A stretch of DNA of 64,000 nucleotides from Halomonas sp. KG2 (GTDB taxonomy: Bacteria; Pseudomonadota; Gammaproteobacteria; Pseudomonadales; Halomonadaceae), in assembly GCA_030440445.1 (NCBI GenBank), contig CP098528.1:3410001-3474000 (forward strand), written 5' to 3'. The notes below the pieces were generated by a model. It did not search any database and was not told where the DNA came from. It worked only from the letters and a program-made list of their open reading frames with translations. Each line of letters starts with the position of its first letter. Positions within the stretch are counted from its first letter, which is position 1. Of the stretch, positions 1 to 64,000 are shown piece by piece. A program made the position numbers and the translations under genes.

Positions 1-195
1 CTGCGCGAAGAGCACCAGGCCCAGGTGGCCGAGATCCTAACCGAAGAAGAGCAACAAACTCTGCGCGATGCCATGCGCGAGATGCATGCTGAGAAACATA
101 GCGAGCGTCGCCAGGGGGAAAGAGCTCATGGCAAGCGCGATCATGAGCGTCGTGGACACCACAGCGAACCTGCAGAGGAAAGTGCGGCAGAGTAA
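1..195 (+). CDS. C-terminal end of a Spy/CpxP-like periplasmic protein (partial)
   Basis: An open frame enters from the left edge and stops at TAA 193-195; its start lies outside the window. The 64 visible residues are very hydrophilic, rich in Glu, Arg, His and Gln, and contain a motif of the form ILTEEEQQTLRD. That resembles the LTxxQ motif of Spy/CpxP-type periplasmic chaperones and envelope-stress proteins, and such proteins often end in a His/Arg-rich tail like this one. A strong rho-independent hairpin follows about 30 bases later, which supports a real gene end. The family call rests on one motif and composition only. Confidence 0.55.
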   Translation: MREEHQAQVAEILTEEEQQTLRDAMREMHAEKHSERRQGERAHGKRDHERRGHHSEPAEESAAE

Positions 196-226
196 GCGTT
201 TATTAAACGTCAAACCCTGTTCTAAC

Positions 227-252
227 GCCCGGCCTAGCCGGGCATTTTTGTT
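227..252 (+). terminator. Rho-independent terminator after the Spy/CpxP-like gene
   Basis: A perfect 7-bp GC-rich stem (GCCCGGC / GCCGGGC) with a CTA loop is followed by ATTTTTGTTT. It sits 31 bases after the stop codon of the upstream partial gene and before betT, separating the two transcripts. Confidence 0.85.
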
Positions 253-334
253 TCTATACTCCTGAAAAGCGCTTTATCCGCGGGTCTGAAAGCTTCCCGT
301 CGACTTGAAGTGAGCACCTAAACCGCGTATTTTA

Positions 335-352
335 TTTGAACGTTCATTCAAA
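335..352. promoter_or_regulatory. Candidate BetI-type operator upstream of betT
   Basis: A perfect 10-bp palindrome, TGAACGTTCA, lies at 337-346 inside TTTGAACGTTCATTCAAA, about 55 bases before the betT start. TetR-family BetI repressors of choline genes bind sites of this general appearance (TTGA/ACGTTCAA half-sites). No betI gene is visible in the window, so the assignment rests on position and sequence alone. Confidence 0.4.
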
Positions 353-399
353 AATAACGCTGTTTTTAATTCTTGTCTTAACAACAGGAGTCCGCCTCC

Positions 400-2448
400 A
401 TGGCGAAAGACAACCTCAACCTCCCCTCACGCGACCGCCTCAATCCCGTGGTTTTCCACGGGAGTGTGGCGGGAATTCTCCTTTTCTTAGTTCTTACCAT
501 GCTGTTTACCGAACAGGCTGGCGCTTTCTTCGATGCTGGGCTTGCCTGGGTAAGTAAAACGTTCGGCTGGTACTACATGCTGGCGATTGTGGCTTATCTG
601 GTATTTGTGGTGATTATTGGCATGTCGCGCTTTGGCAGCATTCGCCTTGGCCCAGATCACTCACGACCTGAGTTTTCGCTGCTATCGTGGTCAGCCATGC
701 TGTTTGCTGCAGGTATCGGTATTGACCTGCTGTTTTTCAGCGTGGCTGAACCGGTCGCCCACTATCTGGCACCACCTGATCTAGCGCCTGAAAGCCAAGA
801 GGCCATGCGTCAGGCCGTCGTTCAAACCTATCTGCACTGGGGGCTTTCCGGCTGGGGGCTGTACGTGCTGATGGGTATGGCGCTGGCCTACTTTAGTTAC
901 CGCCATCGCTTGCCACTAGCGATTCGTAGCGCGCTCTACCCAATTTTGGGCAAGCGTATCCACGGGCCAATCGGTAACGCCGTAGACATCACCGCCGTAA
1001 TCTCCACCGTGTTCGGTATCGCCACTAGTCTGGGTATTGGGGTGATGCAGCTCAATTACGGCCTCACCTACATGTTTGGTGTGCCCGAAACCCTCACCGT
1101 GCAGGTGATTTTGATCGTCCTGGTCGTGGTGTTGGCAACCATATCCGTGGTGACTGGCGTCGAGAAAGGCATTCGCCGTCTTTCTGAGTTCAACATGCTG
1201 CTCGCGCTAGCCCTAATGCTATTTGTACTCTTTTCAGGCGATACCCTGGTCCTACTAGATAAAGTGGTCAATAACGCTGGTGACTACCTTTCCGGCTTTG
1301 TGGGTGCCAGCTTTGACACCTACGCGTTTGCTGACGAAGGCGCCCAAGAGTGGAAAATGTGGTGGACGATCTTCTTCTGGGGCTGGTGGATTGCCTGGAC
1401 ACCGTTTGTCGGTCTTTTCTTGGCACGTATTTCACGTGGCCGTACCATCCGCGAATTTGTCGCTGGAGCGTTGTTTATTCCGCTGGCCTTTATGATGGTA
1501 TGGATGTCGGTGTTCGGTAACAGCGGCATTGAGCTGGTGGCCAACCAAGGTGTGGTCGAGCTGGGTGAGCAGGCACTCAACACTCCGCAAACCACGCTTT
1601 ATACACTGCTTGAGTACTACCCTTACGCAGGCCTTACTGCAGCCGTAGTAACGGTACTAGGGATTGTGTTCTTTATTACCTCTGCGGACTCCGGTGCGCT
1701 GGTACTGGCCAACTTTACGTCTATTTTGAGTGACGTTAACCACGATGCGCCGATCCGTCTACGTATTTTCTGGTCGGCAGTGATTGGCTTAATCACCATC
1801 GCCCTGTTAATGGCTGGCGGCTTAAACGCTCTGCAAAGTGCCGTGGTGATTACCGCCCTGCCTTTCTCATTGGTGATTTTCGCAGTCATGGTGGGAATGT
1901 ATAAAGCCCTGAAACTGGAAGGCAGCAAGGCCGACGCACGTCGCATGATTGCCGGTGGCGCACCCGGCGGCGACTGGCGCGAGCGTCTGGATCGTGCGCT
2001 GGATACCTCTAACCGTGCGGGTGCCGCAGCAACCATTCAGCACTCTATTCGCCCAGCGATGACGCAATTTGCCCAAGAACTTGAAAGCCGTGGCCAAACC
2101 GCCAACGTTACCGAAGAGCATCTTGATGGTGAGTCGCTTCCCAATCTTACGCTGCAGGTTGACCTGGGCGATGCCACTAGCTTTGTCTATCAAGTATGTC
2201 CGCACCGTATGCGTACACCCAGCTTTATACCTGCGGATGATGACTTCTATGTCCGCTTGGACGTGTACTTAGCTGAAGGCGGTCAAGATAAAGACCTGAA
2301 CGGCTATACCCGTGGTCAAGTGATTGGTGATCTCGTGGCAGAGTACGAACGCCATCTACACTTCCTTACTCTGGCAGGTCAACAGATGGGCCATGTGCAA
2401 GCAATGCCAGGCACCATCGGCGAACCGCCCGAAGATTCCCAGATGTAA
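400..2448 (+). CDS. betT: BCCT-family choline transporter, BetT type
   Basis: At 682 residues it matches the length of E. coli BetT (about 677) and resembles it throughout. Recognisable blocks include the N-terminal NPVVFHGS, the SRFGSIRLGP loop, ERLY-equivalent FAAGIGIDLLFFSVAEP, and the aromatic WWTIFFWGWWIAWTPFVGLFLARISRGRTIREF region of the BCCT substrate site. About 12 membrane segments occupy residues 1-510. A long hydrophilic C-terminal domain of about 160 residues follows, as in osmotically regulated BetT proteins. The product would import choline, by proton or sodium symport, for conversion to glycine betaine in osmoprotection. CAGGAG precedes ATG 400. A BetI-like palindrome lies upstream and a clear terminator downstream, so it is probably monocistronic. 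The betIBA genes are not in the window. Confidence 0.9.
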   Translation: MAKDNLNLPSRDRLNPVVFHGSVAGILLFLVLTMLFTEQAGAFFDAGLAWVSKTFGWYYMLAIVAYLVFVVIIGMSRFGSIRLGPDHSRPEFSLLSWSAMLFAAGIGIDLLFFSVAEPVAHYLAPPDLAPESQEAMRQAVVQTYLHWGLSGWGLYVLMGMALAYFSYRHRLPLAIRSALYPILGKRIHGPIGNAVDITAVISTVFGIATSLGIGVMQLNYGLTYMFGVPETLTVQVILIVLVVVLATISVVTGVEKGIRRLSEFNMLLALALMLFVLFSGDTLVLLDKVVNNAGDYLSGFVGASFDTYAFADEGAQEWKMWWTIFFWGWWIAWTPFVGLFLARISRGRTIREFVAGALFIPLAFMMVWMSVFGNSGIELVANQGVVELGEQALNTPQTTLYTLLEYYPYAGLTAAVVTVLGIVFFITSADSGALVLANFTSILSDVNHDAPIRLRIFWSAVIGLITIALLMAGGLNALQSAVVITALPFSLVIFAVMVGMYKALKLEGSKADARRMIAGGAPGGDWRERLDRALDTSNRAGAAATIQHSIRPAMTQFAQELESRGQTANVTEEHLDGESLPNLTLQVDLGDATSFVYQVCPHRMRTPSFIPADDDFYVRLDVYLAEGGQDKDLNGYTRGQVIGDLVAEYERHLHFLTLAGQQMGHVQAMPGTIGEPPEDSQM

Positions 2449-2474
2449 CGGCGTAAGTCTTTAAGTGAAAAGAG

Positions 2475-2504
2475 AAATCCCAGCCTACGTGCTGGGATTT
2501 TTTT
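2475..2504 (+). terminator. Rho-independent terminator after betT
   Basis: A perfect 10-bp stem, AAATCCCAGC / GCTGGGATTT, with a six-base loop runs into a tract of seven Ts. It lies 27 bases after the betT stop. Confidence 0.92.
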
Positions 2505-2633
2505 ATGCCCGAAAAACGCCCTGATGACGCTTCTCACAACTAACGCCATATTGTGAGAATCACTGAGCAGGCGTAACGTAAAACCTTGTTTTCCCACTTG
2601 CTTGTTTTTCAACTTTATTAGGAGACTTGCCTG

Positions 2634-4385
2634 ATGGCCCGCGCTCATCGACCTTCGGGGTACGCCTTTCCAGTACCGGGCAGTGCACTACTCAGCGCTT
2701 GGCGCGAGGGGTACACGCTTGCCAAATTGAAGCGTGATGTCATGGCGGGGCTGACGATTGGTGTGGTAGCCGTCCCACTTTCTATGGCGTTGGCGATTGC
2801 TACTGGCGTGCCGCCCCAACACGGGCTTTATACTGCGATTGTCGCGGGTGCAGTGATCGCTTTGACGGGTGGCTCGCGTTTTAACATTTCCGGCCCCACC
2901 GCTGCCTTTGTGGTAATTCTATTTCCTATTGTCGCCAACCATGGCCTGGGCGGACTGCTGATTGCCACACTGATGGCGGGCGCCATTTTGGTCGCACTGG
3001 GGCTTTCTCGGTTAGGCAGTCTGATTCAGTACGTGCCCTACCCGGTTATCCTCGGCTTTACGGCGGGCATCGGGGTAGTCATTGCGCTCCTACAACTACC
3101 TGACTTTCTTGGCTTGGCCGGAGTAGAGCTAGGCGATAGTACCCTGCATAACCTAGTGCTGATTGGCCAAGCGCTCCCCAGCCTTTCCCCCGCAGAAATC
3201 AGCGTGGGAGTTGTTACCTTGGCAACGCTGTTAATCTGGCCCAGATTGAATACCCCGATACCTGCGCCACTAGTTGGCTTGACGGTAGGTACCCTAGCTG
3301 CCGCACTACTAGTAATGAGTGGCGTTGAAGTCGACACGATTGCCTCACGGTTTAGCTGGGAGTTCCAAGGTGAAAGCGGTAGCGGCATTCCACCCTTTGC
3401 ACCTAGCGTTGCTGCACCCTGGCACTTTCCTGGCGCTGACGGTGCACCGCTTGAGATTAACTTCGCGCTAATTCAAGCGCTGCTTGGCCCAGCGCTAGCC
3501 ATCGCGTTACTGGCGGCCATTGAATCACTGCTCTGCGCCGTCGTGGCAGATGGCCTAACCCGCACTCGACATGACCCTAATGCTGAACTGATTGGTCAGG
3601 GGCTGGGCAACTTAATCGTGCCCTTCTTTGGCGGCATTACCGCCACAGCAGCGCTTGCCCGCACAGCGACCAACATCAAAAGCGGCGCCTTCTCACCTAT
3701 CGCCGCAGTCGTGCATTCGCTGGTGGTGCTACTCGCGGTAGTCGCGCTGGCAGGCGTTCTGGGACATGTGCCTATGGCGGCCCTGGCTGCGCTACTATTT
3801 ATCATCGCCTGGAATATGAGCGAGGCACGACACTTTGTGCATACACTGAAAAGTGCCCCCGCTAGCGATGTGTGGGTGCTGGTGATCTGCTTTGGGCTAA
3901 CGGTACTTTTTGACATGGTGATTGCGGTGGCTGTCGGTATTGGCTTGGCCGCCGCGTTGTTTATTCGCCGCATGGCCCAGTTGACCCACACTCAACGCTT
4001 AGACACACCCGATAAAGACGCGCACTTCCCACCGGAAGTCGCCCTTTACAAAATTCACGGTCCACTATTTTTCGGTGCCGCTGAAAAGGCGATTGCCACG
4101 CTAAGAGTGATTGATCACAGCGTGCGAATTATCGTTCTGGATGTGCGCGAAGTTCCCAGTCTGGATACCACGGCCATGGTGGCGTTAGATACGTTGCGTC
4201 GTGAGCTGAGCGAACAAGGCGTAGGAGTGATGTTTGTTGGGCTGCAGCCGCGCCTGGCACTCAAAATTAAACGCGCGGGCATTAAGCGTGAAGTGGGCAA
4301 ATTAGCGGTCGTGAGCAATCTTGCCCACGCCGAGCGTATGGCACAACGCTGGTTGGAAAAGAAAGATTCAGTAGATATTGAATAG
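2634..4385 (+). CDS. SulP-family anion transporter with C-terminal STAS domain
   Basis: The 583-residue protein has the SulP layout: about 10-12 membrane segments over residues 35-440, then a cytoplasmic STAS domain from about 460 to 560. The N-terminal block KRDVMAGLTIGVVAVPLSMALAIATGVPPQHGLYT and the SGPTAAF motif are typical of the family. The STAS part contains the IIVLDVREVPSLDTTAM strand-helix block expected around the usual regulatory Ser/Thr. SulP proteins carry sulfate, bicarbonate or other anions, and the substrate cannot be fixed from sequence alone. AGGAG lies 9 bases before ATG 2634. The gene stands alone between the betT terminator and a convergent dehydrogenase. Confidence 0.85.
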   Translation: MARAHRPSGYAFPVPGSALLSAWREGYTLAKLKRDVMAGLTIGVVAVPLSMALAIATGVPPQHGLYTAIVAGAVIALTGGSRFNISGPTAAFVVILFPIVANHGLGGLLIATLMAGAILVALGLSRLGSLIQYVPYPVILGFTAGIGVVIALLQLPDFLGLAGVELGDSTLHNLVLIGQALPSLSPAEISVGVVTLATLLIWPRLNTPIPAPLVGLTVGTLAAALLVMSGVEVDTIASRFSWEFQGESGSGIPPFAPSVAAPWHFPGADGAPLEINFALIQALLGPALAIALLAAIESLLCAVVADGLTRTRHDPNAELIGQGLGNLIVPFFGGITATAALARTATNIKSGAFSPIAAVVHSLVVLLAVVALAGVLGHVPMAALAALLFIIAWNMSEARHFVHTLKSAPASDVWVLVICFGLTVLFDMVIAVAVGIGLAAALFIRRMAQLTHTQRLDTPDKDAHFPPEVALYKIHGPLFFGAAEKAIATLRVIDHSVRIIVLDVREVPSLDTTAMVALDTLRRELSEQGVGVMFVGLQPRLALKIKRAGIKREVGKLAVVSNLAHAERMAQRWLEKKDSVDIE

Positions 4386-4395
4386 ACGGCAGGGA

Positions 4396-4422
4396 ATAAA
4401 AGGGGGAGCTATCGTCTCCCCC
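4396..4422 (-). terminator. Terminator of the alcohol dehydrogenase gene (minus strand)
   Basis: A 7-bp stem, GGGGGAG / CTCCCCC, with a seven-base loop reads into TTTTATT on the minus strand. It lies just past the dehydrogenase stop and may also stop readthrough from the convergent SulP gene. Confidence 0.75.
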
Positions 4423-4432
4423 ACTTGCTCGC

Positions 4433-5461
4433 TCAGCTCGCCATATCCAGCACAATACGGCCTTCTATCTTGCCGTCGATCATACGTTGGAAGACGTCGT
4501 TGATATTGTCTAGCGTGTCAGTCGCCACAGTCGCTTTGACTTTGCCTTCGGCGGCGAAATCCAGCGCTTCTTGAAGGTCACTGCGCGTCCCCACGATAGA
4601 GCCACGAATGGTAATACCGTTAAGCACCGTGCTGAAGATCGGCAGTGGGAAGTCACCCGGCGGCAAGCCATTGAGCACCAGAGTGCCACCACGGCGCAGC
4701 ATGTTTTGCGCTTGATCAAACGCCTTTGGCGATACCGCTGTGACCAGTGCCCCATGGGCACCACCAATGGTTTTCTTCAGATACGCCGCCGGGTCGGTTT
4801 TCATCGCGTTAACCGTCACCGTGGCACCTAGCCGTTCGGCTAGGGCTAATTTACCGTCGTCAATATCAACAGCCGCGACGTTCAGCCCCATCGCTTTCGC
4901 GTACTGCACCGCCATATGCCCCAGGCCACCAACGCCTGAAATAACCACCCACTGGCCGGGGCGGGTATCGGTCATTTTCAAGCCTTTATAAACCGTTACT
5001 CCGGCACACAGAACCGGGGCTATTTCGATGAAATCAACGGCGTCCGGCAGACGCCCTACATAGCCCGCATCCGCCAAGGTATAGTCGGCAAACCCGCCGT
5101 TGACCGAATAACCGGTATTTTGCTGAGATTCACACAGGGTTTCCCAGCCGCCTAAACAGTGTTCACAGTAACCACAGGCTGAGTACAGCCAAGGCACACC
5201 GATACGATCGCCCTCTTTGACATGGGTAACGCCGTCACCCACCGCCACAATATGCCCAACGCCTTCGTGCCCTGGAATAAACGGTGGCGAGGGTTTTACC
5301 GGCCAATCGCCGTGTGCTGCGTGTAAATCAGTGTGGCAAACTCCAGAGGCCGCTACCTTCATCAGCACCTCTCCCCGCTTGGGACGAGGCACGTTTACTT
5401 CTTCTATCGCTAGTGGCTGGCCGAACTCACGTACGACTGCCGCCCGCATTGTGTTATCCAT
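4433..5461 (-). CDS. adhP: Zinc-dependent alcohol dehydrogenase, AdhP-like
   Basis: A 342-residue medium-chain dehydrogenase. The catalytic zinc ligands are visible as GVCHTD (Cys 42) and GHEGVG. The structural zinc lobe has four Cys in CGYCEHC followed by ETLC. The NAD-binding Rossmann motif is [11 protein letters not shown]. Size and sequence match the E. coli AdhP / Pseudomonas Adh class, which oxidises ethanol and other primary alcohols with NAD. AGGAG lies eight bases before ATG 5461. The gene is downstream of, and co-oriented with, an ExaC-type aldehyde dehydrogenase, so the pair would take an alcohol to an acid. A terminator-like hairpin between them suggests the two are not strictly co-transcribed. 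Confidence 0.88.
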
Positions 5462-5536
5462 GATGCAACTCCTGATGGTTGTCGATGTGGCAACTTGTGG
5501 TTGCTCTTATCGTTACAGTAAGCGTCAGGGGAGTAG

Positions 5537-5560
5537 CAAAACGCCCGGCAATGGCCGGGC
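5537..5560 (-). terminator. Hairpin terminator after the aldehyde dehydrogenase gene
   Basis: GCCCGGC / GCCGGGC form a 7-bp GC stem with a four-base loop. On the minus strand it reads into GTTTTGCT, just after the aldehyde dehydrogenase stop. The T tract is short, so termination may be partial and allow some readthrough into the alcohol dehydrogenase. Confidence 0.65.
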
Positions 5561-5582
5561 GAGATCACTGCAGAATAGCGTA

Positions 5583-7103
5583 TTAGAAGAAACCTAGCGG
5601 GTTAATATCGTAACTCACTAGCAGGTTCTTAGTTTGCTGATAGTGCTCAAGCGCCACTTTATGGGTTTCGCGACCTACGCCTGATTTCTTATAACCGCCA
5701 AACGCAGCATGGGCAGGGTACTGGTGATAGCAGTTGGTCCATACGCGACCTGCTTGAATGCCACGCCCCATACGGAAGGCGACGTTGATGTCACGGCTCC
5801 ATACGCCAGCACCCAGGCCGAACTCGGTATCGTTGGCAATAGCGAGCGCTTCTTCTTCATCTTTGAAGGTGGTAACAGCGACCACAGGTCCAAAAATCTC
5901 TTCCTGGAAGACGCGCATCTTGTTGTTGCCTTTGAGCAGTGTCGGCTGGATGTAGTAGCCGCCATTGATGCTGTCATCCAGGCTCTCTTTATCACCGCCA
6001 GCAAGGAACTCGGCGCCTTCGTCGCGTGCGATGTCCATGTACGACATGATTTTATCGAACTGCTCTTGTGACGCCTGAGCACCAACCTGCACGTCGGTAT
6101 CCAGCGGGTTACCGCGCTTGATGGTTTTAGTCCGCTCAACCACCTTGGCCATAAACTCGTCGTACATGCTCTCTTGAATCAACGCACGAGAAGGACAGGT
6201 ACATACTTCGCCTTGGTTGAAGAATGCCAGCACTAAGCCTTCGACGGCTTTATCAATAAACGTCGGCTCGGCGTTCATGATGTCAGCAAAATAGATATTG
6301 GGCGATTTACCACCCAGCTCCACTGTCGAGGGGATAATATTTTCTGCGGCACATTTAAGAATATGCGAGCCAACCGGCGTCGAACCGGTAAAGGCAATTT
6401 TGGCAATACGCTTGCTGGTGGCGAGTGCTTGGCCTGCTTCTGCGCCAAATCCATTAACGACGTTTAGCACGCCGGGGGGCAGCAGGTCGCCAATCACCTC
6501 CATAACTTTCAATATCGAGGCAGGAGTTTGCTCAGCTGGCTTCAGTATGACGCAGTTACCCGCGGCAAGGGCAGGGCCAAGTTTCCAAGCAGCCATTAGA
6601 ATCGGGAAGTTCCAGGGAATAATTTGACCAACAACGCCCAGCGGCTCATGGAAGTGGTAGGCAACAGTGTTAGCATCGATATCCGCAGCCGTACCTTCTT
6701 GTGAACGCAGGCAGCCAGCAAAGTAACGGAAGTGGTCAACAGCCAGCGGAATATCCGCATTCAGGGTTTCACGAACCGCTTTTCCGTTATCCCACGTTTC
6801 TGCGACAGCCAGCATTTCAAGGTTTTGCTCGAGGCGGTCGGCAATCTTAAGTAGGATGTTACTGCGCTCTTGAACGGAGGTTTTACCCCAGGCAGGCGCT
6901 GCTTTGTGAGCTGCATCTAGCGCTTTCTCAATGTCTTCAGCGCTAGAGCGGGGAATTTCGCAGAATACTTGGCCGTTAACAGGACTGATATTATCAAAGT
7001 ACTGGCCGTTGACCGGGGGAACAAACTCACCGCCGATATAGTTGCCAAAGCGTTTTTCAAAGGACACAACGGAACCAGCATCACCCGGGTTGGCGTAGAT
7101 CAT
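5583..7103 (-). CDS. exaC: NAD-dependent aldehyde dehydrogenase, ExaC/AldB type
   Basis: The 506-residue protein has the full aldehyde dehydrogenase fold. Motifs include [14 protein letters not shown] (coenzyme site), [17 protein letters not shown] (catalytic Glu loop), [13 protein letters not shown] (catalytic Cys) and [10 protein letters not shown]. The long near-identity to E. coli AldB and Pseudomonas ExaC extends to the C-terminal KPLGLF-like end (here NPLGFF), which favours acetaldehyde as substrate. CAGGAG precedes ATG 7103. It is divergent from a LuxR-type response regulator 119 bases away. In Pseudomonas, exaC sits near erbR/agmR regulators of ethanol oxidation, so this regulator plausibly controls it. 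Confidence 0.9.
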
Positions 7104-7222
7104 GGTAAAGCTCCTGAGTATTATGATTATTAAATAAGGTGCCTACCCAGTGTTAGCCACACACGCCATTTACGATATAGCCCGATGGCAGGACGCACCC
7201 TCATCCCTTGGTAGGAGACGCC

Positions 7223-7906
7223 ATGTACTCGTTGCTAGTGGCAGATGACCATCCGCTGTTTCGCGAAGCACTACACGCGGTGATTAGCGCTGGTTTAACA
7301 GATACTCAACTGCTGGAGTCGGACAGTTTGGCGGCGGCTATTCACACGATAGGCACCCACGATGAGCTTGATCTGCTGTTGCTCGATTTAAGCCTGCCCG
7401 ATGCCGATGGGCTAGAGGGTCTGACAATACTTCGAGAAAGATTTCCATGGCTTCCCGTCGCCATTGTCTCGGCACATCAGGAGCGCCAGTTGGTGTTAGA
7501 TGCCATTACCCAAGGTGCCGTGGGCTATATTCCGAAATCAACCCCCCGAGAGCAGCTGTTAGCAGCACTCAACCAAATTCTTCAGGGGCAACTTTATCTG
7601 CCTGCAGATATTATGCGCCAGCCGCCCCCGCGCATGGAGTCATCAGCGTTGACGCCTTCGTCGGAGGTGTCCCGCGAACGGCTAATACGCTTAACCGACA
7701 AGCAGTTAGATGTATTGGCTTGCATGGCTCAGGGGATGTCCAATAAACAAATCGCACGAGAACTGTTCATCGCTGAAACTACCGTTAAAACGCATGTCTC
7801 AGCTATTTTACGCAAGCTAGGTGCAACAAGTAGAGTACATGCCATCGTTATCGCAGGTGAAGAGGAGCTAGGCGCTTATCTTGCCAAACGAACCTCTTCC
7901 ACCTAG
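7223..7906 (+). CDS. LuxR/NarL-family response regulator, ErbR/AgmR-like
   Basis: Starting at ATG 7223, with TAGGAG eight bases upstream (preferred over a TTG at 7208), it encodes 227 residues. The receiver domain spans about residues 1-120: acidic pair in VADDHPLF, phospho-acceptor Asp in LLLLDLSLPDADG, conserved Lys in GYIPKSTP. A LuxR-type HTH follows from about 155 (LTDKQLDVLACMAQGMSNKQIARELFIAETTVKTHVSAIL). The QGMSNKQIA helix and the whole layout match Pseudomonas AgmR/ErbR, a regulator of alcohol oxidation. It is divergent from the ExaC-like gene and ends 15 bases from the convergent NahK-like kinase, a likely though unproven partner. Confidence 0.85.
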   Translation: MYSLLVADDHPLFREALHAVISAGLTDTQLLESDSLAAAIHTIGTHDELDLLLLDLSLPDADGLEGLTILRERFPWLPVAIVSAHQERQLVLDAITQGAVGYIPKSTPREQLLAALNQILQGQLYLPADIMRQPPPRMESSALTPSSEVSRERLIRLTDKQLDVLACMAQGMSNKQIARELFIAETTVKTHVSAILRKLGATSRVHAIVIAGEEELGAYLAKRTSST

Positions 7907-7920
7907 CCGCCGACTTCCCG

Positions 7921-9333
7921 TTAAGTGGAATTCTCTAAGAGCGTTCCCAGCAGCATCTTTAAGCGAAGAGGCTTAAGCGGCTTTAACAAACAGTGCATAC
8001 CCGCTTCCCGGGTGGCCCGTTTCAGGGCTGCCTCATGGTTAGCAGTGATGACCACGGTGGCTAACCCTGGATAGCGTCGACGCAATCTTGCAGCCAGATC
8101 GATGCCATTTTCACGGTGGTCACCCAGGTGATAATCCACCAAGAGTACGGCCGGGCGCTCACCGTCACTCGCTGCTTCCAGCGCACTCACCGTAGCGGCT
8201 GCCCTCACCCGACACCCCCAACTGCCCAGCAACGCCTGCATTCCTTCTATAATCGCGGGATCATCATCAATCACCCAAATGACACAGCCTTGTAGCGGAT
8301 CGTGCTGCCAACGATCAGATCCAGGCAACGCTTTTGGCGCGTACGCAACGGGCGATGCGCCCGCGCTTGGGGCTGCATTAGGTACTGGCACAGAGAAAGG
8401 GACCAGCACAGAAAAAAGCGAGCCACGCCCAAGCTGTGAAGTCAGCGACACAGGGTGCTCTAACATAGTGCTGATACGATCTACGATTGCCAGTCCTAAT
8501 CCAAGCCCTCGGCTGTGGCCACTTTGGGACTGGTTGGCGCGGCGAAACTCTAGAAAAATCGCCTGACGCTGTGGCTCTGGTATCCCCGGCCCAGTATCGC
8601 CCACCATAATTTCAAGACCGTTGGCGCGTCGTCGACAGCCAAGCAGTAAGTGACCATGTTCGGTATAGCGCACAGCATTGCTGAGGAAGTTGCGCACGAC
8701 ACGCGCCAGCAGCGCTAGATCAGATTCGACCACCACACTCGACGGCACATAGTGAAGCGTCAGCCCACGTACGGCGGCCACTTGCCGATACTCTTCGGCC
8801 AAGGCATCTAGCAGTGTGCTTACCGCAAACGGTGCTTTATCCGCGTGAAGCACGCCAGCATCCAGGCGGGAGATATCCACCAATGTACCTAAAAGCCCTT
8901 CGACATCTTTTAACGAACGCCCTATGTGGCCTACTAAAGCCTGGGAGGCCTCGGGGAGCGCATGCGTTTCTAAGGCACTGGCGAATAACCGTGCGGCGTT
9001 TAACGGTTGAAGCAGATCATGACTAACCGCCGCTAAAAATTTCGTTTTAGAAAGGTTGGCCGCCTCCGCTTCGGCATTCGCCGCCAGCAGCCGTGCATTC
9101 ACTTGGCTAAGTTCATCTAATGTGCGGTGAAGTGCATCGGTGCGTTCGCGTACTTGCTCTGCTAGCAGTACCGAGCGCTCAAACGCTGCATAGGGAGCGC
9201 TGTTAGGGCTTGCTCCGGACTCCACACGCTCCATCAGTGCCTGGCAAACCTTACGCAAACGGCGGTTTTCCTCGCGCAGCGTGGCATTATCCGCCGCAGT
9301 ATTGCTATCCGCCGCTAGTTGGAAGAGCGCCAA
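7921..9333 (-). CDS. nahK: NahK/ErcS'-like histidine kinase with C-terminal receiver domain
   Basis: A 470-residue soluble hybrid kinase. An N-terminal coiled coil covers about residues 15-95. The HisKA H-box is AAVSHDLLQPLNAARLF (His about 104). The ATPase motifs are NFLSNAVRYT (N box), GDTGPGIP (G1) and GLGLGLAI (G2). A C-terminal receiver domain carries WVIDDD and the acceptor Asp in VLLVDYHLGD. No membrane segment is seen. The LQPLNAARLF version of the H-box is typical of Pseudomonas NahK/ErcS'. The likely start is TTG 9333 behind GGGGGTGG, overlapping the FIST gene by 29 bases. A FIST-NahK pair matches the nosP-nahK arrangement of Pseudomonas, where the haem protein NosP controls NahK. 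Confidence 0.85.
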   Translation of the reverse strand: MALFQLAADSNTAADNATLREENRRLRKVCQALMERVESGASPNSAPYAAFERSVLLAEQVRERTDALHRTLDELSQVNARLLAANAEAEAANLSKTKFLAAVSHDLLQPLNAARLFASALETHALPEASQALVGHIGRSLKDVEGLLGTLVDISRLDAGVLHADKAPFAVSTLLDALAEEYRQVAAVRGLTLHYVPSSVVVESDLALLARVVRNFLSNAVRYTEHGHLLLGCRRRANGLEIMVGDTGPGIPEPQRQAIFLEFRRANQSQSGHSRGLGLGLAIVDRISTMLEHPVSLTSQLGRGSLFSVLVPFSVPVPNAAPSAGASPVAYAPKALPGSDRWQHDPLQGCVIWVIDDDPAIIEGMQALLGSWGCRVRAAATVSALEAASDGERPAVLLVDYHLGDHRENGIDLAARLRRRYPGLATVVITANHEAALKRATREAGMHCLLKPLKPLRLKMLLGTLLENST

Positions 9334-10492
9334 AAGCCACCCCCGTAAAGGTTTGATTTACGTGCATGCCATGATGATGTTCGCCGTAGGTATTAAACCC
9401 CACCACTCGTGCCTGACGAAGCAGCGCTGACGCCTGATCCAGCTGTTGCAAAGACTCAAGCGCCATACGCCTTAAGAAACAATCACAGCCTATAATCGAA
9501 GGTGTTGCCCCCAGGCGTTGTTGCACGCGCTGTAGCATCACCTCTAGATCCAAGAGTAACGGCGCAGGCCGCATCGCGGTGAGCACAATGCCCGTTTCTA
9601 CCGCACAGTAAAACGTTAGGCTAGCATCTTCATTCACGCGTTGTATTGAACGAATATAGTGTTGACCGCCGATATAAACTGCCAGCGGGTGCTGGGCAAA
9701 AATGGATGGCGATAGCGCATCAACAGAACAGCCGACTAACGCTGCATACACGTCAGCAGCAGGTAACCCGTTGAGCTCTAGCACTCGGCGCTGCTCCCGG
9801 TCAGCCTCTGTTACCACCAATTTATGGGCAAGCGGTTCAAGATGATGGGTAGAAAACACCTCAAACGGAAGCCGCGTGTTAAGCATTACCACCACGGCGG
9901 CGCGGGTATGAAAATGCCCATTCGCATAAACATGGGTATGGGTAAGGTGATTATCATCACCGGCCGAGCCGCCAAAGCTGGGAATACGGCCAAGAGCAGC
10001 ATCTAAGGTTGCTAATACCTGTTCTTCACGGCTGGACAAACCATCTAGTAACGTGAGGGCAAAGCTATGCTCGTTCACCGGTGCAACCGCCTGCTGTCGA
10101 CAACGCTCCAGCAAGGTATCGACAAGCGGTTGTGCGCGGCTAAGGTCAAAGTGTTCAAGGTCGTCTACCAGTGCGGTTTCAATTGCAAACACGCGACTAT
10201 CAAAACCTATCGCAACCACAGAGCCTCGGTCATAGCCTTGCGGTGTAATCTCGCCCGCCGTCGTGCAACCACTCATCGGCACCTTATCAAACGCACCACC
10301 AAGGGCAGCTGCTAGTTCCTCTAACGGATACTCTGCACTGCAAAAAAACAGCACAAACCCCAAGTGCTCATGACCTAGCTGCTGAGCCAGTTCATCGGCG
10401 GCTTGGAAGGGATTTAGCTGGTTGCTGGCAGCGATCTGAATACCGCTATTCTTCGGTGCTATCGTCACGGCGCCATTTCTCCAACGCTGCAT
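9305..10492 (-). CDS. nosP: FIST-domain sensory protein, NosP-like
   Basis: This frame of up to 395 residues shows a FIST N-terminal domain (about 20-220) and a FIST C-terminal domain (about 230-380). Typical blocks are LFFCSAEYPL, MSGCTTAGEITP, GGSAGDD, VVMLNTRLPFEVFS and a GIVLTAM segment before the C-terminal VGFNTYGEH. FIST proteins sense small ligands. In Pseudomonas and Vibrio the NosP members bind haem and nitric oxide and inhibit a partner kinase encoded next door. Here the partner would be the overlapping NahK-like kinase. The start is uncertain: the frame opens at 10492, but GTG 10468 with GGAG ten bases upstream is also plausible. It overlaps the hybrid kinase upstream. Haem binding is inferred from context only. 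Confidence 0.82.
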   Translation of the reverse strand: MQRWRNGAVTIAPKNSGIQIAASNQLNPFQAADELAQQLGHEHLGFVLFFCSAEYPLEELAAALGGAFDKVPMSGCTTAGEITPQGYDRGSVVAIGFDSRVFAIETALVDDLEHFDLSRAQPLVDTLLERCRQQAVAPVNEHSFALTLLDGLSSREEQVLATLDAALGRIPSFGGSAGDDNHLTHTHVYANGHFHTRAAVVVMLNTRLPFEVFSTHHLEPLAHKLVVTEADREQRRVLELNGLPAADVYAALVGCSVDALSPSIFAQHPLAVYIGGQHYIRSIQRVNEDASLTFYCAVETGIVLTAMRPAPLLLDLEVMLQRVQQRLGATPSIIGCDCFLRRMALESLQQLDQASALLRQARVVGFNTYGEHHHGMHVNQTFTGVAFGALPTSGG

Positions 10493-12698
10493 GAGTTCGC
10501 GAAGCGGTTTGCCTCAACAGGTTCATGGTTTCAGTAAAATCTTGCGGTGAAGACGCACTGTTACTGGCAGTTATTTCGAGCCGTTTAGCCTCAGCGGCCA
10601 AACGCTCTGCCCCAACACCGAGCGATTCGCCGCGCAGCTGATGTGCTAAGCGCGCCACTTGCTTGGCTTGCTCCGTTGTCAGAAATTCCGCGTTGCTTAG
10701 GTAAGCAGCCAACTGTGCAGAGTAATCACTCACTTGCTGGTAATAAAGCATGATGACCTGTTCAACACTTTCAGCTCCCAATGACATAACCAGGGACTCT
10801 AGTGTTGCACGGTTAAGGAGTGGCTGTAACTCTTGCTGCTCCTGATCTAAAGGCAACGCCGATAAGGCGTCTGGGCGCGAAGCCGTAAACAGCTGCAGTG
10901 ACAGCACATGGCTAAGGGCAAGTAAGGATAACGGTTTGGTAATGTAATCGTTCATTCCCGCTGCTAGGCAGCGTTGGCGAACATCTTCCACGCCGCCAGC
11001 CGTCATGGCCACAATCGGCACGTTAGCCAGCCAGCCACCTTGAGAGCGAAGCCTTTTGGTCACGGTGATGCCATCGATATCCGGTAGCTGGATATCCATA
11101 AAGATAAGGTGCACCTGCTGAGCCTGCACCATGTCCAGAGCATCTTGGCCATTCTCAGCACAGACGACATCACATCCAAGGCGCGACAGTAGCCCAATGG
11201 CAACTTTACGATTGACGGCATTGTCTTCCACAAGTAGTAAGGATGTGCCTGTAAAATCCTGCGTTGGTTCGGGCGGCAATGGAGCGGTGACGGGGCTGGC
11301 TTCTACAAGAGGCAACTCGCACCAAAATGTGCTGCCCTGCCCAGGAGTGCTGCGAACCCCTAGTCGTCCTTGCATGGCTTCGCTTAAGCGTTTACAAATC
11401 GCCAAACCTAACCCAGTACCGCCAAACCGACGAGCAACTGACTCATCCGCTTGTTGAAATGGCTCAAACAGTGACGCCTGTTGCTCCTCATTTAAGCCAC
11501 AACCGGTATCACAAACTTCAAATAACAGGCTATTTACCGTGGAATAAATACGTATATTAACTTTACCATGGTCAGTAAACTTAATAGCGTTTGTGATGAG
11601 GTTAAGCAAAATCTGGCGCAATCGGCTGGCATCGATCATTACCCATGCCGGGACGAGAGGATCAACATATAACGTTAACTGCAGGCCTTTTTCCTTAGCG
11701 CGAGGCTCAAAAAGCGATATAACGCTGTCGACTAGTGGTTTAAGGGCGGTGGGCGCAGTTTCAAGCGTTAGGTGCCCCGCTTCAATCTTTGAAAAATCAA
11801 GAATTTCATTGATCATCGCTAACAACTGATTAGCGCTGTCATGAATCGTACGAGCATAGTCTTCTACTTGCGCAAGGCTAGATGGTTCACGCAGCAACTC
11901 ACTCATACCAATAACGCCGTTGAGCGGCGTGCGAATTTCATGGCTAACCATTGCTAAAAAGTCAGATTTAGCGTGATTCGCGGCCTGTGCCTGCGTGGCA
12001 GTGATTTCTAGTTGATGGCTAAGTTGCTCTTGCTCACGACGAGCGGAGGCGCTTTCTCGCATTTCACGCACTAGAAACACAATTACCAGCAATACAGCGA
12101 AACTCATTCCCACCAATAACGACATTAAAAGCTTGTATAAAATATTTAATAGCACGCGCTCTTCAGTAGCAGACTCTGCTAGATAACCATTAATAGCAAT
12201 AACAAATCGCTCTGTCAGTCGAGTTAGTACCAACAGCTCTTCCTCTAGCTCAGCAATCGGCAACTGAGGTAAAGATGCATGAGGTTCAAACATGGGATCT
12301 AGCGTATCTAGCTGCTGCTGAATTTGAACTAATAACGCTTTTGCCATACTGATATTATCTAACAGCAGGCTCACTTCGCCCTCTTGCAACAGCGTCATTC
12401 GACTATAGAGTAGTTCGAAGTGCAGGTTTAAATTGTCCTGATCGGAAGGTGAAATCGGACCACGGGTGACCGCAAGTAAGTGGTTGAATAGCTGAATCGC
12501 ATCGCGATCAAGCTTATATACCACCCAGGCCGTATCTTCTCTCAAACTTTGTGTCAAATTATCCTGTCGCCAAGCCGCTAAGGCTGCCACTACCAGAGCT
12601 GCCGCGAACAGCAGGACGGTAATCATAGCAACCACTTTAAAGCGACGCGGATAACGCAGCAGGCGGGGAGCCCGAGAAATAGACTGACTAACGGACAT
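10446..12698 (-). CDS. Membrane hybrid sensor kinase with receiver and HPt domains
   Basis: A 750-residue tripartite kinase. Transmembrane segments lie at about 23-45 and 190-212 and flank a roughly 145-residue periplasmic helical sensor region. The HisKA domain carries FLAMVSHEIRTPLNGVIGMSE (His about 255). ATPase motifs are NLITNAIKFT, CDTGCGL and GTGLGLAICKRL. The receiver domain from about 485 holds LLLVEDN and MDIQLPDIDG. A C-terminal HPt domain has ARLAHQLRGESLGVGAERL with its phospho-His at about 685. This is a BarA/TorS-type phosphorelay. The gene overlaps the exported molybdopterin-fold gene upstream by 11 bases and the FIST gene downstream, so the four genes look translationally coupled. 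The small exported protein may feed its sensor domain. Confidence 0.85.
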   Translation of the reverse strand: MSVSQSISRAPRLLRYPRRFKVVAMITVLLFAAALVVAALAAWRQDNLTQSLREDTAWVVYKLDRDAIQLFNHLLAVTRGPISPSDQDNLNLHFELLYSRMTLLQEGEVSLLLDNISMAKALLVQIQQQLDTLDPMFEPHASLPQLPIAELEEELLVLTRLTERFVIAINGYLAESATEERVLLNILYKLLMSLLVGMSFAVLLVIVFLVREMRESASARREQEQLSHQLEITATQAQAANHAKSDFLAMVSHEIRTPLNGVIGMSELLREPSSLAQVEDYARTIHDSANQLLAMINEILDFSKIEAGHLTLETAPTALKPLVDSVISLFEPRAKEKGLQLTLYVDPLVPAWVMIDASRLRQILLNLITNAIKFTDHGKVNIRIYSTVNSLLFEVCDTGCGLNEEQQASLFEPFQQADESVARRFGGTGLGLAICKRLSEAMQGRLGVRSTPGQGSTFWCELPLVEASPVTAPLPPEPTQDFTGTSLLLVEDNAVNRKVAIGLLSRLGCDVVCAENGQDALDMVQAQQVHLIFMDIQLPDIDGITVTKRLRSQGGWLANVPIVAMTAGGVEDVRQRCLAAGMNDYITKPLSLLALSHVLSLQLFTASRPDALSALPLDQEQQELQPLLNRATLESLVMSLGAESVEQVIMLYYQQVSDYSAQLAAYLSNAEFLTTEQAKQVARLAHQLRGESLGVGAERLAAEAKRLEITASNSASSPQDFTETMNLLRQTASRTHAALEKWRRDDSTEE

Positions 12699-13242
12699 TT
12701 ATCTGCATAACTTGCCAAACAGCTCTAAAACGCATTTTTTCACTTAAAAGAGCCTCATCTTGGCTGAAAGGATAAAGTACCCACAAAGGGCCGTACTCAC
12801 GGATGGGAATGCTTTGCCCGTCCCGCTCTAATGCTAGGATCACATCATACTTATAAAAATCACTGATCGGTATTTCCGCTTCGAACCCGTTTAAAGCGGA
12901 GACGTAAACGCTATTTCCAGAACTATTTCCAGAACTATTTCCAGAGCTATTTTCAGAACCAGACAACCCAACATGCTCTAGTAATGTGCGCATCAGCGGT
13001 CCGCTATAAGTACTACTGCCCTCAGTCCACGGCGTGCCCGTTTCAAAGGAGTGCTGTGGCAAAGCTTGTAACATATCACGATCAAAGAGTGCGCCCTGGG
13101 CTGCGTTGAAATGTGTTATGTCACCGTTGACTGTGAGAATAACAGGCCCTTCGGGCATATCGAGGGAGGCCTCTGTCCGCATATGACCCGTCACGGGAAT
13201 GCTGAGCAACAGCATAATCCCTCCCAGTAAAAACGCTTTCAC
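12688..13242 (-). CDS. Small exported molybdopterin-fold (sulfite-oxidase-like) protein, probable sensor partner
   Basis: GTG 13242 with GAGGTAAG upstream gives 184 residues beginning with a clear signal peptide (VKAFLLGGIMLLLSIPVTG), and is preferred over the longer frame from 13299. The remainder (VILTVNGDITHFN, SSTYSGPLMRTLLEHVGL, IPIREYGPLWVLYPF) looks like the short molybdopterin-dependent oxidoreductase domain often found beside sensor kinases. The mature part contains no cysteine, so the usual Cys ligand of a molybdenum centre is absent and enzymatic function is doubtful. Residues about 98-111 are a (NSSG)n repeat encoded by a 12-bp minisatellite. It overlaps the hybrid kinase gene by 11 bases, suggesting joint function as a periplasmic input module. 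Confidence 0.65.
   Translation of the reverse strand: MKAFLLGGIMLLLSIPVTGHMRTEASLDMPEGPVILTVNGDITHFNAAQGALFDRDMLQALPQHSFETGTPWTEGSSTYSGPLMRTLLEHVGLSGSENSSGNSSGNSSGNSVYVSALNGFEAEIPISDFYKYDVILALERDGQSIPIREYGPLWVLYPFSQDEALLSEKMRFRAVWQVMQINVR
12911..12958 (-). repeat. 12-bp tandem repeat, four copies, encoding NSSG units
   Basis: Four consecutive 12-mers (CTATTTCCAGAA, CTATTTCCAGAA, CTATTTCCAGAG, CTATTTTCAGAA on the plus strand) keep the reading frame. They add an Asn-Ser-Ser-Gly linker to the exported molybdopterin-fold protein. The copies differ at one or two bases, so the tract is recent but not newly formed. Confidence 0.9.
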
Positions 13243-13316
13243 AACGCTTACCTCACGACACAATATCTTGAAAACAGGCCCGTTTCTGTCAACTATCAAG
13301 ACAGGCAGGACTCTGG

Positions 13317-13354
13317 ATAAAAAAGAGATAGCGCAAAGGTTACGCTATCTCTTT
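13317..13354 (-). terminator. Terminator after the DUF2189 gene (possibly bidirectional)
   Basis: A perfect 12-bp stem, AAAGAGATAGCG / CGCTATCTCTTT, with a nine-base loop continues into a T-rich run on the minus strand. It lies between the DUF2189 gene and the start of the signalling operon, so it would insulate that operon. Confidence 0.85.
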
Positions 13355-13426
13355 CACATAGTCAGGTTAAGTATGTTTTTACTTAGCAACGCGTTTGAGG
13401 CTCAACATTTCAAGACTTTCTGACCG

Positions 13427-14245
13427 TTAGGTCTCAAGCTTTTCGACTGGTTCAAAGCGCACCAATTCTTCATAAGCATGCCATGTTGCATGGCCTAAAA
13501 CGGGTAAAATGAGTGCCAAGCCAATGTAAAACGTAAGCACACCAATCAACACGCAGCCTGTCAAAATAGCAGCCCACAACAGCATAGGACGGAAATTTTT
13601 GGCAACACAGCGCACGCTAGCTTCGATACCCTCCATAAAAGTAAGATCTTGATCCATTAGCGTTGGGATAGCCACTGAGCTAATCGCAAACGCACCGAAG
13701 GCGAGAATACCGCCCGCCACTGAACCTACTGCAATCATGCCCAAGCCTTCAGGCGTAGTAAGGAGTGATGTGTAAAGGGTTGCTGGACTAGGTACTTCAA
13801 AGCCAAAGAACAACGCGAATAGCAGCGTTGCAAGGCGAATCCAGGCGAGGAAGAAAATCATCATCATCACGCCCATCATCGCCAACTGGCCTGCGTGCGG
13901 ACGCCAACTGCCGAAGGCATCGCCAAGGTTAGGAACCCTTCCCCGTTCAAGAGCAAGACTAATGCCATAGGAGCCTACCGCCACCAGTGGCCCAACAAAC
14001 ATAAACCCAGCGATCATAGGTAATAACCAGTACCAATAGCCGAGTGTTATTGCACCCGCTGTAATCGCTATGCTTAATCCCACCCAAAACATACCGTAGG
14101 TTAAACTGATAGCAGTTGCACGACGAAAGTCCTCGAACCCCGCGGCAAGCCATGCACGCGGCCGATCCATTCCCACCTTATTAATAGTGATTTTTACATT
14201 AGGCATATCTGCTCGGCCGTGCGTTTTTGTTGTAGCTGCATTCAT
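13427..14245 (-). CDS. DUF2189-family integral membrane protein
   Basis: ATG 14245 is preceded by AAGGAG and gives 272 residues; the longer frame to 14296 lacks such a site. After a hydrophilic start there is a conserved WLAAGFEDFRRA segment, then about six membrane helices. These include a KNFRPMLLWAAIL block and a C-terminal GHATWHAYEELV motif that is characteristic of DUF2189 proteins. Function in this family is unknown. A strong terminator follows and the gene has its own ribosome site, so it is probably monocistronic. Confidence 0.75.
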   Translation of the reverse strand: MNAATTKTHGRADMPNVKITINKVGMDRPRAWLAAGFEDFRRATAISLTYGMFWVGLSIAITAGAITLGYWYWLLPMIAGFMFVGPLVAVGSYGISLALERGRVPNLGDAFGSWRPHAGQLAMMGVMMMIFFLAWIRLATLLFALFFGFEVPSPATLYTSLLTTPEGLGMIAVGSVAGGILAFGAFAISSVAIPTLMDQDLTFMEGIEASVRCVAKNFRPMLLWAAILTGCVLIGVLTFYIGLALILPVLGHATWHAYEELVRFEPVEKLET

Positions 14246-14507
14246 AGCATGACTCCTTAGATTTACCCCAATGCAGCGGTGGCCTTTAAACCCCATTCAG
14301 GTTGAGATCGAACTTGCCCAATACCCTGAAAAAGTTGCCACATGCATGAGTTCGTTAACCATGGGTTAATGGCTTAACGTACCTTTAATGTAGCTGAGCA
14401 ATGACAAGGTGGGGCTGTCTAGCGACATTGCGTACAAAAAATCCTGCTTTCATGCTATTAACGCCAATTTATTCGATGCGTTAGCCAACGTTAATATATA
14501 GCCACAA

Positions 14508-14537
14508 ACAAAAACTCCAGGCCAAATGGCCTGGAGT
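14508..14537 (-). terminator. Terminator of the TAXI TRAP operon
   Basis: A 10-bp stem, ACTCCAGGCC / GGCCTGGAGT, with a four-base loop reads into TTTTTGTTTG on the minus strand, just after the universal stress protein stop. Confidence 0.92.
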
Positions 14538-14564
14538 TCGCTTAACAATCAACGAGTGCTGAGA

Positions 14565-14993
14565 TCAGCGCACGATCATCACTGATATCTTGGCATGGTG
14601 AACCACATGTTCCGCATTAGGGCCCAGAACGTAGTCTACAAATTTACGCTTGGTGTGAGATGCCATGACAATCAGGTCGGCATCTAGCTTTTTACTTACC
14701 TGAATGATGGCCTCCCATGGCGAGCCGTCGACAATCACACTCTGAGTCTTAATCTCCTCAGGCACATGTTCCTGAATAAACTTATGCTGCGCCTCTTTCA
14801 ACGCAGCATGTGCTTTTTCAGAAAAGTTCTTCGGAAAGTAGGCCCCTACCATGGGCATCGTGAACTCCGGGAGCACTGTTACCACATGCAGTGAAGCTCC
14901 AAAAGTTTGACACAGAGTAATGGCCGTAGGCAGCGCCTTTGACCAAGAGGCTTCCTCGTTCAGGTCCACCGGCAATACGATCTTGCTGTACAT
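14565..14993 (-). CDS. Universal stress protein, TeaD-like, in a TRAP operon
   Basis: A 142-residue single-domain UspA protein. It starts with MYSKIVLPVDLNEEASW. The expected nucleotide-binding C-terminal pattern G-2x-G-9x-G-S/T appears in altered form as VMASHTKRKFVDYVLGPNAEHVVHHAKISVMIVR. It lies 11 bases after the fused TRAP permease and is followed by a terminator, so it is the last gene of that operon. In Halomonas elongata the homologous arrangement teaABC-teaD encodes an ATP-binding stress protein that controls the ectoine TRAP carrier. A similar regulatory role is inferred here, but the linked transporter is of the TAXI type, not TeaABC. Confidence 0.85.
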   Translation of the reverse strand: MYSKIVLPVDLNEEASWSKALPTAITLCQTFGASLHVVTVLPEFTMPMVGAYFPKNFSEKAHAALKEAQHKFIQEHVPEEIKTQSVIVDGSPWEAIIQVSKKLDADLIVMASHTKRKFVDYVLGPNAEHVVHHAKISVMIVR

Positions 14994-15004
14994 GGCATCC
15001 TCCT

Positions 15005-17599
15005 TTATGCAGCAGCCGTGGCTGACGTATTATTACGACGACGACGCTGCATAACCACGATCAAACCGAACACCAGGAACGCCGGAATCCACATCAACTC
15101 CTTGATCCAACGATCCACAGGTGCCAGCACCTCGATGATTTCCTGGTCGAAATCCAGGCCAAGATCGGCCGCTGTGCTGCCGAAGGCCACCATATCGACC
15201 ACGGCCCGCTCATCCTCGATCAGTAGCTCAAGCCCCAAGTTCTCCAGGCGCTCCTGACCCGTCTGCCCTTCAGGTACGGGCAGAATCATGTAGGTGGTAA
15301 GCGGGTCACCAAAGTCATCTTCACCGCGGATCTGCAGCCGTAGCGTGCTCTCCTCGTCGACATCACCCAGCGTTTGGACGAATTGTGACGGCGGCACCGA
15401 TTCATAGGGGTCATGGATCATGTCCATCCAGAACCCCGGGCGGAACAACGTGAAGGCGACCAGCAGCATGAGGATCGATTCGTACCAGCGGTTACGCACG
15501 ATCATGAAGCCCTGGGAGCCGGCAGCAAAGATCAGCATCGCGATCGTCGATATGATGAAGATAACGACACCCTGCAGGAAGCTCACGTCGATCAGCAGCA
15601 GGTCAGTGTTGAAGATGAACAGAAACGGTAACGCCGCGGTCCGCAAGCTGTAATAGAAGGCCTGGAAACCGGTCCGTATCGGGTCTCCCCCTGAGACCGC
15701 CGCTGCCGCGAAGGAGGCGAGCCCCACCGGGGGTGTCACATCGGCCATAATGCCGAAATAGAACACGAACAGGTGAACGGCGATCAACGGCACCAGCAAA
15801 CCGTTCTGCTCACCGAGCTGCACGATCACCGGGGCGAGAAGAGCCGACACCACAATGTAGTTGGCGGTGGTGGGCAGCCCCATGCCGAGGATCAGACTGA
15901 GCACCGCGGTGAGCAGCAGGATCAGCATCAGGTTCCCCATAGAGAGGATTTCCACCACATCGGCCAGCACCAAGCCCACGCCGGTCTGGGAAACCGCGCC
16001 AACGATGATGCCGGCTGTCGCGGTGGCGATGCCGATGCCGATCATGTTGCGGGCACCAGTCACCAGACCACTCCACAGATCCAGGACACCCGCCCGAATA
16101 TCCTCGGCCATCTCACTCTGCCCGCGAAAGATTGCCGTGATGGGCCGCTGGGTCAGAATGATGAACACCATGAGCACCGTGGCCCAGAATGCCGACAGCC
16201 CAGGTGACAAGCGCTCCACCATCAGGCACCACACCAATACGATCACTGGCAGAATGAACTGCAGCCCAACCATCACTGTCGGCCGAGTCTGGGGCAGCTT
16301 GTAGATCGGCTCATTCGGATCATCGAGTTCGAGCTCCGGATAGCCTGCAGCCACCTTAAGCAGTGCGATGTAGATCACCACCAGGCCCACACTCACCGCC
16401 CAAGGCGTAGCGGAGCCCAGAACGGGTTTTAACCACCCCAAGCCATAATAGACCACCAGCGCCGTTACCATCATCAACAATAAACCGCCCAAAAAGCCGA
16501 TCACCTTGCGCACCAGCGGCTTGGGAGGATTGCTGGTCGGCAGGCCCTGCAGGTTAGCCTTCATGGCCTCGAGATGGACGATATAGATTAAGGCGATGTA
16601 GGAAATTAGTGCAGGTAGGAACGCATGCTTGATGACCTCCACATAGGAGATACCGACATATTCGACCATCAGGAAGGCCGCAGCGCCCATCACGGGCGGC
16701 ATGATCTGCCCGTTAACAGAGGAGGCGACTTCGACAGCACCCGCCTTTTCGGCGGAAAAACCGACGCGTTTCATCATCGGTACGGTGAAGGTACCCGTAG
16801 TTACCACGTTGGCGATCGAGGAGCCCGAGATCAGACCAGTCATGCCCGATGCCACTACCGCAGCCTTGGCCGGCCCACCCTTGTAGTGACCCAGCAACGA
16901 GAACGCCACTTTGATGAAATAGTTGCCGGCACCCGCCTTATCGAGTAAGGCTCCGAACAGCACAAATAGGAATACGAAACTAGTCGATACCCCAAGGGCG
17001 ATACCGAATACCCCCTGGGTAGTCAGCCACTGGTGGTTGACCAGACCGAAGAGACTTACACCCCGGTGGGAAAGAATGCCTGGCATGTAGGGCCCGGCAA
17101 GGGAATAGATAATGAAGATCGTGGCAATGATCATCAGCGGTGGCCCAAGCGCTCGACGTGTTGCCTCAAGCAGCAACAGGAGCCCCGCCACCCCAATGAT
17201 CACATCCTGTAGAATCGGTGCCCCCGGTCGTTGCGACAACTGTTCATAAAACATGAACATATAGGCACCACAGAAGGCCGCCGCCGAGGCCAATACCCAA
17301 TCCTGAATGGGAATGCGGTCGCGCGGTGAGCGCTTTAGCGCCGGATAGGCCATATAGGCTAAAAATAGCGCGAATGCCAAGTGAATGGAACGAGCCTCGG
17401 TGGCATTGAAGACACCGAAGCCGACCACGAAAGGCAATGGGGAGGCGACCCACAATTGGAACAGCGACCATGCCGCGGCGATGCTAACCAATAGTTTTCC
17501 CGGCGTGCCCGCTGGCTTGCGAGCCCCAGTATCACTCGAAGCCACCATATCCTCGAGGTCAACCGCGGATTCCGCGCTCCTGTTCTTGTCCTCAGTCAT
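15005..17599 (-). CDS. TRAP transporter permease, fused small and large subunits (TAXI type)
   Basis: The 864-residue protein fuses a DctQ-like N-terminal part (about residues 40-190) to a DctM-like large subunit (about 195-700). A C-terminal membrane-plus-soluble DUF3394-type extension runs from about 715. Large-subunit motifs include SGMTGLISGSSIANVVTTGTFTVPMMKRVGFS, NGQIMPPVMGAAAFLM, and GMGLPTTANYIVVSALLAPV. Around 18 membrane helices are expected. It would carry substrate (organic acid or amino acid, not definable here) with sodium in partnership with the TAXI binding protein encoded upstream. The operon ends with a universal stress protein. The N-terminal 35 residues are cytoplasmic and acidic. 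Confidence 0.88.
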   Translation of the reverse strand: MTEDKNRSAESAVDLEDMVASSDTGARKPAGTPGKLLVSIAAAWSLFQLWVASPLPFVVGFGVFNATEARSIHLAFALFLAYMAYPALKRSPRDRIPIQDWVLASAAAFCGAYMFMFYEQLSQRPGAPILQDVIIGVAGLLLLLEATRRALGPPLMIIATIFIIYSLAGPYMPGILSHRGVSLFGLVNHQWLTTQGVFGIALGVSTSFVFLFVLFGALLDKAGAGNYFIKVAFSLLGHYKGGPAKAAVVASGMTGLISGSSIANVVTTGTFTVPMMKRVGFSAEKAGAVEVASSVNGQIMPPVMGAAAFLMVEYVGISYVEVIKHAFLPALISYIALIYIVHLEAMKANLQGLPTSNPPKPLVRKVIGFLGGLLLMMVTALVVYYGLGWLKPVLGSATPWAVSVGLVVIYIALLKVAAGYPELELDDPNEPIYKLPQTRPTVMVGLQFILPVIVLVWCLMVERLSPGLSAFWATVLMVFIILTQRPITAIFRGQSEMAEDIRAGVLDLWSGLVTGARNMIGIGIATATAGIIVGAVSQTGVGLVLADVVEILSMGNLMLILLLTAVLSLILGMGLPTTANYIVVSALLAPVIVQLGEQNGLLVPLIAVHLFVFYFGIMADVTPPVGLASFAAAAVSGGDPIRTGFQAFYYSLRTAALPFLFIFNTDLLLIDVSFLQGVVIFIISTIAMLIFAAGSQGFMIVRNRWYESILMLLVAFTLFRPGFWMDMIHDPYESVPPSQFVQTLGDVDEESTLRLQIRGEDDFGDPLTTYMILPVPEGQTGQERLENLGLELLIEDERAVVDMVAFGSTAADLGLDFDQEIIEVLAPVDRWIKELMWIPAFLVFGLIVVMQRRRRNNTSATAAA

Positions 17600-17668
17600 A
17601 AGCTAACCCTGCCTGGTATGTAGTGACGAAAGATTCCATTGGCATTACGCCATACAGCATCTCAAACA

Positions 17669-17701
17669 GAATGCGCGGCCACTCTAAGTGGCCGCGCATT
17701 C
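17669..17701 (-). terminator. Perfect 15-bp intercistronic hairpin between TAXI binding protein and permease genes
   Basis: The 15-base arms at 17669-17683 and 17687-17701 are exact reverse complements with a CTA loop. There is no T tract, so it is more likely a 3'-end stabiliser or partial attenuator than a full terminator. It would allow more binding protein than permease to be made from one message. Confidence 0.65.
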
Positions 17702-17736
17702 CCTCATCGAGGCGAAATCACCTCAGCTTGGCCAAC

Positions 17737-18717
17737 TTACTCGATCCAGCCCTGCTCTCGGTAGTAACGAGCGGCACCTTCATGCAGTGGCGCCGATAGA
17801 CCAGAGGTCACCATGTCTTGGGGATCGAGGTTCTCGAAGGCCGGGTGCAGGCGCTTAAAGCGATCGAAGTTATCGAATACCGCCTTAACGGTCTGGTAGA
17901 TGATGTCTTCGTCGGTTTCCGCAGTGGTCACGAAGGTTGCTGCGACGCCGAAAGTTTCGACGTCTTCGTCATTACCTTTGTACAATCCACCTGGAATGAC
18001 CGACATGGAGTAGTACGGGAACTCGTCAACAATGCCCTGAACTGTCTCATCGTTGAGAGGCACCAGACGCGAATCAACGGTGGTGGTCGCTTCCTGGATG
18101 GCTCCATTGGGGTGACCCACGACATAGGCCATCGCGTCGATGTTGTTGTCAGCAAGCGCGGCAGCCATTTCGGCGGCATCGAGTTGAGACGCTAACGAGA
18201 AAGAGTCCTCGGTCCAGCCTTTGGCGCCCATCACCACTTCCATGGTGTTGCGCTGCCCAGAGCCTGGGTTGCCGATATTGACGCGCTTACCTTCCAAGTC
18301 ATCAAGGGAATTAATGTCAGCATCAGCGCGAGCCAGGATAGTCAGCGGCTCACCGTGAACGCGGAACACCGCGCGCAGGTCTTCATAGGCCTCACCTTCA
18401 AAATTCCCAGTACCATTGTAAGCTTGATACTGAACATCCGACTGAGCGACACCCATGTCCAATTCGCCGGACTTGATACCGTTGATGTTGGCCACGGAGC
18501 CACCAGTGGAAGGTGCATTACATTTGATATCTGCGTCTTCCAAACGGTTCACCAATCGACAAATCGACTGACCAACTACGTAGTACACACCTGTTTGGCC
18601 ACCGGTACCGATAGTGATGAAGCGTTCCTGTGCAACCGCCGGTGATGCAAACGTAGCGGCCGCAATCAGCGCGCCAGAGAAGGCGGCAGTGGAAAATACA
18701 TGGCGTTTCATGGACAC
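17737..18717 (-). CDS. TAXI-family TRAP solute-binding protein
   Basis: A 326-residue periplasmic binding protein with a signal peptide (MSMKRHVFSTAAFSGALIAAATFASPAVAQ). The family signature ITIGTGGQTGVYYVVGQSICRLVN sits directly after the signal. Further TAXI features are CNAPSTGGSVANINGIKSGELDMGVAQSDV and LEGKRVNIGNPGSGQRNTME. It delivers its ligand to the fused permease encoded next on the same strand, from which it is separated by a strong hairpin. Ligands of characterised family members include glutamate and other organic acids; the ligand here is unknown. Confidence 0.9.
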   Translation of the reverse strand: MSMKRHVFSTAAFSGALIAAATFASPAVAQERFITIGTGGQTGVYYVVGQSICRLVNRLEDADIKCNAPSTGGSVANINGIKSGELDMGVAQSDVQYQAYNGTGNFEGEAYEDLRAVFRVHGEPLTILARADADINSLDDLEGKRVNIGNPGSGQRNTMEVVMGAKGWTEDSFSLASQLDAAEMAAALADNNIDAMAYVVGHPNGAIQEATTTVDSRLVPLNDETVQGIVDEFPYYSMSVIPGGLYKGNDEDVETFGVAATFVTTAETDEDIIYQTVKAVFDNFDRFKRLHPAFENLDPQDMVTSGLSAPLHEGAARYYREQGWIE

Positions 18718-19138
18718 ACCTCTTTATCTTGATGTTGTGAGCGTTATACGCTTTAACTCCACCTGCTGAACGGTTCCCTCAGGTGTTTTTCTGCCAAAAC
18801 GTTTTCAAGACAATCTGTTATCAACGCCGACTAATACAGCCGACCCTTACTACTTTAGCGAAAAAAAACATACTTGGCGAAATACACGGCAAGTCATTAC
18901 CGATATAACGCCCATACACATCCCAGTGCTTGCAATTAAGTCCTACTGTTTAACAGATAAACTTAATGCTTAGAGGCAATGCACTGACTATAGACGACAT
19001 TGCCTACCACAAGCAGCTCAGACAACAAACTTAGATTACCGATGAATTACGTTTAGTTACCGTTAATAGCCATGCCGTATTCGCATAGCGTATAGCGGAT
19101 TGAACATCTTATGACGAATGACGTCAGGCATAGGTGTG
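18718..19138. other. Intergenic region between the two TRAP operons
   Basis: This 421-base AT-rich stretch should hold the promoter of the TAXI operon and the end of the DctM transcript, both on the minus strand. The only clear structure is an inverted repeat, AGGCAATG at 18974-18981 with CATTGCCT at 18998-19005. It has a 16-base spacer and no T tract. No credible small gene or RNA was recognised. Confidence 0.4.
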
Positions 19139-20440
19139 TTAGACGTTATAACCAAGTACAGATGGCAACCACAGCGCAATACTTGAAAAAATGGCCACAA
19201 GAGCAAGCGCACATCCCATCGCCACAACAAATAGCAACGCCCACCCCAAAGTCTCTTCCAAACGGATTTTGGCAACCTCTGTGGTTACCATTAAATTCAC
19301 CGCAACCGGCGGGGTAAATTGACCAATAGCAATGTTCATGGCTAGCAGAATGCCGAACCAAACGGGGTTCCATTCAAAGTGCTGCATAACGGGTATCAGC
19401 ACCGGCATCATGATGAGATAGATAGAAATAGCGTCAAGCAGCATACCAGCGACCAATACCGCTAGCATGACCAGCACCAACAGCAAAATACCGTTGTCTG
19501 TTAAGCCAATAATCCACTCTGCCAAATGGCGGAAAGTCCCCAGCATTGTTCCGGCCCAAGCAAAAATACCCGCTAGAGCGATAATCAACATCACCACTCC
19601 AGAAATAATCGCAGCCTCTCCTAGCAATTCCCATAAGTCACGTAACGAAAGCTCTTTCGTCAAAAACAGCCCCACAATGGTGCCATAGGCAACCGCTACG
19701 ACGGCGGCTTCTGTCGGGGTAAATAAGCCTGAGCGCAGCCCCCCTAAAATGAGCACTGGAGCAAATAAAGCAGGCAACGCCTGCCTAAACGTCGTACGCA
19801 CGGTCAGGGTTTCAGCGCCTGCTGCCGGTGCTCCTTCCCAGCCGTAACGCTTAGCAACGATCATCGCAGGCACCAGCAGCGCTAGCCCTGCCAAAATGCC
19901 GGGAAAAAGTCCTGCGGCAAATAGCGCGCGCAGATCAACACCGGGCACAACAATCGAGTAAAGAATTAGCGCCACGGAAGGAGGGATTAAGATAGCGGTG
20001 GATGCCGATGCTGCAATAAGGGTTGCGGAAAATGGCTTTGGATAGCCCGCTTTTGTCATGCTTGGCAGCATTACCATGGCCACTGCCGCCGCATCCGCCG
20101 GGCCCGAGCCACTCATGCCACCCATAATCATGCACACCAGCACCGCGACCAACGCCAGGCCGCCATGACGAGGCCCAATAAGTGCCTGAGCAAAGCGCAC
20201 CAAGCGTAACGCCACACCAGAGCGCTCAAAAATCAGCCCTGTCAGTATGAATAGCGGTATCGCGATTAAAGGATACTTGGCAATGCTGTTATAGGTATTG
20301 GTACCCAGCGTTGCCAACATATCTGGCGAAAGCCCAGCCACAATACCCACCGAGCCAGCTAGCGCGAGCGAAAATGCCACGGGCACACCCGCTATCAAAA
20401 ATCCGGCAAAGGCAAGAATCATCCAAATATCAGGCGTCAT
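19139..20440 (-). CDS. dctM: TRAP transporter large permease subunit DctM
   Basis: The 433 residues have the standard length for DctM. Motifs include GVPVAFSLALAGSVGI near the N-terminus, GGMSGSGPADAAAVAMVMLPSMTKAGYP, ASASTAILIPPSVALILYSIV, and LFTPTEAAVVAVAYG. About 12 membrane helices are expected. It overlaps the DctQ gene by 11 bases and completes a DctPQM operon. It would catalyse sodium-coupled uptake of the ligand captured by the DctP protein. The closely placed LacI-type regulator upstream hints at a sugar or sugar-acid ligand, but that is inference. Confidence 0.9.
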   Translation of the reverse strand: MTPDIWMILAFAGFLIAGVPVAFSLALAGSVGIVAGLSPDMLATLGTNTYNSIAKYPLIAIPLFILTGLIFERSGVALRLVRFAQALIGPRHGGLALVAVLVCMIMGGMSGSGPADAAAVAMVMLPSMTKAGYPKPFSATLIAASASTAILIPPSVALILYSIVVPGVDLRALFAAGLFPGILAGLALLVPAMIVAKRYGWEGAPAAGAETLTVRTTFRQALPALFAPVLILGGLRSGLFTPTEAAVVAVAYGTIVGLFLTKELSLRDLWELLGEAAIISGVVMLIIALAGIFAWAGTMLGTFRHLAEWIIGLTDNGILLLVLVMLAVLVAGMLLDAISIYLIMMPVLIPVMQHFEWNPVWFGILLAMNIAIGQFTPPVAVNLMVTTEVAKIRLEETLGWALLFVVAMGCALALVAIFSSIALWLPSVLGYNV

Positions 20441-20909
20441 TATCCAGCCCTCCGTTTAATCGATCTCGGGTTTGCTGAACGAGACGCCATACCATGGCAA
20501 AGGATAATATCGGAAGCCACACTAAGTACCACCACTGGGGCAGCCCTAACCCCGGCGATAGCGATTCCCATTGGTACTCTTGCCAGGCTAGCTTTCCACC
20601 ATACCAAGTGATCAAGCCCAGAACGACTAACCCGCACAAAGCTTGAAATAGAATAAGGGCGCTGCGCCAGCGCCCTGGTAACGCCCGTTCTAAAAAACCA
20701 ATACGAATATGGCGGTTTCGCCTAAGCGCCACCGATGCCCCTGCGAAGGTAAGCACCACCAGCAAAAATACGGAAAATTCTTCGGTAAACGAGAATGAGC
20801 CGCCAGTCAGGTAACGTGTGACCACATTTCCCAGACTAATCAACGAAATAATAATAAGTGACAGCGCGCCCAACCAGCGTTCAGGGCGTGCATCGGGAAA
20901 GCCTTTCAT
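20430..20909 (-). CDS. dctQ: TRAP transporter small permease subunit DctQ
   Basis: A 159-residue four-helix membrane protein. SFTEEFSVFLLVVLTFAGASVALRRNRHIRIGFL is the typical DctQ signature of the second helix and following loop. It overlaps dctM by 11 bases, implying coupled translation. A hairpin with a six-T tract lies between it and dctP. Confidence 0.88.
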   Translation of the reverse strand: MKGFPDARPERWLGALSLIIISLISLGNVVTRYLTGGSFSFTEEFSVFLLVVLTFAGASVALRRNRHIRIGFLERALPGRWRSALILFQALCGLVVLGLITWYGGKLAWQEYQWESLSPGLGLPQWWYLVWLPILSFAMVWRLVQQTRDRLNGGLDNDA

Positions 20910-20925
20910 GGCAGCCTCATAACAG

Positions 20926-20954
20926 AAAAAACTACCGGCCCTGTAGGCCGGCAG
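20926..20954 (-). terminator. Attenuator-like hairpin between dctP and dctQ
   Basis: The arms CTACCGGCC and GGCCGGCAG pair with one mismatch and read on the minus strand into TTTTTTCTG. It lies within the operon just after the DctP stop. It probably terminates part of the transcripts and keeps binding-protein levels above permease levels. Confidence 0.75.
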
Positions 20955-20974
20955 TTATAACACCAAAGGAGTCA

Positions 20975-21985
20975 TTAACGTGCGTCGATAGCCGACCGAG
21001 CCGCGTTAACCACGTCTTCACCAATGCGCGGCGCCCATTTTTCGTAAACGGACTGCGTGGCTTCAACAAAGGCTTGGTACTGTTCATCGGTTAACTCAGT
21101 AACCGTAACACCACGCTCTTGAATAGCCGCCAGACGCTCGCTTTCTTCCTCACGCGTCATAGCGATTTCCCACTCCCCCGCTTCAATGGCAGTTTCACGC
21201 AACAGCACTTGCTGTTCTTCATCAAGCGATTGCCATACCTGCTGGTTAACCGCAAAAATTAGCGGGTCATTCATGTAGTTCCAGAGCGTTAAGTGCTCCT
21301 GGCCCACCTGATCAATACGCGCGACATCAAATACTGAAAGCGGATTTTCCTGCCCGTCAACCGCGCCAGTGGTTAACGCTGGCTGAGCATCTGTCCAACT
21401 CATTTGCGTCGGATCTGCGTTAAGGGCAGAGAAGGTATCCTGGAACAGCGGTGAGCCAACCACGCGGATTTTCAGACCATCCAAATCCTCTGGCTGGCTA
21501 ATCGGCCCACGGGAGTTTGACACTTGGCGGAAGCCATTTTCGCCCCAGGCCAGCGGCATAACACCGCGAGACTCAATCGCTGCAAAGACCAGCTCACCGG
21601 CTTCGCCGCCAGTAACCGCATCCACAGCAGCCTCATCGGGAATAAAGAATGGTAAAGAGAATAAATTCAGTTCAGGAACCTGAGGCGACCAGTTAATCGT
21701 CGAGCCTACCGCAGCATCAATTAGCCCCGAACGCATGGCCGAAAACTCACGAGTTTGGTCACCGGAAACCAACTGAGAGTTCGGGTAAACCCGCAGCGTT
21801 AGTTCTCCACCACTGCGCTCTTCCACCAACTCCGCCCACTTTTCCGCCGCTTGCCCCCACGGGAAAGCATCAGATAAAACAGTGGAAACAGAGAGTTCAC
21901 GTGCTTGTGCAGAGAAAGAAGCCGAGAGTAAGGCCGCACCAGCTAAACCTACCGTTAAACGAGCCATAGAGCGTGTCAGCGTCAT
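20975..21985 (-). CDS. dctP: TRAP transporter solute-binding protein DctP
   Basis: A 336-residue periplasmic protein. The signal peptide is MTLTRSMARLTVGLAGAALLSASFSAQA. Then comes a DctP-type body with the strongly conserved DLDGLKIRVVGSPLFQDTFSALNADPTQMSW segment holding the carboxylate-binding Arg, and the TGAVDGQENPLSVF block. This family generally binds organic acids through that Arg: dicarboxylates, sugar acids or uronates. It lies 125 bases downstream of a LacI-type repressor gene on the same strand and could share its transcript, though no copy of the repressor palindrome is seen directly in front of it. Confidence 0.9.
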   Translation of the reverse strand: MTLTRSMARLTVGLAGAALLSASFSAQARELSVSTVLSDAFPWGQAAEKWAELVEERSGGELTLRVYPNSQLVSGDQTREFSAMRSGLIDAAVGSTINWSPQVPELNLFSLPFFIPDEAAVDAVTGGEAGELVFAAIESRGVMPLAWGENGFRQVSNSRGPISQPEDLDGLKIRVVGSPLFQDTFSALNADPTQMSWTDAQPALTTGAVDGQENPLSVFDVARIDQVGQEHLTLWNYMNDPLIFAVNQQVWQSLDEEQQVLLRETAIEAGEWEIAMTREEESERLAAIQERGVTVTELTDEQYQAFVEATQSVYEKWAPRIGEDVVNAARSAIDAR

Positions 21986-22110
21986 TATTGTCGATCCTTT
22001 TTTAACTATTTTTATGGTGTGCGTGTTTTAGAGCCTGCGTTTATACCCATTATGAGGCCCATCAAAGAGCCTAACTTATTGTATGCACTTAAGGCGCGAA
22101 AGAAAGATGT

Positions 22111-23109
22111 CTAAGGTAAGCATTCTGCCGTACTTTTCCTTGATACCAGGGTGTAGGGCAAAACTAAATTGTCTACCTGCCTCCCTTCCAGCACCTCGAT
22201 CAACATCGCAACTGCTTCACGTCCGAACGCTTCCGCTGGTTGGGCAATCGTGGTCAAGGGAGGATCGCTATAGGAAGCAAACGCAATATCATCAAAACCT
22301 GTCACCGAAATATCCTTTGGAATCTGTAGGCCCGCTTCTTTGATACGGCTTATAGCACCTATGGCCATTTCATCGCTTTCACAAAAAATGGCGGAGGGGC
22401 GCTCCGCTAAAGCAATAAGCGTTTCAGCCGCCTGATAGCCAGAAAGTGGCGTGAAATCGCCAGGACAAAGTAGGCTCTCATCTAACGGAATGCCCGCCGC
22501 GATCAACGCATCCTGGTAGCCTTGTTGACGGTCACGGGTCAAGGGGCTGCGCCGAGGCCCTTTAATCATGCCGATTCGACGATGCCCCAGGGAGATCAAG
22601 TGCTCGGTGGCCTCACGGGCTGCCGCTCGGTTATCGAGTTTGACGGTGGGACAGGGAGCATCGTCCAGCACCTCGCAGGCATTGATCATGGGCAATACCG
22701 CACCAGCGGGAAACGCCTTTTCAGAAAAAGGGTTAAAAGCACGCAGTTGAATCACGCCATCTGCCTGGCGGGTACTGACTAAACTGGCGTATTGGATTTC
22801 CATCGCCTCATTACCGAGTGTATTACACAGCAGAACGCCGTAGCCGCGTTCCTGGGCCGCTTCCTGAATGCCGCTGATTACCCGCGCAAAGAAGGTATTT
22901 GCGATAGTGGGTACTAAAACCACCAAGTTATAAGTGCGCTGTGAGCGAAACTGAACCGCCATCAAATTGGGTTTGTAGCCCGCTTGATCAACGGCCTTCA
23001 GCACTTTTTCTCGGGTGGTAGGCGAGACGATATCTGGCGACTTTAACGCGCGTGATACGGTCGCGACCGACACCCCCGCCAACTCGGCGACCTTACGTAT
23101 ATTGGTCAT
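22111..23109 (-). CDS. LacI-family transcriptional regulator of the sugar locus
   Basis: ATG 23109 follows AAGGGAGG and gives 332 residues. The DNA-binding head is canonical (TNIRKVAELAGVSVATVSRALKSPDIVSPTTREKVLKAVDQAGYKPN), followed by a periplasmic-binding-like effector domain from about 60 (VVLVPTIANTFFARVISGIQEAAQ, GHRRIGMIKGP, SVTGFDDIAFASYSDPPLTTI). It is divergent from a Gfo/Idh/MocA oxidoreductase gene. An 18-bp perfect palindrome of LacI type lies in the shared promoter, and a near-identical palindrome lies 9 kb away, ahead of the leftward arm of the locus. It is therefore the likely repressor of both arms and of itself. The inducer is unknown, probably a sugar or keto-sugar. Confidence 0.9.
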   Translation of the reverse strand: MTNIRKVAELAGVSVATVSRALKSPDIVSPTTREKVLKAVDQAGYKPNLMAVQFRSQRTYNLVVLVPTIANTFFARVISGIQEAAQERGYGVLLCNTLGNEAMEIQYASLVSTRQADGVIQLRAFNPFSEKAFPAGAVLPMINACEVLDDAPCPTVKLDNRAAAREATEHLISLGHRRIGMIKGPRRSPLTRDRQQGYQDALIAAGIPLDESLLCPGDFTPLSGYQAAETLIALAERPSAIFCESDEMAIGAISRIKEAGLQIPKDISVTGFDDIAFASYSDPPLTTIAQPAEAFGREAVAMLIEVLEGRQVDNLVLPYTLVSRKSTAECLP

Positions 23110-23282
23110 GGCCTCCCTTATCACTAGGTAATCGCCGTAAGCAGATAGCTGCGCGGCATTATTCATGGTCAGCTTAACGTATTCCAGCGTTAAACTCAGC
23201 GCGCTATTTTCCACCCCTTCTCAAGCACCGATAGACCTTTGTCGCATTGACGCTTATGGCGTGAAGCCCTAACTTCAAATCA

Positions 23283-23300
23283 AATGTAACCGGTTACATT
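23283..23300. promoter_or_regulatory. LacI-type operator, copy 1 (perfect palindrome)
   Basis: AATGTAACCGGTTACATT is an 18-bp perfect palindrome with the central CG typical of LacI/GalR operators. It lies between the divergent regulator gene and the oxidoreductase gene, so it can control both. A second copy differing at one central base occurs at 32259-32276. Confidence 0.85.
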
Positions 23301-23313
23301 GTCGACTGCACTA

Positions 23314-23385
23314 GCGCAACCTGAACAAGCGCCACCTGAACAAGCGCCACCTGAACAAGCGCCACCTGAACAAGCGCCACCTGAA
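23314..23385 (+). repeat. 15-bp tandem repeat in the leader of the oxidoreductase operon
   Basis: Four exact copies of CAAGCGCCACCTGAA occupy 23326-23385, preceded by a degenerate partial copy (GCGCAACCTGAA, 23314-23325). The array lies between the LacI operator and the ATG at 23420, so it is probably in the 5' untranslated leader. It would read as PEQAP units from a TTG at 23299, but that frame overlaps the real gene and has no ribosome site. Confidence 0.92.
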
Positions 23386-23419
23386 AAATCAAAAGCTTTA
23401 TTAAAGCAGGAGCCTCTCT

Positions 23420-24598
23420 ATGCCGCGACCCAATCAACCCCGCATCCGCTTAGGCATGATCGGCGGCGGACAAGGGGCGTTTATCGGTCAAGTTCACCGC
23501 CTAGCTGCTCGCCTCGACGACACCTGCGAGCTGGTATGTGGTGCCTTTAGCCGCTCGGCGGATAACAACCAGATGACCGGCGAAGCGTGCCACCTACCCG
23601 AAGAACGTGTTTACGCTGACTGGCAGCAATTACTGGAAAGCGAGCAGCAACTTCCCGCCGAACAGCGCATGCAGTTATTGGTGATCGTAACGCCTAACCA
23701 TCTTCACGTACCGATCGCGGAAGCGGCCATGCAGGCAGGCTTTCATGTGTTCTGTGAAAAACCGGCAGCAGTATCGCTCCAAGAAGCCCAGCGCTTAGCA
23801 GAAAGCTGGCATGCCAGCGGCTGCCTGTATGGCTTGGCGCATACCTACTTAGGCTACCCCATGGTATGGCAAGCCCGGGAAATGGTGAGCGAGGGCCAAA
23901 TAGGTAGCATTCGCAAAATTCATGTGGAGTATCCCCAGGGCTGGCTAGGCGAGTGTTTAGAGCAGCAGGGTAATAAGCAGGCCGCGTGGCGCACCGACCC
24001 TTCCCTAGCAGGTATCAGCGGCTGCATGGCCGACATTGGCACCCACGCTTTCGGCCTCGCCGAGTTTATTTCCGGGCATCGTGTTAGCCAGCTATGCGCC
24101 TCACTTGCCAGCCACGCCGATGGCCGCCAACTGGACGATGACGGCGATGTGCTGCTGCGCACCGATCAAGGCGCCAGCGGCACCCTCATCGCCAGCCAAG
24201 TCTGCAGCGGGGAAGAAAACGCGCTCAAAATTCGTATTTACGGTGATAAAGGGGCGCTTGAGTGGCACCAAATGGAGCCCAACAGCCTGCTCTACCGCCC
24301 ACTTCAAGCACCGATGCGCACCCTCCGTGCGGGCATCGACCAACCCGACCTTTCCCCCAGCGCGCTGCAGCGCTTGCGCCTGCCCGGCGGTCACCCTGAG
24401 GGGTATCTGGAAGCACTCGGCAACCTTTACCGCGACTTTGCCCACGCCATTCATCAAGGCGAGCAAGGCGACGTTGAGGGCGTTCCCGGCATGGCCTCCG
24501 GGCTACGTGGCATGGCGTTTATCGAGGCCGTCACCACCAGCGCCAAAAGCGAACAAAAATGGACGCCACTGCCTGCTACTCAGCTACCAGGAGCCTAA
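23420..24598 (+). CDS. Gfo/Idh/MocA-family NAD(P)-dependent oxidoreductase
   Basis: A 392-residue protein. The N-terminal Rossmann motif is RLGMIGGGQGAFIGQVH; the family signature VFCEKPAAVS lies near residue 115, followed by the C-terminal substrate domain with a GCMADIGTHAFGLAEF active-site helix. Members oxidise or reduce sugar rings, including glucoside 3-dehydrogenases and 3-keto-sugar reductases. Here it is the first gene of the arm controlled by LacI operator copy 1 and could reduce an imported 3-keto sugar in the cytoplasm. CAGGAG precedes ATG 23420. The next gene starts two bases after its stop. Confidence 0.87.
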   Translation: MPRPNQPRIRLGMIGGGQGAFIGQVHRLAARLDDTCELVCGAFSRSADNNQMTGEACHLPEERVYADWQQLLESEQQLPAEQRMQLLVIVTPNHLHVPIAEAAMQAGFHVFCEKPAAVSLQEAQRLAESWHASGCLYGLAHTYLGYPMVWQAREMVSEGQIGSIRKIHVEYPQGWLGECLEQQGNKQAAWRTDPSLAGISGCMADIGTHAFGLAEFISGHRVSQLCASLASHADGRQLDDDGDVLLRTDQGASGTLIASQVCSGEENALKIRIYGDKGALEWHQMEPNSLLYRPLQAPMRTLRAGIDQPDLSPSALQRLRLPGGHPEGYLEALGNLYRDFAHAIHQGEQGDVEGVPGMASGLRGMAFIEAVTTSAKSEQKWTPLPATQLPGA

Positions 24599-24600
24599 TC

Positions 24601-25677
24601 ATGCCAAACACTCACAAAGGCATCCGCGGGCCCGCCATTTTCCTGGCCCAGTTTATCGGCGACGAGGCGCCTTTCGATAGCCTCGACGCAATCGCTCGCT
24701 GGGCAGCCGAACAGGGCTATCAAGCCATTCAGCTACCCACTGTAGATAGTCGTTTTATCGACTTGCACAAGGCCGCTGAAAGCCAAGCTTACTGCGATGA
24801 GCTAAACGCCCGCTGTGAAAAGGCTGGCGTTGTGATCGGCGAACTCTCTACCCACTTACAGGGCCAACTGGTCGCCGTGCATCCCGCTTGCGACGACTTA
24901 TTCGATGATTTCGCGCCTGTTGAGCTACACGGCAAGCCGCAAGAGCGTACCGAGTGGGCCATTGAGCAGCTAAAACTGGCTGCCAAAGCCAGCCAACGGC
25001 TTGGCTTAACGGCCCACGCGACGTTCTCCGGGGCGCTGCTATGGCCCTTTGTTTACCCCTGGCCCCAACGTCCTGATGGGCTAGTCGAAGAAGGTTTTAA
25101 CGAGCTGGCCCGGCGGTGGCGGCCAATTCTGGATGCCTTTGACGAGGCAGGCGTTGACCTGTGCTTTGAAATTCACCCTGGCGAGGATCTTCACGACGGC
25201 GCGTCCTTCGAGCGGTTCCTGGCGGCAGTGGACAACCATCCACGGGCGAAAATTCTTTATGACCCCAGCCACTTACTGCTGCAGCAGTTGGATTATCTCG
25301 AGTTTATCGACCGCTACCACGAGCGTATCGGCATGTTTCACGTTAAAGACGCTGAATTTAACCCCAATGGCCGCAGCGGCGTTTATGGCGGTTACCAAGG
25401 CTGGGTAGAACGACCCGGCCGCTTCCGTTCATTAGGCGATGGGCAGATTGATTTCAACGGGATTTTTAGCCGCCTGACGCAGTACGGATTTGATGGCTGG
25501 GCGGTGCTTGAGTGGGAGTGCTGCATTAAAGACGCCGCCCAGGGTGCTGCAGAGGGCGCTCCCTTTATCGAGGCACATCTGATTCAACCCGCCGGTCGCG
25601 CTTTTGATGATTTTGCCGGTGTCACCGCCAGCCCTTCACGCAACCGCCGAATTCTTGGCCTTCCTTCACACCGCTAA
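24601..25677 (+). CDS. Cytoplasmic sugar isomerase/epimerase, xylose-isomerase-like TIM barrel
   Basis: ATG 24601 with CAGGAG upstream gives 358 residues. The pattern of metal ligands of AP-endonuclease-2-type barrels is visible in order: Glu in CFEIHPGED, Asp and His in LYDPSHLLLQQ, His in GMFHVKDAEF, Glu in VLEWEC. No signal peptide is present. The GSGV/YQGWVERPGRFRSLGDGQIDF loop is common in members that travel with Gfo/Idh/MocA oxidoreductases. Some such barrels epimerise or eliminate 3-keto glycosides. The exact reaction cannot be read from sequence. Confidence 0.83.
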   Translation: MPNTHKGIRGPAIFLAQFIGDEAPFDSLDAIARWAAEQGYQAIQLPTVDSRFIDLHKAAESQAYCDELNARCEKAGVVIGELSTHLQGQLVAVHPACDDLFDDFAPVELHGKPQERTEWAIEQLKLAAKASQRLGLTAHATFSGALLWPFVYPWPQRPDGLVEEGFNELARRWRPILDAFDEAGVDLCFEIHPGEDLHDGASFERFLAAVDNHPRAKILYDPSHLLLQQLDYLEFIDRYHERIGMFHVKDAEFNPNGRSGVYGGYQGWVERPGRFRSLGDGQIDFNGIFSRLTQYGFDGWAVLEWECCIKDAAQGAAEGAPFIEAHLIQPAGRAFDDFAGVTASPSRNRRILGLPSHR

Positions 25678-25737
25678 TTGACGGTTTTAAATCAAGACAG
25701 CAATCACCAACACACAACCACAACAAAGGATCACGTC

Positions 25738-26964
25738 ATGGCTATGATACGCACACGACTCAGCATCATGATGTTTTTGCAGTTCTTTATTTGGGGCGGC
25801 TGGTTTGTCACCCTGGGCACCTTCCTGGCCAACAACCTCAACGCCAGCGGTGGCCAGATTGGCATGGCATTCTCCACCCAGTCCTGGGGAGCGATTATTG
25901 CCCCTTTCATTATTGGCTTGATCGCTGACCGTTATTTCAACGCCGAGCGCATTCTCGGTGTTCTGCACTTGGCGGGCGCTGCGTTAATGTACGGCCTGTA
26001 TGTCGCCAGCGACTTCAGTACGTTTTACCCGTTGGTGTTGATGTATATGATTATTTATATGCCGACACTGGCGCTGGTTAACTCAGTCTCCTTCCGCCAA
26101 ATGAGCGACCCAGGCCAGGAGTTCGCTAAAATCCGCGTATGGGGAACCATTGGCTGGATTATCGCCGGTCTGGGGATCAGCTACTTATTCGCCTGGGACT
26201 CTTCGCAAGGCATCGCCGACGGTATGCTGCGTAACACCTTCTTGATGTGCGCCATCGCGTCTTTAGCCCTTGGCCTGTATAGCTTTAGCCTTCCCGCGAC
26301 GCCGCCTAAAGCAGACGGCCCGGTGGGCTTAAAAGAAGTGCTAGGGCTAGATGCGCTGGCCCTGCTAAAAGACCGCAACTACGCCATCTTCTTTATCGCC
26401 TCTATTCTGATTTGTATTCCGCTGGCGTTTTATTACCAAAACGCCAACCCCTTCCTCGCCGAGATCGGCGTGACCAATCCAACTGGTAAAATGACCCTGG
26501 GTCAGGTATCAGAAGTGCTATTTATGCTGCTGCTACCGGTCTTTATTCACCGCTTTGGTATCAAGAAAACCTTGCTAATCGGCATGCTCGCCTGGGCGTT
26601 GCGCTACGCGCTGTTTGCGTTCGGTAACGCCGATGAAATGGTGTTTATGCTCTTGATCGGTATTGCATTGCATGGCGTGTGCTACGACTTCTTCTTCGTG
26701 ACCGGCCAAATCTACACCGATGCCCGTGCGGGGGAGAAATTCAAAAGCTCTGCCCAGGGCATGATCACACTGGCCACTTACGGGGTAGGCATGCTGATAG
26801 GCTTCTGGGTCGCGGGTCAGATTACCGATCACTTCTCCACCAACGGCGCGCACGACTGGCAAGGCATCTGGATGTTCCCAGCCGTATTTGCTATCGCGGT
26901 GCTGGTGTTGTTCTACCTCACCTTTAAAAACGACAAAAGCGTAACGGCTAAGCCTAACGTGTAA
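25738..26964 (+). CDS. MFS transporter of the nucleoside:H+ symporter family (sugar-locus member)
   Basis: ATG 25738 follows AAAGGA and gives 408 residues with 12 membrane helices. The start MIRTRLSIMMFLQFFIWGGWFVTLGTFL and the internal KIRVWGTIGWIIAGL block are characteristic of the NupG/XapB-like nucleoside:H+ symporter family. In many bacteria, relatives of this carrier sit with Gfo/Idh/MocA oxidoreductases, TIM-barrel isomerases and DUF1080 genes, not with nucleoside genes. A modified sugar is therefore a better guess for the substrate here. A terminator follows directly. Confidence 0.82.
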   Translation: MAMIRTRLSIMMFLQFFIWGGWFVTLGTFLANNLNASGGQIGMAFSTQSWGAIIAPFIIGLIADRYFNAERILGVLHLAGAALMYGLYVASDFSTFYPLVLMYMIIYMPTLALVNSVSFRQMSDPGQEFAKIRVWGTIGWIIAGLGISYLFAWDSSQGIADGMLRNTFLMCAIASLALGLYSFSLPATPPKADGPVGLKEVLGLDALALLKDRNYAIFFIASILICIPLAFYYQNANPFLAEIGVTNPTGKMTLGQVSEVLFMLLLPVFIHRFGIKKTLLIGMLAWALRYALFAFGNADEMVFMLLIGIALHGVCYDFFFVTGQIYTDARAGEKFKSSAQGMITLATYGVGMLIGFWVAGQITDHFSTNGAHDWQGIWMFPAVFAIAVLVLFYLTFKNDKSVTAKPNV

Positions 26965-26983
26965 GGATATAGAGGATAAAAAC

Positions 26984-27015
26984 AGCCGGGTGCTTTGAGA
27001 GCGCCCGGCTTTTTG
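26984..27015 (+). terminator. Terminator of the rightward sugar operon
   Basis: AGCCGGGTGCT pairs with AGCGCCCGGCT (one G-T pair), and the stem is followed by TTTTTG. It lies 19 bases after the MFS stop. Confidence 0.9.
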
Positions 27016-27095
27016 CTCTCTAAACACAACGATCGAGTGTGATGGTGTGAATAGGTAAATCCCAAGTATTGCCAACTAACACCCACTCCAAAAAT

Positions 27096-27139
27096 GTAAA
27101 AGCCCAGCCTCACTGCTATTTAGCATCAAGACTGGGCTT
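27096..27139 (-). terminator. Terminator of the leftward sugar operon
   Basis: AAGCCCAG and CTGGGCTT form the outer stem, and a nested GCTA/TAGC forms an inner one. On the minus strand it reads into TTTTACATTTTTGG. It follows the DUF1080 gene and faces the terminator of the rightward arm. Confidence 0.75.
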
Positions 27140-27168
27140 GCTCACCTTGGGTGTTTATAGGTGCCTGT

Positions 27169-27972
27169 CTATAGCTCTCTTACCCAAACGTTTCGAAAGC
27201 TGACGTCCGCATCGTGATCTTGCAGGTAAATGGGGGCGCAGCCGTGGGCTTCTTCGTAATTGGGTTCGCCAATCCACTCGGTGGTGCCTTGCACTTCAGC
27301 ATGGTGCTGGACCACGACACCGTTATGCAGCACGGTGATGTAGGCAGGCGATTCAAGGGCGCCTTCACCATTAAAACGCGGTGCAGTGTAGAGGATATTA
27401 TAGCTCTGCCACTCACCGGGCGGGCGCGATGCATTGACGAGTGGGATATGCTGTTTATAGATGGAAGCCGCCTGGCCGTTGGGATAGGTCGGGTTATCGT
27501 AGGAATCCAGCACCTGAACTTCATAACGCTCCTGCAGGAAGACGCCGCTATTGCCACGATCTTGGCCATCCATGCCATCGATATCGGCCGGTGATCGCCA
27601 CTCCAAGTAGAGCTGCACGTCGCAGAAATCCTGACGTGTACGTATACCGCCCGCGCCGCGATTCACCGTCATGGCGCCGTCTTCCACGTGCCATTCAGCC
27701 TGCCCGCCCTCTTCGGCCTCCCACGCGCCTAAGTCGGTTCCATCGAATAGCACGATGGCATCGGAGGGAACGCCTGTATCAGGCACTGAAACCGAAAGGG
27801 GCACAGGCTCCCAGACTTCAGTTTTGGCGGATTGCTGTTCGGGTGTCAGCGCCTCGTTCGAGGCGCTTTCCTGTGCCACGCTGTCGAATGCCAGCAGACT
27901 GCCGCAGGTCAATAGGCAAAGTGTCTGAGCACAGGAACGCAACTTTAGTCCATGTATGTGTTGAGTCGTCAT
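27169..27972 (-). CDS. Exported DUF1080 protein (3-keto-disaccharide hydrolase family)
   Basis: ATG 27972 behind GGAAAGGAAAG gives 267 residues. A Sec-type signal (LKLRSCAQTLCLLTCGSLLAFDSVAQ) precedes the mature domain. The family pattern is clear: AIVLFDGTDLGAWE, WHVEDGAMTVNRGAGGIRTRQDFCDVQLYLEWRSP, RGNSGVFLQERYEVQVLDSYDN, PLVNASRPPGEWQSYNILY, GCAPIYLQDHDADVSFRNVWVREL. This concanavalin-like domain is annotated in Pfam as 3-keto-disaccharide hydrolase. It is the last gene of the leftward arm and would cleave oxidised glycosides in the periplasm. It starts a few bases past the upstream small-subunit stop, so translation is probably coupled. Confidence 0.87.
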   Translation of the reverse strand: MTTQHIHGLKLRSCAQTLCLLTCGSLLAFDSVAQESASNEALTPEQQSAKTEVWEPVPLSVSVPDTGVPSDAIVLFDGTDLGAWEAEEGGQAEWHVEDGAMTVNRGAGGIRTRQDFCDVQLYLEWRSPADIDGMDGQDRGNSGVFLQERYEVQVLDSYDNPTYPNGQAASIYKQHIPLVNASRPPGEWQSYNILYTAPRFNGEGALESPAYITVLHNGVVVQHHAEVQGTTEWIGEPNYEEAHGCAPIYLQDHDADVSFRNVWVREL

Positions 27973-27989
27973 AGATGCTTTCCTTTCCA

Positions 27990-28649
27990 TTATGTGGCCC
28001 ATGCAGGTTCGCCGTTGTATGGTGCGCAGCCCTCGTAGCGGCCTGGCACCGCTTCGTAACGCAAGACTTCCGTCGCGCCAACTTCTGAGGTGAAGAAGCC
28101 GAACAGCGTTAACTGCTTCATCATAGTGAAGTAGTGTGGAAGCGCTTCATCGCTATCCGCGTGCTCCTGTGATGACTGGGTTTCCGCCGTTTGATTTTGC
28201 GCGGTCTGGGTCTCTGCAGTCAGTGCTTCAGCAGGGGTTGGCTGCTCTCTGCTAGCATGTTGCTGGGCGTGCGCCATCGCTTCGCGATCTAACTCGGTTA
28301 TAAGCGCTAATCGCTGTTCGCCACTTAACGCCATAAAATCGCGCTGATAGGCCGCTCGGCTACGCGCCTCAAGCTGGGCTAAACCAAAATAAAACACCTC
28401 TCTTTCTGAGGGCGTATAGCAGTCGCTAACGAACAGGGCCATAAACTCCCCGACACCAGCATCTTTGGCGCCTGGGGTATCGGTTCTGGGCAGAATGGTT
28501 TCGGCAAGTTCGTCCAGTCGCTCTACATCGCGGCTGCTAAAGGGATGGTTTGACTGGCCAGCATCGCTAAAGGCAAATAGGGATTTACCTCCAATCATCG
28601 CGGTACCGGTCGTCAGGGCGATCATTTTGAGTAATTCGCGACGATTCAT
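27990..28649 (-). CDS. Gluconate 2-dehydrogenase subunit 3-like small subunit with Tat signal
   Basis: ATG 28649 overlaps the stop of the GMC gene in an ATGA junction and gives 219 residues. The start is a Tat-type signal: NRRELLKMIALTTG with twin Arg and a following hydrophobic stretch. The body matches the subunit-3 family (LAETILPRTDTPGAKDAGVGEFMALFVSDCYTPSE, GFFTSEVGATEVLRYEAVPGRYEGC). A low-complexity Gln/Thr/Glu/Ala insert occupies about residues 128-165. In related dehydrogenases this subunit carries the signal and takes the flavoprotein across the membrane with it. The large subunit here has no signal of its own, consistent with that role. Confidence 0.87.
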   Translation of the reverse strand: MNRRELLKMIALTTGTAMIGGKSLFAFSDAGQSNHPFSSRDVERLDELAETILPRTDTPGAKDAGVGEFMALFVSDCYTPSEREVFYFGLAQLEARSRAAYQRDFMALSGEQRLALITELDREAMAHAQQHASREQPTPAEALTAETQTAQNQTAETQSSQEHADSDEALPHYFTMMKQLTLFGFFTSEVGATEVLRYEAVPGRYEGCAPYNGEPAWAT

Positions 28650-30340
28650 GACAAATTCCCCCGCTTGAGCTCTTCCACGGCATAGTCCACCGCCCGAGCG
28701 GTAAGCGCCATATAGGTCAGAGAAGGGTTCACGCAAGAGGATGACGTCATGCAGGCGCCATCGGTAACGAAAACGTTGGGCGCATCCCATACTTGGTTAT
28801 GGCTATTGAGCACTGAGGTTTTCGGGTCACGGCCCATACGCGCGGTGCCCATTTCATGGATCCCCATGCCCGGCGCGTAATCACCTACGTCGCCTTTGAC
28901 GTTCTTCACGCCAGCGGCCTCAAGTAAGTCAACCGCATCTTGAACCATGTCCCGACGCATATTGCGCTCGTTTTGCTTGAGCTCAACGTCGATCGATAGC
29001 ACCGGCAGTCCCCATTTATCGCGAACGCTGTGGTCAAGAGAGATGCGGTTATCGTGATCGGGCAGCATTTCGCCGAAGCCTGTCATACCGATCGTCCAAC
29101 CGCCTGGCTGGCTAAGTGCTTGCTTTAAATCAGTGCCGATATTGAGCTCAGCAATTTCGCGGTCCCAGCCCTCGCGGCTCGCCGCTCCTTGATAACCAAA
29201 CCCGCGCACGTAGCTTCGCTGCTCATCGCCTACGTTGCGAAAGCGCGGAATGTAAAAGCCCGCAGGACGACGTCCGAAGTAGTATTTGTCGAGATAGCCT
29301 TCCACTTCGCCACTGGCACCGCAGCGGAAGTGGTGATCCATCACGTTGTGACCCAGTTCGCCACTGCTACTGCCCAAGCCCCCTTCCCAGACATCGGTAG
29401 CGGAGTTCATCAAAATCCAGGTAGTGTTGAACGTAGACGCATTGAGGAAGATGACATCAGCGGTGTACTCATGGACTTCATGGGTCTCAGCGTCAATCAC
29501 CTCAACGCCCCGCGCCCGCTGGCGGTCTTTGTCATACAGCACCTGGCTGACAATCGAGAATGGCCGCAGGGTCAAGTTGCCAGTAGCCACTGCAGCCGGC
29601 AAAGTAGCTGATTGGGTACTGAAATAGGCGCCAAAAGGACAACCCAGCCAGCACTTATTGCGGTATTGGCAATTGACGCGATTTTGTTCCGGCTTTGGCT
29701 GGGTAATATTGGCGACTCGGCTGTGGATAAGATGGCGCTGCCCACCAAAGGCTTCTTTAATACGCTTGGCAGCATCTTTTTCCACACAGTTAAGCGGTAT
29801 TGGCGGCAGAAACTCGCCATCGGGAAGAATATCTAGCCCTTCCTGAGTACCTGCAATACCGGCAAAGCGCTCCACATAGTCATACCACGGGGCGATATCT
29901 TCATAGCGAATCGGCCAATCAATGGCGATGCCTTCACGCTGGTTGGCCTCGAAGTCCATAGGGCTGAGCCGATAGCTTTGCCGCCCCCAAAGCAGTGAGC
30001 GCCCCCCTACGTGATAGCCGCGAAACCAGTCAAAGCGCTTCTCTTCCACGTAGGGATTGGCCTGTTCATCCACCCACATGCCCATGGTGGCTTCGTTAAG
30101 GGGGTAGTCGCGCCTGAGCACGGGGTGTTTAGCGATCATCTCCTGGGTCGGCTCATTGCGGTGGGGATAATCCCACGCCTCTTTATGGGCATTGTGGTAA
30201 TCCTTCACGTGTTCAATGTTGCGCCCACGCTCAAGCAGTAAAACCTTCAAGCCTTTCTCTGTAAGTTCTTTAGCGGCCCAGCCGCCGCTAATGCCTGAGC
30301 CAACCACGATGGCATCGTAGTGATTATCTGGCATGGTCAT
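28646..30340 (-). CDS. GMC-family FAD dehydrogenase large subunit, glucose/glucoside 3-dehydrogenase-like
   Basis: A flavoprotein of about 560 residues. The FAD Rossmann motif AIVVGSGISGGWAAKEL sits at the N-terminus, followed by GGRSLLWGRQSYR and a Cys-rich stretch (CQYRNKCWLGCPFGAYFST) that could hold an Fe-S cluster. The C-terminal GMC domain has GIHEMGTARMG and SCVNPSLTYMALTAR. The pairing with a subunit-3 partner matches membrane-linked glucose 3-dehydrogenase of the kind characterised from a marine Halomonas, as well as gluconate 2- and fructose dehydrogenases. No cytochrome c subunit is present next to it. The true start may be the second ATG (30334), because AAGGAAG abuts the first. 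Oxidation at C3 is inferred from the DUF1080 neighbour. Confidence 0.85.
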   Translation of the reverse strand: MTMPDNHYDAIVVGSGISGGWAAKELTEKGLKVLLLERGRNIEHVKDYHNAHKEAWDYPHRNEPTQEMIAKHPVLRRDYPLNEATMGMWVDEQANPYVEEKRFDWFRGYHVGGRSLLWGRQSYRLSPMDFEANQREGIAIDWPIRYEDIAPWYDYVERFAGIAGTQEGLDILPDGEFLPPIPLNCVEKDAAKRIKEAFGGQRHLIHSRVANITQPKPEQNRVNCQYRNKCWLGCPFGAYFSTQSATLPAAVATGNLTLRPFSIVSQVLYDKDRQRARGVEVIDAETHEVHEYTADVIFLNASTFNTTWILMNSATDVWEGGLGSSSGELGHNVMDHHFRCGASGEVEGYLDKYYFGRRPAGFYIPRFRNVGDEQRSYVRGFGYQGAASREGWDREIAELNIGTDLKQALSQPGGWTIGMTGFGEMLPDHDNRISLDHSVRDKWGLPVLSIDVELKQNERNMRRDMVQDAVDLLEAAGVKNVKGDVGDYAPGMGIHEMGTARMGRDPKTSVLNSHNQVWDAPNVFVTDGACMTSSSCVNPSLTYMALTARAVDYAVEELKRGNLS

Positions 30341-30370
30341 CTTCCTTATTGTGTTGTTGTTCGCGTCGAA

Positions 30371-31270
30371 TCACACATCGCAGCGCCGAATAGCCGCTTG
30401 TAGTGATTCTATTTTTGCCTGTTGGCTAGTACGGTCAGGGAGAAATTCTTGGGCGATATAGCCCTGAAAGCCGGTATCTCGAATAGCGCGGCAAATTGCG
30501 GGGTAGTTAAGTTCTTGGGTGTCGTCTATTTCATGGCGCCCGGGCACACCGGCAGTATGGTAATGGCCGAAAAAGCGATGGTTTTCACGGATAGTGCGAA
30601 TGACATCGCCTTCACTAATCTGCATGTGATAGATGTCATAGAGCAGCTTGAAGTTGGGCGAATCGAGGCGACGGCAAAGCTCGATCCCCCATGCAGAGTT
30701 GTCGCAAAGGTAATCGGGGTGGTCGATTTTGCTGTTGAACAGCTCCATCTGTAGCACCACGCCTTTTGCCTCTGCCTGGGCAAGAATCTGCTTTAGTCCC
30801 ATTTCGGCATTTAGCAAACCCTGTTCAGGGTTCATACCTCGGGCATTGCCGCTAAAACAGATGAGATTGGTGTAACCCGCTTGGCTGACCAGATCGATAT
30901 GTTGAAGGTATCGCTCAATCAGCGCTGAGTGAAAGCGGGTATCGCCCCAGCCATCCTCAAGGCTCAACTCAGCGCCATTACACATGGAGGAGTCGAGTCC
31001 ATACCGCTGAAGCACAGGCCACTCTTCTGGCCCCACCAAATCAATCGCCGTAATGCCCAGCTCGGTTGAAAGCTGGCAAAGCTCTTCCAGAGACAGAAAA
31101 TCAAATGTCCAACGGGCGACCGAATGATGGATATTGCCTTTAAGTGCCTGCTGAGCAGGCGCATCGTCAGCTAGGGCTCGAGATCCAAGCTGAGGTAGCG
31201 CCGCCAGACCAATAGCACCGGTAACGCTATGGCGCAGCAGGCTACGCCGATCAAGAAGGTAGCGCTTCAT
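30371..31270 (-). CDS. Tat-exported TIM-barrel isomerase, hydroxypyruvate-isomerase-like
   Basis: The 299 residues begin with MKRYLLDRRSLLRHSVTGAIGLAALPQLGSRALA, a twin-arginine signal. The barrel shows the expected metal ligands in order: Glu in LQMELFNSKID, Asp/His in LLYDIYHMQIS, His in GHYHTAGVPGRHEID, Glu in GYIAQEFLP. The sequence is close to hydroxypyruvate isomerase-like proteins, but export makes a central-metabolism role unlikely. It stands between the other exported barrel and the GMC dehydrogenase in one minus-strand run, so it probably acts on the oxidised sugar in the periplasm as an epimerase, isomerase or 1,2-eliminase. Confidence 0.82.
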   Translation of the reverse strand: MKRYLLDRRSLLRHSVTGAIGLAALPQLGSRALADDAPAQQALKGNIHHSVARWTFDFLSLEELCQLSTELGITAIDLVGPEEWPVLQRYGLDSSMCNGAELSLEDGWGDTRFHSALIERYLQHIDLVSQAGYTNLICFSGNARGMNPEQGLLNAEMGLKQILAQAEAKGVVLQMELFNSKIDHPDYLCDNSAWGIELCRRLDSPNFKLLYDIYHMQISEGDVIRTIRENHRFFGHYHTAGVPGRHEIDDTQELNYPAICRAIRDTGFQGYIAQEFLPDRTSQQAKIESLQAAIRRCDV

Positions 31271-31317
31271 AAAGCATCCTCGCGTTCGTCATCTAAATGA
31301 GATGGCCTAGGCGTGCA

Positions 31318-32211
31318 TTACTCTTCTCGAAGCGCTGTCAGTTTTTCCTGCAAGAAGCTGTTGCCCTCGGTAATCACCGCTTCTGAGTCGAGTGGCATAT
31401 CGTGTTCGATGATGTACCACTCAACATCAGCGGCCTCGATGGCGGGCAAGATGGCATCCCAATCCAGTACACCTTCCCCAAGTGTGGCGAAACCGCCCTC
31501 TTCTTCAGCAGTGCCTTCTGGAGCATTATCTTTGGCGTGTACAGCAAACAGTTGCCCATCGAAACGCGAGACATACTCAACCGGGTCAAACCCACCACGC
31601 GCTACCCAGGCGATATCCAATTCCGCCAGCAGATCAGATCCAGCCGCATCAAACAGATGCTCTAACGCGGTTTTACCGTCATACTCTTCCATCTCGAAAT
31701 CATGGTTGTGGTACGCCAACCGGAAACCTTCGGCATCGAGCGTAGCGGCAATTTCACCTAACTCTTCACCCAGCGCCTGCCAGCCTTCGACATCGCTAGG
31801 CCGTGCGTCCTCGGCTAGATAAGGCACTGTTAAGGTGTCATTACCCACCGCCTGATTAAACGCCACCGTTTCATCTAAGCGATTGCGCAAATCGTCTAGC
31901 TGTACATGACTTGAGATCACCTCAAGCGCGTGCTCTTCTAACAAAGCGTTGAGTTCTTCGGCTGATACTTCCTGGGTTCCGACCGTCTCAATGGCAGAGA
32001 TTCCCGCCCGATTTACGGCGGCTAACTGCTCCTCCAAATTGCCAAAATCACGCAGCGTATACATTTGAACAGCAATGGGTAATTCTGCTGTGCTGCTTTG
32101 TTGAGCTTGAGCAACGCCAGGCATACTCAGCACTGACAGCGTCACTGCGCTAGCAGCCAGCAGAGCCTGTGGGCTCAAACGTTTTGGGCGTAGCGGGGTA
32201 TCCATATCCAC
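31318..32211 (-). CDS. Exported sugar isomerase/epimerase (TIM barrel), first gene of the leftward arm
   Basis: A 297-residue protein. Its signal (SPQALLAASAVTLSVLSMPGVAQA, Sec type) is followed by a barrel starting LPIAVQMYTLRDFG. Metal-site residues appear as Glu in YHNHDFEMEEYDG, Asp in LLAELDIAWVARGG, His in LFAVHAKDN and Glu in WYIIEHD. This matches the sugar phosphate isomerase/epimerase clan, but a periplasmic location and the neighbours argue for an unphosphorylated keto-sugar substrate. LacI operator copy 2 lies just upstream of its start. The mature protein is markedly acidic, as expected of an exported protein in a halophile. Confidence 0.83.
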   Translation of the reverse strand: MDMDTPLRPKRLSPQALLAASAVTLSVLSMPGVAQAQQSSTAELPIAVQMYTLRDFGNLEEQLAAVNRAGISAIETVGTQEVSAEELNALLEEHALEVISSHVQLDDLRNRLDETVAFNQAVGNDTLTVPYLAEDARPSDVEGWQALGEELGEIAATLDAEGFRLAYHNHDFEMEEYDGKTALEHLFDAAGSDLLAELDIAWVARGGFDPVEYVSRFDGQLFAVHAKDNAPEGTAEEEGGFATLGEGVLDWDAILPAIEAADVEWYIIEHDMPLDSEAVITEGNSFLQEKLTALREE

Positions 32212-32521
32212 CTCATTGTTGTTGGCTTGTTATGCGTTGTAAAAGTGCCGACGCCAAAAATGTAATCGGTTACATTTTTTTAGAGCATCACCGAAATATA
32301 TGCAAGAAAAGGCTGATTTATTGATCTTCGATGAGTGGATGATAACGTTATTAAAACGTCAATTCAGGAGTAAATCATTGATTATAAAGTTTTAAATATT
32401 ATTAAAAAGAAACTTTAAACTTTGGTATGACGTACTACAACAACACAGTGGAACCGTAGTGTTTTGCATTATTTTTGCAGTCACCCGAGCTGCTATAATG
32501 ACCATCTTTTTTCATCTAGCC
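32212..32521. other. Divergent promoter region between the leftward sugar operon and eamA
   Basis: About 310 bases separate these divergent genes. The left part holds LacI operator copy 2 (described separately). The rest, 32280-32460, is very AT-rich and contains no convincing hairpin or reading frame. It should contain the eamA promoter. Confidence 0.5.
32256..32279. promoter_or_regulatory. LacI-type operator, copy 2
   Basis: AAAAATGTAATCGGTTACATTTTT is a 24-base near-palindrome. Its core, ATGTAATCGGTTACAT, differs from copy 1 at one central base only. It lies 45-68 bases upstream of the first gene of the leftward arm, where a repressor would block initiation. Confidence 0.82.
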
Positions 32522-33400
32522 ATGGATATCAACGTGCCACTACGCGACCTGTTGTTAGGCCTATTTGTCATCGCCATTTGGGCGCTGAATATCATTGTCA
32601 TAAAGGTGGGCGTGGCGGAGCTACCGCCACTACTAATGACGACCCTGCGCTTTATGCTGGTCGCTGTTCTATTGGTGCCTTTCTACCCTGTCGCTCGAGC
32701 TCAGCTGCCTTTTTTGCTCTTGCTCTCCTTCACATTTGGCAGCCTACATTTTGCGCTGCTGTTTATCGGTTTAGGTCAAGCAGAAGCAGGCACTGGCGCA
32801 CTGCTGGTGCAGATGGGCACGCCTTTTGCCACGCTACTGGCAGTGGTGTTTCTTAAAGAAAAACTGGGGGCAAAGCGCATCGCGGGGCTGCTGTTCTCTT
32901 TCGCTGGCGTTATTGTGCTCGCTGGAGGGCCAACGCTGCCCTCACCACTGCCGCTGACGATTCTTTTGTTAAGCGCCTTTGGCTGGGCAGTTTCCCAACT
33001 GTTGATTAAGCGTGGTCCGCCTATCGCTCCCTTAGCACTGGCGGGTTGGGTAGCGCTGTTTGCGATTCCTCAGGTCGCGTTAGGGTCTTGGCTATTTGAA
33101 ACTGGCCAGTGGCAGGCCATTCAGCAAGCGAGTTGGCGCGGGTGGGGAGCGATGACTTACACCGCGGTAATGTCATCAATTGTTGCTTACGGCATTTGGT
33201 ATGCCTTACTACGCCGCCATCCTGTGAATCGCGTGGTGCCAATGACCTTGCTGGTACCGGTACTTGCTGTTGGCTTGGGCGCGCTGTTGATGGGCGACAG
33301 CCTAGGTATTCATAAGCTGGTAGGCGGGGGGCTTGTGGTAGCCGGTATTGCCCTGATCGTGCTCAACGTTGGTAAGCGTCGCCCAGCAAAGCCACTGTAG
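32522..33400 (+). CDS. eamA: DMT-superfamily permease, EamA type
   Basis: From ATG 32522 it encodes 292 residues with ten hydrophobic helices in two EamA repeats. The start LLLGLFVIAIWALNIIVIKVGVAELPPLLMTTLRFML closely follows E. coli EamA (a cysteine/O-acetylserine metabolite exporter). The end YGIWYALLRRHPVNRVVPMTLLVPVLAVGLGALLMGD is also typical. Upstream in-frame ATGs at 32459 and 32498 would add only poorly conserved residues. No strong ribosome site precedes any candidate, so the start is uncertain. Substrate is not defined. Confidence 0.8.
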   Translation: MDINVPLRDLLLGLFVIAIWALNIIVIKVGVAELPPLLMTTLRFMLVAVLLVPFYPVARAQLPFLLLLSFTFGSLHFALLFIGLGQAEAGTGALLVQMGTPFATLLAVVFLKEKLGAKRIAGLLFSFAGVIVLAGGPTLPSPLPLTILLLSAFGWAVSQLLIKRGPPIAPLALAGWVALFAIPQVALGSWLFETGQWQAIQQASWRGWGAMTYTAVMSSIVAYGIWYALLRRHPVNRVVPMTLLVPVLAVGLGALLMGDSLGIHKLVGGGLVVAGIALIVLNVGKRRPAKPL

Positions 33401-33418
33401 TACGCCGGTATCGGCACT

Positions 33419-33943
33419 CTATGCATCAGGGCGGCAAAACCCTGCCAGAGCAGGGACTGATACGCAGTCGCCCACCTGGATACCGCGCTCAGCGAAGTAG
33501 CCTGCGTTAACCTCCAGCGCGGCATGGTAAGACGCACCGGCTGGGTAAGCGGGGCACTCTCGAGGGGTATCAGACGCACAGGGTTGCATGGTATTGATCG
33601 CCACAATGCGCCCTTCTCCGTTGATAAAAGCAATATCCAACGGGATTAACGTGCGGTACATCCAAAAGGCGTTGCCAGCGGGCTGTTCGCTCTCAAACCG
33701 AAATAACATGCCACGCGCTTCAGGCAGGTGCTCGCGCTCCATTAAGCCGCGCTGTCGCTGGGAGGCGGTCTCGGCCACTTCAACGTCTAATCGATGCGGG
33801 CCTTCCTGGCTGTGAATCGCCAGCGGCAATGTCGAGGCTTGGCGAGATTCATCAGCCCAAGCGCTCAACAGCGGCAACGGTAAACTCGCCGCTAGTGAAA
33901 CTCCCAAAGACGTCTTCAGTAGCTGACGGCGAGTAACAGTCAT
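33419..33943 (-). CDS. DUF192-family exported protein
   Basis: A 174-residue protein with a Tat-like signal (TVTRRQLLKTSLGVSLAASLPLPLLSAWA). The DUF192 domain follows: LDVEVAETASQRQRGLMEREHLPEARGMLFRFE, then FWMYRTLIPLDIAFINGEGRIVAINTMQPC, and SYHAALEVNAGYFAERGIQVGD. Function of the family is unknown. AAGGA lies seven bases before ATG 33943, and the start overlaps the stop of the ModC-like gene in an ATGA junction, so it is the last member of that transcription unit. Confidence 0.82.
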   Translation of the reverse strand: MTVTRRQLLKTSLGVSLAASLPLPLLSAWADESRQASTLPLAIHSQEGPHRLDVEVAETASQRQRGLMEREHLPEARGMLFRFESEQPAGNAFWMYRTLIPLDIAFINGEGRIVAINTMQPCASDTPRECPAYPAGASYHAALEVNAGYFAERGIQVGDCVSVPALAGFCRPDA

Positions 33944-35145
33944 GACAAGTTCCTTTTTTGATGAGAGGACATATTAGTAGAAGACTGGTTATTTGAAGAC
34001 AGGTTATTTGAGGACATATGGCGTGACGACATAGCAACATGTTTTCCCGACATAATATGAATGCCTTCAGCAAGCAACGACACATGTACCTGCTCCCCCA
34101 GCGCTAGCTGGTTGCGTCTAGCAGCATGGGTGGCAATATCGAAACGTAGCATATCGCCATGCAAAACACGCAGCGAGATTGAGGTGATACCGCCAAGAAC
34201 GACCATTTCATGCACGGTAGCGGCCACTGGGTTTTCACGCTCACCCTGTGAAGGTCGACCACGGCGATGCAGCACAATATCGGAAGGCGGTAAGTACCAC
34301 GTCACTCTCTCACCCTGCGGCAGATCAGAGAGGCCTACGGCAACCTCTAAGTATCGATCCCCCCACTGCAGCCGTTTCTGGCCATTAACACTGGTCACTT
34401 CACCCTCGAAAATATTGTGGCGATCTAAAAGCCTTGCCACCAGCGGCGAGGCAGGCCGCCGAAATAGTGCTTCGGGGCTCCCCTGTTGAAGACTCACGCC
34501 GTTATGCAGCACGCAGATTTGATCTGCTAGCGCAGTGGCTTCTTCTAAATCGTGGGTAACCAAGATAATGGGAATCGATATTTGCTGACGCAACAGCGCC
34601 AGTTCTCGCTGCAGTCGGCGTCGGGTCACCTGATCAACAGCTGAGAAGGGTTCATCTAGCAATAATACCTGCGGTTCACGCGCTAAGGCGCGTGCCAGCG
34701 CCACGCGTTGGCGCTGGCCGCCAGAAAGTTCGCTGGGAAAGCGCTTTTCCAGCCCCTCCAAACGTACATTGGCAAGCCACTGCTTCGCACGAAGCGGACG
34801 TTCAGAGTGGGGAAGATGTCCCAGGGCAAGCTGGACATTCGCTAGCGCAGTAAGATGGGGAAACAGCGCATAATCTTGAAACACTATGCCGATTTTTCGC
34901 TGCTGGGGGGTAAGCGAGTAGCGCCGTTCAGTTGCTAACCAAGTGCTGCCCAAACATGCCACATGGCCCTGCTCTGGTTGATACAGGCCAGCGATAGTAC
35001 GCAGTAACGTGGTTTTGCCACTACCGGACGGGCCCACCAGCGCTAGGAGTTCGCCCGCTGGGCAGCTAAATGCCGCGTCCAGTGGTATCGGACTACGCTG
35101 CTTGGCCATTACCTCCAGTCCGCTACCAGTGATCACTTTAGCCAC
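33940..35145 (-). CDS. modC: Molybdate ABC transporter ATP-binding protein
   Basis: GTG 35145 behind AGGTGGG is the best start and gives 401 residues. The ABC domain has Walker A GPSGSGKT, Q-loop GIVFQDYALFPH, signature LSGGQRQRVALARAL, Walker B LLLDEPF and the H-loop THD. A C-terminal regulatory domain of TOBE/MOP type covers about 270-370. The last 30 residues are a Ser/Asn-rich tail (SSNNLSSNNQSS and similar) encoded by degenerate 15-bp repeats, unlike normal ModC ends. It overlaps modB by eight bases. Oxyanion specificity is inferred from the linked ModA and ModB. Confidence 0.85.
   Translation of the reverse strand: MAKVITGSGLEVMAKQRSPIPLDAAFSCPAGELLALVGPSGSGKTTLLRTIAGLYQPEQGHVACLGSTWLATERRYSLTPQQRKIGIVFQDYALFPHLTALANVQLALGHLPHSERPLRAKQWLANVRLEGLEKRFPSELSGGQRQRVALARALAREPQVLLLDEPFSAVDQVTRRRLQRELALLRQQISIPIILVTHDLEEATALADQICVLHNGVSLQQGSPEALFRRPASPLVARLLDRHNIFEGEVTSVNGQKRLQWGDRYLEVAVGLSDLPQGERVTWYLPPSDIVLHRRGRPSQGERENPVAATVHEMVVLGGITSISLRVLHGDMLRFDIATHAARRNQLALGEQVHVSLLAEGIHIMSGKHVAMSSRHMSSNNLSSNNQSSTNMSSHQKRNLS
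33980..34020 (-). repeat. Degenerate 15-bp repeat encoding the Ser/Asn tail of ModC
   Basis: On the plus strand GAAGACTGGTTATTT (33980-33994) and GAAGACAGGTTATTT (33995-34009) are followed by a partial third unit beginning GAGGAC. They encode the SSNNQ/SSNNL units at the end of ModC. Only two units are well conserved. Confidence 0.7.
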
Positions 35146-35809
35146 GCACCCACCTGCGCCTGCCTGCAAGCCCGTAGACCAGACCTAGGGTTGTTAACGA
35201 CACCAATAGCAGCAGCGCTGACATACGTGCGGCCCCCTGTTCATCGAACGCCTGTACCCGATCATAAATAGCAATCGCTAGCGTGCGAGTTTCCCCATCA
35301 ATGGCACCACCGACCATTAAAATCACCCCAAACTCTCCCAATGTATGGGCAAATGTTAATGCGATAGCGGAAAGAATGCCTGGCCATACCAGCGGTAGTT
35401 CAATGCGCAAAAAAGTTTGCCAAGGGCTCAGCCCGCTGCACCAGGCAGCTTCACGCAGATTAGTTGGCACATTCTCAAACGCCCGCTGAATAGGCTGAAT
35501 CGCAAAAGGTAAATTAGCAATTAATGAGGCTAGCAAGATACCGCTAAAAGTGAAGTTGAGCCCACTTCCTGTTAACGAAGCCCAAACACTTCCTAGAGGA
35601 GCGTCGCGGCCAAATTGCTGTAGCAAATAAAAGCCGAGCACGGTGGGTGGCAACACTAACGGCAACGCCACTAGCGCTTCGCAAAGCCCTTTGCCGCGAA
35701 AATGTGCGGTAGCCAACGCACGGCCTAGCCACACTCCAACGGGCAGCAAAAAGAGGCAGGTCAAGCCTGCTAAGCGCAGCGATACCGAGAGCGCTGTCCA
35801 GTCCATCAA
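35138..35809 (-). CDS. modB: Molybdate ABC transporter permease
   Basis: A 223-residue membrane protein with about five to six helices. The EAA loop of binding-protein-dependent permeases is visible as EAAWCSGLSPWQTFLRIELPLVWPGILSAIAL. The LVLPPTVLGFYLLQQFG and HTLGEFGVILMVGG blocks are typical of ModB. It overlaps modA by four bases (ATGA) and modC by eight. Confidence 0.9.
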   Translation of the reverse strand: MMDWTALSVSLRLAGLTCLFLLPVGVWLGRALATAHFRGKGLCEALVALPLVLPPTVLGFYLLQQFGRDAPLGSVWASLTGSGLNFTFSGILLASLIANLPFAIQPIQRAFENVPTNLREAAWCSGLSPWQTFLRIELPLVWPGILSAIALTFAHTLGEFGVILMVGGAIDGETRTLAIAIYDRVQAFDEQGAARMSALLLLVSLTTLGLVYGLAGRRRWVRG

Positions 35810-36573
35810 TCTGTATTAAAACCGTAGTGTTGGAAAATAGCCTGCGCGTCTGCTTGCTGAAGCCATGCATAAAAAGCCTGTGCCACCTCTCCTGCCTGAG
35901 GCGTAAGTACCATACGTTGGCGCAACGGCGTGTGCCACGCTTCGGGAATCAACACAAACTCACTTCGCTCGCTGAGTGTTGAAGCCAGCACCAAAGAGTA
36001 CGCCACTAACCCACCGCGGGCATCATCCGACAGGGCAAACTGCAGCGTTTGCGACACATTTTCACCTTGAATACGCAATGGCTCGGTAGTTTCCCACAGC
36101 CCAGCCTTTTGCAATACCTCTTGGGCAGCAACTCCGTAAGGCGCATGTTCAGGGCTGGCAATCGCGATACGCTGACGCTGCCCCTCCTCAAGTGCGGCAA
36201 TCGCCTCATGAACACCAGCAAGCGGCGTGTGTGCATCGGGGGGTGGGTACTTTCCTTTAGGCTGCGCCCACGCCAGCCGACCACGGGCGTAAATAACGCC
36301 CTCGTTATCGACGTGGCCTTCTTGATAAAGCGCTTGTACAAAGGCTTCGTTCGCCGAGAGAAACAGCTCAAAGGGGGCCCCTTGAGCAATTTGGCGGCGA
36401 AAATTTCCGGAGGAACCAAAATTGAGGCGCAGAGCATGACCCGTTTGCTGAGTAAAGCGTTCCGCAGCCTCTTCCAACGCAAACTGCAGATTAGAAGCAG
36501 CCGCAATGATAGGTGCGCCTGCAAACACAGGCGCAGTAACAAACAGTAAACACGTTAATAGCAGGATTCGCAT
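35806..36573 (-). CDS. modA: Molybdate ABC transporter substrate-binding protein
   Basis: ATG 36573 gives 255 residues. The signal peptide is MRILLLTCLLFVTAPVFA. The ModA pattern follows: IIAAASNLQFALEEAAERF, LNFGSSGNFRRQIAQGAPFELFLSAN, IAIASPEHAPYGVAAQEVLQKAGLW. The ASNL and SSGNF loops carry the Ser/Thr ligands of the oxyanion. The start directly follows the pyruvate kinase stop (TGA TTG ATG), so it is probably translated by reinitiation. Confidence 0.9.
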   Translation of the reverse strand: MRILLLTCLLFVTAPVFAGAPIIAAASNLQFALEEAAERFTQQTGHALRLNFGSSGNFRRQIAQGAPFELFLSANEAFVQALYQEGHVDNEGVIYARGRLAWAQPKGKYPPPDAHTPLAGVHEAIAALEEGQRQRIAIASPEHAPYGVAAQEVLQKAGLWETTEPLRIQGENVSQTLQFALSDDARGGLVAYSLVLASTLSERSEFVLIPEAWHTPLRQRMVLTPQAGEVAQAFYAWLQQADAQAIFQHYGFNTD

Positions 36574-36576
36574 CAA

Positions 36577-38061
36577 TCAGCGCTGCGCTTGCTCAATATG
36601 CTGTTCGGTAATTGCCATGATCTTCATGGTATTAGTGCCGCCATGAGCGTTCATATGATCACCTCGAGTCAGTATCACGTGATCGCCAAGCTTAACAACA
36701 CCCTGCTTAACCAACAGCGTCAGTGCTTCGTCATTCAACTCTGTGGCGCTCATTGCTGAGGTATCAAACGGCAGTGATACAACACCACGATAAAGCGCCA
36801 TACGACGTTGAGCAATAGGGGTGTGAGCAAGCCCTACAATAGGCAAGCCTGAACGAATACGCGAGGCAATTAGCGGCGTATAACCCGAGGAGGTCATACA
36901 GGCAATCGCTGTAACGCCTTTCATATGATTGGCAGCATACATTGCCGAAAGTGCAATGGTTTCGTCTGGCCGTGAGAAGCCTTCATGAATACGATGTCCT
37001 GACTCTTGGGCAGTTTTCTCACGCTCGGCGCCTAAGCAGACTCGTGCCATCGCCTCAACGGTTTCCAGTGGGTAATCGCCTGCAGCCGTTTCGGCGGAAA
37101 GCATTACTGCATCACTGCCATCCAGTACTGCGTTGGCAACGTCGAATACCTCTGCGCGGGTAGGCAGCGGCGCAGAAATCATGCTTTCCATCATTTGCGT
37201 GGCAGTAATCACAGCGCGGTTAAGCGAACGCGCGCGCTTGATCATGCGCTTCTGCACACCGACCAACTTGGCATCGCCAATCTCGACCCCTAAATCACCA
37301 CGCGCCACCATGACCGCTTCTGATGCTTCAATAATGCCGTCAAGGGTTGCCTCATCCGCTACGGCTTCAGCACGTTCCACCTTGGCAACTAAGCCTATAT
37401 CTTTACCTGCCTCACCGAGTAGACGGCGCGCCTCTAACATATCTTCCGCATGACGAGGGAATGAGATAGCAAGGTAGTCGACACCAATCTCAACAGCGGT
37501 TTTTAGGTCAACTTTATCTTTCTCGGTCAACGCGGGAGCAGAAAGCCCACCGCCCTGCTTGTTAATACCCTTATGGTTGGAGAGCTTACCGCCCACAACC
37601 ACGTCAGTGTGTACCTGTTGGCCATCTACCCGTGTGACATCCAGTACCACACGACCATCATCTAGCAGTAGGCGGTCACCAGCCGTCACATCTTGCGCCA
37701 AGGTTTTGTAGTCGCAGCCCACTTGGTGCACATCGCCCGCATCACCATCAAGCGCCATATCGAGAATAAACGGCTGGCCCTCTTGAAGAACCACAGCGCC
37801 CTCTTTGAAGCGCGCGATGCGAATTTTAGGGCCTTGAAGGTCACCCAGCGCCGCGACACTTCGGCCCAGCTGAGCGGCAATTTCGCGCACGCGCATTAAG
37901 CGTCGACGATGATCATCCGCGGTGCCATGCGAGAAATTTAAACGCACCACATCAACACCCGCCGCTAACATGGCTTCTAAGACACCTTCCCGGTCGCTGG
38001 CGGGGCCCAGGGTGGCGACAATTTTAGTACGACGGATCGAAGAGAAGTGCAGTGCGTTCAT
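36577..38061 (-). CDS. pykA: Pyruvate kinase, PykA type
   Basis: The 494 residues are in the usual range for PykA. Key motifs: [31 protein letters not shown], the catalytic [10 protein letters not shown] (Lys) and [21 protein letters not shown], and [18 protein letters not shown]. It converts phosphoenolpyruvate and ADP to pyruvate and ATP in the cytosol. It is the first gene of a minus-strand run continuing into modABC and DUF192 with no gap, an unusual partnership. It is not a truncated copy: N- and C-terminal domains are complete. Confidence 0.93.
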
Positions 38062-38159
38062 AATTTTCCTAATTATTAATAGAATGAGAATAAAAACTTA
38101 ATAAGCGTTCATCAGCGTGGGGACGACTACCTCTGGCGCGTCACCATTTTACAGGGCAA

Positions 38160-39008
38160 CTACTGTGTCAACGCCTGCTGGATGAACAGCTCGCAATGCT
38201 GTCGTGCAGGACGGTTTTGCAGCCCCGCCCAGTAATGTTCGAATTCAGGACGGCGTGGAAGAGTTCCAAACTGCATTCCCCATCCAATGTGGGAACCGAC
38301 ATAAACATCGGCGGCGCTAAAAGCATCACCAGCGATGTAGCGGCGTCCATTGACGGCCGCAGCCAGAGCCTCAATCACCGTCGCAAAGTCGCCAGAACCT
38401 AGCCGCATCCGCTGCTCTGCATTAGGTTGGAAGCCCAAGCTATTAAGCGAGGCAGCGGCTTCTAGCGGCCCAGCAGCGAAGAATAACCAGCGATAATAGT
38501 CACCTCTTGCTGAAAGCGGCGGTGCCAAACCCGCCTCGGGGAAGGCATCGGCAAGATAAGCACAGATAGCGGCAGCCTCCGTGACCACTCGCTCACCGTG
38601 GCGAATAGCTGGTACCTTGCCCATCGGGTTGATGGCTAAATAGTCTGGCGAATGCATTGTGGAGCCGTACTCCAGGACCACTAAGCGATAAGGCACACCA
38701 AGCTCTTCAAGCATCCAGTGCACAATGCCTCCCCGCGAAAGGGGATGCGTATAGAAAACCAGTTCGTCAGACCGTTCGGCGGCTGGCTCGCAAAGCGTTG
38801 GGGGAGGTAATTGAGCGCTAGACGGGAGCACATAGCCTTGGCCTGGTTCACTAACAATCTCGACCCCAACGGCTCTAAGCACAGCAATATCTTTGTAGAG
38901 AACACTCAGCGGTATACCTAGCGCTTCAGCCAGATCCGCACCGCTGACTGGATCGTCGTAGTGACGCAGCATTTTGAGTAGTTTTGGCAAACGGTGGGCT
39001 TGTGACAT
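38160..39008 (-). CDS. Fusion of an HTH_11/DeoR-like DNA-binding domain to a glutathione S-transferase
   Basis: A 282-residue continuous frame. Residues 1-62 form a winged-helix HTH of the type found at the start of YafY/DeoR-like regulators (RLPKLLKMLRHYDDPVSGADLAEALGIPLSVLYKDIAVLRAVGVEIVSEPGQGYVL). After a Pro-rich linker (about 63-80), residues 82-282 form a full GST. It has a thioredoxin-like part starting LVFYTHPLSRGGIVHWMLEELGVPY, the cis-Pro loop GKVPAI, the EAAAICAYLAD helix, and a helical C-terminal domain. In the usual regulators the second domain is WYL, so a GST in that place is unusual. It may be a regulator sensing a thiol ligand or electrophile. Its neighbour 92 bases downstream of the previous gene is allA. 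Target unknown. Confidence 0.8.
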   Translation of the reverse strand: MSQAHRLPKLLKMLRHYDDPVSGADLAEALGIPLSVLYKDIAVLRAVGVEIVSEPGQGYVLPSSAQLPPPTLCEPAAERSDELVFYTHPLSRGGIVHWMLEELGVPYRLVVLEYGSTMHSPDYLAINPMGKVPAIRHGERVVTEAAAICAYLADAFPEAGLAPPLSARGDYYRWLFFAAGPLEAAASLNSLGFQPNAEQRMRLGSGDFATVIEALAAAVNGRRYIAGDAFSAADVYVGSHIGWGMQFGTLPRRPEFEHYWAGLQNRPARQHCELFIQQALTQ

Positions 39009-39100
39009 GCTGGTCTCCTACGCGCAATGTGCGCTCTATTTTTCTCGTTCAGTCAAAAGCTAACCTGAGCAAGATGACAACCGTAGGCTGTTAGCGCAAG

Positions 39101-39592
39101 TTATTCGCCTAGAGTAACGGTAATATCAAGCGAATACTCATCGCAGTTATTGCCATCACCTCCCCTATCTACCACTAAAAACTCGCCCTCACGCTCAAGC
39201 ACCGACTGAATAGCATGCCAAGTGCCTGCCCGATAATTGACGCCCTGACGGCCATCAGTAACGAACGCGCGTACATCTGCAGCGTTAATGGTGTCACCAG
39301 GAGGGGCTACCACCACAATAAAGCGCTCTTGATGCAGAGGCATAAAGGCTTGGCTACCCTGAGGGTGGCGCTCTAAAAAGGTTAATTCCAACGGTAACGT
39401 AATCGGCTGGCTGACAAAGATATTAATCAGCGCATGGGCGTTGTCGCCTAATGTCTCAACGCTCGCCAGATCATGATGGCGCTGGGTACGACCAGCATTA
39501 ATGGGAAACGACGCCGACGTGCGGGCATCGATCACATCGCCGAAAGGCGCAAACGCCTCGGCTGTTAGCGGTTCGGCTATCAATTTAATCAT
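39101..39592 (-). CDS. allA: Ureidoglycolate lyase
   Basis: The 163 residues match AllA in length. Motifs: LTAEAFAPFGDVID, INAGRTQRHHDLA, VSQPITLPLELTFLERHPQGSQAFMPL, and VNYRAGTWHAIQSVLEREGEFLVVDRGG. It splits ureidoglycolate into glyoxylate and urea, the last carbon-releasing step of purine/allantoin breakdown. It lies downstream of the AllE gene on the same strand, with a hairpin and a short repeat between them. Confidence 0.9.
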   Translation of the reverse strand: MIKLIAEPLTAEAFAPFGDVIDARTSASFPINAGRTQRHHDLASVETLGDNAHALINIFVSQPITLPLELTFLERHPQGSQAFMPLHQERFIVVVAPPGDTINAADVRAFVTDGRQGVNYRAGTWHAIQSVLEREGEFLVVDRGGDGNNCDEYSLDITVTLGE

Positions 39593-39605
39593 TATAAAAT
39601 CCTAA

Positions 39606-39645
39606 AATAGGCTGCTTCTCCGGATAACAACACAGCGAAGCAGCC
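39606..39645 (-). terminator. Hairpin between allE and allA
   Basis: GGCTGCTTC (39610-39618) and GAAGCAGCC (39637-39645) pair perfectly around an 18-base loop and read on the minus strand into TATTTTAGGATTTT. It is immediately upstream of allA, so it may act as an attenuator between the two genes. Confidence 0.5.
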
Positions 39646-39652
39646 AACGCCG

Positions 39653-39686
39653 GAACTTATATACCAGAACTTATATACCAGAACTT
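39653..39686. repeat. 14-bp tandem repeat between allE and allA
   Basis: GAACTTATATACCA occurs twice in direct succession and is followed by GAACTT, about 2.4 copies. It is noncoding. Confidence 0.85.
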
Positions 39687-39704
39687 AACCGCCTGAGCTC
39701 AATG

Positions 39705-40526
39705 CTAGAGCTTGAGTGCGGCGTGGCGGTTGACGTCTTTGTACAGTAAGTAGCGGAATGGCCCTGGGCCGCCGGCGTAACACGCTTGAGGGCAGAATGC
39801 GCGAAGCCACATAAAGTCGCCAGCCTCTACCTCAACCCACTGCTGGTTAAGGTGATACACCGCCTTCCCTTCCAACACATAAAGCCCATGCTCCATCACG
39901 TGAGTTTCATCAAAAGGAATCACGCCACCTGGCTGAAAAGTCACGATATTGACGTGCATGTCATGGCGCACATCAGCAGGATCAACAAAGCGCGTGGTTG
40001 CCCAGCGACCTTCGGTTCCCGGCATTTCGAGGGGAGCAATGTCTTGCTCATTGGTGACAAAAGCCTTCGGTACGTCTAGCCCCTCCACAAACTGATACGC
40101 TTTACGCACCCAGTGAAAACGTACGGGCGCAGATGACTCATTGCGCACTTGCCAGTGGCTACCTGGGGGAAGAAACGCATAGCCACCGGGGCGCATGGTG
40201 TGACGCTCACCCGCCAGAGTAAGCGTTAACTCACCTTCCACAATGAACAGTACGCCTTCGGCCTGGGGGTCTAGCTCCGGCTTTTCACTGCCGCCCTCAG
40301 GCTGTACTTCCATAATGTATTGAGAGAACGTTTCAGCAAAGCCTGAAAGCGGACGCGCCAGCACCCATAAGCGTGTGCCTTCCCAGAAAGGCAAGTTGCT
40401 GGTGACGATATCGCGCATCACGCCTTTGGGAATCAACGCATACGCTTCTGTGAACACGGCACGGTCAGCGGTTAGCTGTGTTTGTGGCGGATGCCCCCCC
40501 GTAGGGGCGTAGTAGTTAGCTGGCAT
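39705..40526 (-). CDS. allE: (S)-ureidoglycine aminohydrolase
   Basis: ATG 40526 with AGG seven bases upstream gives 273 residues; a GTG at 40556 would extend it. It is a bicupin. The N-terminal half shows LFIVEGELTLTLAGERHTMRPGGYAFLPPGSHWQV. The C-terminal half shows HVMEHGLYVLEGKAVYHLNQQWVEVEAGDFMWLRAFCPQACYAGG, whose His, Glu and Gln residues bind the metal. The N-terminal PANYYAPTGGHPPQT is typical of AllE. It releases ammonia from ureidoglycine to give ureidoglycolate for AllA. A TTGTATACAA palindrome lies 43 bases upstream of the start. Confidence 0.9.
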   Translation of the reverse strand: MPANYYAPTGGHPPQTQLTADRAVFTEAYALIPKGVMRDIVTSNLPFWEGTRLWVLARPLSGFAETFSQYIMEVQPEGGSEKPELDPQAEGVLFIVEGELTLTLAGERHTMRPGGYAFLPPGSHWQVRNESSAPVRFHWVRKAYQFVEGLDVPKAFVTNEQDIAPLEMPGTEGRWATTRFVDPADVRHDMHVNIVTFQPGGVIPFDETHVMEHGLYVLEGKAVYHLNQQWVEVEAGDFMWLRAFCPQACYAGGPGPFRYLLYKDVNRHAALKL

Positions 40527-40568
40527 TTTGGAACCTATATGACTTAGTGAAGACACAATACTCTCACA

Positions 40569-40578
40569 TTGTATACAA
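40569..40578. promoter_or_regulatory. GntR-type operator candidate, copy 1 (allE / YfcC-like divergent region)
   Basis: TTGTATACAA is a perfect 10-bp palindrome between the divergent allE and YfcC-like genes. Related sequences recur at 44299-44308, 44481-44490 and 50963-50972, always in promoters of purine-catabolism genes. Confidence 0.65.
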
Positions 40579-40807
40579 GATTAACGAGCCACAATAAAGC
40601 GATTTAACGAAATACTTGTGAAACAATTCTCCCAAGAGTAAATTATTTAGCAACTTTCGTTTCATAACTCTAAAACTATACGGATATGCCCATATACAGC
40701 AACTTTGGTCGACCTGCTCGTTGCTCCCACGGACCATGTCGTTGCTCCAGGTAAGTATTAATAACAATAGCCGTCATCTATGGCGGTCTTATAACGCGAG
40801 GCATAAC

Positions 40808-40887
40808 ATGTCCCAACGCCCCCCTCTTCGTCTTCCTCTGATAGCCCTGCGGCTAAAAAAAGCTGGTGTCGGATCCCTGATATTTAC
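40808..40887 (+). other. Out-of-frame N-terminal segment of the YfcC-like carrier (apparent frameshift)
   Basis: ATG 40808 has a good ribosome site (GCGAGG), but its frame ends at TAG 40913-40915. One frame over, the same DNA reads through SSSSDSPAAKKSWCRIPDIYVV straight into the carrier, as expected for a YfcC N-terminus. Adding one C to the six-C run at 40819-40824 would join the two. Alternatively, a minus-one slip on the seven-A run at 40855-40861 (A AAA AAA then G in the ATG frame) reaches exactly the carrier frame. Indel, sequencing error and slippage cannot be separated here. Confidence 0.65.
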
Positions 40888-42255
40888 GTGGTTCTGTTCA
40901 TCTTTATCGGCTTAGCAGCAATAGCGACGCATTTCGTGCCTGCCGGGCAGTTCGAGCGTGTTCCTGGACCGAACGGACGTATCACTATTGACCCGACCTC
41001 TTATGAACAGATCGCCTCCTCACCGATTGGAATCATCGACTTTATGCTGGCGATTCCGAATGGCTTGATGAGTGCCGGTGAAGTCGTCTTTTTCACCTTC
41101 ATGATTGGCGGTATGTTCATGGTGCTAAGGCACACCGGTATTATTGAAATAGGCGTTGATAAGCTGACGCGTCGCTTTGCACGACAGAGCTTACTCACTA
41201 TCCCCGTATTAATGACGGTATTTGCACTGATCGCGACGGTTATCGGTACCCAGGAGTTGGCGCTGGTCTATGTGCCGGTTATCTTGCCGCTAATGATTGC
41301 CTTACGTTTCGATTCAGTCACTGCAGCGGCAGTGGCACTTTGTGCCACCACCGTCGGTTTCACGACAGGGGTACTCAACCCAATCAACACTGGCCTCGGG
41401 CAGCAACTCTCAGATCTTCCTCTCTACTCCGGCTATGGCTTGCGCGTCATGGCGTTTGTGGTGATGTTAGCCGCGGCCATTTTCTTCGTTATGCGTTATG
41501 CCCGTATGGTGCACCAGACTCCTTCGCTTAGCCTGCTGAGCAGTGACACTAGCGAATCCGAAAAACGTACGCTTTACCAGCATGCTGACAATAGCCCTGC
41601 CTTAATCGCCACCGCTCGCCAGAAACTGGCTGCCGTTGCCACCTTCGCCTTCTTCGCGGTACTCGTCTATGGCGTGCTGCAGCAAGGCTGGTTCATGATG
41701 GAGATGGCAGGCCTATTTATCATCATGGGGATTGTAGTGGGCCTAATCGCAGGCCTCGATACCGACGAAATATGCGCTGGCTTCAACCAGGGCTTCCGCG
41801 ATGTACTAGTTGGGGCCATGATCGCCGGCGTCGCGCGGGGTGTTGCGGTGATGCTGGAAGATGGCCAAATCATGGACACGCTGGTGTTTGGGCTTGGCAA
41901 CCTCGTCGGAGGCCTGCCCACCCTGCTCTCAGCGATTGGCATGTTCTTCGCCCAGCTAGGCTTCAATTTCATTGTCCCCTCCGGCAGCGGTCAAGCGCTG
42001 GTCACCATGCCGCTGATGGCACCGCTCTCCGATATCATCGGCGTTACCCGCCAAACGGCGGTGCTGGCCTTCCAACTGGGTGACGGTATCGGTAATATCT
42101 TTTACCCGACCTCGGGCTACTTTATGGCGACCCTGGCGCTGGCGGGTGTGCCGTGGCAAAAGTGGGTCAAATTCTTCTTCCCACTTTTTTGCGTCTGGAT
42201 AGTCATTGCCCTGAGCTTTCTTATTTTCGCTCAGGCAACACAGTGGACAGGTTAG
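40888..42255 (+). CDS. YfcC-family membrane carrier (N-terminus disrupted by frameshift)
   Basis: The uninterrupted frame can only begin at GTG 40888, inside the first membrane helix. It gives 455 residues (LFIFIGLAAIATHFVPAGQFERVPGPNGR). Family features include GTQELALVYVPVILPLMIALRFD, the NPINTGLGQQLSDLPLYSGYGLR loop, and FIVPSGSGQALVTMPLMAPLSDIIGVTRQTAVLAFQLGDGI. These match the YfcC/ArcD-like group of carboxylate or amino-acid carriers with about 12 helices. Divergent from allE, it may import a ureide or related nitrogen compound. Homologues carry about 25-30 more N-terminal residues, which lie here in another frame from 40808. Confidence 0.8.
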   Translation: MVLFIFIGLAAIATHFVPAGQFERVPGPNGRITIDPTSYEQIASSPIGIIDFMLAIPNGLMSAGEVVFFTFMIGGMFMVLRHTGIIEIGVDKLTRRFARQSLLTIPVLMTVFALIATVIGTQELALVYVPVILPLMIALRFDSVTAAAVALCATTVGFTTGVLNPINTGLGQQLSDLPLYSGYGLRVMAFVVMLAAAIFFVMRYARMVHQTPSLSLLSSDTSESEKRTLYQHADNSPALIATARQKLAAVATFAFFAVLVYGVLQQGWFMMEMAGLFIIMGIVVGLIAGLDTDEICAGFNQGFRDVLVGAMIAGVARGVAVMLEDGQIMDTLVFGLGNLVGGLPTLLSAIGMFFAQLGFNFIVPSGSGQALVTMPLMAPLSDIIGVTRQTAVLAFQLGDGIGNIFYPTSGYFMATLALAGVPWQKWVKFFFPLFCVWIVIALSFLIFAQATQWTG

Positions 42256-42258
42256 CGC

Positions 42259-42294
42259 ACGGCAGAGATGGGTTTGACGGCAGAGATGGGTTTG
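42259..42294. repeat. 18-bp direct tandem repeat after the YfcC-like gene
   Basis: ACGGCAGAGATGGGTTTG occurs twice in exact tandem, starting four bases after the YfcC-like stop. It lies in the short convergent gap before the RpiR gene. It is noncoding and does not form a terminator. Confidence 0.9.
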
Positions 42295-42376
42295 TAAGTG
42301 AGTATTTTGATCGGGCTCGCGCACGAGGCTATTTTTAACGCCGTATTGTCGAGCGCAGACAGTTTCCGTGCAAAGC

Positions 42377-43249
42377 CTACTGGGCGCCCCAGTCCACGCT
42401 GGTGGGCGCTTCCAACTCACTAAGCTCAGCGTAAACATCGCTGATCGCGCTGATGCGCTCTCGCCCTTCTGCAAGGCGACGGTGCAACACGCCGTTGGCA
42501 ATCAGGCAGATCAGGCTATTGGCAGCGGCGTAGCTATCGAAGGCGGAGAGACTTTCCAGCGGAGCTTCAAAAAACCACGTTACCTGTGAGGCAAAATTGA
42601 TCGCGGTGGGGTCAGCCAGTAAGGCCACCTTGGCAGGTGTTCGCTCAATTGCATCAATTAGCGAAGCAAATGCCGCTGGGCGGCGGCGAAAACCAAACAA
42701 CACCACCACGTCTTGCTCGGTGAGATCAACAATCTCTTCCGCTAACGACTGATTTGGGTGAGGAACCACCCGCACCTGGGTACGCGCCTGAATCAACTGC
42801 TGGCGGAAATGCAGCGCTAGCGGGTAGCTGTTACGAAAGCCGATCACGACCACATGACGCGCGCTATCCAACCGCTCTACCAGTGCCGCAAATTGATCCG
42901 CCACAATGCCGTTTAAGCAGCGCTGTAGATTATCCTGCTCCCGCTGCAAATGGCGCTGAAACGGCGCCCCGGCCTCTTCCTGCATGGCGTTGGGGTCGAT
43001 CACCAAAGGCACGCCCAAGTTACGTAGCTGGCGGGCGTGGTCTTTAACGGTGCGGTAGCTTTCAAACCCCAGCCGCTTGAATAGGCGGCTAACCGTCGAT
43101 TTGGATACCCCAGTCAAACGCGCCAAATCAGCGGCGCTATACACCGCCAGATCATCAAAGTGATCGAGGATAAAGCTCGCCACCCGCTGCTCCTGGGCAG
43201 TTAGCGCGTCAAACTGGGCGGTAATCCGCTGTCCGATATGCGGCGTCAT
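42377..43249 (-). CDS. RpiR/MurR-family transcriptional regulator with SIS domain
   Basis: A 290-residue protein. The N-terminal HTH_6 domain is RITAQFDALTAQEQRVASFILDHFDDLAVYSAADLARLTGVSKSTVSRLFKRLGFESY. A SIS sugar-isomerase domain follows from about 120 (HVVVIGFRNSYPLALHFRQQLIQARTQVRVVP, DVVVLFGFRRRPAAF). These regulators sense phosphorylated sugars or related ligands. The gene starts 23 bases after the puuE stop on the same strand, so it is probably in the puuE transcript and may control purine or ureide genes. Confidence 0.87.
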   Translation of the reverse strand: MTPHIGQRITAQFDALTAQEQRVASFILDHFDDLAVYSAADLARLTGVSKSTVSRLFKRLGFESYRTVKDHARQLRNLGVPLVIDPNAMQEEAGAPFQRHLQREQDNLQRCLNGIVADQFAALVERLDSARHVVVIGFRNSYPLALHFRQQLIQARTQVRVVPHPNQSLAEEIVDLTEQDVVVLFGFRRRPAAFASLIDAIERTPAKVALLADPTAINFASQVTWFFEAPLESLSAFDSYAAANSLICLIANGVLHRRLAEGRERISAISDVYAELSELEAPTSVDWGAQ

Positions 43250-43271
43250 AGCATCCTATTAAGCTGCTTAA

Positions 43272-44216
43272 TTAACGAGTTGCAGGGTGATGTTCCGCCC
43301 AGTGACGAGCGATATCAACCCGCCGGGCCACCCAAACACGGTCGTGGCTTTCGATGTAATCCAAGAAGCGCTGTAGGGCGCGGAAACGTCCAGGGCGACC
43401 CAATAAGCGGCAGTGCATGCCCACCGAAAGCATTTTGGGCGCCTCCTCCCCTTCTGCGTAAAGTACATCAAAGGCATCGCGCAGGTAGGTAAAGAAGTGA
43501 TCCGCAGTGTTGAAACCTTGCGGCGCGGCAAAGCGCATATCATTGCTGTCCAGCGTGTAGGGCACAATCAGGTGGTTGTGGTCACTTCCCTGACTATCGG
43601 TCACCTGCGTCCAGAAAGGCAAGTCGTCGCCGTAGTAGTCGCTATCATAAAGGAAACCGCCTTCATCTAGCACTAAGCGCCGGGTGTTGGGGCTATCGCG
43701 CCCGGTGTACCAGCCTTGTGGCTTCTCACCGTAAAGACGCTGGAAAATCTCCATGGCTTTCTGCAAGTGCTCTCGCTCAACGTGCTCGGGCACTTCCTGA
43801 TAGTGAATCCAGCGGTAGCCGTGACAGGCAATCTCGTGACCTAACTCTTTAAATGCCTGGGCGACATCAGGGTTACGCTCCAGCGCCATGGCAACGCCAA
43901 ACACCGTAAGAGGCAAATCACGCTTTTCAAATTCACGCAGAATGCGCCACACCCCGGCGCGGGAGCCGTACTCGTAGATAGACTCCATGCTCAAGTGGCG
44001 ATCCGGGTAAGCCGGTGCGCCGATGATTTCCGACAGGAACTGCTCTGACCCTGCGTCGCCGTGAAGGACGCAGTTCTCCCCGCCCTCTTCATAATTAAGC
44101 ACAAACTGAACAGCAATTTTCGCCTTGCCTGGCCAATTAGCATGAGGGGGGGTGCGACCATATCCCACCAGGTCGCGAGAGTAAGCATTCGATGGTCGAT
44201 TAGATGAATGAGGCAT
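43272..44216 (-). CDS. puuE: Allantoinase, PuuE type
   Basis: The 314 residues match PuuE, a metal-independent allantoinase of the polysaccharide-deacetylase fold. Motifs: RDLVGYGRTPPHANWPGKAKIAVQFVLNYEEGGENCVLHGD, GSRAGVWRILREFEKRDLPLTVFGVAMALERNP, HEIACHGYRWIHYQ, GWYTGRDSPNTRRLV, and DSDYYGDDLPFW. It opens allantoin to allantoate. A TTGTATACAA palindrome lies about 85 bases upstream of the start. It is divergent from a hydantoin/allantoin-type racemase. Confidence 0.92.
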   Translation of the reverse strand: MPHSSNRPSNAYSRDLVGYGRTPPHANWPGKAKIAVQFVLNYEEGGENCVLHGDAGSEQFLSEIIGAPAYPDRHLSMESIYEYGSRAGVWRILREFEKRDLPLTVFGVAMALERNPDVAQAFKELGHEIACHGYRWIHYQEVPEHVEREHLQKAMEIFQRLYGEKPQGWYTGRDSPNTRRLVLDEGGFLYDSDYYGDDLPFWTQVTDSQGSDHNHLIVPYTLDSNDMRFAAPQGFNTADHFFTYLRDAFDVLYAEGEEAPKMLSVGMHCRLLGRPGRFRALQRFLDYIESHDRVWVARRVDIARHWAEHHPATR

Positions 44217-44298
44217 TCAACGGCTCCTTTTATACGATTGTAGATAGCTGGTTGCAGAGCATTTTATTGAAATTAAAGATCTACAATACAGAAAATAA

Positions 44299-44308
44299 TT
44301 GTATACAA
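44299..44308. promoter_or_regulatory. GntR-type operator candidate, copy 2 (puuE side)
   Basis: TTGTATACAA, identical to the site ahead of allE, lies about 90 bases upstream of puuE. Confidence 0.65.
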
Positions 44309-44480
44309 AATAGCGACTTTATAGAACAACCGCAATCCAACAGCCGCTTAATTAGCTGAGATGGCTAGCATTTTAAAGTAGCCAAGTCGCTAACCTGTTG
44401 AAACTTGAACATTTGGTCAAGCGACGCCGGTACTTTAAGCGCATAAAAAGGCTTGCGATCCACGCAAAACCGCCCTATTT

Positions 44481-44490
44481 TCGTATACAA
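44481..44490. promoter_or_regulatory. GntR-type operator candidate, copy 3 (racemase side)
   Basis: TCGTATACAA matches nine of ten bases of the perfect palindrome. It lies 36 bases upstream of the racemase start. Confidence 0.5.
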
Positions 44491-44525
44491 GATGCTCAAT
44501 TTTGTCTACCAGCGAGCGATTCAAC

Positions 44526-45281
44526 ATGCATATACGCATTATCAATCCAAACACAACAGCCTCAATGACGGCTGCCATTCATCAAGCCGCCCAGCGGCAG
44601 GCAGCGGCATCGACAACGGTTACCGCCACCCAGCCTGATGCGGGACCGGTGTCCATCGAGAGTCATTTTGACGAGGCCATTAGCGCGGTAGGCGTTGCCG
44701 AAGAAGTTCTTAAAGGAGAGCGTGAAGGCGGCATCGATGCTTACGTGGTGGCCTGCTTTGGCGATCCTGGTTTACTCGCAGCCCGTGAGTTAACCCGCGC
44801 GCCCGTCATCGGCATTGCGGAAGCCGCCTTTCATTTAGCCACGCTGGTCAGCACCCGCTTCTCGATTGTGACGACGTTAGGGCGTACCGGCATTATTGCA
44901 GAACACTTGCTTGAGCAGTATGGGTTCCGCCACCACTGTCGCCGCATACGCGCTGCAGAAATTCCGGTTCTCGATCTTGAACATCACCCTGATGCCGCCT
45001 TTACCCGCATTGTCGAAGAGTGCTGCCGCGCCCGCGATGAAGACGGCATTGGTGCCATCGTTTTAGGGTGCGGTGGGATGGCGAACTTAACTGAAGAAAT
45101 CACCCGCGAGGTTGGCTTACCGGTGATAGAGGGCGTTAGCGCCGCATTAAAGCTTGCCGAGTCGTTGGTTAGCCTAGGTCTCCACACCAGCAAACATGGC
45201 GACTTGGACTACCCGCGCCCGAAAGCATTTACCGGCAAGTTCTCTGCACTCTCCGACCTTCACCTCCCCTCACCAAGGTAA
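44526..45281 (+). CDS. hpxA: Asp/Glu/hydantoin racemase family protein, probable allantoin racemase (HpxA-like)
   Basis: ATG 44526 gives 251 residues beginning MHIRIINPNTTASMT, the usual start of this family. The two catalytic Cys are visible in AYVVACFGDPGLLAAREL and IGAIVLGCGGMANLTEEI. It would interconvert the enantiomers of allantoin or a hydantoin. Because it is divergent from puuE and surrounded by purine genes, allantoin is the natural substrate guess, as for HpxA of Klebsiella. The symbol is tentative. Confidence 0.78.
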   Translation: MHIRIINPNTTASMTAAIHQAAQRQAAASTTVTATQPDAGPVSIESHFDEAISAVGVAEEVLKGEREGGIDAYVVACFGDPGLLAARELTRAPVIGIAEAAFHLATLVSTRFSIVTTLGRTGIIAEHLLEQYGFRHHCRRIRAAEIPVLDLEHHPDAAFTRIVEECCRARDEDGIGAIVLGCGGMANLTEEITREVGLPVIEGVSAALKLAESLVSLGLHTSKHGDLDYPRPKAFTGKFSALSDLHLPSPR

Positions 45282-45474
45282 ATATCACTAAAAAATACGT
45301 TAGTAGCCATGACTTAAAAGATTGGCCTTAAAAGCAAGTCCTAAAAACAGGTCTTAAAAACAATAACTTCAAAAATAACTGTACTCCCGTTAGCACGCCA
45401 TGCCGCAAGCATCGCTTGGGCGCGTAATGCGCTCAAGCTGCCAATAACACCGACAATCTTGCGAGGACGGAAAC

Positions 45475-46845
45475 ATGAGCAACTCCAACCCTGCTCTTAC
45501 GTCAGAAGAACCACCCGTTGCGAACACCGCAATAGCTGACAAAGCCATCGGCGCAGAAAGCCTAGCACCGCAAAGCACGCGAATCATGGGGCGAACGTCC
45601 TACTTTTTAGCCTGGTTTGGTGGATGCGTCTCAATTGGTACCTTTGCCATGGGCTCAAGCGTGGTGGGCACCTTAAACCTACTACAGGCAACACTCGCTA
45701 TAGCGATTGGCTGCTTTGTAATCGGTATTGCGCTGGCAGTTAATGGCGCAGCTGGCTACAAATATGGCATTCCCTTTATGGTGCAAGCGCGTAGCGCCTT
45801 TGGCTTTAGTGGCACCCGAATTCCTGGCTTGGTAAGGGCTGTGCCAGCAGTGGTGTGGTACGGCTTTCAAAGCTGGATTGGCGCAGGCGCGCTCAATATG
45901 GTGTCTGCCACACTGTTCGGTTTCGATAATCTGATTTTCTACTTTATTACCTTCCAATTTTTGCAGATTGGTTTGTCAGTGCTGGGCTTTCAGGGGATTA
46001 AATGGCTTGAGAATATCGGCAGCGTCTTTATTTTGCTTTCGCTGATGTATATGTTCTACGCCACGGTGCAACGCTACGGCGATGAGCTGTCGGCCAGCAT
46101 TTTGACCATGGAAGGCTCTTGGGGCTTGCCGTTCTGGAGCGCTACCATGCTGTTTCTGGGCATTTATAGCACCATGATGCTGAATGTTAGCGACTATTCA
46201 CGAGAGCACAAGAAAGGCACCCGCCAGAGCTTATTAACGACGATCTATGCCATGTCGATTCTGCCCTGCACGCTGTTTATGGGCTTGATTGGCTACATGG
46301 TGTCAGAGGCGACAGGCACAGCAGACCCCATTCAGGTATTTGCTAACGCTGTAGACAACACGCCACTGCTAATGACCACGCTGCTATTCATCGCCTTTGC
46401 ACAGGTAACCACGAACGTACTGAATAATGTGGTGCCACCCACCTACGTATTAATGGACGTATTCAAACTTAAGTTTCCGGTCGCCACCGTTATTGTAGGC
46501 CTACTGGCATTTGCCACCTTTCCATGGAAACTTGTTCAGCCTGAGTCGGCGGCTGGTCTGCAGCTATTCGTACAAACGTACTCAGCGTTTCTTGGGCCTA
46601 TCTTTGCCATTCTCGTCGTCGATTACTACATCATCCGCCGTCGCACACTGGACATTAGTAAACTATACGACCCTTCTGGCCCCTATCAAGGCGTCAACAA
46701 AGCCGCCTTAATTGCTACGGTAGTCGGCATTGTGGCCGCGCTGACATTCTCTTCGATCTCATGGTACGCCAGCCTTATTCCTGCCGGGTTGACCTATTAC
46801 CTACTGATGAAGCATTGGTCTGTCTGCCAACGTTTTACCCAGTAA
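45475..46845 (+). CDS. NCS1-family nucleobase/allantoin permease (first of two)
   Basis: A 456-residue membrane protein with about 12 helices after a 40-residue hydrophilic start. NCS1 features are the helix-1 region YFLAWFGGCVSIGTFAMGSSV, KYGIPFMVQARSAFGFSGTRIPGLVRAVPAVVWYGFQSWIGA, NVSDYSREHKKGTRQSL, and GPIFAILVVDYYIIRRRTLDIS. This family carries purines, cytosine, allantoin or hydantoins with H+ or Na+. GAGGAC precedes ATG 45475. A second NCS1 gene starts 67 bases after its stop. Confidence 0.87.
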   Translation: MSNSNPALTSEEPPVANTAIADKAIGAESLAPQSTRIMGRTSYFLAWFGGCVSIGTFAMGSSVVGTLNLLQATLAIAIGCFVIGIALAVNGAAGYKYGIPFMVQARSAFGFSGTRIPGLVRAVPAVVWYGFQSWIGAGALNMVSATLFGFDNLIFYFITFQFLQIGLSVLGFQGIKWLENIGSVFILLSLMYMFYATVQRYGDELSASILTMEGSWGLPFWSATMLFLGIYSTMMLNVSDYSREHKKGTRQSLLTTIYAMSILPCTLFMGLIGYMVSEATGTADPIQVFANAVDNTPLLMTTLLFIAFAQVTTNVLNNVVPPTYVLMDVFKLKFPVATVIVGLLAFATFPWKLVQPESAAGLQLFVQTYSAFLGPIFAILVVDYYIIRRRTLDISKLYDPSGPYQGVNKAALIATVVGIVAALTFSSISWYASLIPAGLTYYLLMKHWSVCQRFTQ

Positions 46846-46912
46846 CCATGATGCGTATTTGCCTGCTCACGGTGCGTGGCAGGCAATCGTTTCCGACAAG
46901 AGAGCGTTAACC

Positions 46913-48379
46913 ATGAATAAGCAGCCGTCCAATAGTGATCTCGATATAAAGCAAATTGATCCCACTCTTTACAATGAAGACCTTGCGCCCTTAAAGCCCC
47001 AAGACCGTAACTGGGGCGCGTTTGAAATCTTCAACGTGTGGTCGAATGATATTCAAAGCCTGTTTGGCTACACCCTGGCGGCATCGCTGTTTCTGTCCTA
47101 CGGCCTGAATGGCTGGGCAGTGATGGCAGCCATCATTCTTGCCGGTGTCATTGTCATGTTCCTGGTCAACCTAACCGGCAAACCAAGCGTCAAATACGGC
47201 ATCCCTTTTCCTGTTATGGTTCGCGCCAGCATGGGAGTACGGGGGGCTAACCTGCCAGCGTTGTTACGCGCAATCGTTGGTATTTTTTGGTACGGCGTAC
47301 AGACTTACTTTGCCTCAACGGCTGTGGCGCTGCTCATCACAGCCCTGTTTGGGGCCGGCAATGGCAGCACTTTTCTGGGTCTTTCAGGGGTCGCTTGGCT
47401 GTCTTTCGTGATTGTCTGGTTATTTCAAATCGCCATTTTCTGGCAGGGCATTGAGCGCATCAAACACTTTCTAAACTGGGCAGGGCCGCTGGTTTATGTG
47501 GTGATGGTCGTACTGATGATCATTGTATGGTTCCAGGCCGGAAGTGAACTGCTACCCGCAGTGAGCACTATTTTTAGCGGTAGCGGCGAGCAAAGTGGCA
47601 GTAGTCTTGGGGCGTTTCTAGCAATTGTTGGCACCATGGTGGCCTACTTTGCAGCGGTAGTGATTAACTTTGGCGATTTCACGCGTTTTGTCAAAACCGA
47701 GCGCCAAATGAAACTTGGCAACTTGCTGGGCTTGCCACTAAACGTCGCCTTTTTCTCGTTTATTGCGTTAATCATTACGGCTGGCACATTGGTACTGTTT
47801 GGGGATGCACTGACCAATCCCGCCGATATTGTTGAGCGTGTTGATTCACTACCATTGACCATTGTGGCTGCCCTCACCTTCTTCGCGGCCACCGTAGGCA
47901 TCAACTTGGTCGCTAATTTTATTCCACCGGCTTACGACTTGGCCAACCTGTTTCCCAGCAAAATCAGTTTTAAAATGGGTGGCCTGATTACCGCAGTGAT
48001 TGCCTTCTTTGTCGGTGCGCTATGGATTTCAGTGATCAGCCAAATCGGCGTACCCGGCTTCGTTAACGCCTTAGGTGCCATAGTAGCGCCGTTTTACGGC
48101 ATCATTGTGGTGGATTACTACCTGATCAAACGCCAACACCTCAATATGCAAGAGCTATTCTCCTCAGCGCCCAGCAGCGCCTACTACTACGTTAATGGCT
48201 GGAATAGCCGCGCCTTGATTGCTTTCGGCGGTGCAGCGTTATTCTCGCTCTCTACGGTCATCGTGCCCGCGTTCGAAAGCCTTGGCGGCTATGGTTGGCT
48301 GATTGGCGCAGGATTAGGTGGGCTGTTCTATTACGGTTTAATGCGCCAGTTTAAGGCCGTCCCAGCACCTGCGGTGTAA
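46913..48379 (+). CDS. NCS1-family nucleobase/allantoin permease (second of two)
   Basis: ATG 46913 gives 488 residues; an earlier ATG at 46859 has no ribosome site. The protein starts with the NCS1 pre-helix motif NEDLAPLKPQDRNWGAFEIFNVWSNDIQSLFGYTLAASLF. It continues with KYGIPFPVMVRASMGVRGANLPALLRAIVGIFWYGVQTYFAS, NFGDFTRFVKTERQMKLGN, and APFYGIIVVDYYLIKRQHLNMQELF. It resembles PucI-type allantoin/uracil permeases more closely than the neighbouring copy does. The two probably differ in substrate. Confidence 0.88.
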   Translation: MNKQPSNSDLDIKQIDPTLYNEDLAPLKPQDRNWGAFEIFNVWSNDIQSLFGYTLAASLFLSYGLNGWAVMAAIILAGVIVMFLVNLTGKPSVKYGIPFPVMVRASMGVRGANLPALLRAIVGIFWYGVQTYFASTAVALLITALFGAGNGSTFLGLSGVAWLSFVIVWLFQIAIFWQGIERIKHFLNWAGPLVYVVMVVLMIIVWFQAGSELLPAVSTIFSGSGEQSGSSLGAFLAIVGTMVAYFAAVVINFGDFTRFVKTERQMKLGNLLGLPLNVAFFSFIALIITAGTLVLFGDALTNPADIVERVDSLPLTIVAALTFFAATVGINLVANFIPPAYDLANLFPSKISFKMGGLITAVIAFFVGALWISVISQIGVPGFVNALGAIVAPFYGIIVVDYYLIKRQHLNMQELFSSAPSSAYYYVNGWNSRALIAFGGAALFSLSTVIVPAFESLGGYGWLIGAGLGGLFYYGLMRQFKAVPAPAV

Positions 48380-48412
48380 GCACTCACACAGCATTAAACT
48401 TCCTACCTCCAC

Positions 48413-48445
48413 AAAAAAGCCCAGGCCTTTAGGCCTGGGCTTTTT
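48413..48445. terminator. Bidirectional terminator between NCS1 and the GntR gene
   Basis: A perfect 9-bp GC-rich stem (GCCCAGGCC / GGCCTGGGC) has a TTTA loop. An A6 tract lies on one side and a T5 tract on the other, so it works in both directions between these convergent genes. Confidence 0.93.
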
Positions 48446-48474
48446 CAATGCTTATATTTCACTACTTAACCTGC

Positions 48475-49191
48475 TTAACCACCAAAAATCTGCTGCAGGT
48501 CTGGCACATTCTCTTCTTCTTCAACCATCGAAAGTGAGGCTTCAATCGCTTTGAGATGGCGGCTCATAAACGCTTTCGCACGCTCGCCATTGCCCGCTTC
48601 CAGATAGCCGATCAAATCATCGTGATCGTGGGATTCGCAGCCTAAGTGGCCACGATGACCGTAAACCGCCAGAATCAACGACGAGCGTGAGCACAGACGC
48701 TCAACAAATTCCGCAAGCGTTGCGTTACCCGAAAGCTGGGCAAGGCGCACGTGAAAATCAGCAGACAGGCGGATAGCGATGCTCTGTTGGCCATTACGCA
48801 GCGCTTGACGCTCTTGACGAGCCATTTCCCGTAGTTCAGCGGCTTCTTTCTCTCCAATCCGCTTTGCTACATCAGGCATTAGCCCACACTCAATCATCTG
48901 GCGTGCGTCGAACACATCCTTGGCCTCTTCAGCGGTAGGCCGTGTTACGCTGGCTCCCCGACGTGGCGTGAGCGTCACCAACTGTTCTAATGCTAAGCGC
49001 TGCAAGATTTTACGAATACCGGTACGGCTGATACCAAAGACGTCTGACAAAGCGTCTTCGCGCAGCCGAGCACCCGGTTTTAGCCGCTGCTCTACAATGG
49101 CGTCGCTAACCGCGCGATAGATTGACTCGTGACGCTCCTCGCCTTCTTTTTCTACGGGTCTTTGCTTTAACGCCGCCTGCGCATCACTCAT
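48475..49191 (-). CDS. GntR-family regulator (FCD subfamily) of purine catabolism
   Basis: ATG 49191 gives 238 residues. The N-terminal winged helix is SIYRAVSDAIVEQRLKPGARLREDALSDVFGISRTGIRKILQRLALEQLVTLTPRRGASV. An FCD ligand domain follows (ARQMIECGLMPDVAKRI, ADFHVRLAQLSGNATLAEFVERL, HDHDDLIGYLEAGNGERAKAFMSRHLKAIE) with the usual His/Asp metal-site residues. It follows puuD with a 14-base gap. FCD regulators bind short AT-rich palindromes with GT..AC arms, so it is the best candidate reader of the TTGTATACAA sites in this block. Confidence 0.88.
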   Translation of the reverse strand: MSDAQAALKQRPVEKEGEERHESIYRAVSDAIVEQRLKPGARLREDALSDVFGISRTGIRKILQRLALEQLVTLTPRRGASVTRPTAEEAKDVFDARQMIECGLMPDVAKRIGEKEAAELREMARQERQALRNGQQSIAIRLSADFHVRLAQLSGNATLAEFVERLCSRSSLILAVYGHRGHLGCESHDHDDLIGYLEAGNGERAKAFMSRHLKAIEASLSMVEEEENVPDLQQIFGG

Positions 49192-49205
49192 AGGGTCTCC
49201 TTTAA

Positions 49206-50411
49206 TCACTCCTCCCACGCGGCAATAATATCGCGCTCTTCATCACTCATGTTGGTGATGTTGCCAAGTGGCATATATCGACTCGCGACAACTTGCTTAA
49301 TTTGCGCTTGATGTCCTAGGATTTCATCCCAAGTATCAAACGCGTAGCCTGCAGGCGGCGCTGAAAAACCGGCATGCTCAGGGTTGCGAGCATGGCACTG
49401 ACTACAATGCTGATCAATTAAACCTGAAATTTGGGCTTGGCTGGGCGCACCTGACGCGCTCGCATTACTAGCACTAGGGCTCGGTGCGGCTACCCAAAAC
49501 GCTAATAGAATAAGCCCTATCCCTACGGCAGGATAGGCTGGCTGCGTTTTTCCTGCGTGCATTAATACAAAGAATTGCCTAATAAGGGCACCGGCAAAAA
49601 TAAACAGTACCATGACCACCCAGGAAAGCTCATGGGAGTAGATGAAAGAGTAGTGATTACTCACCATCAACAGTACTACCGGCAACGTAAAGTAGGTGTT
49701 ATGTACCGAACGCTGCTTGCCCCGTTTACCATCCAATGGATTAGGCGCTTCGCCTGCCTTCATGGCTTTCACCATGCGGCGCTGGCCGGGAATAATCCAA
49801 AAGAACACGTTGGCTGACATGGCGGTGGCCATCACAGCCCCGGTTAATAGGAAGGCAGCACGCCCTGTGAACATCTGGGTGCTTAAATAAGCGACCACTA
49901 TCATCATCACCGCAACGGCAACGCTGAGAAGACCGTCATGGTCCATGTTAGGGCTTATGCGTTTACAGAGTTCGTTATAAACCACCCAACCGCCGAGCAA
50001 GAAGGCCAACGCCAGTAGATTGGCCTGCCAGCCTGTCATACTCGCCGCCCACGCCCAGTTGCTGTTGGGGTTAACTAGATAGAAGCCCGGGTTTGCCATA
50101 TAGAGAATAACGAACAAGGCAAAACCCGATAGCCACGTCGTATAGGCTTTCCAGAACGACCAATGAAGATCATTCGGCAGCTTGGCAGGCGCAGTAGCAT
50201 ACTTTTGATTATGGTAGAAACCACCGCCATGCACGGCCCACATCTCTCCAAATACGCCTTTTTCACGATCTTCGGCTGCTTTCGGCGTTCTTAAGCCATT
50301 ATCCAGCATGACAAAATAGATCGACTCACCGATCCAGGCGATGGCGGCTATAACGTGCAACCAACGTAATAATAAATTAGCAAAATCAATAATATATGCT
50401 TGCATAAACAA
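49206..50411 (-). CDS. puuD: Membrane-bound urate hydroxylase with cytochrome c domain, PuuD
   Basis: A 401-residue protein. About eight membrane helices cover residues 10-300 (ANLLLRWLHVIAAIAWIGESIYFVMLDNGL, GEMWAVHGGGFYHNQKYATAPAKLPNDLHWSFWKAYTTWLSGFALF). A C-terminal cytochrome c domain starts at about 325 with a CSQCH haem site and a late Met in SRYMPLGN. It oxidises urate to 5-hydroxyisourate, feeding UraH and UraD encoded nearby, and passes electrons to the respiratory chain. It heads a transcript that continues into the GntR gene. Confidence 0.92.
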   Translation of the reverse strand: MFMQAYIIDFANLLLRWLHVIAAIAWIGESIYFVMLDNGLRTPKAAEDREKGVFGEMWAVHGGGFYHNQKYATAPAKLPNDLHWSFWKAYTTWLSGFALFVILYMANPGFYLVNPNSNWAWAASMTGWQANLLALAFLLGGWVVYNELCKRISPNMDHDGLLSVAVAVMMIVVAYLSTQMFTGRAAFLLTGAVMATAMSANVFFWIIPGQRRMVKAMKAGEAPNPLDGKRGKQRSVHNTYFTLPVVLLMVSNHYSFIYSHELSWVVMVLFIFAGALIRQFFVLMHAGKTQPAYPAVGIGLILLAFWVAAPSPSASNASASGAPSQAQISGLIDQHCSQCHARNPEHAGFSAPPAGYAFDTWDEILGHQAQIKQVVASRYMPLGNITNMSDEERDIIAAWEE

Positions 50412-50487
50412 GTCCTAGCAGGTTTACCTGGTAACTCAGCGAGCGAACGTCAGGCTAGGCAAAAATCGGCGAAAAGATAGCCAAGCT

Positions 50488-50841
50488 CTAGCTACCGCGG
50501 TAGGTAGAGTAACTATAAGGGGATAGCAGTAACGGCACATGGTAGTGCTGGCTGGCATCTGCAACGCCAAAACGTAAAGGAATCACGTCCAAAAAGCGCG
50601 GCTCTTGAGAAGCGATGCCTTGGGCGCGCAAGTAGTCACCCGCGTGGAAAACCAGCTCGTACTCGCCTACTGTGAGGGCATCACCCTCCAAGATAGGCGC
50701 ATCACAACGACCGTCGCTGTTGGTAATCACACTGCCCAAGTGTTCGCGCGTGGTCCCTGCTAGGCGGAACACGTCAATGGTAATCCCCTGGCCGGGCTGT
50801 CCTTTAGCGGTATCGAGTACGTGAGTCGTTAACCGTCCCAT
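50488..50841 (-). CDS. uraH: 5-hydroxyisourate hydrolase
   Basis: A 117-residue transthyretin-like protein. It has the diagnostic N-terminal [17 protein letters not shown] and the C-terminal YRGS tetrapeptide, both lining the active site. It hydrolyses 5-hydroxyisourate from PuuD to OHCU, the UraD substrate. AAGGAG precedes ATG 50841. Its upstream leader contains CAACAACA-rich repeats and a GntR-type palindrome shared with uraD. Confidence 0.93.
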
Positions 50842-50861
50842 AGCAACTCCTTAATAATCAC

Positions 50862-50920
50862 AGTTGTTGTTGACTGTTGTTGATAATAGTTGTTGGTAAC
50901 TGCTGTTGATAGCAGTTGAC
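50862..50920 (-). repeat. Degenerate GTTGTTGA repeats in the uraH leader
   Basis: Variants of AGTTGTTGATAAT occur four to five times in imperfect tandem between the uraH start and the GntR-type site. They are probably in the 5' untranslated part of the uraH message. A role is not evident. Confidence 0.6.
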
Positions 50921-50962
50921 CGACTTAACCTATCGGTCAAAGAGTACCGTTGATACCATTTA

Positions 50963-50972
50963 TTGTATACAG
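50963..50972. promoter_or_regulatory. GntR-type operator candidate, copy 4 (uraH/uraD divergent region)
   Basis: TTGTATACAG matches nine of ten bases of the perfect palindrome found ahead of allE and puuE. It lies 34 bases upstream of the uraD start and can serve both divergent genes. Confidence 0.6.
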
Positions 50973-51005
50973 TATTCCCATGATTAAACATACTGGAGAA
51001 ATTTA

Positions 51006-51548
51006 GTGGCTACCTCAACATCACTTACCCTTTCGCCCGCTCCTAGTACATGCAGCTTAGAAAGCTTTACCCAACATTACGGCGATGTATATGAGCACTC
51101 TCCCTGGGTGGCGGAAGCAGCCTGGAAGGAAGGGTTAAGCAATGCGCATGACGCACCTGACGCGCTAGCTGACCTGATGGGACTTATGCTGCAGCGAGCA
51201 ACACCTGAACAGCAAATCGCTGTTATTCAGGCCCACCCTGACTTAGCAGGCAAAGCGGCGATGTCGGGTGAGCTGACCCAAGACTCTACACGCGAGCAAG
51301 CAGGCGCTGGGCTAGATCAATGTACGCCTGAAGAGTTTGCCCGCTTCGAACAACTTAACGCTGCTTACAAAGAAAAATTTGGCTTCCCTTTCGTCATTGC
51401 GGTGAAGGGGCTTGATCGCCACGCCATTTTGGCGGCGTTTGAAGCACGCTTACACAATGGTTTAGCTGAAGAGCGTGAAACAGCAATTAAAGAGATTATT
51501 CGTATCGCCCGCTTCAGACTGAACGTACGGGCTGAACAGCCGTTGTAA
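51006..51548 (+). CDS. uraD: OHCU decarboxylase
   Basis: The frame starts at GTG 51006 behind GGAG and encodes 180 residues. The UraD pattern is clear: FTQHYGDVYEHSPWVAEAAW (with the His-bearing active-site helix), QIAVIQAHPDLAGKAA, TREQAGAGLDQCTPEEFARFEQLNAAYKEKFGFPFVIAVKGL, and RLHNGLAEERETAIKEI. It decarboxylates OHCU to S-allantoin, completing the PuuD-UraH-UraD route. A terminator follows about 95 bases later. Confidence 0.92.
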   Translation: MATSTSLTLSPAPSTCSLESFTQHYGDVYEHSPWVAEAAWKEGLSNAHDAPDALADLMGLMLQRATPEQQIAVIQAHPDLAGKAAMSGELTQDSTREQAGAGLDQCTPEEFARFEQLNAAYKEKFGFPFVIAVKGLDRHAILAAFEARLHNGLAEERETAIKEIIRIARFRLNVRAEQPL

Positions 51549-51643
51549 CGGACATATCACCACGCAAAGCCCACCGCATGCAGCCACTCCTTTTTGCTTG
51601 CAGAAATAACGTCTTACAACGCATTAAAATGCATATATACAAA

Positions 51644-51671
51644 AAATGCCGCACCTGACGGTGCGGCATTT
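51644..51671. terminator. Terminator between uraD and the phasin gene
   Basis: A perfect 12-bp stem, AAATGCCGCACC / GGTGCGGCATTT, has a TGAC loop. An A-rich flank on the left gives a T tract for minus-strand transcripts. It probably serves the convergent phasin gene as well as uraD. Confidence 0.8.
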
Positions 51672-51732
51672 CATCGATCAATTAATAGCATTTGATCGTT
51701 TACTATCAATCATTTACCTAATGAAAAATAGG

Positions 51733-52089
51733 TTACTGCTTAGCGGTTTCCACTGCTTTCTTAGTGGTCTCTTCCGCCATTTTCTGGCTCTCTTGCATAA
51801 AGTTTTGGCTAATGGAGGTGACTTTTTCAGAGTCTCCTTTCATACGTTCCATTAGGTCAGAGGCTGTTTTTTGCTGGCTTTCCATGGCTTTTTTAAAGCT
51901 GTCGGCATCTTTAACGTCTAACCATGTGCGTGCCTGAGCAACCGTCATATCAGAGTATGCACGTGCTGCATCCATTTGCGCGCTGACAACTTGCTGATAA
52001 TAATCAAGCGCTGCCAGGGTATAAGAACGCATTGGCGATACAAAGACAGACTCAAACTGCTGGGTGGATTTCTCTGCGGCCTTGTTCAT
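51733..52089 (-). CDS. phaP: Phasin-family protein
   Basis: ATG 52089 with AAGGAG upstream gives 118 residues of almost pure amphipathic helix without Cys or Trp-rich core. Segments such as FESVFVSPMRSYTLAALDYYQQVVSAQMDAARAYSDMTVAQARTWLDVKDADSFKKAMESQQKTASDLMERM match the phasin family that coats polyhydroxyalkanoate granules. Halomonads commonly store PHA, but no PHA synthase is in the window, so the link is by family only. Confidence 0.78.
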   Translation of the reverse strand: MNKAAEKSTQQFESVFVSPMRSYTLAALDYYQQVVSAQMDAARAYSDMTVAQARTWLDVKDADSFKKAMESQQKTASDLMERMKGDSEKVTSISQNFMQESQKMAEETTKKAVETAKQ

Positions 52090-52269
52090 CACATAATCTC
52101 CTTAAGTGAGCTAGCGATTCGACACGCATCGATAAGCGGTCGATGATCAGGCGGTTGCCTTTACTAACAACAAAGCTAGCAGTGCCTTTTGTGCAGCGCA
52201 ACATTATTTTTAAATAACATTGCTGCTAGCGATTGAAGGCGGCAACCTCATCAACCAATCAGTGACAAC

Positions 52270-52959
52270 TTAGCGATTGCCAAACAAGTATTTACGTGCC
52301 TGCTCATCTATTTCTCCCCCCGCCTGTGGATTAACGTCTTCGATCAAAGAATAAGCTTTTCGGACAGCGGGGCGCTGTGCTACTTCATCAAACCAACGCT
52401 CTAGGTCAGGAAACTCCTCTAACGTTTGGCACTGCTTTTCCCATGGCACAATCCATGGATAAATCGCCATATCAGCGATGGAGTAACGATCACCACCCAC
52501 ATAATGCTGCTGAGATAGTCGTTGATCTAGCACGCTGTACAAGCGATACGTCTCGCGCACGTAACGTCCGATAGCATATTCGATTTTTTGCGGCGCATAG
52601 TGGCAAAAATGGTGGTTTTGACCCGCCATCGGACCCAACCCGCCCACTTGCCAATGAAGCCATTGCAGCACGACATAACGCTCTCGCCCCTCAGCGGGCA
52701 GATACTGTCCGCACTTATCAGCCAGGTATTCCAAAATAGCCCCTGACTCAAACAGTGCCAGGGGCTGACCACCGTCTTGAGGTGCATGATCCACAATGGC
52801 GGGAATACGATTATTCGGCGCAATGGTTAAGAATTCAGGGTCAAACTGCTCGCCACGCCCTATGTTGACAGGTTTTACCCGGTAAAGAAGTTTTGCTTCT
52901 TCAAGCATGATGGAGATTTTGTGGCCATTGGGAGTTGTCCAGTAATACAGATCAATCAT
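52270..52959 (-). CDS. Glutathione S-transferase, YfcG/Nu-class-like
   Basis: ATG 52959 lies six bases after GAGGAG (the ATG at 52965 abuts it) and gives 229 residues. The thioredoxin-like domain begins IDLYYWTTPNGHKISIMLEEAKLLYRV, with the Thr/Asn pair TTPNG used by Nu-class enzymes. The motifs NNRIPAIVDH and LFESGAILEYLAD follow. The C-terminal helical domain contains SIADMAIYPWI. YfcG-type enzymes act as disulfide-bond reductases rather than classical conjugating transferases. Confidence 0.87.
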   Translation of the reverse strand: MIDLYYWTTPNGHKISIMLEEAKLLYRVKPVNIGRGEQFDPEFLTIAPNNRIPAIVDHAPQDGGQPLALFESGAILEYLADKCGQYLPAEGRERYVVLQWLHWQVGGLGPMAGQNHHFCHYAPQKIEYAIGRYVRETYRLYSVLDQRLSQQHYVGGDRYSIADMAIYPWIVPWEKQCQTLEEFPDLERWFDEVAQRPAVRKAYSLIEDVNPQAGGEIDEQARKYLFGNR

Positions 52960-53052
52960 TGCCATCTCCTCTCACACATACGACATAAGTCGTTTGTGTG
53001 GCTTTCCTCGTACATACGATGGATACAGGCGGCATTATTGCCGCCTGACACA

Positions 53053-53745
53053 TTATAGATCACGAATAGTAATGGACTTACCCGCGACCGCCTCGTGCAC
53101 CTCCAGCATACGCTTAAACCACTCATCAACCGGATCATTAGTGTCAACTAATGGCTCAAGTGACACTGTATATGCCCACATCATGCTGCCAAATAGTAGG
53201 TAATCTGCTCCACTGGGTGCTTCGCCATCTAAAAATGGGCTACTCCGAAGCTGATCACGTACAGGAGCCAACAGTTTTTTCAGCTGTGCTCGCCCCTGTT
53301 CTGGATTATTGACGTCCTCTAAACGCATACCAAAACGGGCTTCGCGGGTCTCTCTGAAGTAGGCGCGGTCGTCAGGATGTATGGCCGCTAATAAATCCAG
53401 CGCGACCGTGCGAAAAAGTGCCGGGGTCACGCTACGCTCAACAAAAAGCTTAAAAAAGTGGACTCGCTGATAGCTCACCCCTTCTCCCAATACTGGATTG
53501 GCAGGATAGGCCTTATCTAAGTAGCGCATGATTTCGAAGCTATCAGTGACAACCGTGTCACCATCGGTTAACACCGGCACTTTGTCGTAGTCGGCAAAGG
53601 CAAGTGCCTCTTTATCAAGAAAACGCCAAGGAACAGTCGTATATTCCAACCCTTTGTGTGCCAGTGCCATACGAACGCGCCAGCAATAGGGAGAAAAGCG
53701 TAAGCGCTCATCGCGTCCGCATAAGTCATAAAGAGTTATTGCCAC
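53053..53745 (-). CDS. Glutathione S-transferase family protein
   Basis: GTG 53745, eight bases after AAGGAGG, gives 230 residues; the frame upstream of it is not needed. The thioredoxin-like half starts ITLYDLCGRDERLRFSPYCWRVRMALAHKGLEY and has DYDKVPVLTDGD and TDSFEIMRYLDKAYP. The helical half ends with GADYLLFGSMMWAY. The SPYCWR region resembles LigE-like beta-etherase and related transferases. Substrate is unknown. The next GST gene lies just downstream but is not closely similar. Confidence 0.85.
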   Translation of the reverse strand: MAITLYDLCGRDERLRFSPYCWRVRMALAHKGLEYTTVPWRFLDKEALAFADYDKVPVLTDGDTVVTDSFEIMRYLDKAYPANPVLGEGVSYQRVHFFKLFVERSVTPALFRTVALDLLAAIHPDDRAYFRETREARFGMRLEDVNNPEQGRAQLKKLLAPVRDQLRSSPFLDGEAPSGADYLLFGSMMWAYTVSLEPLVDTNDPVDEWFKRMLEVHEAVAGKSITIRDL

Positions 53746-54198
53746 TGTGACGGCCTCCTTGTAATTAGAAACGTGGTTAAAACCAAACACACGCTGACAA
53801 CAATGGGCTTAAGCTACCAAGGACGCAAGTAACGGGATTTACTTGTTCTGAACCCTCCCCAAAGGTCTTCGTATCAGCTAAGTAAGCGAGCGACTTTTTC
53901 TCCATTCATTTGCCCTGTACTGCCTTTTTAGATGGAAACTGTACTGTCTATTAGTCTAATGGGTTGCAGGCATCCCTACTGCATTGTGGAAATTTAAAAG
54001 CAAATAAAAACAATTCGTTAAATTTAAAAGAGTGGTTCAACGCCTATACATACAACCACCCTTAATTGGTCTTACCAATTATCCAATATAGCCATTTTTT
54101 CTACCTAACCGTATCTTTAGCACTGATCCAACCAGCATTGCCACGATCGCTGGCATCTGCCGAGCACACCAAATCAATAACAAGGGGCCATTCCTAAA
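53746..54198. other. Intergenic region between the GST gene and the glycolate operon
   Basis: About 450 bases between divergent genes, AT-rich around 53990-54110. The one clear signal is the LldR/PdhR-type palindrome at 54064-54080. No reading frame or structured RNA was recognised. Confidence 0.5.
54064..54080. promoter_or_regulatory. LldR/PdhR/GlcC-type operator upstream of the glycolate operon
   Basis: AATTGGTCTTACCAATT has perfect AATTGGT/ACCAATT arms around a three-base centre. This is the consensus form of operators for the GntR-family regulators PdhR and LldR of enterics, and GlcC is a relative. It lies about 119 bases before the permease start. No such regulator gene is in the window. 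Confidence 0.7.
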
Positions 54199-55890
54199 AT
54201 GAATGAAACTACACTTGCACTTCTGGCATTTCTGCCGCTGCTGCTTGCCGGTATTTTGCTCATTGGTTTTAAAATACCCGCAAAAATAGCGATGCCGATT
54301 GTTTTCCTGACCGCAGCCGTCATTGGTCTGACCGCTTGGGATATGTCGTTTAGCCGCGTTGCCGCGTCTACCATTCAAGGGCTGATTCAAACAGCAGGCC
54401 TTTTGTGGATAATTTTTGGCGCCATCTTGCTACTAAATACGCTTAAGCATTCTGGCGGCATCACTGCGATTCGTAACGGTTTTTCAGGCATTAGCCCTGA
54501 CCGTCGCGTTCAGGCGCTAATTGTTGCTTGGTTATTCGGCTGCTTCATTGAAGGGGCTTCTGGCTTTGGTACGCCTGCAGCAGTAGCCGCACCGCTCATG
54601 GTAGCGCTTGGCTTCCCTGCACTGGCAGCCGTTGTTGTCGGCATGATGATTCAGTCCACTCCGGTCTCTTTTGGCGCCGTTGGCACCCCAGTTGTAGTGG
54701 GTGTCGGTAGCGGGCTTGATCGCGCAGGCATCACAGCCCAGTTGGAAGCTAGCGGCTCTACGTGGGACGTTTTTTTCCAGCAAATTACTAGCTCTGTGGC
54801 CATCACGCACGGCATCGTAGGCATATTGATGCCTCTGATTTTGGTATTGATCATGGTGCGCTTCTTCGGTGCGAATCGCTCCTGGAAAGAAGGCCTATCC
54901 ATTGCACCCTTTGCAATCTTTACTGGCATTTCGTTCGTCGTACCTTACATGCTGGTCGGCGTTTTCTTAGGCCCAGAATTCCCATCAATGATTGGTGCTA
55001 TGGTGGGCTTAGCGATTGTAGTACCCGCTGCTCGCAAAGGCTTCTTGCTACCGAAAGACACCTGGGACTTTCCTGAATCAACGTCTTGGCCAGATGAATG
55101 GATCGGCAACCTGCAGATCAAATTGGATGACGTTGTTGGTAAAGCGCCAATGTCGACCTTCAAGGGCTGGATTCCTTACGTCCTACTCGCGGTATTCTTG
55201 GTTGCTTCACGCACCGTTGAACCGCTGAAAGCTGCCTTGACCTCCGTTAACCTGAGCTGGAACAACATTCTAGGCGAAGCCGGTGTCAGCGGCGGTGTAC
55301 AGCCGCTTTATTTGCCAGGCGGCATTATTATCGCGGTGGTCATCGTCACCTACTTCTTGCACCGCATGAACCCGCAGAAAATTAGCGCTGCCGTGTCTGA
55401 ATCCACTAAAACCATCTTCGGTGCTGGCTTTGTCTTGATCTTCACCGTTCCCATGGTACGCATCCTGATTAACTCTGGCGTGAATGGTGCTGACCTTGTG
55501 TCAATGCCCGTCATGATGGCCCAGGCGGTAGCTAACAGCGTGGGGGGCATTTATCCCTTCTTTGCACCTGCGGTTGGGGCTATGGGTGCCTTTATTGCCG
55601 GTTCCAATACCATTTCTAATCTGATGCTAGCGGAATTCCAGTTTAGCGTTGCCGAAACACTTGGGTTGTCTACGGCGATGATGGTCGCGCTGCAAGCCGT
55701 TGGTGCCGCAGCGGGTAACATGATTGCGATTCACAATGTTGTCGCCGCATCAGCGACGGTTGGCCTACTGGGTCGCGAAGGTACAACGATTCGTAAAACA
55801 ATTATTCCCACAATCTACTATCTGATCTTTACTGGGATCATTGCGCTTATTGCTTTCTATGTGATTGGCATTACCGATCCACTGATGTGA
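54199..55890 (+). CDS. glcA: LctP/GlcA-family lactate/glycolate permease
   Basis: A 563-residue membrane protein with about 14 helices. The family motif [41 protein letters not shown] is present. So are [23 protein letters not shown], and toward the end [27 protein letters not shown] and [25 protein letters not shown]. It imports lactate or glycolate with H+. Placement ahead of glcDEF favours glycolate as the main substrate, although LldP-type carriers accept both. Confidence 0.88.
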
Positions 55891-55921
55891 CGGGAAAACG
55901 TTAATCAAGAGTGAGTCATTC

Positions 55922-55951
55922 CTGCTGGGTAGCCTAAGGGCAACCCAGCAG
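55922..55951 (+). terminator. Hairpin after the glycolate permease gene
   Basis: CTGCTGGGT and ACCCAGCAG pair perfectly around a 12-base loop, 32 bases after the permease stop. There is no T tract, so it may be a processing or stability element within the operon rather than a full terminator. Confidence 0.45.
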
Positions 55952-56060
55952 CCTCTTCACGAGGGACTACTACCCGGCAACCTCAGCAGAAACAGTAAAT
56001 CATTAACACGTTATTAGAATTTTCACTGTATGCAAAAGTTTTCCAGCACCGAATTAGTTA

Positions 56061-56083
56061 TTTATGGAAAGATTTTCCATAAA
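56061..56083. promoter_or_regulatory. AT-rich palindrome upstream of glcD
   Basis: TTTATGGAAA and TTTCCATAAA are exact reverse complements separated by three bases, about 44 bases before the glcD start. Its position suits an operator for a second promoter. The binding factor is not recognised. Confidence 0.45.
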
Positions 56084-56126
56084 GTGATTAGATAATTTTC
56101 TGCTCTCCTCACCCACAGGAGCTAAC

Positions 56127-57626
56127 ATGAACATTCTTTTCGATGAACGCCTCGACGGCGAATTCATTCACCGCGATAAAGCAGATGTTTTAGATGATCT
56201 GCAAAACGCAGTGCCATCTTTGACGCTGCTGCACCGTGAAGAGGACTTACATCCCTTTGAGTGCGACGGCCTTGCCGCTTATCGCATCATGCCGATGCTG
56301 GTTGCATTACCCGAAACTCTGGAACAGGTAGAAGGCCTTCTAAAACGCTGCCATGCCCTGGGTGTTCCGGTCGTTACTCGTGGTGCAGGCACGGGGCTTT
56401 CAGGCGGTGCTTTACCGCTTGAACGAGGCGTCCTGCTAGTGATGTCGCGCTTCAACACGATTATTAATGTTGACCCAGATGCTCGCATTGCACGTGTACA
56501 GCCAGGCGTGCGCAACTTAGCTATTTCTGAAGCTGCTGCCCCTTACGGGCTTTATTATGCACCCGACCCATCGTCACAGATTGCTTGCTCGATTGGTGGC
56601 AACGTGGCGGAAAATGCGGGTGGCGTGCACTGCCTCAAGTATGGTCTCACCGTTCATAACGTGATGCGTGTTGATGTCATGACGATTGAAGGCGAGCGTA
56701 TGACTCTGGGATCCGAAGCCCTGGATGCACCTGGCTTTGACCTCCTCGCGCTGATGAATGGCTCTGAAGGCATGTTGGGTGTGGTCACTGAAATCACCGT
56801 AAAGCTGCTGCCCAAACCTGAAACCGCCAAGGTACTCATGGCCAGCTTTGACGACGTAGAGAAAGCGGGCCGTGCTGTTGGCGATATTATTGCCGCGGGG
56901 ATCATTCCTGGCGGGTTAGAAATGATGGATAAGCTGGCAATCAAGGCTGCTGAAGATTTCATCAAGGCAGGTTACCCCGTTGAAGCAGAAGCCATTCTTC
57001 TGTGTGAGCTAGATGGCGTTGAAGCCGATGTGGACGACGATTGCCAAACCGTTCGCCGAGTCTTAGAAAAAGCGGGGGCGACCGACATTCAACAGGCTCG
57101 CGATGAGGCTGAGCGGGCCAAATTCTGGGCAGGGCGAAAAAATGCCTTCCCCGCGGTGGGGCGCATGTCGCCTGACTACTACTGTATGGATGGCACCATC
57201 CCTCGCCGCGAACTCCCTCGCGTCCTCAAAGGTATTGCCGCCCTGTCGGAAGAGAGTGGCTTGGCGATTGCCAACGTCTTCCATGCCGGTGACGGCAATA
57301 TGCACCCGCTGATTCTATTTGATGCCAATAAAGAGGGAGAGCTGGCTCTTGCAGAGGACGTCGGCGGAAAAATTCTCGAGCTATGCGTCGCGGCGGGCGG
57401 CTCCATCACTGGCGAACATGGTGTCGGCCGCGAAAAAATCAATCAGATGTGCAGTCAGTTTCAAGCCGATGAACTAACGGTATTCCATGCCTTGAAAGCT
57501 GCTTTTGACCCACAGCGCTTACTCAACCCAGGGAAAAATATTCCTACCCTGGCGCGCTGTGCTGAGTTTGGCGCGATGCATGTGCACAACAACGAACTAC
57601 CGCATCCGGAACTACCACGCTTCTGA
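56127..57626 (+). CDS. glcD: Glycolate oxidase subunit GlcD (FAD-linked)
   Basis: The 499 residues match GlcD. The FAD_binding_4 domain spans about 50-230 (VVTRGAGTGLSGGALPLERGVLLVMSRFN, PDPSSQIACSIGGNVAENAGGVHCLKYGLT). The FAD-oxidase C-terminal domain follows, with FHAGDGNMHPLILFD and the end motif GSITGEHGVGREKINQM. With GlcE and GlcF it oxidises glycolate (and lactate) to glyoxylate at the membrane. CAGGAG precedes ATG 56127. Confidence 0.93.
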   Translation: MNILFDERLDGEFIHRDKADVLDDLQNAVPSLTLLHREEDLHPFECDGLAAYRIMPMLVALPETLEQVEGLLKRCHALGVPVVTRGAGTGLSGGALPLERGVLLVMSRFNTIINVDPDARIARVQPGVRNLAISEAAAPYGLYYAPDPSSQIACSIGGNVAENAGGVHCLKYGLTVHNVMRVDVMTIEGERMTLGSEALDAPGFDLLALMNGSEGMLGVVTEITVKLLPKPETAKVLMASFDDVEKAGRAVGDIIAAGIIPGGLEMMDKLAIKAAEDFIKAGYPVEAEAILLCELDGVEADVDDDCQTVRRVLEKAGATDIQQARDEAERAKFWAGRKNAFPAVGRMSPDYYCMDGTIPRRELPRVLKGIAALSEESGLAIANVFHAGDGNMHPLILFDANKEGELALAEDVGGKILELCVAAGGSITGEHGVGREKINQMCSQFQADELTVFHALKAAFDPQRLLNPGKNIPTLARCAEFGAMHVHNNELPHPELPRF

Positions 57627-57677
57627 TGCGACTCCTAGTCGACTAACCACTAGGAAGAATAATGATTAGGAATCACC

Positions 57678-58778
57678 ATGACTGAACTAGCGATACATGC
57701 TGCCGATCAAGATATCGCTGACGACCTGTGTGAACAGGTGCGCAGCGCCTATGCCAACCGCACGCCACTGCGCATAGTAGGTGGCGATACCCGCGCTTTT
57801 TACGGCCGAGCGGTAGAAGGCAACGCCTTAAACATTTCGCCCCATAGCGGCATTGTCTCTTATGACCCGGTAGAGCTTGTGATTACTGTTCGTGCCGGTA
57901 CACGGTTAAGCGCACTCAACGCAGCTCTAGCCGAAGAAAATCAAATGCTGGCCTTTGAACCACCCGCGTTCAGCGATGCCAGCACCATTGGCGGTGCCGT
58001 TGCCACCGGCATGTCCGGCCCACGCCGCCCATGGGCTGGCGCAGCGAGAGATTTTGTCTTGGGCACACGCGTGATCACCCAAGAAGGCAAGCTGTTGCGT
58101 TTTGGCGGTGAAGTCATGAAAAACGTCGCCGGATACGACCTCTCACGCTTAATGGCAGGTGCTCAGGGGACGCTAGGCGTGCTAGCGGATATCTCATTTA
58201 AAGTCCTGCCTATTCCTACTGCCACTCACAGCCTACGCCTAAGCATGAGTCTTGAAGATGCCTTGGGTAAGCTCGCCGAACTAGGGCGACAGCCGCTGCC
58301 CATTACCGCAGCCGGATGGCACGCAGGCGAGCTATTTATTCGTTTAGAAGGCGGCGCAAGTTCCGTTAATGCGACCAAGGAACGCTTGGGTGGCGAATCA
58401 CTTTCCAGCGATTTCTGGCAGCAACTGCGCGACCATCAGCATCCTTTTTTCAGTCTGAATGAAGGGCAAGCGCTGTGGCGCTTATCATTACCCCCCAATA
58501 CGCCGCCGCTAGCCTTGGATATCCCCCAAAGCGATATCTTCTATGACTGGGGTGGCAGCCAGCGGTGGATAAAAACCAGCGCGGCAGTTGATACGTTGCG
58601 CACGGCTTGCCAGCAGGCAGGTGGTCATGCTACTTGCTTTACCCCCTACGCCCAAGGCGGAGCAGAGTCACCGTTCACTCCGCTCAACCCCGTGGTCGAA
58701 AAGTATCATCGCAACCTGAAGGCCGAGTTGGATGCCTACGGCATTTTCAACCCAGGCCGTCTTTATGCGGCGTTTTAA
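57678..58778 (+). CDS. glcE: Glycolate oxidase subunit GlcE
   Basis: The 366 residues form a shorter FAD_binding_4 protein: LRIVGGDTRAFYGR, ISPHSGIVSYDPVELVITVRAGTRLSALNAAL, FSDASTIGGAVATGMSGPRRPWAGAARDFVLGTRVI, GGEVMKNVAGYDLSRLMAGAQGTLGVL, ending NLKAELDAYGIFNPGRLY. It is the second flavin subunit of glycolate oxidase. It lies 51 bases after glcD and 14 bases before glcF. Confidence 0.93.
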   Translation: MTELAIHAADQDIADDLCEQVRSAYANRTPLRIVGGDTRAFYGRAVEGNALNISPHSGIVSYDPVELVITVRAGTRLSALNAALAEENQMLAFEPPAFSDASTIGGAVATGMSGPRRPWAGAARDFVLGTRVITQEGKLLRFGGEVMKNVAGYDLSRLMAGAQGTLGVLADISFKVLPIPTATHSLRLSMSLEDALGKLAELGRQPLPITAAGWHAGELFIRLEGGASSVNATKERLGGESLSSDFWQQLRDHQHPFFSLNEGQALWRLSLPPNTPPLALDIPQSDIFYDWGGSQRWIKTSAAVDTLRTACQQAGGHATCFTPYAQGGAESPFTPLNPVVEKYHRNLKAELDAYGIFNPGRLYAAF

Positions 58779-58792
58779 TCAGGAGAGTAGAC

Positions 58793-60025
58793 ATGCAGAC
58801 GCACTTTACCGATGCTGATCGCCAAAAACCGCATATTCAGGAGGCCGAGCGCATTCTGCGCACCTGCGTACACTGCGGCTTTTGTAATGCCACCTGCCCC
58901 ACCTATCAACTGCTAGGCGACGAGCGGGACGGACCACGCGGGCGCATCTATTTAATGAAAGAGCTGCTGGAAAGCCGCGATGATAATGATCAGGTCACCG
59001 AAGAGACACGCCTGCATTTAGACCGCTGCTTGACCTGTCGCAATTGTGAAACCACCTGCCCTTCAGGTGTGGAATATCACAAACTTTTGGATATCGGTCG
59101 TGCAGAAATTGACCGCCGGGTTCCTCGTTCCATGGCCGAACGCGCCCAACGCTATGCGCTGCGTAAGATGCTGGTAGACCCTAAGCGCTTCAAAGCACTT
59201 CTGTCCTTAGGGCAAACCTTCAAACCCCTGGTGCCTGGCAAGTTACGCAGTAAGATGCCACCTGCACCAGTCGACGCAGGCCAACGCCCGGATAACCAAC
59301 GCCATTCTCGCAAGGTGCTAATATTAGAAGGATGCGTTCAACCTGGTCTATCGCCGAACACCAATGCAGCGACCGCTCGACTGCTAGACCGACTTGGGAT
59401 TAGCGTGACGCCCATCAACGAAGCAGGTTGTTGTGGGGCCATTGATTTTCACCTGAATGCCCAGGACGATGGTCGCGCTCGTATGCGTGCCAATATCGAT
59501 GCTTGGTGGCCACAGATCGAACAAGGGGCGGAAGCCATTGTTCAAACGGCCAGCGGCTGCGGCGCTTTTGTCAAAGAGTATGGCGACATGCTCAAAGATG
59601 ACCCGGCCTATGCCCAGAAAGCGCAAAAAGTCAGCGCACTGGCGAAAGATATTGTCGAAATACTGCGCGAAGAGCCAGTAGAGAAACTCGAGCTGAAAGA
59701 GCACCAACGTCTCGCGTTTCACTGCCCTTGCACACTGCAGCACGCCCAGAAGCTCAATGGTGCGGTTGAAGGCGTGCTCAGCAAGCTGGGGTTTTCGCTA
59801 ACGCCGGTAAAAGATGCGCATCTATGCTGTGGCTCAGCTGGCACCTACTCGGTTACCCAGCCAGCGCTTGCCACACAGCTGCGCGATAACAAGCTCAATG
59901 CGCTGGAAGCTAGCAATCCAGAGGTTATCGTCACTGCCAATATTGGCTGCCAAACCCACCTTGCTAGTGCCAATCGCACCCCGGTACGGCATTGGGTGGA
60001 AGTGGTGGATGCTGCCCTGGTATAA
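58793..60025 (+). CDS. glcF: Glycolate oxidase iron-sulfur subunit GlcF
   Basis: ATG 58793 follows CAGGAG and gives 410 residues; a longer frame from 58607 overlaps glcE and is not used. Two 4Fe-4S motifs are visible near the N-terminus (CVHCGFCNATCPTY and CLTCRNCETTCPSG). Two CCG domains lie in the C-terminal two thirds (EAGCCGAIDFHLN, HLCCGSAGTYSV). It links the flavin subunits to the quinone pool. Confidence 0.93.
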   Translation: MQTHFTDADRQKPHIQEAERILRTCVHCGFCNATCPTYQLLGDERDGPRGRIYLMKELLESRDDNDQVTEETRLHLDRCLTCRNCETTCPSGVEYHKLLDIGRAEIDRRVPRSMAERAQRYALRKMLVDPKRFKALLSLGQTFKPLVPGKLRSKMPPAPVDAGQRPDNQRHSRKVLILEGCVQPGLSPNTNAATARLLDRLGISVTPINEAGCCGAIDFHLNAQDDGRARMRANIDAWWPQIEQGAEAIVQTASGCGAFVKEYGDMLKDDPAYAQKAQKVSALAKDIVEILREEPVEKLELKEHQRLAFHCPCTLQHAQKLNGAVEGVLSKLGFSLTPVKDAHLCCGSAGTYSVTQPALATQLRDNKLNALEASNPEVIVTANIGCQTHLASANRTPVRHWVEVVDAALV

Positions 60026-60112
60026 ACACTGATTCACTTTGCCGCGCTAACAAGCTTTTACAAGCAAACAATAGCGCGGCACTTTACTCCCCTTGATCAA
60101 AAGGAAAGTTTG

Positions 60113-60514
60113 ATGCAAAGCAAAGCTGTTCTCGGCCAAGCCGATGTCATTCAGGTACTAGATGCCGCTCAAAAAGAAGCCGATAACAACGGCTGGCCAG
60201 TCACCATTGCCGTAACGGATGATGGCGGGCATCTACTCGCTCTGCGCCGCTTAGACGGTGCCGCGCCCTTCAGTGCCGATGTGGCAACACATAAAGCGCG
60301 CAGTGCAGCACTAGGCCGTAAAGAGACCCAAGTCTTTGAAGAAATGATTAACGGTGGGCGCACGGCATTTGTTTCTGCGCCACTGCAAGGTTTGCTGTCA
60401 GGTGGTGTTCCGATTATCGTAGATGGCAACGTCGTGGGTGCTGTCGGCATCTCAGGTGTGAAGCCTGACCAAGACGTACAGATCGCCAAGGCGGGGGTAA
60501 GCGCTATCGCCTGA
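60113..60514 (+). CDS. glcG: GlcG/HbpS-family protein
   Basis: ATG 60113 behind AAAGGAAAG gives 133 residues. The family pattern is evident: DAAQKEADNNGWPVTIAVTDDGGHLLALRRLDGA, THKARSAALGRKETQVFEEM, LQGLLSGGVPIIVDGNVVGAVGISGVKPDQDVQIAKAGV. The precise function of GlcG is unknown; related HbpS proteins bind haem. As in E. coli it follows glcDEF. Confidence 0.88.
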   Translation: MQSKAVLGQADVIQVLDAAQKEADNNGWPVTIAVTDDGGHLLALRRLDGAAPFSADVATHKARSAALGRKETQVFEEMINGGRTAFVSAPLQGLLSGGVPIIVDGNVVGAVGISGVKPDQDVQIAKAGVSAIA

Positions 60515-60519
60515 TACTA

Positions 60520-60543
60520 CCGTGCAGCTTCATGGCTGCACGG
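60520..60543 (+). terminator. Short hairpin after glcG
   Basis: CCGTGCAGC and GCTGCACGG pair perfectly around a six-base loop, a few bases past the glcG stop. It lacks a T tract; a full terminator follows 45 bases later. Confidence 0.5.
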
Positions 60544-60587
60544 TATGGCGCTAGAGAATGGGCCCAAGGTACTAAATTACACGCAAT

Positions 60588-60618
60588 AAAAAGCCCAGAT
60601 CATTGATCTGGGCTTTTT
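60588..60618. terminator. Bidirectional terminator between the glycolate operon and the tRNA cluster
   Basis: AAAAAGCCCAGATCA and TGATCTGGGCTTTTT are exact reverse complements around a single T. T tracts are available on both strands, for glcG on the plus strand and the tRNA cluster on the minus strand. Confidence 0.93.
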
Positions 60619-60660
60619 GGAATTCGTTCGACTAAACGTTTTAGTCGATGAGTGCTTAAA

Positions 60661-60737
60661 TGGCGGACCGGACGAGACTCGAACTCGCGACCTCCGGCGT
60701 GACAGGCCGGCATTCTAACCGACTGAACTACCGGTCC
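60661..60737 (-). tRNA. tRNA-Asp (GTC), copy A
   Basis: The 77-base minus-strand sequence starts GGACCGGTAGTTCAG. It has a CTGTCAC anticodon loop giving anticodon GTC, a GGTTCGAGTCTCG-type T arm region, and an encoded 3' CCA. It differs from the other two Asp genes of the cluster by one base in the D-loop region (G at 60721 of the plus strand in place of A). Confidence 0.97.
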
Positions 60738-60815
60738 ACTTTAAGGCACTTATTTCTAACCATAAAACTAGCTATTTAAAAGCGGTTCAGAGGCGCTTAA
60801 AAACATTCAGTTAAA

Positions 60816-60891
60816 TGGTGGGTGGTACTGGGTTCGAACCAGTGACCCCCAGCTTGTAAGGCTGGTGCTCTCCCAACTGAGCTAACCACCC
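60816..60891 (-). tRNA. tRNA-Val (TAC), copy A
   Basis: The 76-base minus-strand gene starts GGGTGGTTAGCTCAG, has anticodon loop CTTACAA (anticodon TAC) and ends ACCACCCACCA with encoded CCA. Confidence 0.97.
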
Positions 60892-60942
60892 AGGGCTTTT
60901 AAAGCAATAATGCTTTAAATTGTACAACTTGATAAGTTATCG

Positions 60943-61019
60943 TGGCGGACCGGACGAGACTCGAACTCGCGACCTCCGGCGTGACAGGCCGGCATTCTAA
61001 CCAACTGAACTACCGGTCC
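60943..61019 (-). tRNA. tRNA-Asp (GTC), copy B
   Basis: The sequence is the same 77-base cloverleaf as copy A apart from the D-loop base. Anticodon GTC, CCA encoded. Confidence 0.97.
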
Positions 61020-61055
61020 GAATAGCGACAACTTTTATGCGGTAATAACTGATGA

Positions 61056-61132
61056 TGGCGGACCGGACGAGACTCGAACTCGCGACCTCCGGCGTGACAG
61101 GCCGGCATTCTAACCAACTGAACTACCGGTCC
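61056..61132 (-). tRNA. tRNA-Asp (GTC), copy C
   Basis: Identical to copy B over the 77 bases. Anticodon GTC, CCA encoded. The flanking spacers differ, so the duplication covers only the gene and immediate flanks. Confidence 0.97.
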
Positions 61133-61182
61133 ACTTAATGCATCAATTGCTACTGCTTCACGTTTCCAAACGACCAAATAAA

Positions 61183-61258
61183 TGGTGGGTGGTACTGGGT
61201 TCGAACCAGTGACCCCCAGCTTGTAAGGCTGGTGCTCTCCCAACTGAGCTAACCACCC
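61183..61258 (-). tRNA. tRNA-Val (TAC), copy B
   Basis: Identical to tRNA-Val copy A over its 76 bases. It is the first gene transcribed in the cluster (order Val-Asp-Asp-Val-Asp), just downstream of a near-consensus promoter. Confidence 0.97.
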
Positions 61259-61277
61259 GCTGGTCACGTGGCGCTGC

Positions 61278-61305
61278 ATTCTACAGGAACTTAGTGAGAT
61301 GTCAA
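61278..61305 (-). promoter_or_regulatory. Sigma-70 promoter of the tRNA cluster
   Basis: On the minus strand a perfect -35 box TTGACA (61305-61300) is followed, after a 16-base spacer, by TAGAAT (61283-61278), one base from the -10 consensus. A GC-rich GCGCCAC discriminator follows, typical of stable-RNA promoters. The first tRNA starts about 20 bases further on. Confidence 0.85.
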
Positions 61306-61351
61306 CACGGTGCGTTCAAATTTTCGATTCAAACCAGCGTATTGCCACTCC

Positions 61352-62102
61352 TCACACATACCGTGCTTGGTGAGCGCGGACGAAGGATGCCGCAAGTATG
61401 GCCGCTTCGTCAATCAAAACTTGCTGATTTAATCCAGAAACACGTCTAGGTTTAAAATCATGATCGCCATCAGCAAGCCAAGCAACGTTAATATTATTAG
61501 GCAGGTTATAGCCTGAAACCTCATCTACATTGCCAAAGGGATCTCGTTCCCCCTGGAGAATCTGCACGGGGCAACGAATAGCGGGAAAATGTTCCAAACG
61601 GGTTTTGTCTGGTTTTCTAGGTGGATGGAAAGGATAGCCTGCGACAATAACGCCAGGACCATGCACGTCATTGGCGAGCATTTCACTGGCAAATAAAGTG
61701 GCGACACGCCCACCCATCGATTTACCGCCCACCCACAAGGGCTGATCGCTCAAAGGCGTCAGTAGCGCGTACCATGAGGCAAAGTTAGCCACCGTTTGCT
61801 TGATGGGGGGGTGGCGGACGGCGTTTACCCTGCTCGTTAATCTGCTGCATGTAGGGAAAATCAATTGCCAGTACCTGCATGCCTTGCGCTGCTAACGTCG
61901 CGGCAAATTGCCGCATAAACACAGAGCAATGACCCGCCCCAGCGCCATGAGCAAGTAGTATTCGGCCCACCTTGGGCGACCCAAAAACTGAAAGCGGGCC
62001 GTGCCCAATCACTATTAACCGCTGTACGCTGGGATTAACTAACGCATCGTTTAAAGCGGCTGGGTGTATATCGACGAAACCAGAACCAGCGTAATAAGAC
62101 AC
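61352..62102 (-). pseudogene. Alpha/beta hydrolase (KANL/dienelactone-hydrolase-like) split by a homopolymer frameshift
   Basis: Two overlapping minus-strand frames together make one hydrolase. The upstream part (62102 to 61785) holds RILLAHGAGAGHCSVFMRQFAATLAAQGMQVLAIDFPYMQQINEQGKRRPPPP. The downstream part (about 61815 to 61352) continues IKQTVANFASWYALL, the nucleophile elbow WVGGKSMGGRVATLFA, IVAGYPFHPPRKPDK, CPVQILQGERDPFG and the catalytic His in WLADGDHDFKPRR. The frames meet at a seven-base run of one nucleotide (G on the plus strand, 61805-61811). Six bases would restore a single frame of about 250 residues. It is a real frameshift, a phase-variable tract or a sequencing error. Confidence 0.8.
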
Positions 62103-62183
62103 GATTAACTACTAATAATTCAGTGTTACTTCTATTGGCGTGTTCAGCTTAAGGCGCGGCTGCGATAGAATCTCTATCGGATC

Positions 62184-62197
62184 TTGACCTGCATCAT
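62184..62197. promoter_or_regulatory. Candidate Anr/Fnr box upstream of ccoN
   Basis: TTGACCTGCATCAT fits the TTGAT-N4-ATCAA pattern with two mismatches and lies about 83 bases before the ccoN start. cbb3 oxidase operons are commonly under Anr/Fnr control. The match is imperfect. Confidence 0.35.
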
Positions 62198-62279
62198 CAA
62201 GCGGGTGGCCGCACCCGGGCAAAATGCTAATGCAAAATGCTACGGGTTACCCCCTAACCGCGTTCGATGGGAACATGAA

Positions 62280-63704
62280 ATGAGCACAGCACTGGAACAC
62301 CCGACCTACAACTACAAGGTAGTTCGGCAGTTCGCGATCATGACCGTTGTGTGGGGCATTGTAGGTATGACGCTTGGCGTTATCCTTGCCTCCCAGCTAG
62401 TTTGGCCGCAACTGAACCTTGGCTTACCTTGGACAAGCTTCGGGCGCCTTCGTCCGTTACACACTAACGCTGTTATCTTCGCCTTCGGTGGCTCAGCGCT
62501 ATTTGCGACGTCTTACTATGTCGTACAGCGTACCTGTCAGACTCGCCTGTTCTCTGACAAGCTCGCAGCGTTCACCTTCTGGGGATGGCAAGCGGTTATT
62601 CTCTCGGCTGTCGTGTCATTGCCGCTAGGCTATACCACTACAAAAGAGTATGCAGAGCTCGAATGGCCAATCAATATTTTGATTGCGGTCGTTTGGATTA
62701 GCTACGCTATCGTTTTCTTAATGACGATTAAAAAGCGCACCACTTCCCATATTTACGTGGCGAACTGGTTCTTTGCAGCGTTTATTTTGACCGTCGCGGT
62801 GCTGCACATCGTTAATAATGCGGCTATTCCGGTCACCCCCATGTACTCCACCTCGATTTATGCGGGTGCGGTAGATGCGATGGTGCAGTGGTGGTATGGC
62901 CACAATGCGGTCGGTTTCTTCCTTACGGCAGGCTTCCTGGGCATGATGTACTACTTCGTGCCAAAACAGGCCGAACGCCCGGTCTATTCCTACCGTCTCT
63001 CCATCGTCCATTTCTGGGCGTTGATTATGATTTATATGTGGGCAGGCCCCCACCACCTTCACTACACAGCGCTGCCTAACTGGGCACAGTCGCTGGGTAT
63101 GATTATGTCTATCATTCTGCTTGCACCTTCCTGGGGCGGTATGATCAACGGCATGATGACCCTGTCTGGCGCTTGGCATAAACTGCGCACCGATCCAACA
63201 CTTCGCTTCCTGGTGGTAGCGCTGTCGTTCTACGGCATGTCGACGTTTGAAGGGCCAATGATGGCCATCAAGACCGTCAACGCGCTGTCGCATTACACCG
63301 ACTGGACCATTGGTCACGTGCATGCTGGTGCACTAGGTTGGGTAGCGATGATTACCATTGGCTCTATGTACCACCTGATCCCGCGGGTCTTCGGGCGTAC
63401 TGAGATGTACTCCGTCAATCTGATTGCGGTGCATTTCTGGTTAGCCACCATTGGTACTGTGTTGTATATCGCCGCTATGTGGGTCAACGGCATCATGCAA
63501 GGCCTAATGTGGCGCGCGATTAATGCTGACGGCACGCTGATGTACACCTTTGTAGAGTCTGTCGAAGCCAGTGGCCCCGGCTACTTTGTGCGTATGATTG
63601 GCGGCCTCTTCTGGGTAACAGGCATGCTAATTATGGCATTCAACGTTTACATGACCGTAAAACGTCGCGAAACGATTAGCCATTCAGCGCCACAAGCCGC
63701 TTAA
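62280..63704 (+). CDS. ccoN: Cytochrome cbb3 oxidase catalytic subunit I
   Basis: ATG 62280 gives 474 residues, the usual CcoN length; a frame open from 62184 has no ribosome site. About 12 helices carry the haem and copper His ligands: [40 protein letters not shown] and [17 protein letters not shown]. It is the proton-pumping, oxygen-reducing subunit of the high-affinity cbb3 oxidase and is followed by ccoO 19 bases later. Confidence 0.95.
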
Positions 63705-63723
63705 AACGGGGAAGTTGAGACCA

Positions 63724-64000
63724 ATGAAACACGAGATTGTTGAAAAGAACGTTGGCCTGCTCGCCGTGTTGATCCTGGTTGCGATCAGCTTTGGTGGCCT
63801 GGCCGAAGTCGTACCGCTGTTCTTTCAAAAGCAAACAACTGAGCCAGTTGAGGGCCTCGAGCCTCTCACCGCACTGGAACTGGAAGGGCGCGACATATAC
63901 CGCCGCGAGGGCTGCGTAGGCTGCCACTCCCAGATGGTTCGCCCCTTCAGGGCAGAAACCGAACGCTATGGCCACTATAACGTGGCAGGCGAACAGGTTT
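63724..64000 (+). CDS. ccoO: Cytochrome cbb3 oxidase subunit II (partial, runs off the window)
   Basis: ATG 63724 opens a frame that continues to the right edge (92 residues visible). It starts [34 protein letters not shown], an N-terminal membrane anchor. It then has the haem c site [23 protein letters not shown], which is characteristic of CcoO. The gene follows ccoN directly, as in all ccoNO(Q)P operons. Confidence 0.95.

Follow-up and report, generated by a model that had tools for sequence, protein, structure and literature searches.

For nearly every step of the pathway considered here there are precedents in Agrobacterium and gut bacteria, so that the locus described below would add one more case to a pathway already described. 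A glucose 3-dehydrogenase is known from a Halomonas, and in the Bacteroides pathway the dehydrogenase is a Gfo-type protein. The Bacteroides BT2157-type DUF1080 eliminase/hydratase was reportedly described by Nasseri et al. (2024, Nature 631:199), and the GlycDH-OGE-HYD-Gfo pathway of Agrobacterium tumefaciens reportedly also by Kastner et al. (2024, Angew. Chem.). Among related enzymes, GlycDH was found to oxidise at C3, with a 3-ketone as the product identified by NMR, AtOGE to beta-eliminate 3-keto-O-beta-glucosides, AtHYD was assigned the hydration of the glucal on preliminary evidence and Gfo the reduction of 3-ketoglucose (Bitter et al. 2023, PMC10628242).

Fitness data were reported for lacABC and DUF1080 of Caulobacter crescentus on lactose, raffinose and salicin, and for the dehydrogenase of Pedobacter (Price et al. 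2022, PMC9007349). A LacA/DUF1080 cluster is also already in print for lactose use in Halomonas titanicae BH1, one of three genomes of lactose users with LacA near DUF1080 and no predicted beta-galactosidase (PMC9007349).

A stretch of 64,000 nucleotides from Halomonas sp. KG2 (the window) was analysed. It very probably carries a glycoside utilisation system that works without hydrolysis and is governed by a single LacI-type regulator. This reading is based on the gene set, homology, site residues, signal-like N-termini, operator sites and conservation, and on analogy with relatives for which C3 oxidation, beta-elimination and hydration are reported. A literature search on this gene set combined found no report. 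New compared with the literature found are the contrast in signals between OGE and HYD, the two-site LacI-type palindrome and the lineage-dependent importer.

Layout, conservation and regulation of the locus

All eight genes named in an earlier note on this DNA were recovered from the open-frame list of the window where that note had placed them, each with a profile match above its family's Pfam cut-off. Counting the LacI gene, the locus is a jointly regulated set of nine genes, the other eight forming two converging operons (Table 1). In the genome as a whole, DUF1080 and subunit 3 each gave a single match and GMC gave three. A terminator scan returned 12 sites against 11.9 in shuffles, so that position and strength alone speak for the hairpin between the operons; a promoter scan returned two sigma-70-like sites, fewer than in shuffles (6.6). 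The TRAP genes beside the LacI gene are possibly associated; DctP was matched in 5 of the 23 Halomonadaceae loci, while the other 57 loci gave no match.

Table 1. Features at the locus, in coordinates of the window
Feature	Position	Strand	Remarks
TRAP transporter genes (DctP, middle gene, DctM)	19139..21985	-	DctP and DctM over cut-off; adjoin LacI gene
LacI-family regulator	22111..23109	-	PF00356 and Peripla_BP_3 over cut-off; likely start 23109
Operator-like site 1	23284..23299		perfect palindrome ATGTAACCGGTTACAT; precedes Gfo-HYD-MFS
15-bp tandem repeat, 4.9 copies	23313..23385	+	between site 1 and Gfo start
Gfo/Idh/MocA oxidoreductase	23420..24598	+	Pfam match; probable cytoplasmic 3-ketoglucose reductase
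HYD, xylose-isomerase-like barrel	24601..25677 (frame 24559-25677)	+	likelier start 24601; predicted cytoplasmic 2-hydroxy-3-keto-glucal hydratase
MFS carrier, Nuc_H_symport (NupG-like)	25738..26964 (frame 25678-26964)	+	PF03825, 414 bits; likelier start 25738
Terminator-like hairpin between converging operons	26984..27010	+	12 pairs, 8 G-C
DUF1080 protein, PF06439 3keto-disac_hyd	27169..28002	-	signal-like N-terminus; probable 3-keto-glycoside eliminase/hydratase
Gluconate_2-dh3 subunit (subunit 3)	27990..28649 (frame to 28790)	-	PF13618, 127 bits; twin-arginine start MNRRELLK at 28649
GMC flavoprotein, catalytic subunit	28646..30340	-	PF05199/PF00732; no own signal seen
TIM2, xylose-isomerase-like barrel, exported (Tat-type)	30371..31270	-	conserved probable metal site
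OGE, barrel	31318..32205 (frame to 32211)	-	likelier start 32205; 8bvk match; signal-like N-terminus
Operator-like site 2	32260..32275		ATGTAATCGGTTACAT; precedes OGE-TIM2-GMC-Sub3-DUF1080

Related loci were taken from the 80 relatives, out of 167 confirmed, that scored best for similarity to OGE, with up to 10 kb on each side of OGE and some ended by contig ends. Since OGE was the query, it is present in all 80 by construction. The loci are not independent by descent and were sorted into four groups from record titles. At E 1e-20, matches were found for GMC (77), subunit 3 (77), HYD (67), DUF1080 (66), Gfo (66), TIM2 (57), LacI (54) and MFS (39), and this recurrence of the set indicates that the co-location is not due to chance. 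DUF1080 was not in view in the neighbourhoods of any of the 11 Rhizobiaceae loci. In a class-wide draw of 274 genomes, matches occurred in one genome for TIM2, two for GMC and three for OGE; these counts include the own genome, and the other matches were only 33-47% identical.

In the whole genome of 4.57 Mb the pattern TGTAAYCGRTTACA was found just twice, at site 1 and at 32261, and a control pattern not at all. Among the related loci, TGNAANCGNTTNCA was found at 117 sites in 66 of the 80, against 0-6 sites for six control patterns; in the other 14 loci no operator-like site was found. Outside the Rhizobiaceae, 94 of 95 sites lie at -60 to 450 bases from a locus gene start (hand count). The palindromes are LacI-type and stand at both promoters of the locus. 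The LacI-family protein, probably the repressor of both operons, would be the operator-binding protein and would respond to an inducer; the two operons are likely to share this one dedicated regulator. In the related loci L017 and L029, the 15-bp tandem repeat is present, as judged by eye, in about one and a half copies.

Proteins of the locus and their predicted roles

Signal-like stretches were called by a script that applied a hydrophobicity rule to the most distant start inside a 60-residue range, rather than by specialised signal-peptide software; for OGE, 30 N-termini were inspected by eye in addition. The assignment of GMC and the Tat-signal subunit 3 as a glycoside C3-dehydrogenase appears largely right. 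GMC is 78% identical over 561 residues to that of A. tumefaciens B6 (L069:10909-12594), and the A. tumefaciens enzyme is 95.5% identical to GlycDH (PMC10628242). No signal-like stretch preceded GMC in any of 73 genes (4 of 77 were not usable).

The barrel at 31318-32205 is predicted, by an assignment that seems largely right, to be an exported Mn2+ O-glycoside beta-eliminase (OGE). Its best solved match is 8bvk (E 7e-102) and it is 61% identical to OGE of A. tumefaciens B6, whose OGE and HYD closely match the solved proteins 8bvk and 8ro4. The AtOGE residues Glu39, His66, His132, catalytic His134, Glu161, Asp163, His189 and Glu233 are all kept in the window, with His132, His134, Asp163, His189 and Glu233 corresponding to H168, H170, D199, H225 and E269. 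Among 81 aligned OGEs, the first four and Asp163 are each invariant, Glu161 is present in 77 (Gln in four), and His189 and Glu233 in 80 each, the exception being a gap. A signal-like stretch was called in 75 of 76 anchored OGE genes (4 of 80 not anchored), across four bacterial groups.

HYD is, again by a largely right assignment, the putative cytoplasmic 2-hydroxy-3-keto-glucal hydratase. The solved protein of that title, 8ro4, is its best match (E 6e-168, 562 bits), and it shares 69% identity with HYD of A. tumefaciens B6. No signal-like stretch was called in 60 of 62 genes (5 of 67 not usable), and each of the four groups retains HYD, for the most part lacking a signal. The adjoining Gfo, as in A. 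tumefaciens, is probably a cytoplasmic 3-ketoglucose reductase, with no signal seen by eye in the printed loci. This is the weakest enzyme assignment, since Gfo is 45% identical to the B6 protein (L069:8611-9780) and 29-32% to those of Xanthomonadaceae; its best solved relative, 3v5n, is titled just oxidoreductase. A glucokinase gene is present in the genome; no match was found to GH1, the only glycosidase family searched.

The DUF1080 protein scored 143.4 bits against PF06439 (cut-off 26.8) and is probably an exported 3-keto-glycoside eliminase/hydratase, with a signal-like stretch in 56 of 57 anchored genes (9 of 66 not anchored). Compared with solved relatives by VIA-align only, it shares the fold of the eliminase/hydratases 8rr2 and 9fbe. 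Identity is 54% with 4qhz, titled only a putative glycosyl hydrolase, and 26-29% with entries titled eliminase/hydratase (9fbe, 8rr2) or hydratase (8tda, 8v31), and the stereopreference is therefore not fixed by sequence.

TIM2 falls outside the four-step scheme. Its export call depends on the hydrophobicity rule, which 36 of the 52 genes that could be anchored passed (5 of 57 could not be), and on an invariant RR pair. The earlier note had proposed two exported TIM barrels; both do look exported, and one of them is the predicted eliminase OGE, which that note had missed. TIM2 lies below the NCBIfam equivalog cut-offs for hydroxypyruvate isomerase (87.6 bits, cut-off 353) and 2-oxo-tetronate isomerase (90.5, cut-off 325). 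By fold, E. coli YcjR (6wn6, 14% identity) is tied with many other isomerases, so the fold cannot pick a function; by sequence TIM2 is nearer to 3ngf (76 bits) than to YcjR (34 bits). A homologue search, in which scoring was limited to the 8000 candidates with the most words in common, gave at least 120 matches, and the names among the 120 matches listed include hydroxypyruvate isomerase and TIM barrel protein. TIM2 was not in view in 7 of 23 Halomonadaceae and 11 of 11 Rhizobiaceae loci.

The MFS carrier is a candidate importer of the keto-sugar, a substrate that we infer. It scored 397.1 bits against NupG nucleoside permease TIGR00889 (cut-off 446.1). Of the 23 Halomonadaceae loci 12 carry it, and of the 28 Xanthomonadaceae loci 27. 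The importer varies by lineage, being either a NupG-like MFS or an ABC system.

No cytochrome c was found next to the dehydrogenase at the locus. CXXCH frames of more than 70 residues occur in the window only at 17414 (79 residues) and 49406, neither at the locus. The cytochrome c of the A. tumefaciens B6 locus had no genome match at 1e-3 in a search run without a positive control, and 18 PF13442 stretches in the genome are all away from the locus. In Agrobacterium, as in most loci of Xanthomonadaceae, the dehydrogenase has a cytochrome c beside it; by a motif rule using motifs from a broader scan, none of 22 Halomonadaceae loci and none of 18 Rhodobacterales loci had one. A linked cytochrome is thus not universal to the A. 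tumefaciens-type locus. The broader rule, which left out 8 loci for want of a callable GMC gene, gave none in the 18 Halomonadaceae loci examined; in a Rhodobacterales locus (L057) it gave a single frame, at about 5 kb distance from GMC.

Proposed pathway and alternatives

In the proposed pathway, the GMC/subunit-3 flavoenzyme would be exported folded through the subunit's Tat signal and would oxidise, in the periplasm, the C3 hydroxyl of the sugar ring in various glycosides, the presumed substrates in this organism. The electrons would be taken up by a protein, probably a cytochrome c, whose gene lies outside the locus. Elimination in the periplasm, by OGE on beta-linked 3-keto-glycosides and by DUF1080 on others, probably alpha-linked, would yield a 2-hydroxy-3-keto-glycal and the aglycone or second sugar; hydration of this glycal, giving the 3-keto-sugar, may be a further activity of DUF1080. 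The MFS carrier would import the glycal, the 3-keto-sugar or both; inside, HYD would convert the glycal to 3-ketoglucose and Gfo reduce this to glucose, followed by glucokinase. The order put forward earlier (periplasmic C3 oxidation, non-glycosidase elimination, import, cytoplasmic reduction) agrees with reports on relatives (PMC10628242). The word complete was too strong, since the locus has no cytochrome c, the carrier's substrate is deduced and TIM2 has no step. The hydration step, regulator and operators had been missed as well. Most genes of the locus receive a concrete step in this pathway, among them parts otherwise matching only general isomerase, permease and oxidoreductase families, and a compartment is proposed for each step.

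That GMC/subunit 3 is a fructose, glucose or gluconate dehydrogenase working on a carbon other than C3, with neighbours serving another sugar-acid or inositol pathway, is highly improbable and was rejected. Such a reading would fit the closest solved GMC relatives by sequence, which are fructose and glucose dehydrogenases, the weak NCBIfam likeness of the barrels and Gfo to inositol enzymes, and the TRAP carrier alongside; against it stand the 78% identity to the Agrobacterium protein and the 3-ketone made by the GlycDH relative (PMC10628242), and OGE and HYD belong to the same regulon. Inositol and levoglucosan readings were also rejected, because the NCBIfam equivalog cut-offs were missed by a wide margin (Gfo reached 105 of 650 bits for levoglucosan dehydrogenase). 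As a variant of the proposed pathway, a mainly lactose or galactoside route is somewhat unlikely; in it, LacA-type oxidation gives 3'-ketolactose, DUF1080 cleaves this in the periplasm, releasing glucose together with 3-ketogalactose, and the remaining genes salvage the keto-galactose. The Caulobacter and Pedobacter fitness data and lactose use by BH1 argue for such a route, the BH1 locus (Vreelandella (Halomonas) titanicae, L029) being 87-99% identical to the window (GMC 99%); however, OGE was characterised on glucosides, sequence alone gives no substrate, and none of the DUF1080 genes of Pedobacter showed a lactose phenotype (PMC9007349).

The non-hydrolytic glycoside system also leaves room for variants of what crosses the inner membrane. 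Import of intact 3-keto-glycoside with cleavage in the cytoplasm was rejected since OGE and DUF1080 look exported. That only the 3-keto-sugar is imported, with DUF1080 hydrating the glycal outside and HYD spare or acting on leaked glycal, is possible without being favoured. The titles of the DUF1080 relatives suit it, as does a Bacteroides lyase variant described as hydration-deficient (PMC13273386), which implies that the wild-type lyase hydrates; but HYD is retained, mostly signal-less, in four groups, and the Rhizobiaceae loci combine exported OGE and signal-less HYD with no DUF1080 in view. Because a signal-like start was called for OGE and mostly none for HYD, the unsaturated keto-sugar may cross the membrane. 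On a bolder reading, which we consider unlikely, the reactive 2-hydroxy-3-keto-glycal is made outside by exported alpha- and beta-eliminases, enters via the NupG-like MFS (an ABC importer in alphaproteobacteria) and is hydrated inside, and Tat-exported TIM2 is a periplasmic 3-keto-glycoside epimerase/isomerase letting galactosides or other epimers into the glucose route. If true, the role given to TIM2 would answer the fate of 3-ketogalactose, called unknown by Price et al. (PMC9007349). The proposed pathway makes the sugar crossing the membrane, the role of TIM2 and the inducer of the regulon directly testable.

Comparison with described systems

The levoglucosan pathway of Bacillus smithii (LgdA/B1/B2/C) likewise proceeds by oxidation, beta-elimination, Mn2+-stimulated hydration and reduction, and shares the glucal and 3-ketoglucose intermediates with the route proposed here; its first step is NAD+-coupled, by LgdA, and absorbance near 310 nm served there for 3-ketoglucose (PMC7676230). 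Gfo of the window is below the levoglucosan dehydrogenase cut-off. Compared with the Bacteroides system, the dehydrogenase of the window is a flavoprotein, and its DUF1080 is nearer to 4qhz than to the BT2157-type enzymes (3osd, 8rr2, 9fbe, 8tda). TIM2 differs from the 3-keto-D-glucoside 4-epimerase YcjR in its predicted export and its low identity. For lacABC and DUF1080 of Caulobacter, substrates were shown by fitness, those of the window being presumed. Relative to A. tumefaciens, DUF1080 and TIM2 are additions of the window, an MFS carrier takes the place of the ABC importer, and no cytochrome c is linked. The four enzyme steps reported there (PMC10628242) are predicted for the window too, the Gfo reduction as a probable step, with identities of 78, 61, 69 and 45%, and the likeness extends to the LacI neighbour, the operator form and the pairing of an exported OGE with a HYD without signal.

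Gene arrangement and relatives of the locus

The eight genes lie where the earlier note had placed them, as borne out by the open-frame listing, and in a profile scan of the window all eight matched their named families over Pfam cut-offs. They form two converging runs. Genes for the Gfo/Idh/MocA protein (Gfo, a probable 3-ketoglucose reductase), the predicted 2-hydroxy-3-keto-glucal hydratase (HYD) and a NupG-like carrier (MFS) face those for the predicted exported Mn2+ O-glycoside beta-eliminase (OGE), an exported xylose-isomerase-like barrel (TIM2), the predicted glycoside 3-dehydrogenase (GMC and subunit 3, Sub3) and DUF1080, a probable 3-keto-glycoside eliminase/hydratase.

Features of the locus and its flank (window coordinates)
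Feature	Position	Strand	Remarks
Open frame resembling TAXI-type TRAP solute-binding protein	17737-18717		By eye
TRAP transporter genes	19139-21985		Adjoining LacI gene, downstream of it
LacI gene	22111-23109		Divergent to Gfo
Operator-like site 1	23284-23299		Perfect palindrome, between LacI and Gfo
15-bp tandem repeat	23313-23385		4.9 copies, 98% matches; between operator-like site 1 and Gfo start
Gfo-HYD-MFS run	23420-26964	+	Open frames, Pfam
Terminator-like hairpin	26984-27010		Between converging runs; terminator scan
OGE-TIM2-GMC-Sub3-DUF1080 run	32205-27169	-	Open frames, Pfam
Operator-like site 2	32260-32275		Copy with one symmetry mismatch, before OGE

The host genome of the window (4.57 Mb, four contigs) is 99.99% complete. 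A homologue search with OGE showed its relatives to be Vreelandella/Halomonas, and the locus proteins of V. titanicae BH1 (L029) showed 87-99% identity to those of the window. The distribution of the locus is patchy: OGE was found in 11 of the 121 family genomes at E 1e-20 and in three of 274 genomes drawn from the class at 1e-40, own genome included in both counts, the other two class members showing 33-35% identity.

In the 28 Xanthomonadaceae loci (among L063-L106), identity to the window was 55-63% for OGE, 67-70% for HYD, 57-70% for DUF1080, 58-66% for TIM2, 75-81% for GMC and 45-50% for subunit 3, and only 29-32% for Gfo; the reductase may have been replaced in these loci. Between DUF1080 and MFS, L029 has an open frame of 166 aa (15251-15751) that begins with a signal-like stretch and has no Pfam match. 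Halomonas smyrnensis has a further barrel close to its locus (L095, 8-784), with 32% identity to TIM2 and no evident signal, perhaps an ordinary hydroxypyruvate-isomerase-like protein.

Compartments of the enzymes and import

Signal-like stretches before the mature part were judged by a hydrophobicity rule (threshold 1.6) across the four groups of loci. For OGE such a stretch was present in 75 of 76 anchored genes, in all groups including Agrobacterium (4/80 not anchored), the single gene under the threshold scoring 1.57, and for DUF1080 in 56 of 57 (9/66 not anchored). By the same rule it was absent in 60 of 62 HYD genes (5/67 not usable) and in all 73 GMC genes (4/77 not usable). In the two HYD exceptions the stretch stems from regions that lengthen the frame upstream by 33 and 40 residues; these starts may have been called wrongly. 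Because OGE and DUF1080 nearly always carry the stretch and HYD mostly lacks it, the glycosidic bond is probably cut outside, with one hydratase inside. With this division, the imported species would be an unsaturated 2-hydroxy-3-keto-glycal, or a 3-keto-sugar where DUF1080 hydrates outside. As a search covering the 11 fetched Rhizobiaceae loci found DUF1080 in none of them, the glycal is the simpler answer for this group. The words periplasm, signal peptide and transport appear nowhere in the body of the paper on OGE (PMC10628242).

Among the best 80 of 167 relatives, MFS, the candidate importer, was present in 12 of the 23 loci from Halomonadaceae and in 27 of the 28 from Xanthomonadaceae, and was found in none of the 18 Rhodobacterales or 11 Rhizobiaceae loci; presence counts are lower bounds, since some loci end at contig ends. 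The two loci looked at among those 29, L069 (Agrobacterium tumefaciens B6) and L039, hold an ABC importer made up of a binding protein, an ATPase and a permease. MFS scored under the nucleoside permease cut-off (397.1 versus 446.1 bits). A close DctP was observed near keto-glycoside genes in five Halomonadaceae loci (L034, L035, L036, L095 and L098), being the next gene after DUF1080 in L034 and L036.

Operator-like sites

The pattern TGTAAYCGRTTACA occurs at exactly two places genome-wide, sites 1 and 2, and its reversed control at none in the whole genome. When up to two mismatches were allowed, the operator pattern was found in the window at these sites alone; shuffled windows held a mean of 0.39 sites, with two or more in 5 of 100 shuffles. 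In the best 80 of 167 relatives, the form TGNAANCGNTTNCA occurred 117 times in 66 loci (Halomonadaceae 20/23, Rhodobacterales 14/18, Rhizobiaceae 11/11, Xanthomonadaceae 21/28), with 14 of the 80 having no site of this form, and six control patterns occurred 2, 2, 6, 0, 0 and 0 times. By hand count, 94 of 95 sites outside Rhizobiaceae lie where a gene of the locus begins, and two sites at two gene runs were seen in 11 Halomonadaceae, 9 Rhodobacterales and 19 Xanthomonadaceae loci. In Rhizobiaceae the two sites are grouped in one place, which in L069 is immediately before the ABC binding-protein gene. Operator-like sites at both gene runs, in the window and in relatives, thus appear to tie the periplasmic and cytoplasmic halves of the locus into one regulon. 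From its position and the motif type, we infer that LacI is the protein binding them.

The 15-bp tandem repeat may tune expression. About 1.5 copies were counted by eye in L017 and L029, and the distance from operator-like site to Gfo differs between relatives.

Electron acceptor and comparison with known systems

By a motif rule, all 10 Rhizobiaceae and 23 of the 27 Xanthomonadaceae loci scored had a cytochrome c no more than 5 kb from the dehydrogenase; none was found in the 22 Halomonadaceae or the 18 Rhodobacterales loci. None was found at the window's locus, the Agrobacterium cytochrome c gave no match at 1e-3 in this genome (a search without positive control), and PF13442 matched 18 cytochrome stretches elsewhere in the genome, 12 of them over cut-off; an electron acceptor unlinked to the locus is therefore likely. 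In Rhizobium radiobacter, CYTc is stated to serve glucoside 3-dehydrogenase (PMC9915066).

Lactose as main substrate and import of a 3-keto-sugar are variants both compatible with the best explanation, so the confidences of these readings do not sum to one. The chemistry of the pathway is already known. New here are the assignments of most locus genes, the map of compartments across the four groups, the regulon with its two sites, the difference in transporters and the lack of a linked cytochrome; these five additions are tentatively taken as absent from print, judged on the open-licence literature, outside which several key papers lie. Price et al. 2022 (PMC9007349) report three lactose-using genomes, V. 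titanicae BH1 among them, in which LacA and DUF1080 lie close together along with other genes of the Caulobacter cluster; we infer that L029 is the BH1 cluster meant by these authors.
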